Below are positions 1 to 36,332 of a stretch of 36,332 bases of DNA, piece by piece (positions within the stretch are counted from its first letter, which is position 1; each line of letters begins with the position of its first letter). The DNA comes from Deltaproteobacteria bacterium (GTDB lineage: Bacteria > Desulfobacterota > Desulfuromonadia > Geobacterales > Pseudopelobacteraceae), in NCBI GenBank assembly GCA_021779135.1, contig JAJYBH010000019.1, positions 1 to 36,332 on the forward strand, written 5' to 3'. A model generated the notes under the pieces. That model was not told the origin of the DNA. It did not search any database and saw only the letters and a list, made by a program, of their open reading frames with translations. The position numbers were made by a program, and so were the translations under genes.

Positions 1-249
1 TCTTTTTGCGTTGTAGGAAAAACAAGAGTATTGCCGGAAAAATTTGCCACCGAGTATGAAAGCGCGGTGGCATTCGGTGTTGCATCAGAGGTCTCGGGAA
101 ACGAGCGTTACGGCGCCCTGGTGCTGCTCCTGGAAAAGTATTCGCCTGCGTTTATCGAGGCGGGCAAATCGTATATTGACCAGCAGGATCATGCCACAAA
201 GGTCGTCAAAATCGAAATTGAACATATCAGCGGGAAAGCTCGCAGATAA
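1..249 (+). CDS. Pyridoxamine 5'-phosphate oxidase-like / NimA-type flavoprotein, 3' end only
   Basis: The reading frame is open from base 1, so the gene begins outside the window; about 82 C-terminal residues are visible. The text VGKTRVLPEKF followed by YESAVAFG and an ERYGALVLLLEKYSP segment resembles the second half of the split-barrel flavin-nucleotide-binding family related to NimA and PNPOx. Members are small (about 150-170 residues) FMN or F420 binders; some reduce nitroimidazoles, but most have no known substrate. The visible part ends in a lysine/arginine-rich tail. It converges on the minus-strand methyltransferase gene with 65 bp between the two stops. The family call is from recognition of the C-terminal pattern only; no catalytic residue can be checked. 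Confidence 0.68.
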   Translation, partial: SFCVVGKTRVLPEKFATEYESAVAFGVASEVSGNERYGALVLLLEKYSPAFIEAGKSYIDQQDHATKVVKIEIEHISGKARR

Positions 250-314
250 GTGCTGCAGATGGAATAAACTCCCGACAGGCGAATCGACACGTTACCCCTC
301 CCTCGGCACGATAC

Positions 315-1838
315 TCAATCCACCAGCAGCAGCCCGATATACTGGACAAAGTCATTGCTGTCGCGCAGGGGGGCGAGCGGGATGCCGCAGCTTGCCGCCA
401 GGGCGAAGACATCGCAGCCGCAGGCCTCCAGCGATGGACGGCGCTTTTCCGGGTGGCTGCAGCGCTCCGGCGGGCACTCCTCGCACCAGCAGCAGGGCCC
501 GCCGCTGAAGACCAGCGCCTTTGTGAAGCCGCCCAGAAAGGCCTCCTTCTCCAGCGCCAGCAGTGATTCCTGGAAATCCCCGAGCGGCGGTTGTCCGGCT
601 ACCAGCAGGGCGCGGGAGTAGCATCCCAGCAGCTCCTCAAAACCGGCCTGGTCCATGGCGTGGGGTGGGCAGCTCCAGCGAGTGCCGAACTGGGAGCAGC
701 CGTAATTGCACTTGGCCCGCACCCAGGCTTGGCTGCGGATGTCTGCCGGGTTGAGTTCGACGGCGGCGAAGAAACCATGGGAGAGGGCGTGGGTTTTCAG
801 GCCGAAGAGGGACCCGTTGCCCTGATAAGGCGCATTGCGGCTGGCGACCAGGGCCAGGGAAGAGGAGGGGAGCTCGATGACGGCGGTATGTCCGAAACCG
901 GCATCCTGCAGCAGGGCGGTGGTCTCGGCGGTGGAGTACGTTCGGCCGTTGAAGGTGTTGACCAGCATGTGCAGGTCGTACAGCGCGCCGAAGCTGTTGG
1001 CATCCCGGAAGAAGTCATGCACGATCAGCAGCCCGTCCTGCGCCAGCAGCTCTCCGGCCTGACCCAGCAGAACCGCATTTTCGTCCGGTCCGTAGCAGTG
1101 ACAGAGGTTGGAGAAGAGCAGCAGGTCGGCTCGGGCGCGATACCGCTCGACCAGCCCGGCCAGTTCCTTCCGCTCGAGGATGTTGCAGGGATACAGGGCC
1201 ATGTTTGCCGGAAGGGATTGTGCCGCCAGTACGTTGCAGACATCCGGCAGGTCGCAGGCGACGCCCTGCCACCCGGGATGGCTCGCCAGAAAAGAGCGCA
1301 GATAGGTGCCATCCCCGGCGCCGATGTCGATGATGGTACCCTGTTGCGGGAGCTGGGTGATCGCGACCCACAATTCCCCTGAGCGGACAACGGCGGCCTC
1401 GCCCATGGCCTGCTGGTAGAGCTGCAGCCGCTCCCGGTAGTGCTCCGGGGCCTGCTCGCTGGTCAACGCCCCCTGTCCCTCCCGCAGAACGGTCCCCAAC
1501 TGGTTCCAGTTCTCCATCAGGAGCGGTTCGAACTCCAGCACATGCCGCTGGCTGTCGGCACTGGTCCGGCTGAGATAACTCCGGCTGAAACGCGACAGGT
1601 AGAGTCGCCCGTCGTACTGTTCCAGCAGTCCGACGCCCACCAGCAGATCGATGAAGCGCCGCCCCTCCCCGGGTTGCAGGGAGGTTGCGGCCAGCAACTC
1701 ATCGAGGCTGCGCTCTCCGTCTTCCAGCAGATCAATGATGCCGCTGTTGACAGCCTCCACCATGACCCGGAACATGCGGTAGCCGCCGGTGAGGTCGCAG
1801 AAGGTGCGGTAGGAGTTGTCGGAGGGGAGAATCTTCAT
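315..1838 (-). CDS. BzaC-like O-methyltransferase fused to a DUF2284 Cys-rich metal-binding domain
   Basis: The 507-residue protein has two halves. Residues 20-100 look like the winged-helix dimerisation domain of the acetylserotonin/O-demethylpuromycin O-methyltransferase family. An SAM-binding Rossmann domain follows, with motif I IDIGAGDG at 170-177, then DLPDV and a FSNLCHCYG strand. From about 355 the sequence changes to DUF2284, with CNYGC and SCPP (Cys 377, 381, 390) and a cluster GGPCCWCEECPPERC (Cys 449-460), probably binding a metal or Fe-S cluster. As last gene of a B12-riboswitch operon after bzaF, it is the natural candidate for methylating 5-hydroxybenzimidazole to 5-methoxybenzimidazole, as BzaC does. 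That role is inference. A longer start at 1895 is open, but its extra 19 residues are read from an interspersed repeat, so ATG 1838 (preceded by GGGA) is preferred. Confidence 0.75.
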   Translation of the reverse strand: MKILPSDNSYRTFCDLTGGYRMFRVMVEAVNSGIIDLLEDGERSLDELLAATSLQPGEGRRFIDLLVGVGLLEQYDGRLYLSRFSRSYLSRTSADSQRHVLEFEPLLMENWNQLGTVLREGQGALTSEQAPEHYRERLQLYQQAMGEAAVVRSGELWVAITQLPQQGTIIDIGAGDGTYLRSFLASHPGWQGVACDLPDVCNVLAAQSLPANMALYPCNILERKELAGLVERYRARADLLLFSNLCHCYGPDENAVLLGQAGELLAQDGLLIVHDFFRDANSFGALYDLHMLVNTFNGRTYSTAETTALLQDAGFGHTAVIELPSSSLALVASRNAPYQGNGSLFGLKTHALSHGFFAAVELNPADIRSQAWVRAKCNYGCSQFGTRWSCPPHAMDQAGFEELLGCYSRALLVAGQPPLGDFQESLLALEKEAFLGGFTKALVFSGGPCCWCEECPPERCSHPEKRRPSLEACGCDVFALAASCGIPLAPLRDSNDFVQYIGLLLVD

Positions 1839-1872
1839 GGTTGTCCCGTCATATCTATCAATAAAACCATTT

Positions 1873-1966
1873 GCCACAGAGAACACAGAGTTCACAGAGG
1901 GAAGTCTGAAACTGGCACCTTAAACATCTGACATTTTTCTCTGCGTTCTCTGTGACCTCTGTGGCA
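1873..1966. repeat. Palindromic CACAGAG-type interspersed repeat, copy 1
   Basis: The left arm 1873-1902 begins GCCACAGAGAACACAGAG and the right arm 1938-1966 ends CTCTGTGACCTCTGTGGC, its imperfect reverse complement. The arms enclose about 35 bp and fill the gap between bzaF and the methyltransferase gene. A second copy of the same design lies between cobT and cobS. The form is that of a REP/MITE-like element with no coding capacity of its own. In RNA it could fold into a long imperfect hairpin. Confidence 0.75.
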
Positions 1967-1979
1967 GGCGGAATTTCGT

Positions 1980-3290
1980 TCAGATTTTATCGCCCCTCAA
2001 ATCGCAGGCAAACAGTTTTCCCGCCCCGCGCGAGGCGCAGAAATCGCCGCACATGGTGCAGGTGTCTTCGTCTTCCGGGGTGCGGCTGGCGCGGATGGCG
2101 CGGGCGTCCTCCGGAAAGAGCGCCAGCTCGAACTGCTTTTCCCAGTCCAGGTCGCGACGGGCCTTGGACATCTCCCTGTCGCGCTCGCGTCCCTTTTCCG
2201 GGTACTTGTTCATGTCGCCGATGTAGGCGGCGATCTTGGCCGCCTTGACCCCCATGCGCACGTCTTCCTCGTTAGGCAGGGCCAGGTGCTCGGCCGGGGT
2301 GATGTAGCAGATCAGGTCGGCCCCGAAGCGGCTGGACTGGGCCGCGCCGATGGCGGAGGTGATATGGTCGAAGCCGGGGGCCACATCGGTGGTGATCGGT
2401 CCCAGCATGTAGTAGGGCGCTCCGCCGCTCATCCGCTTCTGCAGCTGGATGTTGCCCTCGATCTCGTCCAGCGGCACGTGTCCCGGTCCTTCCACCAGCA
2501 TCTGGCAGCCCATGTCGCGGCCGATCTCGGCCAGCTCGCAGTTGAAGATCAGCTCCTGGATCTGGGCCCGGTCCGATGAATCATGGATCGCCCCGGCCCT
2601 GAGGCCGTTGCCCAGCGAGAGCACGGTGTCGTATTTTTTGAGGATCGCGGCTACGCGGTCGAATTTCTCATAGAGCGGGTTTTCGCGCTTGTTGGCGATC
2701 ATCCAGGCCACCATCGAGACCCCGCCCTTGCTCACCAGGCCCCCGTAGCGGTAGCCCTGCTTGCGCAGGCGTTCGATAGTGCAGAGGTTGATGCCGCAGT
2801 GCACTGCCATGAAGGCCATGCCGTCGGCGCACTGCTGCTCGATCAGGTCGAAGAGCATCTCTTCATCCAGTTTGTTGGGATCGCCGTATTTGCGGGCCGC
2901 CTCGCAAAAGGCCTGGTAGAGCGGCACATTGCCGACTGGCAGATCCACGCTCGCGATCACCTCGCGCCGCACCCGGTCCAGGTCGCCCCCCACGGAGAGT
3001 TCCATCAGGGTGTCGGCCCCCGCTTCCTGGGCTGCCAGCGCTTTCCTGACCTCGGCGGCATAATCGACGATGTCCGAGGAGGTGCCGATGGAGGCGTTGA
3101 CCTTGGTGGAAAGTCCCTTGCCGATCCCGGCGATGCGGGCCGGTTTGCGGTTATGGTTCCAGGGGATGACGATCTTCCCTTCGGCCACCATGCGGCGGAT
3201 GTACTCGACCTCGAGTTTTTCGTTAACGGCGACGGTCTGCATCTGGGGGGTGATGATGCCCTGGCGGGCGGATTCAATCTGGGTCAGCAT
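1980..3290 (-). CDS. bzaF: ThiC-family radical SAM enzyme, probably 5-hydroxybenzimidazole synthase
   Basis: The 436-residue protein has ThiC-family architecture and the C-terminal cluster motif CTMCGDFC (Cys 411, 414, 418). This motif binds the [4Fe-4S] cluster that cleaves SAM. ThiC turns aminoimidazole ribotide (AIR) into the thiamin pyrimidine; the paralogue BzaF turns AIR into 5-hydroxybenzimidazole, the anaerobic precursor of the cobamide lower ligand. Sequence alone does not separate the two here. Context does: the gene sits in a B12-riboswitch operon with cobU, cobT, cobS and a BzaC-like methyltransferase, and no TPP riboswitch precedes it. Its length also fits short ThiC/BzaF proteins rather than the roughly 600-residue ThiC. 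ATG 3290 has a good AGGAG; an upstream ATG at 3368 would translate repeat DNA. Plain thiC remains the alternative. Confidence 0.8.
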   Translation of the reverse strand: MLTQIESARQGIITPQMQTVAVNEKLEVEYIRRMVAEGKIVIPWNHNRKPARIAGIGKGLSTKVNASIGTSSDIVDYAAEVRKALAAQEAGADTLMELSVGGDLDRVRREVIASVDLPVGNVPLYQAFCEAARKYGDPNKLDEEMLFDLIEQQCADGMAFMAVHCGINLCTIERLRKQGYRYGGLVSKGGVSMVAWMIANKRENPLYEKFDRVAAILKKYDTVLSLGNGLRAGAIHDSSDRAQIQELIFNCELAEIGRDMGCQMLVEGPGHVPLDEIEGNIQLQKRMSGGAPYYMLGPITTDVAPGFDHITSAIGAAQSSRFGADLICYITPAEHLALPNEEDVRMGVKAAKIAAYIGDMNKYPEKGRERDREMSKARRDLDWEKQFELALFPEDARAIRASRTPEDEDTCTMCGDFCASRGAGKLFACDLRGDKI

Positions 3291-3310
3291 GTGTTCTCCT
3301 TGTATGTTTA

Positions 3311-3406
3311 GCTTCCCCCTTTGCAAAGGGGGATTGAGGGGGATTTGCCTTTGAAGTTTCAGAAGCAAATCCCCCCTAGCCCCCCTTTTTCAAAGGGGGG
3401 AATTGA
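3311..3406. repeat. Palindromic CCCCCTTT/AAAGGGGG interspersed repeat
   Basis: The element is a nested palindrome. The left arm holds CCCCCTTTGCAAAGGGGG (3315-3332) and runs to GGGGGATTTGC; the right arm from 3364 reads GCAAATCCCCCC and holds CCCCCCTTTTTCAAAGGGGGG (about 3380-3400). The two arms are reverse complements apart from small differences. It fills the pabBC-bzaF gap and supplies the pabBC stop codon at 3390-3392, so it either inserted at the gene end or replaced the original terminus. It could act as a strong hairpin or partial terminator inside the operon. Confidence 0.75.
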
Positions 3407-5165
3407 GTATGCATTCCCGCCAGCCGCGCACCGAGTTGACCAGCCAGATCGTGTCGGCGGCCTGCAGGTCTGCCAGCCTCAGCACCGCCTCGCGCATCGC
3501 GCCGACCTCCAGCAGTTCCTCCCGCAGCACCCCCGGCAGCAGGCCGCACTCCAGCGCCGGTGTCAGCAGCTCACCCTTCAGCGAGATGACGATCGTGTTG
3601 TAGCTCCCCTCGGTAAGCTCACCCCGCTCATTCAGGAAGATGCAATCGTAACAGCCGGGGTGCGCCCGCAACTGTTCATCATAGAGCGCACGGCGGCTCG
3701 TCTTGTGGTACAGGAACGGGTCGGACGAATCAACCCGTTGCAGTGCGATCATGATCTTTGCGGCGTGTACGGCACGGTCCGTGGCGATGAGCGGCTGGGA
3801 AGCAATAGTTATGTTCCCGTCGGGTTCCAGCAGGACGCGTACTTTATGTACTCCGGTTAGACTGTGTCTAAACTCCCCAAGCCGATGGCGCAGGGCATCG
3901 CCATCAAACCTGAATCCAAAGTAGTCAGCCGAGCCGGACAGGCGCTGCAGATGCCGCTCCAAAAGCAGATAGCCTTGAGCGTCGAAGCGCAGCGACTCGA
4001 TCAGGCTGAACGCTTCACAGTCTCTGGTCAGAAAGGCGCTCTTGTCGAGACACTCGCGAAGCTCGGCGGCTGCGTCAGAATCCCAGATGATGCCGCTGCC
4101 GATGCCGATTTCGCCCTCTCCCGTCATCGTATCCATTACGACCGTGCGGATGGCCACGCTGAAGACAGCGTCCCGGCCGGGCGAGACATAACCGATGGCG
4201 CCGCAGTAGACCCCGCGCGGCTGCCCTTCCAGTTCCCGGATGATCTGCATGGTGCGCCGCTTGGGTGCCCCGGTGACAGAACCGCAGGGAAACAGCGCCC
4301 GGAAGATGTCGCACAGACCGGCCTCCGGCCTGATCCGCGCGGTGACCGTGGAGGTCATCTGGTGCACGGTCGGGTAGGTTTCGATATCAAAGAGCGCTGG
4401 CACCGCCACGCTGCCGGTTTCGGCTATGCGGGCCAGATCGTTGCGCACCAGATCGACGATCATCAGGTTCTCGGCCCGATCCTTGGTGCTGGCGGCCAGC
4501 AGCTCGCGCTGTCGTAGATCATCATCGGCGCGCGGTCTGCGCGGGGCGGTACCCTTCATCGGCCTCATCGTCAAGCGCTCTCCATTCAGAGCGAAAAACA
4601 GCTCCGGCGAGGCCGAGAGGATACGGTGCGTGCCGATGTCGAGCCAGGCGCAGAAGGGAGCCTGCTGGTTGCGGCACATCCTGCGGTAGAGCACAAAGGG
4701 GTCGCCGCTGATGCGGAAGCGCTGGCGGAGCGTGTAGTTGACCTGATAGGTCTCGCCGCGGGCGATGGCCTGGCGGATGTCGCCCACTGCGCCGATATAG
4801 TCCCTGGCGCTGATGGTCGGTTCTGGCGCTGAGACCTGGCAGTCGCCGGATGTGGCAGCGTTTGTCTCTCTGCTACAGTCAATTCGTTCGGCAAATACGG
4901 CGAACCAGACCAGCGGCAGTTCAGTTTTCCCGTTTACGGGCAGATCGGGGTTCAGTCCCGAGGCGGCTTCGTAGGAGATGAAACCGGCGGCGTGCCTGCC
5001 CCGTGCGACGGCCTGCTCTACCTTTGCCAGGGCAGCGGAAACTTGATTGGGTTCATCCGCCCGGATGATTGCCTCGCATTTGCTGAAACGGTAGGAGCTG
5101 GAGTTTGCCCCGCCGGCGAAGGATTCCAGCAATATGTCCGTCTGGTCCGGGTACGGGCTGCTCAC
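3390..5165 (-). CDS. pabBC: Fused aminodeoxychorismate synthase component I / aminodeoxychorismate lyase (PabB-PabC)
   Basis: The 591-residue protein joins the last steps of p-aminobenzoate synthesis for folate. PabB aminates chorismate and PabC removes pyruvate. The N-terminal part carries chorismate-binding motifs SASPELF (184-190), PMKGTAPRR (about 202-210) and PCGSVTGAPKRR (293-304). From about residue 383 a class-IV aminotransferase-like PabC domain starts, with YHKTSRRALYDE providing the likely PLP lysine. The PabA glutaminase subunit is not in the window. Translation starts at GTG 5163-5165, overlapping the cobS stop by four bases (GTGA), which suggests translational coupling. The last residues (about NSPL) and the stop are encoded by the neighbouring repeat, so the native C-terminus may have been altered. 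There is no obvious direct role in cobamide synthesis. Confidence 0.9.
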   Translation of the reverse strand: MSSPYPDQTDILLESFAGGANSSSYRFSKCEAIIRADEPNQVSAALAKVEQAVARGRHAAGFISYEAASGLNPDLPVNGKTELPLVWFAVFAERIDCSRETNAATSGDCQVSAPEPTISARDYIGAVGDIRQAIARGETYQVNYTLRQRFRISGDPFVLYRRMCRNQQAPFCAWLDIGTHRILSASPELFFALNGERLTMRPMKGTAPRRPRADDDLRQRELLAASTKDRAENLMIVDLVRNDLARIAETGSVAVPALFDIETYPTVHQMTSTVTARIRPEAGLCDIFRALFPCGSVTGAPKRRTMQIIRELEGQPRGVYCGAIGYVSPGRDAVFSVAIRTVVMDTMTGEGEIGIGSGIIWDSDAAAELRECLDKSAFLTRDCEAFSLIESLRFDAQGYLLLERHLQRLSGSADYFGFRFDGDALRHRLGEFRHSLTGVHKVRVLLEPDGNITIASQPLIATDRAVHAAKIMIALQRVDSSDPFLYHKTSRRALYDEQLRAHPGCYDCIFLNERGELTEGSYNTIVISLKGELLTPALECGLLPGVLREELLEVGAMREAVLRLADLQAADTIWLVNSVRGWRECILNSPL

Positions 5166-5902
5166 GGCTGATATCCCGCCGAAAATGCTATCAAGGCGAC
5201 TATTTCAGCGATTTCGCTGATGCAGCCGACGATATCGCCGGTCAGGCCGCCCAGGCGCTGCTGGAAGTAGCCCTTGATGATCAGGGTGACGGCAAAGACG
5301 GCGGTCAGGGCGATCATGCCCTTGAACGGCAGTAGTGCCAGGCAGGCGGCAACGGTGATGCAGAGCGCCATGAACAGATGTCTGGTGGCCATGCCCTGAA
5401 TGATGGTTGCTCCGAGGCCGTCCTGACGGGCATGCTGCGCCCCGCCCAAGGCCAGTACCTGGGCGAAGCGCCCCAGGGTCGGAAAGAGCAGCAGCGCCTG
5501 CCAGGTGATTCCGGACGGAACCACCAGCAGGGCCTGCCATTTCAGCAGCAGACCCAGCGCAAGGCCGGCTGCGCCCACTGCCCCGACATGGGAGTCCTTC
5601 ATAATTGCCAGGAAACGCTCCCGCGATCCCCGAGCCGCCAGGCCGTCACAGACATCGGCCAGACCGTCCAGATGCAGGGCACCGGTGACCGTAGCCAGGG
5701 CAGTGACCAGCAGGGCCGCGGTCAGTGAACGGTTCAGCCAGGGTGCGATCAGCCAGTTCAGGCCGAACAGCAGGCCGCCGATCGTCAGTCCGACCAACGG
5801 AAACCAGGCCGTGGCCCGCCCCAGATCCTCTTTCTGACAGCGGGTGTCAAAGGGGAGCGGGATGATGGTCAGGAACTGCATGGCGATCAGGTAGAGGCGC
5901 AT
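5162..5902 (-). CDS. cobS: Adenosylcobinamide-GDP ribazoletransferase (cobalamin 5'-phosphate synthase)
   Basis: This 246-residue polytopic inner-membrane protein joins adenosylcobinamide-GDP to alpha-ribazole (phosphate), the last assembly step of the cobamide. Recognisable family features are FPLVGLTIGGLLFGL near the N-terminus, the acidic ALHLDGLADVCDGL motif thought to bind the magnesium-diphosphate substrate, and KDSHVGAVGA after it. Several hydrophobic helices follow, and the length matches the usual 245-260. ATG 5902 begins MRLYLIAMQFLTIIPLP, the typical family start; the in-frame start at 5965 would add 21 residues translated from a CACAGAG repeat. The gene is separated from cobT by a repeat-filled gap and overlaps pabBC by 4 bp. 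Confidence 0.93.
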   Translation of the reverse strand: MRLYLIAMQFLTIIPLPFDTRCQKEDLGRATAWFPLVGLTIGGLLFGLNWLIAPWLNRSLTAALLVTALATVTGALHLDGLADVCDGLAARGSRERFLAIMKDSHVGAVGAAGLALGLLLKWQALLVVPSGITWQALLLFPTLGRFAQVLALGGAQHARQDGLGATIIQGMATRHLFMALCITVAACLALLPFKGMIALTAVFAVTLIIKGYFQQRLGGLTGDIVGCISEIAEIVALIAFSAGYQP

Positions 5903-5915
5903 AAAATCTTTCTTT

Positions 5916-6093
5916 GCCACAGAGGGCACAGAGAACACAGAGTAAACCGAAAATCTGATTGTCAAGATGGTGCGGATAAATCCAATTGAGTAAAGTGTTA
6001 GAGCTGATTTGATGTTGTTAGAATCGAGAATTCTTATGGTGAATCTATTAATGCTCCAGAGGTTTTCTCAGTGACCTCTGTGTCCTCTGTGGC
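5916..6093. repeat. Palindromic CACAGAG-type interspersed repeat, copy 2
   Basis: The left arm GCCACAGAGGGCACAGAG begins at 5916, and the right arm ending CTCTGTGTCCTCTGTGGC at 6093 is its reverse complement with few changes. The interior of about 120 bp is AT-richer and shows no gene. It fills most of the 203-bp gap between cobT and cobS. Arm sequence and orientation match copy 1 at 1873-1966, while the interiors differ in length and sequence, as expected for arms conserved by mobility or by structure. Confidence 0.75.
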
Positions 6094-6105
6094 AATAGCC
6101 GTTTG

Positions 6106-7155
6106 TCAATGTGACACCCCGGCCTGTTCGAAGGTGGTCATTTCCTTCAGCACCTTAACCCCGGCTTCGATGAGTCCCATGGCCAGGGCTGCGCCGGTGC
6201 CTTCTCCCAGTCTGAAATCCAGATCCAGGATCGGGCGGACGTCGATGCGCTCCAGCATGAAGCTGTGGCCGATCTCCACCGACTGGTGGGCGGCGAAGAT
6301 ATAATCGCGCACATTGGGATGCAGTTCCGAGGCGATCAGTGCCCCGGCGGTGGAGATGAAGCCATCGATGACCACCGGAATCGAGTTGGCGGCGCAGCCC
6401 AGCACCAGTCCGGCGATGGCGGCGATCTCCAGTCCGCCCACCTTGGCCAGCACGTCCAGCGGGTCGGTCCCGTCCGGCTTGTTCAGGGCCAATCCCTGCT
6501 CAATGACCTGGATCTTGTGCTCCAGGGCCTGGTCGTTGATGCCGGTGCCGCGATGGGTCAGATCACGGACGGACAGTCCTGATATAGCGGCGATGATGGC
6601 CGATGAGGGGGAGGTGTTGCCAATGCCCATCTCGCCGGTGCCGATCAGGCCAACTCCCTCGGCTTTGCACCGGTCGGCCAGTTCGACGCCGACCTGCAGG
6701 GCGGCCAGGGCCTCGTCACGGGTCATGGCCGGCCCTTTGGCGAAGTTCCGCGTGCCGCGCGAAATCTTGCGGTGGATCATGCCTTCGGTATTCCCGAAGT
6801 CATAATCAACGCCGACATCCACCACCCGTACCTCGGCCCCGACATGGCGGGCCAGTACGTTGACACCGGCGCCGCCGGCCAGGAAGTTGAAGACCATCTG
6901 GGAGGTGACTTCCTTGGGGTAGAGCGATACACCCTCTTCAACAATGCCATGGTCGCCGGCAAAGGTGTAGATGACCTTCTTGCCCAGGTCCGGTTCAAGC
7001 GAGCCGCTGATGGCGACAATGCGGCGGGCAAACTCCTCCAGCCGTCCCAGCGAGCCGGGTGGTTTGGTCTTGTTGTCCAGCCTGGTCTGGGCCTGTTCCA
7101 GCAGTTCCGAGTTTATTGGCTTGATGCGGGCCAGGGTGGATTGGATGATGTCCAT
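6106..7155 (-). CDS. cobT: Nicotinate-nucleotide:benzimidazole phosphoribosyltransferase
   Basis: The 349-residue enzyme transfers ribose phosphate from nicotinate mononucleotide to the lower-ligand base, giving the alpha-ribazole-type nucleotide used by CobS. The family landmarks are present: [11 protein letters not shown] (31-41), [25 protein letters not shown], and near the C-terminus the [10 protein letters not shown] segment carrying the catalytic glutamate. Length is typical. ATG 7155 has AAGGAG a few bases upstream and lies 10 bp after the cobU stop. With bzaF in the same operon, its likely in vivo substrate is 5-hydroxy- or 5-methoxybenzimidazole rather than only 5,6-dimethylbenzimidazole; that is inferred from context. 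Confidence 0.95.
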
Positions 7156-7165
7156 GTCAGGCTCC

Positions 7166-7699
7166 TTACTTCAGTTTAAGCGGTATCCCGCTTGCCACCA
7201 GCCAGGCCTCCGAGGCGGCTGCAGAGATGATCTGGTTGGCCTGTCCGGCGATGTCGCGGAACATTCGCGCAAGTCTGTTCTCCGGCACGATGCCCATGCC
7301 GACCTCATTGGAAACAATGATGACCGGGGTTTTCATGCCGCGAAGAGTTTCCGCCAGATTACGCACATCCTCCAAAATCCGCTCCTCTGTCTTTGCGCCG
7401 AGATATTCGTGGAGCATGAGCAGGTTCGACAGCCAGAGCGTCAGACAATCGATGAGGACCGCATTGCATGTCCCATCATGGTTTGCCAGTGTCTCTGCCA
7501 GTTGCAGTGGCTCCTCGATCGTCAGCCAGGCATCCCCGCGGCGTTGTTGATGTTTCAAGATGCGCTGGCCCATCTCGTCATCCAGTATCTGTGCTGTTGC
7601 CAGGTAACAGAGCGGAGCACCAAATTTGTGTGCCGTCTGCTCAGCAAACCTGCTCTTGCCGCTACGGGCGCCGCCGGTGATAAATATCGTACGGGACAT
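7166..7699 (-). CDS. cobU: Bifunctional adenosylcobinamide kinase / adenosylcobinamide-phosphate guanylyltransferase
   Basis: The 177-residue enzyme phosphorylates adenosylcobinamide and then adds GMP, making the adenosylcobinamide-GDP used by CobS. The N-terminal P-loop GGARSGKS (9-16) is intact, and the C-terminal [21 protein letters not shown] segment is the family signature. Length matches CobU/CobP (about 175-180). It is the first gene of the operon, following the B12 riboswitch and its terminator, and is preceded by GGAGAG. Repression by adenosylcobalamin is therefore expected. Confidence 0.95.
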
Positions 7700-7730
7700 A
7701 CGGTCTCTCCACGGTTGTTATGCAGAAATT

Positions 7731-7762
7731 AAAAAGCCCCTGTCCTGATCGGAAGGGGCTCG
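7731..7762 (-). terminator. Riboswitch-linked intrinsic terminator upstream of cobU
   Basis: On the minus strand the stem AGCCCC (complement of 7755-7760) pairs with GGGGCT (complement of 7735-7740) across a 14-nt loop and is followed directly by a run of T (7731-7735). It lies between the aptamer and the cobU ribosome-binding site. It is therefore the likely expression platform: ligand-bound aptamer, terminator formed, operon off. Confidence 0.75.
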
Positions 7763-7827
7763 AAATCGTGGGTGTTGGATGCACTCCGGTTCCGGCCCCT
7801 CGTTCCACGGAGGTCCCAAAACAGCAT

Positions 7828-8005
7828 CGGCATGGCAGGTTTCCTGGCTCGGGTATCGACCCTTCTTCGCGCCTTCCCGGGTAACCCCAGTGGCATGCTG
7901 CGAAGTCGGTACTCCCTTACAGTTGCGGGACAGCGAGGGATTTGCACCCTCTTCCCTTTTAACCGCACTCGCTACGAGTACGGCACCAGACCGGTAATAA
8001 CAGAT
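7828..8005 (-). promoter_or_regulatory. Cobalamin (B12) riboswitch aptamer
   Basis: Reading the minus strand, the segment contains GGTGCAAATCCCTCGC followed by a GTCCCGCAACTGTA core, a GCCACTGGGG stretch and finally the B12 box GCCAGGAAACCTGCC (complement of about 7832-7846). These are the conserved parts of the cobalamin riboswitch in the right order and spacing. The 5' end is placed by the predicted transcription start near 8005; the 3' boundary is approximate. It controls cobU-cobT-cobS-pabBC-bzaF and the methyltransferase gene. Confidence 0.92.
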
Positions 8006-8012
8006 TTCTTGC

Positions 8013-8041
8013 TTTGTAACAGCCCTCAACCCAAAAGTCAA
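8013..8041 (-). promoter_or_regulatory. Predicted sigma-70 promoter for the cobalamin operon
   Basis: On the minus strand TTGACT (complement of 8036-8041) is followed after exactly 17 bp by TACAAA (complement of 8013-8018). The predicted start, about 7 bases further, coincides with the 5' end of the riboswitch. It lies back to back with the groES promoter. Confidence 0.5.
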
Positions 8042-8075
8042 AAGTAAAACCCTCCTGTTTTTTTTCAGATACCCC

Positions 8076-8104
8076 TTGATTTTTGAAAGGCCGCTGTTTA
8101 TATT
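8076..8104 (+). promoter_or_regulatory. Predicted sigma-70 promoter of groESL
   Basis: TTGATT (8076-8081) and TATATT (8099-8104) are separated by 17 bp. The predicted transcription start near 8111 lies just before the CIRCE element, so HrcA binding there would block initiation or escape. No sigma-32-type site was needed to explain expression. Confidence 0.6.
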
Positions 8105-8113
8105 CCCCTTGTG

Positions 8114-8140
8114 TTAGCACTCAACGGATTCGAGTGCTAA
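8114..8140 (+). promoter_or_regulatory. CIRCE operator (HrcA binding site)
   Basis: TTAGCACTC (8114-8122), a 9-bp spacer and GAGTGCTAA (8132-8140) form a perfect match to the CIRCE consensus. The repressor HrcA binds this inverted repeat and is released on heat or misfolding stress, so groESL is expected to be HrcA-controlled. Confidence 0.96.
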
Positions 8141-8189
8141 ATTTATCTCGACTTTACAAAGAGTCATCATACGAAAGGAGTAGGACAAC

Positions 8190-8477
8190 ATGAATTTGAG
8201 ACCGCTGCAGGACCGCATCATCGTGAAGAGAGTCGAAGAAGAGAGCAAGACAGCCGGGGGCCTTTTTATCCCCGAAACCGCAAAAGAGAAACCGCAGCGC
8301 GGCGAGATCGTGGCCGTCGGCAATGGCAAGAAGACTGAAGACGGCAAGGTTCTTCCGCTGGATGTCAAGGTTGGCGACGTTGTTCTGTTCGGTAAATATG
8401 CCGGTACAGAGATCAAGGTTGACGGCGCAGATTTCCTGATGATGCGCGAAGACGACATTTTAGCTGTTGTTGAATAA
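8190..8477 (+). CDS. groES: Co-chaperonin GroES (10 kDa)
   Basis: The 95-residue protein begins [18 protein letters not shown] and contains the mobile-loop region [16 protein letters not shown], both typical of GroES, which caps the GroEL chamber as a heptamer. The start has a strong AAAGGAG upstream. A promoter and a CIRCE operator precede it, and groEL follows after 111 bp that hold a small repeat. Length and composition are normal. Confidence 0.97.
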
Positions 8478-10244
<1,767 letters not shown>

Positions 10245-10300
10245 TTGAGGGAAACGCCGCTTTTACGCCAGCTCAGCGTTGCCGACGTCATCACTTGTGC

Positions 10301-10319
10301 GACGTAGCGCTGCTACGTC
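10301..10319. repeat. Short perfect hairpin downstream of groEL
   Basis: GACGTAGCGCTGCTACGTC is an 8-bp perfect inverted repeat with a 3-nt loop. It lies in a 258-bp non-coding stretch between groEL and the cupin gene, embedded in GC-rich sequence that looks like interspersed repeat DNA. There is no T-run, so it is not itself a terminator; a role in mRNA protection is possible. Confidence 0.5.
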
Positions 10320-10391
10320 TCCGCGTTCTTCCTTGGCGCCTTGATCTGACGAAAAATCGACGTTCCCTTGATTGCTGTTTAACATACAAGA

Positions 10392-10425
10392 AAAGGCCGG
10401 GGGCTCTATGCTTCCGGCCTTTTTC
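10392..10425 (+). terminator. Intrinsic terminator of groESL
   Basis: AAGGCCGG (10393-10400) pairs with CCGGCCTT (ending about 10421) and is followed by TTTT. It lies about 150 bp after groEL and before the cupin gene. Confidence 0.82.
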
Positions 10426-10502
10426 ATGTAATAACAGTTGCCAGTGAGGCGGTGTACCCCTAATATGAAGGTGTATGGAATGTCTCTTTTGAGGAGGATG
10501 GA

Positions 10503-10820
10503 ATGGAATTAATCGGAAATGCACATACCATGAGCGAGCTGGTGGCATATGCGGCTGGCTCGGTTGTCAGCAAGACCCTGATCGACAAGAAGGTCGGCAC
10601 GGTTACCCTGTTTTCGTTCGATGCCGGACAGGGACTATCGGAGCACACCGTACCCTATGACGCCTTTGTGCAGATTGTGGACGGCGAAGCTCAGGTTACC
10701 ATCAACGGTGAACCGCATAGTGTTGCTGCCGGGCAGATGATCATCATGCCGGCCAACATCCCTCATGAACTGAAAGCGGTTAAACGGTTCAAGATGCTGC
10801 TGGTCATGATCCGGGCGTGA
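10503..10820 (+). CDS. Small single-domain cupin protein
   Basis: The 105-residue protein is a single cupin barrel. The conserved second half VDGEAQVTINGEPHSVAAGQ and MIIMPANIPHELKA are visible, including the G-x5-7-PxxxxH-type C-terminal motif. The first motif (LSEHTVPYDAFVQIVDG) keeps one histidine. Small cupins of this type may bind a metal, but the substrate is unknown. A strong GAGGAGG precedes the ATG. The hemH start lies 3 bp after its stop, so the two are surely cotranscribed; whether the cupin serves haem metabolism cannot be told. Confidence 0.85.
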   Translation: MELIGNAHTMSELVAYAAGSVVSKTLIDKKVGTVTLFSFDAGQGLSEHTVPYDAFVQIVDGEAQVTINGEPHSVAAGQMIIMPANIPHELKAVKRFKMLLVMIRA

Positions 10821-10823
10821 TGT

Positions 10824-11771
10824 ATGTCTGATAAAACCGCCGTGTTGCTGCTTCAGATGGGAGGGCCGGATTCGCTGGATGCCGTGGAGCCGTTCCTCTA
10901 CAACCTGTTTTCAGACCGGGATATCATCAGGATCGGGCCGGCGTTTCTGCAGCCCTTCATCGCCAGGATGATCGTCAAGCGCCGGGCCCCCAAGAGCGCC
11001 GCCAATTACCGGGATATCGGGGGTAAATCACCGCTGCGTGAGTTGACGGAGGAACAGGCTGCAAAGCTCGAGAGCGTGCTGGGCGACAATTATCGCTGTT
11101 TTGTGGCCATGCGCTACTGGAAACCGTTTACCGACGAGGCTTTGAGCGCCATCCGCAGGGAGGGAATCCGGCGCATTGTTGCGCTCTCGCTGTATCCGCA
11201 CTACTCGCGAGCCACATCCGGCTCCAGTTTCAACGAGTTGGAAAGATGCCTGGCCGCTTCGAAGCCGCGACCTGAGGTCTCGTATATCCGCCAGTTCTAC
11301 GACCACCCGCTCTACATTCAGGCGCTGGCGGAAAAAATCGAGCAGGGCTTGTCAGGATTCCCGGATCGCTCCAACGTACAGCTCTTCTTTTCGGCCCATT
11401 CCCTCCCTCAATCGTTTATCACGGAGGGTGATCCCTACCTCGATCATATCCAGGCTACCGTCAGGCTGACCATGGAGCGCTTCGAGGGGGTATCGCACCA
11501 CCTGGCCTTCCAGTCGCGGGCCGGACCAGTCAAATGGCTGGAGCCCTCCACGCAGGAAAAACTGAAGGATCTGGCCGCTCAGGGGCATACCGAGGTACTG
11601 ATGGTGCCGCTTTCTTTTGTATCCGATCACATCGAGACGTTGCATGAAATTGACATCGAGTATCGCGAGGAGGCTCACAAGCTGGGTATCCTGGATTTCC
11701 GACGAACCGAATCACTCAACAGTTCACCGGTCTTTATCTCTTGCCTGGCGGAGCTGGTTCGATCCGTATGA
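10824..11771 (+). CDS. hemH: Ferrochelatase
   Basis: The 315-residue enzyme inserts ferrous iron into a porphyrin at the end of haem synthesis, fitting the large cytochrome demand of Geobacter-type organisms. Family markers are [11 protein letters not shown] at the start, [23 protein letters not shown] with the metal-binding histidine, and [15 protein letters not shown] with the catalytic glutamate. Length is normal. The ATG follows the cupin stop by 3 bp with only a weak ribosome site, suggesting coupled translation. No other haem genes are adjacent. Whether the substrate is protoporphyrin or coproporphyrin cannot be judged. Confidence 0.95.
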
Positions 11772-11885
11772 CATTGTCAAGTTATAATTAAAATACAATA
11801 TGTTGATTTCTATAGGCATTTACGCACAATAGGCCGAAATATAATTGCATCCGGGTCTCTTGAAGGCTGACGTTAGGGTCATGCT

Positions 11886-13052
11886 ATGCGTAATCGTCGT
11901 ATCTTCATAACGATAACTGTAGTGCTGCTTGCCATAGGTGTGTTCATCGCGGCAAAGGTGAAATTCGTTTATCACCAAGACCACGAAGGGATATTTCTCC
12001 TCAAAGGGCAGAAGGGCGCCTGGCTGGAGGTAAGCGACGACCTGTTCCCCGAAGAAAGTCATCGCCTGCTGTGGGGGCAGCCGCTGTCCAGCATGAAGAA
12101 TGTGGTTACAGGCGGGGCCTGTGATTCCTCGATCAAACCCTGCCTCAACTATGAATGGAACGAGAAAACAGGGAGGGGATTCATTAAAAGTCTCTACCCG
12201 GATGGCAGAAAGCTGGTCATTAACCTGGGGCGCTTCCGGGATAGCGACGAGCGCACGGTGTCCGGTTTGTTTGTGGGCGGCGGCTTGCCCCCCAGCGACC
12301 CTGATTTCAAGCTCTTCAACAAGAATGAAACCGGCATGGCCTACTATGACGGCCGCCGTTATTATCATATCTGGTGTAACGTCAACGAAGGCATCTTTGA
12401 CGCCGCAAATACCCCCATCTATCCCTCCCAATGGCAGTTCGTCTCCAGTAAAGTCTTTGAAAACTCCCAAGATGACCTGACTATTGTCAGCCGGCATCGG
12501 GTGCTGATCAACAATGTGCCGGTCACAATCGAGCGGTTTCTGTTTTACCAGACCGGCGATGCGTTTGTTACCCTGGTTACAAATCTTATAAATGTCGGAT
12601 CAAGGCCCACTCTGTTCAGCTATATGTATGGCGATGAACCCTGGGTCGGCGATTATGGGTCTTCCGCGGGCAATGTCGGCTGGCTTGAGGGCAGAGTCGC
12701 TCTAACGGAGATGCTGATTGATACCCGTCGATATACCTATGCCGGAATATTTGATTATGGCAATCCACTTGCCGGAGAATCCCATGACTTCGCAACCGGG
12801 AAGGCTAATTTCATTGAATGGCACCAGGAAAGCCGGCCTGATCTTGCATATTTTTCCAATCAGTTCGGTGTAATAGCTCCCGAGGAGAAAAAAGTTCCTC
12901 TTAACAGTCAGAACAACCGTGTCATAGCCTTGCAGTGGGGGCCGAGGGTTTTGAATCCGGGGCAGTCATTTTCTTTTACCATTTCGGTCGGCATGGCTGA
13001 TAACGATCCAAAAACGGGATTCCCGGTAAAACCGGATACCAATCTCTACTAG
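11886..13052 (+). CDS. Unrecognised membrane-anchored or exported protein
   Basis: The protein has 388 residues. Residues 5-24 form one hydrophobic helix after a basic start (MRNRR), with no lipobox cysteine, so it is either a signal anchor or an uncleaved signal; the rest should be periplasmic. The body is rich in aromatic residues, glycine and beta-prone segments (for example YYDGRRYYHIW, SYMYGDEPWVGDYGSS and the closing VLNPGQSFSFTISVGMA). This suggests a beta-sandwich such as those of sugar mutarotases or glycan-binding proteins, but I recognise no family motif and assign no function. It stands alone: 114 bp after hemH and 133 bp before the cyclophilin gene. The start is chosen on the signal-like N-terminus; its ribosome site is weak. 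Confidence 0.75.
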   Translation: MRNRRIFITITVVLLAIGVFIAAKVKFVYHQDHEGIFLLKGQKGAWLEVSDDLFPEESHRLLWGQPLSSMKNVVTGGACDSSIKPCLNYEWNEKTGRGFIKSLYPDGRKLVINLGRFRDSDERTVSGLFVGGGLPPSDPDFKLFNKNETGMAYYDGRRYYHIWCNVNEGIFDAANTPIYPSQWQFVSSKVFENSQDDLTIVSRHRVLINNVPVTIERFLFYQTGDAFVTLVTNLINVGSRPTLFSYMYGDEPWVGDYGSSAGNVGWLEGRVALTEMLIDTRRYTYAGIFDYGNPLAGESHDFATGKANFIEWHQESRPDLAYFSNQFGVIAPEEKKVPLNSQNNRVIALQWGPRVLNPGQSFSFTISVGMADNDPKTGFPVKPDTNLY

Positions 13053-13113
13053 CCCAGCTCCGGAATAGGCTCTTTGCTGGCTCTCGAACATTGCAATTGC
13101 ATCTGGTATTGGC

Positions 13114-13131
13114 GTATAGTTCAAACTATAC
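13114..13131. promoter_or_regulatory. Perfect inverted repeat upstream of the cyclophilin gene (possible operator)
   Basis: GTATAGTTCAAACTATAC has 8-bp arms around a 2-bp centre and lies 55 bp upstream of the cyclophilin start. The shape fits a dimeric repressor site, but no regulator is linked to it and it could be chance. Confidence 0.35.
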
Positions 13132-13185
13132 ATGAGCTTATGGAGCTCGCGGAATAAATTCTAACTTGGTTGAGGGAGAAGATTT

Positions 13186-13770
13186 ATGTTTAAGAAGATG
13201 GTATTCGTTGTCATCGCGTTACTTGTTTCTGTAGGGATAGCCAGTGCTGCCGATGCAGTCAAGCAGCCCAAAAACCCTGTCGTGCTCATGGAGACCAGCA
13301 TGGGCAATGTAAAGATGGAACTGTTTGAAGCCGAGGCGCCGATCAGCGTCAAAAACTTTCTTGCATATGTCAACAACGGACATTATAACGGCACCATATT
13401 CCATCGGGTTATCGCCAACTTCATGATTCAGGGGGGTGGCTTTACCGCGGACTTCAAGTCAAAGCCGACCAGGGCAGCTATCAAGAATGAAGCCGGTAAC
13501 GGGCTTAAGAACCAGCGTGGGACACTGGCCATGGCCCGCACCGGTGTTGTGGATTCCGCCATGGCACAATTTTTTATCAATGTGGCCAATAATGATTTTC
13601 TCAATCACCGCGACAATACCCAGCAGGGTTTCGGGTATGCCGTGTTCGGCAAGGTTGTAGAAGGGATGGATGTGGTTGATAAAATTGCTGCCGTGAAGAC
13701 GGTTACACGCGGTTTTCCCGATGTTCCCGAAAAACCGGTAGTCATCAAATCCATCAAGGTTCTCAAGTAG
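13186..13770 (+). CDS. Periplasmic cyclophilin-type peptidyl-prolyl cis-trans isomerase
   Basis: The 194-residue protein begins with a clear Sec signal peptide ([21 protein letters not shown], cleavage near residue 22), so it acts in the periplasm on exported proteins. The cyclophilin domain follows: [17 protein letters not shown], then [14 protein letters not shown] with the catalytic arginine, and [13 protein letters not shown]. Length agrees with PpiA. The LUD-domain gene starts 8 bp after the stop, so the pair probably forms an operon, although no functional link is evident. Confidence 0.93.
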
Positions 13771-13778
13771 GAGTCACT

Positions 13779-14432
13779 ATGGGCAGGGCAGCGGAACTGG
13801 TCACCTGGACCCACGAAAAAAAATGCCGTAAGGCGGTTGATTCCTTGCTCAAGAATGGCTTCGGTGCTGTGTACTGCGCCACGCCGCAGGAGGCCTTCGA
13901 TAGCATTGTTGCCGAATCCGGTGATGCCACTAGCGTGGGGTTTGGTGGTTCGATGACAATCGCCGGAATGGAAATCGAGATGCGCCTGCGTGAGATGGGC
14001 AAGGAGATTCTCAATCACAGTATTCCGGGGCTTTCCCGCGATGACAGGATGGCCGTCATGCGCCGCCAACTTGTGTGTGATCTGTTTCTTACCGGTACGA
14101 ACGCCTTGACTCTGTCCGGTGAGCTGGTCAATATCGATGCTACCGGCAACCGGGTAGCGGCCATGTTCTTCGGCCCTCGCAAGGTGATCGTTGTAGCCGG
14201 CCGCAACAAGTTGGTGGATGGAACGGTCCATGATGCCATTCATCGAGTGAAAAACTGGGCTACTCCGCCCAACTCCAAGCGCCTTGACTTCAAAACTCCC
14301 TGTGCCAGCAGCGGTTTCTGCAGCGATTGTAATTCTCCCGATCGGCTTTGCCGGGTCACGACTGTCCTGGAACGGAAGCCGCGTTTCACTGATGTGAGGG
14401 TGCTTGTAGTTAATGCCGATCTGGGCTTTTGA
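13779..14432 (+). CDS. LUD-domain (LutC/YkgG-like, DUF162) protein with a Cys-rich tail
   Basis: The 217-residue protein is a stand-alone LUD domain, the fold shared by LutB and LutC of the L-lactate-oxidising Lut complex. VGFGGSMTIAGMEIEMRLRE and FLTGTNALTLSGELVNIDATGNRVAAMFFGPRKVIVVAG are the family core. The C-terminus carries CASSGFCSDCNSPDRLC, four cysteines that could bind a metal or Fe-S cluster. LutA and LutB are not nearby, so a role in lactate use is not supported by context; many anaerobes carry such solitary LUD proteins of unknown role. It follows the cyclophilin by 8 bp and is followed by a good terminator. Confidence 0.85.
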   Translation: MGRAAELVTWTHEKKCRKAVDSLLKNGFGAVYCATPQEAFDSIVAESGDATSVGFGGSMTIAGMEIEMRLREMGKEILNHSIPGLSRDDRMAVMRRQLVCDLFLTGTNALTLSGELVNIDATGNRVAAMFFGPRKVIVVAGRNKLVDGTVHDAIHRVKNWATPPNSKRLDFKTPCASSGFCSDCNSPDRLCRVTTVLERKPRFTDVRVLVVNADLGF

Positions 14433-14461
14433 GGGGTATCAGGTTTGAACGTGTAAAGAAA

Positions 14462-14495
14462 GGGCATAACGATTCGATCTTATGCTCTTTTTTTT
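14462..14495 (+). terminator. Intrinsic terminator after the LUD-domain gene
   Basis: GGGCATAA (14462-14469) pairs with TTATGCTC (14480-14487), with one G-T pair and a 10-nt loop, followed by eight or more T. It ends the cyclophilin-LUD unit and isolates comF. Confidence 0.82.
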
Positions 14496-14523
14496 CGTCC
14501 AGTTGGGGACATCGTGAGAAAAA

Positions 14524-15252
14524 ATGAGGTTTAATCCATTCCTGCATGCCGCACTAAATGTTCTTTTCCCGCCGATCTGTCACGTCTGCCGCAAATTCAT
14601 CCCTGCTGCCGGTTCTCTGCATATCTGCCCCGCCTGTCGTGAACGGCTGACTCCGATCGTCTCACCTGTGTGTAAGGTTTGTGGTATTCCGTTCGCCGGT
14701 GCTGGTGAAGACCATGTCTGCGGTGATTGTATCACGTCCCCCCCCCGTTTTGATGCGGCCCGGGCGGCGCTGGCCTATGAAGACGTCAGCCGTGACCTGC
14801 TCCACGCCTTCAAATACCGTAACAAAACGCATCTGCGTCGTCCGTTGGCACTTCTTATGATTGAGCGGCTTTCGGATTTTGTTGGCTTGAGGCCGCCAGA
14901 CCTGATCATGCCGGTCCCGCTGCATCGAAAGAGGCTGCAAAGTCGTGGTTTCAACCAGGCAGTTCTGCTCGGAGAAATATTGTCGTCACATTGGAAGTTG
15001 CCCCTGGACCGTTACAATCTTCGCCGTACTCGCTGGACTGAGCCACAGGTGAACCTATCCGCGGGTGAACGCCGGGCAAATGTCAGAGGCGCTTTTTCCG
15101 TTCAGAAATCCTGCCTGGTACTCGGTCGCCGGGTGCTGCTGGTGGACGATGTTCTTACGACCGGCAGCACGGTCGAAGAGTGTTCACTGTTGCTGAAAAC
15201 AGTCGGAGCGAAAGAAGTGACTGTTATCACTGCCGCCAGGGCACTTGTTTGA
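14524..15252 (+). CDS. comF: ComF-family phosphoribosyltransferase-like protein
   Basis: The 242-residue protein has two N-terminal zinc-ribbon-like Cys pairs (CHVCRKF, CPAC, then CKVCGIPF and CGDC). A type I phosphoribosyltransferase domain follows, with the PRPP-binding motif VLLVDDVLTTGST near residue 203. ComF proteins support DNA uptake in naturally competent bacteria and interact with recombination/replication factors, but they are widespread outside competent species. Length matches the family. No other com genes are in the window, so competence is not implied. Confidence 0.92.
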   Translation: MRFNPFLHAALNVLFPPICHVCRKFIPAAGSLHICPACRERLTPIVSPVCKVCGIPFAGAGEDHVCGDCITSPPRFDAARAALAYEDVSRDLLHAFKYRNKTHLRRPLALLMIERLSDFVGLRPPDLIMPVPLHRKRLQSRGFNQAVLLGEILSSHWKLPLDRYNLRRTRWTEPQVNLSAGERRANVRGAFSVQKSCLVLGRRVLLVDDVLTTGSTVEECSLLLKTVGAKEVTVITAARALV

Positions 15253-15348
15253 TGTTGTTAGTAATCCATTCGGTACAACCAGCCTTGATCTTACCTGCAA
15301 AATATACTATCTGATTGTGTGGAATTGTTTGATTTTAACTAGTTTTTG

Positions 15349-15377
15349 TTGACAGTCCGGGTGTGTTACAGTAATCA
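15349..15377 (+). promoter_or_regulatory. Possible promoter of the Rrf2 gene
   Basis: TTGACA (15349-15354) is a perfect -35 box; after 17 bp lies TAATCA (15372-15377), a weak -10. The Rrf2 start codon is 35 bp downstream. Autoregulation, common in this family, would need an operator here; none is obvious. Confidence 0.38.
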
Positions 15378-15411
15378 TCTGCTGACGTATTCTGATGTCC
15401 TGGAGGAAATT

Positions 15412-15888
15412 ATGCGCCTTTCAACAAAAAGCCGCTATGGTCTTCGTGCCTTATTTGATATAGCCTATAACTGTGGGGAAAAACCGACTCAGATACAGGA
15501 TATATCCCGGCGGCAGCAGATTTCTCCTCGATATCTGGAACAAATTTTCCAGAACCTTAAACGCGCCGGTATTTTAAAGAGTAAGCGCGGACCTCAGGGG
15601 GGGTATTGCCTGGCCAAAAAACCGGAAGACATAACAGTACTGGAGATTCTCAACGCTACCGAACAGGATGTTCTTCTGGTTGACTGCGCCGGAGCGACCG
15701 CCAAGAAACGCAAACGCAAGATTGAATGCCCTTTTGAGGGGCAGTGTGTTACCCAGACTGTCTGGGAAGATGCCAACACGTTGTTGAACCAGCTATTTGG
15801 CAAATTGACGCTGCAGACTCTCTGTCAGCGCGGGCAGGAAATGGGAATCAAGAAGGAGTTGGATCCTCGCATCATGTACTATATCTGA
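15412..15888 (+). CDS. Rrf2-family transcriptional regulator
   Basis: The 158-residue protein begins MRLSTKSRYGLRALFDIAYN, with the winged-helix DNA-binding domain QQISPRYLEQIFQNLKRAGIL, KSKRGPQGGYCLAK right after it; this is the standard Rrf2/IscR start. Downstream cysteines occur as DCAGATAKK and CPFEGQC. IscR ligands follow a C-x5-C-x5-C pattern; here the last two keep x5, but the first is 13 residues further up with a Lys/Arg-rich insert. It may sense Fe-S status, redox or cysteine, but isc genes are absent nearby. GGAGG precedes ATG 15412; an upstream TTG start at 15346 overlaps the -35 box and is rejected. Confidence 0.9.
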   Translation: MRLSTKSRYGLRALFDIAYNCGEKPTQIQDISRRQQISPRYLEQIFQNLKRAGILKSKRGPQGGYCLAKKPEDITVLEILNATEQDVLLVDCAGATAKKRKRKIECPFEGQCVTQTVWEDANTLLNQLFGKLTLQTLCQRGQEMGIKKELDPRIMYYI

Positions 15889-16084
15889 TTAGTGTCTAAT
15901 CTGACCTTGATCCGTCTCTCATATGAGAATAAACGCGGCATGCGGGGTAGGCTACGGAACGTTGCGTACACGCCAAAACGTGGTCAATTCCTGCCTTCGC
16001 GCTTTACTCCCCACCAGTTTGTTCAAAGCTGCAATCGCCTGTCGGCTGAATTAAAATTCGAAAATTCCATGAGGAGGCCTTATC
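15889..16084. other. Non-coding gap between the Rrf2 and PAS-GGDEF genes
   Basis: About 195 bp without a credible gene. It contains a GC-rich block (about 15930-16050) whose composition differs from typical promoters here, and then the AGGAGG ribosome site of the next gene. I could not assign the block to a known repeat or gene remnant. Confidence 0.4.
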
Positions 16085-17002
16085 ATGCTGGAAACCGTGG
16101 ATTTTTACCGCGAAATCCTTGACAACCTGTACGATGGTATTTTCTTCGTTGATACGGACGGACGCATCACCTACTGGAATAATGGCTCGGCCAATCTGAC
16201 CGGCTACAAGGCCACGGATGTTCTGGGCAGAAATTATTGCGACATTTTCAAGCCGCTGGACAAAAATGGCAACAACCTCTGCGAAATAGGTACCTGCCCG
16301 ATCCGCAGGGTGCTTGAGTCAGCCCATTTGACTGAAGTCGAGGCATATGTCTGCCATAAGGAAGGGCATCTGCTGCCTATTTCCATCAGGATCGCACCGG
16401 TTCGGGAGGTCGAACTGCAACTGGTGGTGGCGGTAGAGATTCACAGCAGCAATTCTCCCCGCTATGCAATGCGCCAACGCCTGGAAGAGTTGCAGGAAAT
16501 GGCGATGCATGATCCCCTGACCGGTATAGCCAATCGCCGCTTTGTCGAGATCAGTCTGGCGGCGCGGCTCGAAGAACTCAAACGCTACGGATTTCCGTTC
16601 GCGGTACTGTTCACCGATATCGACAATTTCAAGCAGATCAATGATACCTACGGACACACCGTTGGCGATCGCATCCTCAAGATGGTCAGCGCCTCACTGG
16701 CACACAGTCTGCGCTCTTTTGACGTCATTGGCCGTTGGGGTGGCGAGGAGTTTGTTACTCTGCTGGTAAATGTCAAACACGAGAATCTGTTCGGTCTGTC
16801 TGACCGATTACGCAAACTTGTGGAAAAGTCGATGTTGACGCTGGAAAATGGCGAGACAGTTGGAGCGACAGTGTCTATCGGTGCTACCGTTGCGGAAATG
16901 GGAGATACCACGAGCACTCTGATTGAACGGGCCGACAAGCTGATGTTTGAGAGCAAGCGACGGGGCAGGAATCAGGTCTCTCTCGAACTGCGGGAAGGTT
17001 GA
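16085..17002 (+). CDS. PAS-GGDEF diguanylate cyclase
   Basis: The 305-residue soluble protein has an N-terminal PAS domain (about 5-120, with ILDNLYDGIFFVDTDGRITYWN) and a GGDEF domain from about 140. The active site reads GGEEF, a functional variant, and RSFD lies five residues before it, matching the RxxD inhibitory site for product feedback. It should make cyclic di-GMP from GTP in response to a PAS-sensed signal (ligand, redox or oxygen unknown). There is no membrane segment. A strong AGGAGG precedes ATG 16085. The PilZ protein at 27797-28150 is a possible receptor in the same window. Confidence 0.93.
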   Translation: MLETVDFYREILDNLYDGIFFVDTDGRITYWNNGSANLTGYKATDVLGRNYCDIFKPLDKNGNNLCEIGTCPIRRVLESAHLTEVEAYVCHKEGHLLPISIRIAPVREVELQLVVAVEIHSSNSPRYAMRQRLEELQEMAMHDPLTGIANRRFVEISLAARLEELKRYGFPFAVLFTDIDNFKQINDTYGHTVGDRILKMVSASLAHSLRSFDVIGRWGGEEFVTLLVNVKHENLFGLSDRLRKLVEKSMLTLENGETVGATVSIGATVAEMGDTTSTLIERADKLMFESKRRGRNQVSLELREG

Positions 17003-17016
17003 GATCACAAGGCTAT

Positions 17017-17055
17017 GTAACGACAAAATCCGGCTATGTCGGCTTTTGTCGTTAC
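17017..17055. terminator. Bidirectional hairpin between convergent genes
   Basis: GTAACGACAAAA (17017-17028) and TTTTGTCGTTAC (17044-17055) are a perfect 12-bp inverted repeat enclosing a further CCG/CGG pair. The A/T tracts give T-rich sequence inside the stem in both directions. It sits between the stops of the GGDEF gene (17002) and the acetyltransferase gene (17052), so it can serve both strands. Confidence 0.6.
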
Positions 17056-17501
17056 AGGTCAAGGATCATTGCGTTTTCGTCACAATCCGGAAATTTCACG
17101 CACTTGATGCAGTCACCCCAGACCTTGTGGGGTAATTCAGATTTATCTACCAGACGAAAGCCGTGTTTGCCGAAAAAATCTGGTTTATAGGTCAGGCAGA
17201 ATATCCGTTTGAGGCCGATCTCGCGCGCATCGGCGATACAGGCCTGTACCAGAAGACTGCCAATTCCTTTACGGCCGGCAACCTCGGATACCGCCACGGA
17301 GCGCACCTCGGCCAGATCATCCCAGACGATATGCAGTGCCGCTGCCCCCAGAAGAGTTCCATCTTCCTCATACACATAAAAATCGCGCAGGGATTCATAG
17401 AGTTCCGACAGCGAGCGGGAGAGCATGTCACCCCGGCTGGCATACGTCATCAGCAATTTCTGGATTTCTTTGACATCACCAATCTGTGCCTTGCGGATCA
17501 T
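17052..17501 (-). CDS. GNAT acetyltransferase, small ArgA-like N-acetylglutamate synthase
   Basis: The 149-residue protein is a single GNAT domain with acetyl-CoA loop VAGRKGIGSLLVQACI. The C-terminal part GKHGFRLVDKSELPHKVWGD and CIKCVKFPDCDE resembles the short ArgA-type N-acetylglutamate synthases that start arginine synthesis in many bacteria lacking the long ArgA. That assignment rests on pattern recognition; substrate specificity is unproven. GGAAGG precedes ATG 17501; an upstream start at 17564 would overlap the end of the ybaK-like gene by 50 bp and adds residues outside the domain. It is the last gene of the hypE-ybaK group. Confidence 0.78.
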   Translation of the reverse strand: MIRKAQIGDVKEIQKLLMTYASRGDMLSRSLSELYESLRDFYVYEEDGTLLGAAALHIVWDDLAEVRSVAVSEVAGRKGIGSLLVQACIADAREIGLKRIFCLTYKPDFFGKHGFRLVDKSELPHKVWGDCIKCVKFPDCDENAMILDL

Positions 17502-17514
17502 TACGGTTCCTTCC

Positions 17515-18003
17515 TTAATGAGTTGTTCCAACCTTGACCGGGATCGGTCGCAGTACTCGGACAAGCTCGGCTGGTGGCATACTCACCAAGTAGCCGCGTT
17601 TGCCACCATTTATGTAAATTCGCTCCAGTGAAGAGATGCTTGCTTCCATGTAGACGGTCATGCTCCGCCGGGTTCCGAATGGCGATGTTCCCCCCACCAG
17701 GTAGCCGCTGTGTCTTTGCGCAGAGTCCGGAGTGCAGGGACTGACCTGCTTGACCCCGATAATTCGAGCCAGTTCCTTGGTTGAAACCTGCATATCGCCA
17801 TGCATCAGAACGATCAGAGGATTCTTGCGCTCATCTTCCATGATCAGTGTCTTGATCACGCAGTGTTCGTCAACACCCAATTCTCGAGCGGATACGGCTG
17901 TACCACCCTTCTCTTCATAGTCGTAGGGGTGATCCGTGAATGCCACCTCTTCCGCGCGAAGCTGTCGGACTGCCGGGGTAACGGGTGTCTTTCCCTTTGC
18001 CAT
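17515..18003 (-). CDS. ybaK: YbaK/EbsC-family aminoacyl-tRNA deacylase
   Basis: The 162-residue protein matches the YbaK editing domain: KTPVTPAVRQLRAEEV at the start, KTLIMEDERKNPLIVLMHGD, and GYLVGGTSPFGTRR with the conserved GGTSPFG motif. YbaK removes cysteine mis-attached to tRNA-Pro. Length is typical. Its ATG directly abuts the hypE stop (18004) and the acetyltransferase start lies 13 bp after its own stop, so the three are cotranscribed. The functional link to hydrogenase maturation, if any, is unclear. Confidence 0.92.
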   Translation of the reverse strand: MAKGKTPVTPAVRQLRAEEVAFTDHPYDYEEKGGTAVSARELGVDEHCVIKTLIMEDERKNPLIVLMHGDMQVSTKELARIIGVKQVSPCTPDSAQRHSGYLVGGTSPFGTRRSMTVYMEASISSLERIYINGGKRGYLVSMPPAELVRVLRPIPVKVGTTH

Positions 18004-19017
18004 CTAGCAGATCCTCGGCAACTGTTCCCCAGCCAGCATCTCCACCGCCCGTGTGCCGCCGATGATGGTCTCCATGCGCACTCGACCGGCTTCTCCGTCG
18101 GTTACTCTACCAATAACGGCAGCCTTTGCACCGAGCGGGTGTCGCCTGATACGTGCCAGAACCTGTTCGGAGGCATCCGCTGCAACAAAAATCAGCAGTT
18201 TGCCTTCGTTGGCAACGAAGAGGGGGTCCAGTCCAAGTATTGAACAGACCCCGCGTACGGCAGGATCGACCGGTAATGCTTCTTCGATCAGGGTGATAGA
18301 GACGGACGACTGCTGGGCAATTTCCTTGATGGTTGTGGCTACACCGCCCCGGGTTGGATCGCGCAGCACATGCAGCCTGTCTCCGGCTTCGGCAATGATC
18401 TCGGCGACGAGCCCATTCAGGGCCGCAGAGTCGCTTCGGATGTCTGTGCTGACATTGAGGCCTTCTCGTCCGGCCATCACGGCAATGCCGTGGTCGCCGA
18501 CAGTACCGTTGATGATTATCGCATCCCCTGGCTGTGCATTGGCGCCATGGATGGCGATGTCGTGATCTACAACACCGATGCCCGAGGTAGTGATGAAGAT
18601 CTTGTCGGCCTTGCCGCGGGGAACGACCTTGGTGTCGCCGGTGACTATCCGGACACCGGCCTTGTCGGCCGCTTGTCGCATATCTTCCAGAATGAGTTTC
18701 AGATCTTTCTTGCTGAAACCCTCCTCCAGTATCAGGCCCACGCTGAGCCAGAGCGGTTGTGCACCCATCATGGCCAGGTCATTGACCGTGCCATGTACCG
18801 CCAGGCTGCCAATGGTCCCTCCGGTGAAAAACACCGGGTCTACCACAAAGGAGTCGGTAGTGAAGGCCAGGCTTCCGGAGACCGGCTCAAGCAGGGCGGC
18901 ATCGTTTTGGGCGAGCGGCGCAATGCCGCTCAATACCGGAATGATCAGTTCATCCAGCAACTGGTGGGAAAGGCGTCCGCCGCTGCCATGACCGAGTAGA
19001 ATGAGGTCGTTATCCAC
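18004..19017 (-). CDS. hypE: Hydrogenase maturation factor HypE (carbamoyl dehydratase)
   Basis: The 337-residue protein belongs to the PurM-like ATP-binding family. HypE dehydrates the carbamoyl group on its C-terminal cysteine to the cyanide ligand of NiFe-hydrogenase; the hallmark PRIC terminus is intact. HGSGGRLSHQLL near the start, then TDSFVVDPVFFTGG, VHGTVNDLAMMGA and RDPTRGGVATT are family motifs. GTG 19017 begins VDNDLILLGHGSGG and follows AGGAGA by 11 bp, giving the usual length; the in-frame ATG at 19083 adds 22 atypical residues. HypA, B, C, D and F are not in the window. Confidence 0.94.
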   Translation of the reverse strand: MDNDLILLGHGSGGRLSHQLLDELIIPVLSGIAPLAQNDAALLEPVSGSLAFTTDSFVVDPVFFTGGTIGSLAVHGTVNDLAMMGAQPLWLSVGLILEEGFSKKDLKLILEDMRQAADKAGVRIVTGDTKVVPRGKADKIFITTSGIGVVDHDIAIHGANAQPGDAIIINGTVGDHGIAVMAGREGLNVSTDIRSDSAALNGLVAEIIAEAGDRLHVLRDPTRGGVATTIKEIAQQSSVSITLIEEALPVDPAVRGVCSILGLDPLFVANEGKLLIFVAADASEQVLARIRRHPLGAKAAVIGRVTDGEAGRVRMETIIGGTRAVEMLAGEQLPRIC

Positions 19018-19193
19018 GTTCTGTTGATTCTCCTGACGATTAGTGGTGAAGGGCACAATAACACGAATAGGGATCCTTGTCACGCCGTCTGCGGCCGCTT
19101 TTTTAGTTCACATTACGGGCCGGTTCATGATACTAATCACAACTCAACTTTGTAACGAATCAGATACTAGGGACAGTGCTCGTGGGGGAGAAT

Positions 19194-20528
19194 ATGACGG
19201 AATACAGGCCAATGCAGGAGTTGCCGGAAATAGCGGGATATAAAGCCGGTGATGTTCTGGTGCTGGCGGGAGAACTGTTTGGGCGTGGCTACGCTAACGG
19301 TTTGGTTGATGAGGCCAAACGTCTCGGCATGACCGTGATCGGGACCACCGTGGGACGGCGTGATGCGGATGGCTCGCTACGCCCCCTGAACAGTGATGAA
19401 TTGGCCGAAAGTGAGGCCCTCCTCGGTGGAAAGATCATTAACGTGCCGTTGGAGGCTGGATTTGATATGGAGGCGGTCAACGGACATGCGCCTGTGACCG
19501 AACAGCTCAAAAAGGCCCGACCGGATGACTGGAACTCCATCACTTTTGCCGAAGGCTTTATCGAACAGGCACGCGCCGCCGGAACGGCGCGTTTCCGTGC
19601 AGCCCTGGCTCTGGTCGCGAAGGAAATTGAAGGGCTGCTCCCCGCTGGTGCCAATGTACTCTTTGCCCATACCATGGCCGGCGGGATACCCCGTGTGCGG
19701 GTGTTTATGCCGCTCCTCAACCGCGTTTTCAAAGGAACCGGTGACAAGTACCTGTCATCGGGCGATTTCTGGAACAGTCAACTCGGCCGGTTGTGTGACG
19801 TCAGCTTTAACGAAGTGACCGCCGACACGCTTCGCTATCTGCTTGAAGAAACGGTTGCCTTGCGAGAACGCATCTCAGCCAACGGTGGCCGGGTGCGTTA
19901 TGTCGCTTACGGATATCATGGCACCGAGGTGCTGGTGAACGGCGAATATCGCTGGCAGTCATATACACCGTATGTTCAGGGACTGGCCAAGATGCGTCTC
20001 GAGGATATCGCTGCCGAAGCAACTTCAAAGGGTGTTGAGGCGACTGTCTTTAACTGTCCCGAGATCCAGACCAATTCCAGTGCCCTGTTTCTCGGGGTGG
20101 AGATTTCACTGTACCCCTTGTTGACGGCCATTCGGCGTGAAGCGGGTGCTGATGCCTCCAGGCAGCTCTTTGAACGCTGCCAGGCCATGCTCAAAGAAGG
20201 TGAAAGCATCGATAAGCTGCTGGAAAGAGCCAACAGTTACCTGTCTTCACCGATCCTGTCCGCTATTGTCGACTATGATAGCTGGCCGCAGCACAATACG
20301 CTTGAGCAGGCCGAGTTGATGCTGGCAGCTTCGGCGGAACTCATGGGCATGCACGCCGACCAGAAGCAACTGGTCTGTGCGGAACTTTCACGGGTCGTTT
20401 TCTTGTCCACCGGCCGTTTGATGCTTCATGCCTCATGGAACCCCGTAGCACCGGTCCTGTGGTTGAACCATGGAATTATTGCACGTCTCGTGGCTGGTGA
20501 TCGCGGCAGGGACATTCTTGAAGCGTGA
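19194..20528 (+). CDS. FabMG-family-like protein, function uncertain
   Basis: This is a 444-residue soluble protein. The N-terminus KAGDVLVLAGELFGRGYANG, then AKRLGMTVIGTTVGRRD, has the strand-turn-helix look of a nucleotide-binding Rossmann fold. FAHTMAGGIPRVRVFMPLLNRV and KYLSSGDFWNSQLGRLCD are further conserved-looking blocks. I associate this with proteins labelled enoyl-ACP reductase FabMG family in related genomes, but I cannot verify the label or a fatty-acid reaction from the sequence. ATG 19194 follows GGGGAG; a GTG at 19176 is less likely. It is divergent from hypE and 35 bp upstream of the BamD-type gene and then plsY, so a lipid or envelope role is conceivable. Confidence 0.6.
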   Translation: MTEYRPMQELPEIAGYKAGDVLVLAGELFGRGYANGLVDEAKRLGMTVIGTTVGRRDADGSLRPLNSDELAESEALLGGKIINVPLEAGFDMEAVNGHAPVTEQLKKARPDDWNSITFAEGFIEQARAAGTARFRAALALVAKEIEGLLPAGANVLFAHTMAGGIPRVRVFMPLLNRVFKGTGDKYLSSGDFWNSQLGRLCDVSFNEVTADTLRYLLEETVALRERISANGGRVRYVAYGYHGTEVLVNGEYRWQSYTPYVQGLAKMRLEDIAAEATSKGVEATVFNCPEIQTNSSALFLGVEISLYPLLTAIRREAGADASRQLFERCQAMLKEGESIDKLLERANSYLSSPILSAIVDYDSWPQHNTLEQAELMLAASAELMGMHADQKQLVCAELSRVVFLSTGRLMLHASWNPVAPVLWLNHGIIARLVAGDRGRDILEA

Positions 20529-20563
20529 TCCAGTCTAACCGTTGGACGATTGCGAGGGGAACC

Positions 20564-21301
20564 ATGAAGACTCGGGCCAAAATTGCTTTTCTCACAGTTA
20601 CAATTGCTGTCCTGCTCCAGGGGTGCGCTACGACGAAGCCCAGCGGTACTCCGGACGAAATGTTCAAGGATGGTGAAAAGTCCTTTCAAAAGGGTAGATA
20701 CGAGGATGCCATTGCTCAATGGAAGAGGGTCAAGGAAAGTTACCAGTCCCCCGAGCTTTCGGCCCGCGCAGAAATCAATATTGCTGACGCCTACTTTCTC
20801 AACAAGGACTATATTGAGGCGGCCGCTGCCTACGAGGATTTCCGCAAGCTTCACCCCAAACATGAGCGGGCCGCTTACGCGCTCTACCGCCAGGCCATGA
20901 GCTACTATAACCAGATCACCGGCATTGACACGGACCAGACACCGGTCAAGAACGCACTGGTTACCTTCCAGTCATACCTGGCGCAGTATCCGGGCGGGGA
21001 GTACACCGCCGAGGTAAACGAAAAAATCGAAAACTGCCGGGATAAACAGCTCCAGTACGAAATCTACGTTGGGCGATTTTACCTGAAAACCGGTAAATAT
21101 ACCGCCGCCATCGGACGTTTCGAAGTGGCGCTCAAAAACTTTAATGGACTGCCACGCTGCGACGAAGTGCTGTATTACCTGGGGAAGGCGTATCAGAGCG
21201 CAGAACAGCAAACCAAGGCGCGCGAGGCCTTTGAGCGGCTTGTGAAGGAATATCCGAACAGCCGGTTTGCTGATTACGCCAGCAAGGCAGCCGGGAAATA
21301 G
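20564..21301 (+). CDS. bamD: BamD-type outer-membrane assembly lipoprotein (TPR repeats)
   Basis: The 245-residue protein has a signal peptide ending in the lipobox LLQGC, so it should be lipidated and moved to the outer membrane. The mature part is built of TPR-like helical pairs (for example EKSFQKGRYEDAIAQWKRV, YFLNKDYIEAAAAYEDF and GKYTAAIGRFEVAL), the layout of BamD/YfiO, which helps BamA insert beta-barrel proteins. ATG 20564 follows GAGGGG; an earlier ATG at 20525 overlaps the previous gene and would disrupt the signal peptide. It lies between the FabMG-like gene and plsY on the same strand. Confidence 0.88.
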   Translation: MKTRAKIAFLTVTIAVLLQGCATTKPSGTPDEMFKDGEKSFQKGRYEDAIAQWKRVKESYQSPELSARAEINIADAYFLNKDYIEAAAAYEDFRKLHPKHERAAYALYRQAMSYYNQITGIDTDQTPVKNALVTFQSYLAQYPGGEYTAEVNEKIENCRDKQLQYEIYVGRFYLKTGKYTAAIGRFEVALKNFNGLPRCDEVLYYLGKAYQSAEQQTKAREAFERLVKEYPNSRFADYASKAAGK

Positions 21302-21313
21302 CGGTCGGGGTTT

Positions 21314-21922
21314 GTGAATTTACCGATGGCCAATGACCACCTATTGCTGATACTCGTGCTTGCGGGGGCCTACCTGCTGGGCTCGATTCCGACCGGACTG
21401 CTGCTTGGCAAGGCTTATGGCATTGATGTACGCAGGGAAGGCAGCGGAAATATTGGCGCCACCAACCTGTATCGTACTGTCGGCCGCAAAGTAGGTGTCA
21501 TGACTTTGGTTGGTGATTGTCTGAAAGGTATGTTGCCCGTACTGGCCGTCAAATACTCGGCTCTGCCACCTGAATATGCCGCCTGGGTGGGTTTGGCCGC
21601 CTTTTGCGGTCATGTATTCTCTGTTTTTCTGAAGTTCAAGGGTGGCAAAGGGGTTGCCACCGCCCTGGGAGTGTTTCTGGCGTTGTCGCCTCTGGCCGTT
21701 GCAGTAGCGCTCGGGGTATTCGTGGTCATGATGCTGGCCTGGCGCTATGTCTCACTCGGTTCTATCAGTGCTGCCATGGTTATGCCGATAACTGTCTGGG
21801 CGCTGGGGGAGGGGAGGGAGATGATTGTAGTGACCATGCTCATCGCGCTGGTCGTCATTATCCGGCATATAGAGAACATCAAACGACTGGTGGCTGGAAC
21901 GGAGAGCAAGTTCAAGGCGTGA
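21314..21922 (+). CDS. plsY: Acyl-phosphate:glycerol-3-phosphate acyltransferase PlsY
   Basis: The 202-residue membrane enzyme acylates glycerol-3-phosphate from acyl-phosphate, the first step of phospholipid synthesis in most bacteria. The three family motifs are seen: LLGSIPTGLLLGK, GSGNIGATNLYRTVGRK, and FKGGKGVATALGVF. Several hydrophobic helices span the length, which is normal. The start is either GTG 21314 (used here) or ATG 21326; neither has a convincing Shine-Dalgarno. It ends 12 bp before the convergent menG gene. Confidence 0.95.
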   Translation: MNLPMANDHLLLILVLAGAYLLGSIPTGLLLGKAYGIDVRREGSGNIGATNLYRTVGRKVGVMTLVGDCLKGMLPVLAVKYSALPPEYAAWVGLAAFCGHVFSVFLKFKGGKGVATALGVFLALSPLAVAVALGVFVVMMLAWRYVSLGSISAAMVMPITVWALGEGREMIVVTMLIALVVIIRHIENIKRLVAGTESKFKA

Positions 21923-21934
21923 ACGGATGTTGAG

Positions 21935-22645
21935 TTACTCCTTGTCACCTACATAGATGCTGGCAATGCCGAAGGTGAGTTCTTTGATATGCACGCTTCT
22001 AAAACCGGCATCCTCTATCATGGACGCGAACTCTTCGTGAGAAGGAAATTCCAGCACCGAGTCTGGCAGATACTTGTAGGCGTTGTATTTTGAAAAGAGA
22101 CCGCCAATCATCGGCAGGAGTCGCCTGAAGTAAAAATAGTAGATCTGTCTGAACATCTGCGAACGGGGTGTTGAAAACTCCAGAATAATCATCCTGCCTC
22201 CCGGTCGCAGCACCCTCCACATCTCTGCCAATCCCAGTTTCCTGTCCACGACATTCCTGATGCCGAAGGCAATGGTGATCGAATCAAAGGTGTTGTCGGG
22301 AAAGGGCAGATCTTCGCAAGGTGCTACCCGGAAATCGATCCTGTTAGCGAACTGTGAATGGGCGACCTTGATCTGGCCCAGATCAACCATCTCTTTACAG
22401 AAGTCTGCTCCGGTAATCTTAACTGATGCTGGTGTTGCACGGGCGATTTCCAGGGCAACATCTCCGGTGCCGGTGGCAACATCCAGAATTCTGGATCCTT
22501 CACGGAATTTCAACAGTCTGACAGCCTTTTTACGCCAGCGACGGTCTATGCCGAAGCTGAGCATGCGGTTTAGGAAATCATAACGCGGGGCGATTGTACC
22601 GAACATCTCCTGGATTTTCTCGCCCTTTTCAGAAAGTCTGAACAT
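21935..22645 (-). CDS. menG: Demethylmenaquinone methyltransferase (UbiE/MenG family)
   Basis: The 236-residue SAM-dependent methyltransferase adds the ring methyl in menaquinone synthesis; Geobacter-type anaerobes use menaquinone, so MenG is the better name than UbiE. The N-terminal IAPRYDFLNRMLSFGIDRRWRKK is a family signature; motif I is LDVATGTGDVALE, and the second signature is ITIAFGIRNVVDRKLGLAEM. AAGGG lies upstream of ATG 22645. It stands alone, convergent with plsY and divergent from cdaA. Confidence 0.93.
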   Translation of the reverse strand: MFRLSEKGEKIQEMFGTIAPRYDFLNRMLSFGIDRRWRKKAVRLLKFREGSRILDVATGTGDVALEIARATPASVKITGADFCKEMVDLGQIKVAHSQFANRIDFRVAPCEDLPFPDNTFDSITIAFGIRNVVDRKLGLAEMWRVLRPGGRMIILEFSTPRSQMFRQIYYFYFRRLLPMIGGLFSKYNAYKYLPDSVLEFPSHEEFASMIEDAGFRSVHIKELTFGIASIYVGDKE

Positions 22646-22829
22646 GCTTAAACTACCCTTTATATCGATTTAGTGTTATATAACAAAACTTTTCGCCGCC
22701 TTGTGTAGCACAGTTTCGGAGCTTAGACCAGCAAAAACCAAACAGTGGCTGTGAGTGTAGAAGGTCAGTGCCCCAGTTTTCATATCAATGATGTCCGACA
22801 AGCGGGCCAAGAATTAACGAGGAAGTACC

Positions 22830-24248
22830 GTGCTGCCATCATTTATCCGCATTCAGGACCTGGCTGATATCCTGATCATGACATTTTTGTTGTACCAGCT
22901 CTATTCCTGGTTTCGTGAAACGAGGGCCATGCAGGTTCTGCTTGGCCTAGGTGTGGTGACGCTTATTTACTTTGCCACCCGATATTTTGATCTGTACATG
23001 ACCAGCTGGATTTTGCAGGAGTTGAGCACCGTACTGATCATTCTGATCATTGTTGTTTTTCAGGCAGAAATCCGCCAGGCGCTTTATCGCTTCAGTTTGC
23101 TGCGCAATTTTTTCGATCCGCGGGAAAAAGAACTTCATAGTCATTTCCAGGAAATTGCCGAGACACTCTTCATCTTTGCGGAAAAGCGAACCGGCGCGAT
23201 TCTTGTCTTTAAGCGCAACGAGTCTCTTACTGACCTTATGTTGAATGGCGTGCGACTGGACTGCGAAATTTCTCCCCAGATTCTGGAGGCTATTTTTAAC
23301 GATGGTGCTCCTCTTCACGACGGCGCTGCTCTGGTCTGGGATGGTCGCATAGAGCTGGCATCGTGCCACTTGCCCTTGTCGACAAATCCAGACATTCCCC
23401 AGTATCTAGGCACCCGTCATCGCGCTGCGCTGGGTTTGACAGAGCGGACTGACGCCATCGTTGTTGTGGTCTCGGAAGAACGTGGGGAAGTTTCTCTGGC
23501 TGAAGAGGGAAAACTTCTTAAACTGGAGGACCCTAGTGAATTGGTTGCAGCTTTGGAGCAGAGAATTAACCCAGGCAGCGAAAAGTCCCGGTTAACGTTG
23601 AGTCAGAAACTGTTCTCCAACCTGCTGCCAAAAACTGCATTATTGCTCATTGTGATAGCATTCTGGGCCCTGATTACCACTCGTCAGGGACAGATCACCA
23701 CGGTTACAGTACCTGTCAGGTTATTGGGTATCTCGGATGAGTTGGCCCTTGTTAAAAGTTCTCCCGAAGAGGTGGATGTTCAGTTGAAGTCGCTCTCCAT
23801 TCTGACCCCTACTCCCGCCAAGTTGGATATTTCTGCAAACGTTGACTTGTCGGGAGTCCACGAAGGTCAAACTCTAGTCAGAATCAAGAGCGCCGATTTC
23901 TCTCTGCCTTCCGGTATGGTTGTTTCCTCAGTCACCCCGTCTTCAATCAAGGTAGTGATGGAAAGGAAAGTACGCAAAAGCGTGCCGGTCAAAGTGGTTT
24001 TGAGGGGTGTGCTTGCTGCGGGCCTGAGTGGCTACGACGTTGTTTCTGATCCGTCGGTTGTTGAGGTGGAAGGCCCGTCCAGCCAGATTTCAAGGGTAGA
24101 ATCCGTCGCCACCGAAGTGATGGATGCCGGCCGCCTGGCAAAGGGTAAAGAGTACCATAAGAGTTTGCTTCCGCCGTCAAAGATGGTCACTCTGCTGTAT
24201 GATGAGCCGGTTGTGATCAGGGTTATCTCTCGTCGAAAAAAGCACTAA
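22830..24248 (+). CDS. Diadenylate cyclase CdaA fused to YbbR (CdaR-like) domains
   Basis: The 472-residue protein combines two proteins that are usually separate. Residues 1-90 hold three membrane helices, and 95-235 form the DAC domain with catalytic motifs NDGAPLHDGAAL (DGA at 164-166) and TRHR (196-198), for making cyclic di-AMP from ATP. A fourth membrane helix (about 268-284) is followed by two YbbR-type repeats, about 290-378 and 380-465. In Firmicutes CdaR is a separate membrane protein that binds and modulates CdaA. Here the topology predicts the YbbR part outside the membrane, so it could relay envelope signals to the cyclase in one chain. GTG 22830 follows AGGAAG. No glmM is adjacent. 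Confidence 0.92.
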   Translation: MLPSFIRIQDLADILIMTFLLYQLYSWFRETRAMQVLLGLGVVTLIYFATRYFDLYMTSWILQELSTVLIILIIVVFQAEIRQALYRFSLLRNFFDPREKELHSHFQEIAETLFIFAEKRTGAILVFKRNESLTDLMLNGVRLDCEISPQILEAIFNDGAPLHDGAALVWDGRIELASCHLPLSTNPDIPQYLGTRHRAALGLTERTDAIVVVVSEERGEVSLAEEGKLLKLEDPSELVAALEQRINPGSEKSRLTLSQKLFSNLLPKTALLLIVIAFWALITTRQGQITTVTVPVRLLGISDELALVKSSPEEVDVQLKSLSILTPTPAKLDISANVDLSGVHEGQTLVRIKSADFSLPSGMVVSSVTPSSIKVVMERKVRKSVPVKVVLRGVLAAGLSGYDVVSDPSVVEVEGPSSQISRVESVATEVMDAGRLAKGKEYHKSLLPPSKMVTLLYDEPVVIRVISRRKKH

Positions 24249-24305
24249 GTTGCGTTAACTTGGCTCGATTATTGCTCTCTTTTAATCGATTTAAGCCGGT
24301 AAGTG

Positions 24306-24334
24306 TTGACTTTTTTTTGAGGATGTTATATAAA
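24306..24334 (+). promoter_or_regulatory. Predicted sigma-70 promoter of the LysM-NlpC/P60 gene
   Basis: TTGACT (24306-24311) and TATAAA (24329-24334) are exactly 17 bp apart. The predicted start near 24341 gives a leader of about 34 nt ending in GAGGAGGGG before ATG 24375. Confidence 0.68.
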
Positions 24335-24374
24335 ACCACGGCACTACGTTATAGACTAAAACAGAGGAGGGGAA

Positions 24375-25418
24375 ATGGCGCACACTCGATCCATACTTAT
24401 ACTCTGCACCATGCTTCTCGCTATTCCACAAATGGTTTTGGCATCCAAGACCCATGTTGTGCGCAAAAGCGAATCGCTTAATTCCATAGCCCGTAAATAT
24501 CATGTGTCAGTTGATGAGTTGAAGTCGGTAAATAACTTGAGTGGAACGCACGTTGAAAAGGGGGCTCGGGTCATCATCCCGTCTCATCGTGAGGCGCAGG
24601 TTAGAAATCAGAAACTCGCTGAAAGGCATAAGAATTACAAAGTGACAAAAGGAGATTCTCTTGCAAGAATTTCCAAGAAGACCGGTGTAAAAGCTGCGGA
24701 TATCCGGCGATTTAACGGAATAAAGGGAAACAGGATAAAACCTGGTCAGGTGCTGGCACTAACAGATGTTACTACTGCGGTGGAGACGCCTCGTTCAACT
24801 GTTGCCGTGAATCACCTGCAACTGGTAAATCGTGACTTACTCAATGAACAGGAATTTACTGATACATTGGCTGAGTTGACTGATATCTCGAGCGATCGCC
24901 CCGTTGATCTGGCTAAAAACCTGGAGGAAAACAGTTCCCGAGTCAGTAACATCAAAAAAACAGCTTACAGTTTTCTGGGTGCTCGTTACAGATTTGGTGG
25001 TTCCAGCCGTAACTCACTTGACTGTTCAAGTTTCACACAGCAGGTCTTCCGCGAACAGAATGTAATTCTCCCCCGTACCGCCCGAGAACAGTTTCATGTT
25101 GGTAATGAGGTGATGCGGGGAGATCTGCAGAAAGGGGATCTGGTCTTCTTTCAAACCTATGCGAACTTCCCCTCGCATGTCGGGATCTATCTTGGAAATC
25201 GCAAGATGATTCACGCTTCATCTCGTGATCGTCATGTGGTCATATCATCCATGGACACCCCGTATTATATTTCTCGTTATCTGGGAGCCCGGCGTGTTGG
25301 AAAAGATGTGCCTGATTCCATCAATTTTGAAGATTTGCTTCAGGGCGTTGAGGAAGAGCGAGATGGAGATATCATCACTAATGATACGTTGGGGATATCC
25401 ATGAGTCAAAACAACTAA
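24375..25418 (+). CDS. Exported LysM / NlpC-P60 peptidoglycan endopeptidase
   Basis: The 347-residue protein has a signal peptide (1-24) and two LysM peptidoglycan-binding domains (about 26-69 and 87-130), each with the G/S-D/E-SL-x-I core. After a linker comes an NlpC/P60 cysteine peptidase domain (about 190-310). The catalytic residues are visible: Cys217 in LDCSSF, His268 in SHVGIYLGN and His280 in MIHASS. It should cut stem-peptide bonds during wall growth or separation. A short acidic tail follows the domain. It has its own promoter and a strong terminator. Confidence 0.93.
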   Translation: MAHTRSILILCTMLLAIPQMVLASKTHVVRKSESLNSIARKYHVSVDELKSVNNLSGTHVEKGARVIIPSHREAQVRNQKLAERHKNYKVTKGDSLARISKKTGVKAADIRRFNGIKGNRIKPGQVLALTDVTTAVETPRSTVAVNHLQLVNRDLLNEQEFTDTLAELTDISSDRPVDLAKNLEENSSRVSNIKKTAYSFLGARYRFGGSSRNSLDCSSFTQQVFREQNVILPRTAREQFHVGNEVMRGDLQKGDLVFFQTYANFPSHVGIYLGNRKMIHASSRDRHVVISSMDTPYYISRYLGARRVGKDVPDSINFEDLLQGVEEERDGDIITNDTLGISMSQNN

Positions 25419-25440
25419 TTCTTGCGCGCATATTCTGTAT

Positions 25441-25473
25441 AAAAAATCCGGGCCTGTGAAGCCCGGATTTTTT
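25441..25473 (+). terminator. Intrinsic terminator after the NlpC/P60 gene
   Basis: AAAAAATCCGGGC pairs perfectly with GCCCGGATTTTTT across a short loop. Because of the flanking A and T tracts it works on both strands. It ends only 12 bp before the start codon of the radical SAM gene. Confidence 0.88.
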
Positions 25474-25485
25474 AGTATTGGTCGA

Positions 25486-27042
25486 ATGAAAATTGTACTT
25501 GCCTACATATCCGGGATGCCGGACCGTCGAGACCCTTTTATCAGCTTGCTTCCAACCGGGCTTTGTTCTCTTCATGCCTGCCTGAGAGCGGCTGGTTTCG
25601 ACACCGTCCTTGCAAATTTCTCAGGATGGACCAATGCTGACGTCAAACAACAACTCTCGGATCTGAAGCCCAACATAGTCGGTATAACCCAATGGACTCA
25701 CAACCGGTTTGCGGCCATGAATCTAGCAGGGCTTGTCCGTGTTGAACTACCCGATTGCTTTGTCATCATGGGAGGTGCCCACGCCACTTTCTGTCACGAT
25801 AAGGTGCTACAAGACGGCTCCCCGGTAGATTGTGTTGTCTTTGGCGAAGGTGAAGAAACACTTCTTGAGATTGTCCATCATTGTAATGAAGGGACGTCAT
25901 GGCGGGATGTCTTCGGCATTGCCTACCGTGTGCATGGACAAATTGTCAGCACACTCCCGCGATCTCCTGTGGGTAATCTTGACTCCCTGCCAATTGCTGT
26001 AAGCTTTTTGGAGCAGTCCGTAGGTGTAGATATTCAGTTACAGTCGGAATTCATTCTGACTGCCAGGGGTTGTCCGTCATCGTGCCATTTTTGCAGCTCA
26101 CCCCGATTCTGGCAACACAAGGTTCGGTTTCGTTCACCGGATAGAATTGTTGAAGAAATGGTATATATCCGGGACAGGTATGGTCTGATCTACTTTTCAT
26201 TGCGAGATGACACGTTTACCGCGGATCGAGCAAGGACTATAGAGTTTTGTCGCTTGCTTATTGAACGGCGGATCTACCTGCTGTGGAATTGCCAATCACG
26301 GGTCAACTCGTTAGACGAGGAGTTGCTTGTCTGGATGAAACGAGCAGGTTGCGAGTGTATCCAACTCGGTGTGGAATCAGGGTCCCAGAAGATTCTGTCC
26401 CAGCTCGGAAAAACGATTACACCGGCACAGGTCGAAATTGCAGCCGGACTAATTCGTCGTGTAGGCATCAATCTGTCAGTCTATCTGATCTCCGATGTCC
26501 CCGGTGAAACAGAAGATGATGTGCGACAGACAATTGATCTTATCAAGCGTATTCGTCCGGACGATGGTTATGTATCACCTCTGGCCTATTATCCTGGGAC
26601 TCGGAACTTTGATGAGGCAGTTGTCGCGGGACTCATTGACCGGAACATCTTTGAAGTGGATGACAAGGGAGCGGTTTATGCGGTTGGCAAACCAGGGCGT
26701 AATTCACGTAAGATCCTGCAATGGCTTGGTCGAGTTGCTCCTCACGATGCCCAGCAATTCAAGAGCCAGAAAGAGCTGTTAGGATACTGTTATGCTACAA
26801 ACGTGCTTGCAGGCGAGTTTTATCGACAACGTGAAGAATTCTACCTTGCAGAATGTGAGTTCAGGGAGATAGTTGAACGAGAGCCTGATAACTCATGGGG
26901 ATGGTATCTTCTTGGGGACTTATACGGTGAAATGGGAAAGAATAAGCAGGCCGGGGAGTGCTATCACGAGGTGTGCAGGATAATTCCTGAACATGAGCCG
27001 TCGCTGCAGGCTCTTAAAGCAAAAAAAAAGCGGGGCCATTAA
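25486..27042 (+). CDS. B12-binding-domain radical SAM protein with C-terminal TPR-like region
   Basis: The 518-residue protein has three parts. Residues 1-145 form a B12-binding-like Rossmann domain (KPNIVGITQWT, FVIMGGAHATF, VVFGEGEETLLEI). The radical SAM core starts near 190 with ARGCPSSCHFCSSP, the C-x3-C-x2-C cluster site, followed by LGVESGSQKIL and ISDVPGETEDDV. The tail (about 440-510) looks like TPR helices (YLAECEFREIVEREPDNSWGW and following). Relatives modify lipids, hopanoids, tetrapyrroles or RNA; I cannot name the substrate. ATG 25486 starts MKIVLAYI as in relatives; it lacks a Shine-Dalgarno and directly follows a terminator. The C-terminal Lys run and stop overlap the next terminator. 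Confidence 0.85.
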   Translation: MKIVLAYISGMPDRRDPFISLLPTGLCSLHACLRAAGFDTVLANFSGWTNADVKQQLSDLKPNIVGITQWTHNRFAAMNLAGLVRVELPDCFVIMGGAHATFCHDKVLQDGSPVDCVVFGEGEETLLEIVHHCNEGTSWRDVFGIAYRVHGQIVSTLPRSPVGNLDSLPIAVSFLEQSVGVDIQLQSEFILTARGCPSSCHFCSSPRFWQHKVRFRSPDRIVEEMVYIRDRYGLIYFSLRDDTFTADRARTIEFCRLLIERRIYLLWNCQSRVNSLDEELLVWMKRAGCECIQLGVESGSQKILSQLGKTITPAQVEIAAGLIRRVGINLSVYLISDVPGETEDDVRQTIDLIKRIRPDDGYVSPLAYYPGTRNFDEAVVAGLIDRNIFEVDDKGAVYAVGKPGRNSRKILQWLGRVAPHDAQQFKSQKELLGYCYATNVLAGEFYRQREEFYLAECEFREIVEREPDNSWGWYLLGDLYGEMGKNKQAGECYHEVCRIIPEHEPSLQALKAKKKRGH

Positions 27043-27053
27043 GGTCCCGCTTA
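27019..27053 (-). terminator. Intrinsic terminator of the small lipoprotein gene
   Basis: On the minus strand AAGCGGGACC pairs with GGCCCCGCTT across a TTAAT loop and is followed by a T-run (complement of the A tract 27021-27029). It overlaps the 3' end of the plus-strand radical SAM gene, whose closing codons and stop are part of the stem. Confidence 0.75.
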
Positions 27054-27072
27054 AAAAAAGCATTATGGAAAA

Positions 27073-27495
27073 TTACTTATCGATCCGGATACCAGGAATG
27101 AAAGAAATTTTCTCAAAGGTTTTGTTGAGTGTCTTGCTCTGGAAATTTGCAAGGGGCGGAGTATCGGGGTATTCAATCTTGTCCCCGACTTTTACCTTGA
27201 CTTCAGGTAGTGCCAGCCAGGTTTTTGAGCCTTTCTCATCAGCTGCCTCAACATACGTGTAGCCGCCTGAATTCATAGTCTGAGTGACCGTGGCTTTTTT
27301 ACCAGCGCCAGCGGGAATTTCCTGGGCCTTCATGCCGGCATGCGGGTCACCACCAGGTGCAGCGCCAGGCTGAGCGGCAGGCATCTGACCCTGCTGGGTT
27401 GGAACACCAGCTGGAGCTTCGGTTTTGGGCTTGTCTTTACATCCGGCAACGGCCAGTGCGGCAATGGCTAGGATTACTACTGCTGTTTTTTTCAC
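27073..27495 (-). CDS. Small lipoprotein with a C-terminal nucleic-acid-binding-like/NrfJ-type domain
   Basis: The 140-residue protein has a lipoprotein signal with lipobox AVAGC (Cys about 19), then a Pro/Ala/Gln-rich low-complexity linker, then a compact domain containing GGYTYVEAADEKGSKTWLAL and KVKVGDKIEYP, ending FQSKTLNKTFEKISFIPG. The domain resembles the small periplasmic NrfJ-like proteins found beside cytochromes in anaerobes; the role is unknown and the name tentative. GTG 27495 is preceded by a strong AGGAGG at 7-bp spacing. It is transcribed alone, towards the radical SAM gene. Confidence 0.75.
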   Translation of the reverse strand: MKKTAVVILAIAALAVAGCKDKPKTEAPAGVPTQQGQMPAAQPGAAPGGDPHAGMKAQEIPAGAGKKATVTQTMNSGGYTYVEAADEKGSKTWLALPEVKVKVGDKIEYPDTPPLANFQSKTLNKTFEKISFIPGIRIDK

Positions 27496-27796
27496 CTGCG
27501 GACCTCCTGATTTTTTTTTACCTTATCCTGTCTAACATAATTACACGCGATTTTCCAACAAAAAAAAGATTCCGAGGCATCCTGAGTCGACACGACCTCT
27601 CTCTTTTTGAATGCGAGGGATTAATAGCTTGACTAACGATATATAAAAATATTTACGAAAACTTTAAATTATGTAGTTGTCGGCAATATTTACACACCGC
27701 GGAGGATAAAATAATATCTTGTTGAAATTAATGGAATATAACTATGTCTAAGGCATTGGCACATTAAATGCTGTTATTTTGATAAGGTGCAATATT
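27496..27796. other. Divergent AT-rich intergenic region (lipoprotein / PilZ)
   Basis: About 300 bp with no credible gene. Near 27500 it holds the lipoprotein ribosome site, near 27635-27655 a TTGACT/TATAAA-like AT-rich segment, and at 27757-27772 a sigma-54-type site for the PilZ gene. Confidence 0.6.
27757..27772 (+). promoter_or_regulatory. Predicted sigma-54 (-24/-12) promoter of the PilZ gene
   Basis: TGGCACATTAAATGCT matches the sigma-54 consensus TGGCACG-N4-TTGCW at GG and GC with correct spacing; it differs at the G and at one T. The predicted start near 27783 leaves a very short leader (about 14 nt) that just includes the AAGG ribosome site. Confidence 0.5.
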
Positions 27797-28150
27797 ATGC
27801 CAAAAAGAAAATTTACCAGGGTGGATTTCTCCGAGTGCGTATCTGTCAATCATGAGGATCAAGTCTTCTTTGGTGATATTAAAAACGTGAGCTTGCAAGG
27901 TTTGTTCATTAAAACTGATCAGCCGGTTCCGTTACGCGCTACTGTCGATATTACCGTCTATCAACGTTGCAACTCGTCAATCAGGTTGCATGCTAATGTT
28001 ATTCGTTGTGAAAAAAACGGCATAGGGTTACAAATACAGAAAATTGATGTTAATTCGTTTGCCTGCCTGAGAGATGTAGTCGCAATGCAGTGTAATGACC
28101 TTGATCTCATTATGCGTGAAACATATCAGATGACCGGCTGTATTCACTGA
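27797..28150 (+). CDS. PilZ-domain cyclic di-GMP receptor
   Basis: The 117-residue protein is a single PilZ domain. The RxxxR element (RKFTR, residues 4-8) and the N-x-S-x-x-G element (NVSLQG) that together clasp cyclic di-GMP are both present, and the beta-barrel strands follow. It probably acts as a small cytoplasmic effector whose target is unknown. ATG 27797 follows AAGGTG; a TTG at 27779 lies upstream of the predicted transcription start and is rejected. A terminator follows. Confidence 0.88.
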   Translation: MPKRKFTRVDFSECVSVNHEDQVFFGDIKNVSLQGLFIKTDQPVPLRATVDITVYQRCNSSIRLHANVIRCEKNGIGLQIQKIDVNSFACLRDVVAMQCNDLDLIMRETYQMTGCIH

Positions 28151-28196
28151 GCTATTCAATGACGCAACTCTTTAATATAAAAAAACATGCACTTAT

Positions 28197-28224
28197 GGGG
28201 CGCAATAATGGCGCCCCTTTTCTT
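28197..28224 (+). terminator. Intrinsic terminator after the PilZ gene
   Basis: GGGGCGC (28197-28203) pairs with GCGCCCC (28211-28217) over a 7-nt loop and is followed by TTTTCTTT. Confidence 0.82.
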
Positions 28225-28292
28225 TGTCGGGAAATTATACAGCCAAACATCAGCTTGCGAATAATCACACCTACATAAATTAACAGGACCAT

Positions 28293-28994
28293 ATGAGTAA
28301 ACAGCGTTTAGTAACTCCCGCATTTTACCGTTACATCCCCTTTGCCGTATTCATGGCTTTCATAGGTCTTGATGAAGTCATCCGTTTTCTTGCAGAGCAT
28401 GGTTTTATCATCTTGGGAGAAACATCGCTTTATTATCTCTATCCTGTAAAGGCTCTGATGGTGGGATACCTGCTTTACAGGTACAGGAAAGAGTATCACG
28501 AGTTGAACATTAATGACCTGACAAACCTTCCGGCAACCCTTGCCGTGTGCGGGACAGGCCTACTGGTGTTTTTTCTCTGGATTCACATGGATTGGACGCT
28601 AGGTGCTAGCAACAACCCGCATGGATTCAATCCAACACTCATGCCAGGCAGGACTGGGCAGGCGCTTTTGATTCTGTCCAGGATGGCTGGGGCCGTGTTG
28701 GTCGTTCCCCTTATGGAGGAATTGTTCTGGCGTTCGTTTCTGATCCGCTACATCATCAACAATAATTTCGAAAAGGTTCGGATCGGTACGTTTACTTGGG
28801 GCTCTTTCCTGCTCACGGTAGGTTTGTTCGGAGCAGAACACAATTACATCTATGCCGGAATAATGGCTGGAACGGTCTACAACTTGATTCTTTACAAAAC
28901 CCGTAGCGTGGCACAGTGCGTTCTGGCCCACGCTGTGACTAATCTGGCGCTGGCCATGTATGTCGTTTTCACGGGGAAGTGGCAATTCTGGTAA
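28293..28994 (+). CDS. CAAX-prenyl-protease-related membrane protein of PEP-CTERM loci
   Basis: The 233-residue polytopic membrane protein belongs to the CPBP/Abi protease superfamily, in the branch associated with exosortase/PEP-CTERM systems. The putative catalytic residues are present: EELFWR (Glu142, Glu143, Arg147), His183 in FGAEHNY and His213/Asn217 in HAVTN. About seven hydrophobic helices are seen. Its role in PEP-CTERM biology is not established; proteolysis or processing of sorted proteins is a guess. It lies directly upstream of the PEP-CTERM gene and near prsR/prsK, which supports the subfamily call. Confidence 0.82.
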   Translation: MSKQRLVTPAFYRYIPFAVFMAFIGLDEVIRFLAEHGFIILGETSLYYLYPVKALMVGYLLYRYRKEYHELNINDLTNLPATLAVCGTGLLVFFLWIHMDWTLGASNNPHGFNPTLMPGRTGQALLILSRMAGAVLVVPLMEELFWRSFLIRYIINNNFEKVRIGTFTWGSFLLTVGLFGAEHNYIYAGIMAGTVYNLILYKTRSVAQCVLAHAVTNLALAMYVVFTGKWQFW

Positions 28995-29040
28995 TTCGTT
29001 GATACACAGACAATGCATGCCATGCACTGAAAGTTTATTT

Positions 29041-29087
29041 AACATTACAGTGTCAATGTTTATCTAATTTGGTACGGCAATTTAATG
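29041..29087. promoter_or_regulatory. Candidate upstream activator sites for the PEP-CTERM gene
   Basis: AACATT-N8-AATGTT (29041-29060) is an inverted repeat, and CGGCAATTTAATG (from 29075) resembles CGGCAATATTTAC (27681-27693) upstream of the PilZ gene. The two CGGCAAT copies lie 79 and 76 bp before their sigma-54-type sites. Either could bind an enhancer-binding protein such as PrsR; this is inference. Confidence 0.3.
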
Positions 29088-29153
29088 TTGGATAAATTTA
29101 CACTCAGAATGCACAAAAGCAAACAACATAATAAAAACATATAATTATAGCTA

Positions 29154-29169
29154 TGGCACGGGTGATGCA
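29154..29169 (+). promoter_or_regulatory. Predicted sigma-54 (-24/-12) promoter of the PEP-CTERM gene
   Basis: TGGCACGGGTGATGCA matches TGGCACG-N4-TTGCW at every position except one T. The predicted start near 29180 gives a leader of about 50 nt with AAAGGAGGATG before ATG 29232. A sigma-54 activator gene (prsR) lies 650 bp downstream on the other strand. Confidence 0.72.
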
Positions 29170-29231
29170 TTGATTAAATCAAATTTAAAATTCTAGCTGT
29201 CAAAGTGAAATCTTGTACAAAGGAGGATGTT

Positions 29232-29768
29232 ATGAAAAAGTTTAGAGTGGTATGTTGTGCAGTTATGTTGGTATTTGGATTTGTCGGGTCTTCTTTTGCC
29301 CTACAATATGCGTCTACTTATGATCCATCGGATGTTTATATGACTGCATTAGGAATTGGGGGGCCGAAAAGCATCAGCTGGACTTTTGATATTACCAAGC
29401 CGGCGGGTTTTGACCCAGTTACTCAGGATGTAACTTCTGCATATGTAACATTAAACTTAAAAGATGATTTATTTGATTTTATTGTGAATGAAGAGTTTGC
29501 CAGCCTTAAACTCGGAACAAATATTTTTAATTGGGAAGTAGATACCGGCACTACATCTGCGTTTACACTTACTTCGCTTATGATCTTAAGCGACACTGGT
29601 AAGTTGGATGCTACATTGACGGCTACAAAAGGTGATTTTATTTTTAAATCTGCAACGCTTGTTGCCGAAGGGACTGCGCCAGTTCCCGAGCCTGGTACCA
29701 TGGTGCTATTGGGTGCCGGTCTCCTCGGCCTCGCAATCTTCGGTAAGCGTAGGATAAATCAGGGATAA
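29232..29768 (+). CDS. PEP-CTERM sorting-domain surface protein
   Basis: The 178-residue protein has an N-terminal signal peptide (VVCCAVMLVFGFVGSSFA) and a C-terminal sorting signal. The latter is VPEPGTMVLLGAGLLGLAIF followed by GKRR, the PEP motif, hydrophobic helix and basic tail recognised by exosortase, which moves and anchors such proteins to the surface or matrix. The middle (about 25-150) is a Ser/Thr-rich, beta-prone domain with no recognised family. ATG 29232 follows a strong AGGAGG and gives a proper signal peptide; an earlier in-frame start at 29205 does not. A terminator follows. Confidence 0.93.
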   Translation: MKKFRVVCCAVMLVFGFVGSSFALQYASTYDPSDVYMTALGIGGPKSISWTFDITKPAGFDPVTQDVTSAYVTLNLKDDLFDFIVNEEFASLKLGTNIFNWEVDTGTTSAFTLTSLMILSDTGKLDATLTATKGDFIFKSATLVAEGTAPVPEPGTMVLLGAGLLGLAIFGKRRINQG

Positions 29769-29800
29769 CCACGTAACATATATTAAAACATATCTGTTAG

Positions 29801-29829
29801 AAAGGGCGATATCCTAGGTATCGCCCTTT
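29801..29829 (+). terminator. Intrinsic terminator after the PEP-CTERM gene
   Basis: AAAGGGCGATA pairs perfectly with TATCGCCCTTT across a 7-nt loop (TCCTAGG) and is followed by CTTTTT. Confidence 0.9.
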
Positions 29830-29883
29830 CTTTTTGTCAAATATACGATTTGAAAAATTTGACATAGTAGCGTGTTGTTGTAT

Positions 29884-31287
29884 CTATGAGAGTTGGTCCG
29901 GTGCTTTGTCTGTCGAGGTCAGCGGCGTCAACCCATGCTTTTTCATCAAGTCATACAGCGTCGGGCGACTTACGCCCAAAATTTCAGCAGTTTTCACGAT
30001 ATTTCCATTCTGCCGATCAATCTCAGCCGCAATCAATTCCCGCTCGATCTTGTTTCTGGCCTCGCGCAGACTGACAACAGGAGGTGTCGTATCAGTCAGG
30101 GCCGGCGGCTCAGTTTCACAACCCAGGTCTGTAGCTTCTATGGCGGATGTTTCGCTCATGATAATTGCCCGCTGGACCCGGTTGCGTAATTCGCGCACAT
30201 TACCAGGCCATTCATGGCGTTTGAGAAAATTTATCGCCGAGCTACTAAAGCGGCGCACCTTTTTCTTGTTCTCTTCGTTGAAAAGTCTCAAAAAATAATT
30301 AGCCAGCAGGAGGATGTCATCGCCTCGTTCACGTAGCGGTGGCAGATTGATCGAAATGACACTGATCCGGTAGTATAGATCCTCCCGGAACAATCCTTCA
30401 CTGATAGCCTTGGCAATATCCACATTAGTGGCACAGACCGTACGGGTATCAACTGCGATGTTGGTCCTGCCTCCTACCCGCTGTATGACCCCTTCCTGAA
30501 GAAAACGGAGCAGTTTAACCTGCAGGTTAAACGGAAGCTCACCGATTTCATCGAGAAACAAAGTACCTTTGTGGGCGTACTGCAACTTCCCCTGAACCGT
30601 GGCATGAGCGCCGGTAAATGCCCCTTTTTCGTGACCGAACAGTTCCGACTCCAGTAGATTTTCCGGGATGGCCCCGCAGTTGATCGGGATGAATGGACCA
30701 TTTTTGCGGATACCTGCTTCATGCAGAGCCTGAGCCACAAGTTCTTTTCCCGTACCACTCTCGCCTGTAATAAATATCGACACATCAGACGAAGCCACCT
30801 TTTTAATAGTTGCGAACACTTTTTGCATTTCCGGGCATTGGCCGATAATTCCGCATGAATCTTTTGATGTCAGTTCAAGCGTTTTTTGCAGGGAGCGGTT
30901 CTGTTCCTCGATATTGGCCAAGTGGATAGCGCGACTGATGATCACATTAAGTTCGCTGAGAATAGGGGGCTTAGGATAAAAATCATAGGCACCCATCCGC
31001 ATGGCCATAAGCGCGTTGTCCCGCTCACAATTGCCGGTTAGTACGATGATCTTGGCATACTGATTTTGTTCAAGCATTGCCGCCAGGCCTCGAAATCCCT
31101 CAACAGAGCTATTTTCGTGAGGGGGGAGTCCCAGGTCGAGCACTACCACGCTCGGCTTGTATTTATTAAAGATATCGAGCCCTTCATTTACATCACCTGC
31201 CAAGAGAACCGTATATTGCTCACTCAGACCCCATTTCATCTGCTGGCGGATATCCGGGTTATCATCGACTATCAGTATTTTCTCCAT
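29884..31287 (-). CDS. prsR: Sigma-54-dependent response regulator PrsR
   Basis: The 467-residue protein is an NtrC-type activator: a receiver domain with Asp51 in VVLDLGLP, an AAA+ domain with Walker A GESGTGK (175-181) and the sigma-54 contact motif GAFTGA (222-227), and a Fis-type helix-turn-helix at the end (KTAEILGVSRPTLYDLMKKH). It matches the PEP-CTERM-box response regulator family, which activates exosortase and PEP-CTERM genes through RpoN. It follows prsK by 11 bp on the minus strand and converges on the PEP-CTERM gene it may control. All residues needed for activity appear present. Confidence 0.93.
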   Translation of the reverse strand: MEKILIVDDNPDIRQQMKWGLSEQYTVLLAGDVNEGLDIFNKYKPSVVVLDLGLPPHENSSVEGFRGLAAMLEQNQYAKIIVLTGNCERDNALMAMRMGAYDFYPKPPILSELNVIISRAIHLANIEEQNRSLQKTLELTSKDSCGIIGQCPEMQKVFATIKKVASSDVSIFITGESGTGKELVAQALHEAGIRKNGPFIPINCGAIPENLLESELFGHEKGAFTGAHATVQGKLQYAHKGTLFLDEIGELPFNLQVKLLRFLQEGVIQRVGGRTNIAVDTRTVCATNVDIAKAISEGLFREDLYYRISVISINLPPLRERGDDILLLANYFLRLFNEENKKKVRRFSSSAINFLKRHEWPGNVRELRNRVQRAIIMSETSAIEATDLGCETEPPALTDTTPPVVSLREARNKIERELIAAEIDRQNGNIVKTAEILGVSRPTLYDLMKKHGLTPLTSTDKAPDQLS

Positions 31288-31298
31288 TGGCTACTCCC

Positions 31299-33377
31299 TC
31301 ATGTTTGTGGAGCTGTACTTATATTAGCTGCAGACGCAAGCCAGACGGTGAACGTTGAACCACTACCTTCCACGCTGCTCACCTCAATCCTGCTGTTGTG
31401 GGCTTCGACTATCTGGCGGCACTGGTACAGCCCGATACCGAGTCCTTGTTTTTTAGTTGTTCTGAATGGTTTGAACAATTCCGTACGGATGAAGAGAGGC
31501 GACATGCCGCATCCACGATCCGTGACCCGGATATATGGCGTGCCGGTGTTGCCGACTTCCACCAGGACCGGTTCATCCGGCCCTGATGCCTCAATTCCGT
31601 TAAGGAGCAGGTTAAGGATGACCTTCTGGATTTCGTTAGCATCCACGAGTGCAGTTTCAGGGGTCCCCGAGACGGTAATAGGTGAGCCGCTGGTGACCAA
31701 CCGTGCGGTTTTTTCCGCCAGTTCCAGAAGATTAACCTTTTGGAGGTTGAATTGATCCCCTTCACCCAGATTCTTCAATCTGCCAATCAGGCGCTGCATC
31801 TTGACGACCGTATTGCCCAACGAGGCGAGCATGTCTTTCTGGAAATCGGGATTTTGTATGTGCCGACCAGCATTTTCAACAATCAGAGAAAGGTTTGACA
31901 CAAGGTTTTTCAGGTCATGAATGACAAATGCGGAGACATTTCCAATCGCCTCAATCTCTCGGGACTGCATGAGCTGCTCGGAGAAACGTTGGTGCATAAT
32001 TGCAAGAGATGCCTGCCGAGCGATGGTCTTCATTAGATCGTAATCTTCATATATATAAACTTCGTTGTCCTTAATTGCTTTCCCTAAGGTAATGAAACCT
32101 TCCAGACGGTTAACGGCAAAAAGGGGTACAATAAAGGAGATTTGATTTGCGCTGAAGAAGGCCTCGTTTTCTTCTATGATTTCAGGATTATTTTCCCTGA
32201 CATTGATGACCCATTCACATTCTTCCATAAAACTTATGATGGAATTGCGCGGGTCAATTGCATCCTGAGTAAGCACCATCTCATGCTGGGCAGTCACACA
32301 ATATTTGTCGGGCCCTTTCTCGTAGAGAAACAGGGCTGCGCCGGCGATTCCAAAGATGTCACAGTATGCGGAAAGGATGTGTTGTAAGAGTTCATCACCT
32401 GATCGGGAAGTAGAGAGCTGCTCGGTAAAACGGAGCCACTGGGTTCGGTAGTCATGTTTTTGTTGATAAAAGTTTTTGTGCAGTACGACTTTGACTTCCC
32501 GCCTGACTCTCTCGGAAAGGAGCAAAATCAACAGGGCAATGCCGACCAGAAAGGCAAAAGAAATGGTTGCCGTACGCGGGAAATACGTGCCAAAATACTG
32601 CATCCCCTCGCCCAAAAGGCCGATCATGAGCAGATAAATTCCAACAGCCAACAGAACGCACGATTTGAAGGCTGTTTGGCGGGAAACCTGAATTCGTACC
32701 GTACCGCGTCGGCATAAGTAAGAATAACCGATCATGACCGCCGCTACGAGATACATGCAGGAACGGAGCAGGGTGTAATTCATGTTGAGAGATCGGTATA
32801 ACAATGCCTGACTGTAGTAGAAGATCAGAACCGCCAGGATTGTACCGAGACCGATGATATCAAACTTCAACTTCCAGAGGGCTTCAGGTGATGCATTGGC
32901 AAGCGTCGCCTCAAAGTTTACCAAGGCAAATACAAGACTGAACATGATGCAAGTATAAAAGTAAAATCCGTCAGTACTCAAAAAAAGTAGACGTTCAACT
33001 GGAAAATCAGGGGCATAGAAAAATTTATTCAAAGGAAGGGTGACAGCTACTATAGTGAACACAGACGTAAGGGCTACTCCGACCCGGAGCAGCCAACCAA
33101 TCCGCCAGGGACCACGCTGACGGGCATACGTCAGGCTGCAGAGAATCCAGAAAGTAGGTAGAAGGCCTTCGCAGAAAAGTGCATACCTTTTCCAGGCAAT
33201 GGCATCCAGCGAGACCCCCAGCGAGATCAGGTCAAACAGCTCCGCAAATGCGGTAACAGTCAGCGCGATGCACAGAAACCAACCGGCGCGGGAATGCTCT
33301 CTGTACACAGCAAGCAAAGCCAAGGCCAGTAGTGCCGTTATTGCAAGTATCGAGATAGTTATGTGGAACGTGCTCAT
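31299..33377 (-). CDS. prsK: PEP-CTERM system sensor histidine kinase PrsK
   Basis: The 692-residue protein has an N-terminal bundle of about eight membrane helices (residues 5-288), a GAF-like domain (about 320-460), then a kinase core. The core carries the phospho-acceptor His487 in FVIHDLKNLVSNL, the N-box LLLNGIEASG, and DRGCGMS and GLGIGLYQCRQIVEAH ATP-binding boxes. This layout is that of PrsK, the partner of PrsR. The signal sensed is unknown. It is the first gene of the prsK-prsR pair; the 245-bp upstream gap is shared with the divergent Crp/Fnr gene. Confidence 0.93.
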   Translation of the reverse strand: MSTFHITISILAITALLALALLAVYREHSRAGWFLCIALTVTAFAELFDLISLGVSLDAIAWKRYALFCEGLLPTFWILCSLTYARQRGPWRIGWLLRVGVALTSVFTIVAVTLPLNKFFYAPDFPVERLLFLSTDGFYFYTCIMFSLVFALVNFEATLANASPEALWKLKFDIIGLGTILAVLIFYYSQALLYRSLNMNYTLLRSCMYLVAAVMIGYSYLCRRGTVRIQVSRQTAFKSCVLLAVGIYLLMIGLLGEGMQYFGTYFPRTATISFAFLVGIALLILLLSERVRREVKVVLHKNFYQQKHDYRTQWLRFTEQLSTSRSGDELLQHILSAYCDIFGIAGAALFLYEKGPDKYCVTAQHEMVLTQDAIDPRNSIISFMEECEWVINVRENNPEIIEENEAFFSANQISFIVPLFAVNRLEGFITLGKAIKDNEVYIYEDYDLMKTIARQASLAIMHQRFSEQLMQSREIEAIGNVSAFVIHDLKNLVSNLSLIVENAGRHIQNPDFQKDMLASLGNTVVKMQRLIGRLKNLGEGDQFNLQKVNLLELAEKTARLVTSGSPITVSGTPETALVDANEIQKVILNLLLNGIEASGPDEPVLVEVGNTGTPYIRVTDRGCGMSPLFIRTELFKPFRTTKKQGLGIGLYQCRQIVEAHNSRIEVSSVEGSGSTFTVWLASAANISTAPQT

Positions 33378-33622
33378 ATGTTGAATCCTGTTACTATTGA
33401 CCTTACCCGATAATGGCCATTTTCTTATGAGTTACTCTATGAGTGTCTTCCTATAATACAGATATGAGCAATACTTTCAACAAGTGAATATGTGCGTGTT
33501 TGCTTAATAACAATACTCATGCTATATAATTTTATGATTAGATACACTTAAAATTGCTGCGGTATTTAGATTCCGATTTTTCAAGTCATTAGGAAGTCGG
33601 TATTGTAAAATGGAGCGACTCT

Positions 33623-34330
33623 ATGTCGGATAACAATCAAAAGAAGGCTTCAAACTGTCAGATACTGAAAACCATACCTTTTTTTGCCTCCCTTACGGAA
33701 GAAGAGCTGTGGGAGATGGCCTCCCAGATGACAACTAAAAAGGTTAAAAAAAATCAGGTCGTGCTTTTTGAAGAAGATACACAGAATTACATGTATGTTA
33801 TTTATTCGGGTAAAGTAAGAGTAGTGCAAATCAATGAGGAAGGGCGCGAGCAGATTCTCACAATACATAAGAAAAAGGACTACTTTGGCGAAATGGCGCT
33901 CTTGGACGGGAAGACTTCCCCGGCGACAATCATTGCGATGGAAGAGTCGGAAATAGGCTTGTTGGGGCGAGACGATTTTTATAGGTTTATTGAGACTAAC
34001 AGCAACATGCGCAAGCAGATTATCTCTACTCTGTGCACCGAGTTGCGTGAAGCCTGGATGATGGTGCGGATCATGAGCTATGACAATGCCGAGCAAAGAA
34101 TATTGGGGGTATTTGATCGATTGAAGGATTTATATGGAGTAACAGATCAGCGCGGAGTGATCATATCTCTGAAACTGACACATAGTCAGATTGCAAACTA
34201 TGCCTCAGTAACCAGGGAAACTGTGACAAGGACCTTAAAGAAGCTTGAGTGCAATGGAGCCATACAGATGCAGGAGAATAAGTGCATTTTGTTGCGGAAC
34301 CCCCTTTTGTCAGGTGATGGGCGCCGATAA
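33623..34330 (+). CDS. Crp/Fnr-family transcriptional regulator
   Basis: The 235-residue protein has a cyclic-nucleotide-binding-type beta-barrel (YVIYSGKVRVVQINEEGRE, DYFGEMALLDGKTSPATI), a dimerisation helix, and a C-terminal winged helix with LTHSQIANYASVTRETVTRTL as recognition element. The N-terminal Fnr cysteines are absent (only one Cys near residue 12), so oxygen sensing by an Fe-S cluster is unlikely. GEMALLDG resembles the Crp phosphate-binding cassette, but the ligand is not certain. It is divergent from prsK and could regulate it. A TATAAT box at 33525-33530 may be its -10. Confidence 0.92.
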   Translation: MSDNNQKKASNCQILKTIPFFASLTEEELWEMASQMTTKKVKKNQVVLFEEDTQNYMYVIYSGKVRVVQINEEGREQILTIHKKKDYFGEMALLDGKTSPATIIAMEESEIGLLGRDDFYRFIETNSNMRKQIISTLCTELREAWMMVRIMSYDNAEQRILGVFDRLKDLYGVTDQRGVIISLKLTHSQIANYASVTRETVTRTLKKLECNGAIQMQENKCILLRNPLLSGDGRR

Positions 34331-34368
34331 AGAAGTGCCAAAATACAGTAATCGTACAGCGAAACTCA

Positions 34369-34809
34369 TTATGGGATGAGCACCCCGTTACTGTCTTTAG
34401 CCGCGAAGCCAGTCAGGGTGAAGTCAGTTGCCTGGACAGTGTTGGCAACATTGGTAAAGTTCACGTTCAACACATCACCGGAACCAAAGCCGGTGCTTCC
34501 TGCCGATACAATGAGAACGCTTCCTTGTCCGGGATTAGAGGCAATCAGGGCACCATTATTTACACCGATTGCCGTTGCGGAACCAAATGTCGCGCCTGCC
34601 GGAAAATTCACGGTCACTTCAAATCCGTAGATTATTGGTGAAGTTGCACCGTTGATATGAATAGTGCTTACCGCATTGCTTCCTGTGATTTGAGTGCTGA
34701 TTGCAGCAGTTACTTTAGAGGCAGGTGTTGATCCTCCCCCACCTCCTCCACAGCCACCAAGTATCAAGACAGAAAGAAGAGTTAAAATAGTAATATTAGC
34801 TAATCTCAT
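34369..34809 (-). CDS. Cohesin-like-domain lipoprotein
   Basis: The 146-residue protein has a lipoprotein signal with lipobox LILGGC followed by a run of six glycines, then one beta-rich domain from about 35. Segments GFEVTVNFPAGATFGSA, SVLIVSAG, GDVLNVNFTNV and FTLTGFAAKDSNGVLIP resemble cohesin domains, the partner of dockerins. If correct, it would sit on the outer membrane or cell surface as a one-cohesin receptor. ATG 34809 follows GAGGTG; an in-frame start at 34839 is outside the signal. The neighbouring gene ends in a dockerin-like domain. Confidence 0.75.
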   Translation of the reverse strand: MRLANITILTLLSVLILGGCGGGGGGSTPASKVTAAISTQITGSNAVSTIHINGATSPIIYGFEVTVNFPAGATFGSATAIGVNNGALIASNPGQGSVLIVSAGSTGFGSGDVLNVNFTNVANTVQATDFTLTGFAAKDSNGVLIP

Positions 34810-34887
34810 CTTGTCACCTCGCGTTGCCGTCTTATTCAAATTCCAATTTAATATGCTATCTTCATGAGCTGTATTCAGCTTCTCAAT

Positions 34888-34958
34888 CCTGGTCGCCTTG
34901 ATTTCCTTCTTGATTTGAAATTGATGGAAGCCTTACAGAAATAATAAAGGCGACCAGG
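34888..34958. repeat. Long-loop inverted repeat between the cohesin-like and dockerin-like genes
   Basis: CCTGGTCGCCTT (34888-34899) and AAGGCGACCAGG (34947-34958) are perfect 12-bp inverted repeats 47 bp apart. The right arm also takes part in a smaller GCGAC/GTCGC hairpin (about 34949-34974) followed by TTTTATTA, which could be a terminator. The gap between the two genes is 198 bp. Confidence 0.5.
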
Positions 34959-35007
34959 CAACGAGTCGCTTTTATTATGAATATAATCTTACGATAATTT
35001 ATTTAAA

Positions 35008-36332
35008 TTACAAGGCAATCTTTCCGGTTACTTTTCCCAAAATTACTATAGCGTCGCCGACATCAATTTTTCCATCCGGCTGAGATTTGCCGCTGATATA
35101 TGGAGCTACATCCAAACGAGTCATTTGAGCACTGGTCGGCTGAACCACCCCGGCTGCTGTCTGCAGAGCCATTAATGCGTCACTGATGGACAATGCTGGC
35201 GTTTGAGCGGGCAGCGTGATGCTAACGTTTGCAGAGCGGCTAGAAGAAACATTTCCGGCTGCATCTTTCGCCCAGGCGTAAGCGGTTTTGCTACCGGCAG
35301 CCGAGAAGGTGAAGGTAGCCGGTGCAGAGGCGGTCCAGCCGTTCGTGCTGGCTGCAGGTGCCGTGGAGCTTTCAGTAATCAGGTAGCCGGTAACTCCAAC
35401 GGCATCAGTCGCTGTGAGGCTCGAAACCGACGCGCTAAGTGTTGTTGCCGTAGCCGGCATGCTGAAGGTACTTACCACTGGAGCCGTTGTGTCGGGCACA
35501 ATATTATTGACCGTAACTGCAACCGAAGAAGATTGGCTGAAGTTTCCTGCATTATCGTAGGCTTTTGCAGTCAATGTGTGGCTGCCATTGGCAACTGATG
35601 CTGTATTCCAATTGTAAGTGTAAGGGGCAACATTACCAGCAAACAAGAGTGCGCCGTTCTCATAAAATTCCACCTTGCTCACTCCGACGTTGTCGGACGC
35701 GGATGCGGTGATTGCCACGGTCCCGCTTACCGTTGCGTTGTTGACAGGGGAAGTCACCGATACAACAGGAGCGGTGGTATCATTGACGACCGATACAGAG
35801 ACACTTCCCGACTGTCCGATGTTACCGGCGGCGTCATACGCTTTAGCCGTCAGTGTATAGGTACCGGATGCAAGCGCAGACGTGTTCCAGGAATAGACGT
35901 AGGGAGTAGACGTATCCGTAGTCTTAAGGACACCATTCACATAGAATTCTACCTTTGTAACGCCGACATTGTCGCTGCCGCTGGCAGTTACCGAAACAGT
36001 GCCGCTTACCGTGGCATTGTTGGTAGGGGAGGTAATTGCAACCGTCGGAGAAACCATTTCAGGGACGTAAGCTATATTCGAGTATGCGCTTTCCACTCCG
36101 GCAGTATCGTACGCGGTTACCGCAATGTAATAAGCGTGTGAAGGGTCAAGGCCGCCAATAGTCGCGCTTGTCTGGTTATGGACATCGACCGGTGAATTGC
36201 CCTGAGTGGCCCCTGTCGATGAGAAGGGCTGTACCGAAGAGTCGGCCTGGTAGTAGACCTTGTAACCTGCAAGCGCCGTGTTCGTAACGGCATTCCACTG
36301 CAGGCCCACGGTGGTCGCAAAACTGGTAACAT
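35008..36332 (-). CDS. Multi-domain exported protein: FN3, Ig-like repeats and C-terminal dockerin-like domain (5' end outside window)
   Basis: The frame is open to the right edge, so the start lies outside; about 440 residues are visible. In order from the edge they are: a fibronectin type III domain (GLQWNAVTNTALAGYKVYY to YVPEM); two bacterial Ig-like repeats, each with TSPxNNATVSGTVxxTA, DNVGVxKVEFYxNG and TLTAKAYDxAGN; a third, more divergent Ig-like domain ending KDAAGNVSSSRS; and a C-terminal region ISDALMALQTAAGV then QPDGKIDVGDAIVILGKVTG. The last has the paired D-x-D-G-x-I-D calcium-loop/helix look of dockerin. It is probably a secreted or surface adhesive or catalytic scaffold; no catalytic domain is visible. 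Confidence 0.85.
   Translation of the reverse strand, partial: VTSFATTVGLQWNAVTNTALAGYKVYYQADSSVQPFSSTGATQGNSPVDVHNQTSATIGGLDPSHAYYIAVTAYDTAGVESAYSNIAYVPEMVSPTVAITSPTNNATVSGTVSVTASGSDNVGVTKVEFYVNGVLKTTDTSTPYVYSWNTSALASGTYTLTAKAYDAAGNIGQSGSVSVSVVNDTTAPVVSVTSPVNNATVSGTVAITASASDNVGVSKVEFYENGALLFAGNVAPYTYNWNTASVANGSHTLTAKAYDNAGNFSQSSSVAVTVNNIVPDTTAPVVSTFSMPATATTLSASVSSLTATDAVGVTGYLITESSTAPAASTNGWTASAPATFTFSAAGSKTAYAWAKDAAGNVSSSRSANVSITLPAQTPALSISDALMALQTAAGVVQPTSAQMTRLDVAPYISGKSQPDGKIDVGDAIVILGKVTGKIAL

Follow-up and report, generated by a model that had tools for sequence, protein, structure and literature searches.

Excerpts of the literature on anaerobic lower-ligand synthesis describe Geobacter sulfurreducens with bzaF, cobT and [5-OHBza]cobamide (PMC8123684, PMC7726332), and M. 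thermoacetica with bzaA-bzaB-cobT-bzaC and [5-OMeBza]cobamide (PMC8123684). In E. callanderi (L175) the operon order is bzaA-bzaB-cobT-bzaC-bzaD-bzaE; its BzaB scores 780 bits (cut-off 700) and its BzaD 887 bits (cut-off 450). BzaD catalyzes the C-methylation of the ring, supplying 5-methoxy-6-methylbenzimidazole, and BzaE converts the 5-methoxy ring to a 5-methyl ring, leading from 5-methoxy-6-methylbenzimidazole to dimethylbenzimidazole (DMB). Other gene sets are those of Moorella stamsii (L131), bzaA-bzaB-bzaC-bzaE, and of Trichlorobacter lovleyi SZ, whose plasmid pGLOV01/pSZ77 carries cobT-bzaF-methyltransferase, with bzaF and the methyltransferase gene adjacent.

The locus reported here lies in a window of 36,332 nucleotides, one whole contig (C19) of a 221-contig draft assembly from the order Geobacterales, where every operon element is on the minus strand (Table 1). 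As in G. sulfurreducens, BzaF and cobT would make the lower ligand, and BzaC and BzaE are added. As in the canonical set of E. callanderi, BzaC, with methyltransferase and DUF2284 domains, is found with BzaE in one operon with cobT; compared with the canonical sets in the excerpts of PMC8123684, BzaF takes the place of BzaA plus BzaB and BzaD is missing, and the median identities of BzaC and BzaE to canonical sets are about 29% and 31%. M. stamsii shares the presence of BzaC and BzaE without BzaD, but it uses BzaA and BzaB and its BzaE groups with the canonical ones in the tree; this BzaE adjoins BzaC and is 66% identical to a Nitrospirae BzaE, and no BzaD match at E <= 1e-30 was found in the M. 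stamsii genome, which suggests that BzaE can be useful without BzaD. The T. lovleyi BzaF, annotated as 5-hydroxybenzimidazole synthase BzaF, is 88% identical to the window protein and the methyltransferase part of BzaC 54.8%, but the methyltransferase CDS (344 aa) lacks DUF2284 and T. lovleyi is outside the set of 22 BzaE-bearing genomes; a 5-methoxy cobamide is predicted from its BzaF and BzaC. The operon is a known kind of lower-ligand gene set in which one step, BzaD, is missing and a later one, BzaE, is present. On the sequence evidence, it is reasonably probable that BzaF, BzaC and BzaE, without BzaD, constitute an anaerobic benzimidazole lower-ligand operon proceeding past 5-methoxybenzimidazole.

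Table 1. Elements of the lower-ligand operon in the window and on the overlapping contig C115.
Feature	Position	Strand	Evidence
Cobalamin (B12) riboswitch aptamer, operon head	7817..8005	-	RF00174, 130 bits (gathering 31.5), E 1.2e-32, full model 1-189
cobU, adenosylcobinamide kinase / guanylyltransferase	7166..7699	-	PF02283 214 bits; NF004469 209 bits, cut-off 161
cobT, lower-ligand base phosphoribosyltransferase	6106..7155	-	TIGR03160 456 bits, cut-off 319
cobS, adenosylcobinamide-GDP ribazoletransferase	5162..5965	-	TIGR00317 138 bits, cut-off 110
PabB-PabC fusion	3390..5165	-	PF00425 286 bits + PF01063 109 bits; TIGR00553 386 bits, cut-off 328
bzaF, 5-hydroxybenzimidazole synthase (ThiC family, predicted)	1980..3290	-	PF01964 602 bits; BzaF clade
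bzaC, O-methyltransferase (Dimerisation + Methyltransf_2) fused to DUF2284	315..1895	-	PF00891, PF08100, PF10050
Overlap with end of contig C115	1..149	.	149 nt, 1 mismatch
bzaE homologue (B12-binding radical SAM)	C115 1713-3191	+	homology
cobC	C115 3306-3914	+	TIGR03162 170 bits, cut-off 162.9

The riboswitch is the sole Rfam match in the window at the gathering threshold and, together with the profile matches, it confirms the B12-riboswitch operon with cobU, cobT, cobS, a ThiC-family gene and a methyltransferase gene proposed in the preliminary description; likewise, no TPP riboswitch was found in the window at that threshold. A cobalamin riboswitch is also found 5' of cobU in a relative, G066 (L102, 18108-18298, minus strand). 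The TIGR00317 match of cobS starts at residue 28, and the true start may be inside the ORF. A PabB-PabC fusion (aminodeoxychorismate synthase I plus class IV aminotransferase), previously overlooked, lies between cobS and bzaF.

The start of bzaF was assigned to an ATG within a longer ORF (1980-3368), and its product reaches 548 bits with the BzaB model TIGR04386, below the cut-off of 700. In the ThiC-family tree, from which two Moorella bza rows were left out and in which the two E. callanderi bza rows are identical, the protein falls with 100/100 support in the BzaF clade (16 rows, stem 0.67), apart from ThiC, BzaA and BzaB; ten positions of the alignment, including one gap, are fixed differently in the 16 BzaF and 11 ThiC rows. 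The motif CX2CX3C, at which L199 has gaps in the alignment, was dropped as a BzaF marker since ThiC rows have it too. The other ThiC-family copy of the genome (C218, 660 bits) is in the ThiC clade and is the true ThiC. Phylogeny thus bears out the earlier assignment to BzaF, and the opposite outcome, a protein inside ThiC with no other thiC in the genome, was checked and does not apply; the second thiC expected with a TPP riboswitch is present, but its 11-kb contig showed no such riboswitch. BzaF-type genes are found in 112 of the 141 genomes of the order. The identification as BzaF is supported by phylogeny, and synthesis of 5-hydroxybenzimidazole is predicted.

The BzaC-like O-methyltransferase of the preliminary description is likewise sustained by homology, architecture and operon context. 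The protein is 25% identical to E. callanderi BzaC over 527 aligned residues covering both domains, and E. callanderi bzaC has the same O-methyltransferase plus DUF2284 architecture and the same place in the operon; the C-terminal DUF2284 domain had been overlooked. Domain scores are 36.0 bits for PF00891 (cut-off 22.3), 22.2 for PF08100 (below the cut-off of 25.6) and 120.8 for PF10050; an ATG near 1838 may be the true start, and no NCBIfam BzaC model scored on the protein. All 93 aligned BzaC rows have His266, and all 73 full-length ones have the seven Cys of DUF2284. The structure model is matched best by human N-acetylserotonin O-methyltransferase (Z 33.3, rmsd 2.9, 323 residues) and about equally by RedM (Z 33.1). 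These data support a BzaC homologue, with predicted O-methylation of the 5-hydroxyl.

The best structural match of the isolated DUF2284 domain is QueG (5d6s; Z 6.6, rmsd 4.0, 127 aligned residues), and the best Foldseek match has E 0.015. No sequence relative was found in the PDB, and hhalign against E. coli QueG gave a probability of 0.4%, with 0.2% and 0.1% for two unrelated proteins; the modelled resemblance to a QueG / reductive dehalogenase / CblC-like corrinoid fold is a lead only. The function of DUF2284 is not explained in the available excerpts of publications that name it. Among the 28 genomes of the order with a BzaC match of at least 50% identity, weaker methyltransferase matches being excluded, BzaE is present in 22 of the 23 with the fusion and in none of the five with DUF2284 missing or decayed (one-sided probability 6e-5, relatedness ignored). 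In a BzaC tree with 23 of these 28 proteins, T. lovleyi absent, four of the five DUF2284-less genomes form two pairs within the fusion clade, so that about two losses of the domain, plus T. lovleyi, can be counted. A rule by which BzaE requires DUF2284 was rejected, being contradicted by five Acetobacterium loci (L169, L177, L181, L185, L188) with BzaD, BzaE and a BzaC of 350-359 aa without the domain.

The preliminary description had considered the branch complete-looking and ending at 5-hydroxy- or 5-methoxybenzimidazole. However, a BzaE homologue comes after bzaC across the contig break, and its presence predicts a product modified beyond 5-methoxybenzimidazole. Window positions 1-149 correspond to C115 1-149 in reverse complement, with one mismatch; a genome search found this sequence in only two places, both contig ends, and the join, supported by 149 nt in a draft assembly, re-forms an uninterrupted 153-aa antisense ORF. 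In the joined sequence the bzaE homologue lies 1,877 nt beyond bzaC and is followed by cobC.

The protein aligns with the BzaE family, and PF02310 and PF04055 were found in the G066 BzaE, 65% identical to it. Of the positions conserved at >=93% in 68 BzaE rows, from loci mostly with BzaD, 67 carry the same conserved residue in 14 members of the order, including the CxxxCxxC cysteines (Cys195, Cys199, Cys202), kept in all 14 rows, that of the window genome included. In a tree confined to BzaE and BzaD, 92 BzaE-family rows are apart from three BzaD outgroup rows, and the BzaD model gives only 35.5 bits with the G066 BzaE and 41.9 bits with that of the window genome. The BzaE proteins of the order constitute one clade, whose long stem measures 1.63 changes per column, and are switched at 12 otherwise conserved positions, among them R179D, W220R and N283D (E. 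callanderi numbering); together with the 31% median identity, this may point to a changed substrate or reaction.

The earlier statement that BzaD and BzaE are not seen holds within the window; genome-wide, it holds for BzaD, judged by cut-off, but not for BzaE. The best BzaD score in the window genome is 200.5 bits against a cut-off of 450; this TIGR04385 match, on C85, was rejected as a hidden BzaD, as it meets the lipid-type model TIGR04072 (360.4 bits, cut-off 360). The best score in the 23 fusion genomes is 214 bits, with matches of about 180-214 bits in 20 of them, the one in the window genome being the only one classified; by comparison, E. callanderi scores about 886-887 bits and a Nitrospirae genome 673. 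BzaD, which marks a complete bza pathway to DMB, is therefore missing here, and BluB is above cut-off in none of 25 genomes, including all 22 with BzaE. Of 80 BzaE loci collected, two were dropped for a short BzaE; BzaD is missing beside BzaE in 10 of the remaining 78, its status in L136, L142 and L196 being set by tblastn.

All 22 genomes of the order with BzaE have the fusion. The pair is on one contig and strand, with bzaE downstream, in 21 of them (within 300 nt in 12); in the remaining one, the window genome, the contig overlap provides the link. The exception is G078, which has the fusion without BzaE but whose BzaC extends to the end of a contig. Two of the 23 fusion genomes, G100 (66% complete) and G119 (bzaC near a contig start), yielded no BzaF. 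Linkage of bzaF to bzaC is lacking in 10 of 21 genomes, and six stretches with bzaC and bzaE apart from bzaF (L097, L105, L106, L108, L110, L111) gave no cobalamin riboswitch.

In the proposed pathway, scarcity of adenosylcobamide would lead the riboswitch to permit expression of the operon. BzaF would convert aminoimidazole ribotide to 5-hydroxybenzimidazole, whose 5-hydroxyl would be O-methylated by the ASMT-like domain of BzaC; BzaE would then act on the methoxy compound, a less certain step. CobT would activate the lower-ligand base, and CobU, CobS and CobC would complete the cobamide. From the gene content, the likeliest base without BzaD would be 5-methylbenzimidazole, given the known conversion by BzaE of a 5-methoxy to a 5-methyl ring; this is put forward tentatively, its chances being somewhat short of even. 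The cofactor probably differs from those with either base predicted earlier. It is more doubtful that BzaF, BzaC and BzaE represent a dedicated natural [5-methylbenzimidazolyl]cobamide route in which DUF2284 is a corrinoid/Fe-S module serving the radical SAM step. Excerpts of PMC8123684 count 5-methylbenzimidazole among natural lower ligands; no paper was found, in the excerpts available, naming it as a pathway product or naming its biosynthetic genes, and no bzaF-bzaC-bzaE set without bzaD was found among search listings. In the part of Shelton et al. (PMC6461909) available, a figure presents gene sets without predicted structure, and bzaF-bzaC-bzaE may be among them.

The divergence of BzaE could also mean that in this clade it took over ring C-methylation, or does both jobs, leading to 5-methoxy-6-methylbenzimidazole or to DMB and true B12. 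The long stem and the 12 switched positions fit such a change, as does a quick tree (14 of the 22 BzaE of the order) where the clade joins BzaD-bearing Desulfobacterota-type rows with SH-aLRT 90; an AU test (p 0.151, tree with 10 of the 22) neither establishes nor rejects a single origin of BzaF-type BzaD-less BzaE. However, the canonical-group BzaE of M. stamsii indicates that loss of BzaD needs no changed BzaE, and the loci read, whose neighbours are partly annotated, showed no recognisable second B12-radical SAM gene next to bzaC-bzaE; we consider the takeover unlikely.

An end at 5-hydroxy- or 5-methoxybenzimidazole, with the BzaE homologue inactive or acting elsewhere, would agree with the same divergence and with the two antisense ORFs that part bzaC from bzaE in the window genome; that a pathway may end at 5-methoxybenzimidazole is suggested by G005, G006, G008, G014 and T. 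lovleyi, which have BzaC without DUF2284 and no BzaE. This reading is improbable, as 22 of 23 genomes retain BzaE next to bzaC or close by and all 14 aligned rows keep its radical SAM cysteines. Finally, methyltransferase and radical SAM protein might be an unrelated methylating pair, landed in the operon: they are not linked to bzaF in 10 of 21 genomes, and in G074 the next two genes are a Tim44/TimA-like one (58 bits, below the cut-off of 80) and recB. Conversely, both families have their other members in bza operons of Firmicutes, Nitrospirae and Planctomycetes, and in the window genome, with the contigs joined, the pair sits between bzaF and cobC; an unrelated pair is very improbable.

Which microbes are able to use a cobamide is determined by the identity of its lower ligand, and, according to excerpts of PMC6461909, bza gene sets are being used to predict cobamide structure; the recurrent set with BzaE and without BzaD has no obvious predicted product. 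The 5-methoxy cobamide predicted for T. lovleyi makes a published puzzle testable, namely that its cobamide supports Dehalococcoides and that of G. sulfurreducens does not. If 5-methylbenzimidazole is indeed the base made here, the substrate range of BzaE and the rule that without BzaD there is no further change of the ring would need revising.

The window is one contig (C19) of a 221-contig assembly, 98% complete, and carries on its minus strand a cobalamin riboswitch followed by cobU, cobT, cobS, a pabB-pabC fusion, a ThiC-family gene and a gene for an O-methyltransferase fused to a DUF2284 domain. The family of this genome includes G125, Trichlorobacter lovleyi SZ, of which 4,001 bases match NC_010815.1 at 100%; as NCBI assigns that species to Geobacterales, the window derives from a member of Geobacterales. 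The riboswitch is the only Rfam family matched at the gathering threshold in the window; together with the gene calls, it confirms the B12-riboswitch operon of the preliminary description, including the lack of a TPP riboswitch for the ThiC-family gene. The PabB-PabC fusion, a protein of p-aminobenzoate synthesis, is also present in the same cluster of the relatives G066, G067, G118, G120, G121 and G139; no such fusion was recognised in the G068, G074, G075, G117 and G026 clusters; a PabB/TrpE-like ORF follows bzaE in a Syntrophomonadaceae locus (L126).

Coordinates of the features identified in the window, in other contigs of the same genome and in related loci
Feature	Sequence	Position	Strand	Remark
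Cobalamin riboswitch	window	7817-8005	-	Rfam match at gathering threshold
PabB-PabC fusion	window	3390-5165	-	between cobS and bzaF, within the riboswitch operon
Further radical SAM gene	window	25456-27042		weak BzaD-model match (TIGR04385, 116 bits, far below cut-off); tail TPR-repeat-like by eye
bzaE homologue	contig C115	1713-3191		
Two antisense ORFs between bzaC and bzaE	L212 (contig C115)	1-1578		one spans the contig break; the second, 242 aa, restriction-type protein by eye
CRISPR direct repeats (RF01322)	L081 (contig C218)	10194-10812		same contig as the true thiC gene
cobT-bzaF-unnamed SAM methyltransferase (BzaC homologue)	L246 (T. lovleyi SZ plasmid)	12755-16388		NC_010815.1 30753-34386
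Separate BzaC methyltransferase and DUF2284 genes	L193	10454-14288		near bzaF and bzaE, no bzaD; also in L171, L187 and L191

Two ThiC-family genes are present in the window genome. A tree of 39 rows places the window protein in the BzaF clade (100/100 support, 16 rows), which includes single ThiC-like genes from bza operons lacking the BzaA/BzaB pair, and the other copy, on contig C218, in the ThiC clade; ten alignment positions, one of them a gap, are fixed differently in the 16 BzaF and 11 ThiC rows. The protein from Trichlorobacter lovleyi, named 5-hydroxybenzimidazole synthase BzaF in RefSeq, is 88% identical to the window protein. The predicted identity of the window gene as bzaF thus holds. 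A second thiC, which the preliminary description suggested looking for elsewhere together with a TPP riboswitch, was found on C218, but no such riboswitch was detected on this 11-kb contig. Among the 141 genomes of the order, 112 possess the BzaF type, 24 the ThiC type alone, and 5 gave no match at the threshold used.

The methyltransferase was compared with named bza operons, obtained by a GTDB genome scan (136 BzaE relatives, 80 kept). The gene order in Eubacterium callanderi, which is kin to E. limosum, is bzaA-bzaB-cobT-MT/DUF2284-bzaD-bzaE, with bzaB and bzaD at 780 and 887 bits (cut-offs 700 and 450); its bzaC, the third-from-last gene, codes for 525 aa and shares the two-domain architecture of the window gene. 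The equivalent of window His266 is invariant in 93 BzaC rows and seven DUF2284 cysteines in 73 full-length rows. The predicted BzaC assignment holds as well. The structure model (mean pLDDT 84.6) best matches human N-acetylserotonin O-methyltransferase (Z 33.3, rmsd 2.9, 323 aligned), an enzyme that methylates a 5-hydroxyindole; the methyltransferase RedM ties with it (Z 33.1) and is ranked first by Foldseek.

In relatives, the gene after bzaC codes for a radical SAM protein with a B12-binding domain, about 500 aa long, and 22 of the 141 genomes contain a BzaE homologue. That of the window genome lies on another contig, C115, whose bases 1-149 are, with one mismatch, the reverse complement of window bases 1-149; a search of the genome located this stretch at just these two contig ends. 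Once the contigs are joined, a 153-aa antisense ORF is open across the junction, and the bzaE start comes to lie 1,877 nt downstream of the bzaC stop, on the same strand, with cobC after bzaE (TIGR03162, 170 bits, cut-off 162.9); in G066, bzaC and bzaE are only 11 nt apart. Of the earlier remark that neither BzaD nor BzaE was seen, the part on BzaD stands, no gene exceeding the cut-off genome-wide, while a BzaE homologue is encoded past the contig break.

At a threshold of at least 50% identity, BzaC was found in 28 genomes of the order, 23 of which have the BzaC-DUF2284 fusion (counting G090, where it is split over two contigs, and G078, where it is cut by a contig end). bzaE is present in 22/23 fusion genomes, and the fusion in 22/22 bzaE genomes. 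The two genes occur on one contig and strand, bzaE downstream, in 21 of the 22, within 300 nt in 12; the remaining one is the window genome. bzaF, identified in 21 of the fusion genomes, lies at most 350 nt from bzaC in 7 of these and at most 12 kb in 11, and is unlinked in 10; six stretches carrying an unlinked bzaC-bzaE pair yielded no cobalamin riboswitch. Thus, judging from gene arrangement, bzaC-bzaE behaves as a two-gene cassette, not invariably placed inside a riboswitch operon.

The 92 BzaE-family rows of a 95-row tree separate from three BzaD rows, and a comparison of the order's BzaE with 68 other BzaE rows gives 67 positions conserved in common and 12 at which the order differs. Its median identity with canonical BzaE is 31%; a careful 40-row tree unites the 10 rows from the order in a single clade with 100/100 support, whose stem measures 1.63 changes per column. 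The BzaD model gave at most 214 bits in the 23 fusion genomes (cut-off 450), compared with 886 in E. callanderi and 673 in a Nitrospirae genome; the best match of the window genome was rejected as BzaD, since it passes the cut-off of the lipid-type TIGR04072. BzaE without BzaD also occurs in 10 of 78 loci, including Moorella stamsii (bzaA, bzaB, bzaC, bzaE), a Thermodesulfobacteriota-type group and Brocadiales/Planctomycetes-type loci, of which five have bzaF and bzaE and four a methyltransferase BzaC with a separate DUF2284 gene. No BzaD match was found at E <= 1e-30 in the whole M. stamsii genome, and the best reached at most 133 bits in those of L190 and L193. One origin for the BzaE of the order and of the other BzaF-type BzaD-less loci was not rejected (AU p 0.151). 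BluB was below cut-off in 25/25 genomes (the 22 bzaE genomes, T. lovleyi, G026 and M. stamsii). The window genome likely makes corrin de novo; a cbiD-like gene truncated by the end of contig C95 retains its C-terminal part, which scores 76.8 bits, below the cut-off of 200.

BzaC lacks DUF2284 in G005, G006, G008, G014 and T. lovleyi, where a decayed remainder is found; the first four are nested in the fusion clade in a BzaC tree built without T. lovleyi. Since BzaE is absent from all five genomes, a role of DUF2284 in the BzaE step is hinted at; however, five Acetobacterium BzaC without DUF2284 coexist with BzaD and BzaE. The model of the isolated domain (pLDDT 93.1) has weak structural matches headed by B12/flavin proteins (QueG, Z 6.6; reductive dehalogenase, 6.3; nitroreductases; CblC, 5.3), for which no sequence support was found; this likeness may serve as a lead only.

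Known operons provide the framework for the product. G. sulfurreducens, with bzaF and cobT, makes [5-OHBza]cobamide, M. thermoacetica, with bzaA-bzaB-cobT-bzaC, makes [5-OMeBza]cobamide, and E. limosum and A. woodii, with the full operon, make cobalamin (PMC8123684); conversion of AIR to 5-OHBza is reported for G. sulfurreducens BzaF (PMC7726332). Over residues 26-354, the T. lovleyi methyltransferase and window BzaC have 54.8% identity, and the order search found no BzaE in T. lovleyi. The genome paper describes the plasmid cobalamin genes, and in its text the terms "lower ligand" and "benzimidazol" do not occur (PMC3403914). Two reviews, both citing Yan 2012, state that Dehalococcoides is supported by T. 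lovleyi, not by G. sulfurreducens, and call the cobamide cobalamin, one giving DMB as its base (PMC11321594; PMC13390470). Because of its gene content, T. lovleyi is predicted to make instead a 5-methoxybenzimidazolyl cobamide, at odds with the cobalamin of the reviews. Dehalococcoides is able to use a cobamide of this kind.

In a figure legend, bzaD is listed as the 5-methoxybenzimidazole C-methyltransferase and bzaE as the anaerobic DMB synthase (PMC8620254), so that the net change made by BzaE is from 5-methoxy to 5-methyl. Acting without the methyl group added by BzaD, BzaE would directly yield 5-methylbenzimidazole, which is listed among natural lower ligands (PMC8123684) and is tentatively proposed here, from the genes present, as the product. 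M. stamsii, which retains a canonical-group BzaE without BzaD, argues that BzaE can act in this manner. The divergence of the order's BzaE counts against the proposal and could instead reflect a new regiospecificity, leading beyond the methoxy compound to 5-methoxy-6-methylbenzimidazole or DMB; such an outcome is rather unlikely, and the M. stamsii case speaks against it. A pathway stopping at 5-hydroxy- or 5-methoxybenzimidazole, as foreseen in the preliminary description, is improbable: the predicted product probably falls short by one step, as the contig stops there, and a BzaE homologue lies past the break. It is hardly credible that the methyltransferase and the radical SAM protein are an unrelated pair. 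With 5-methylbenzimidazole as its possible and testable product, the combination of BzaF, BzaC and BzaE without BzaD represents a variant of the bza pathway.
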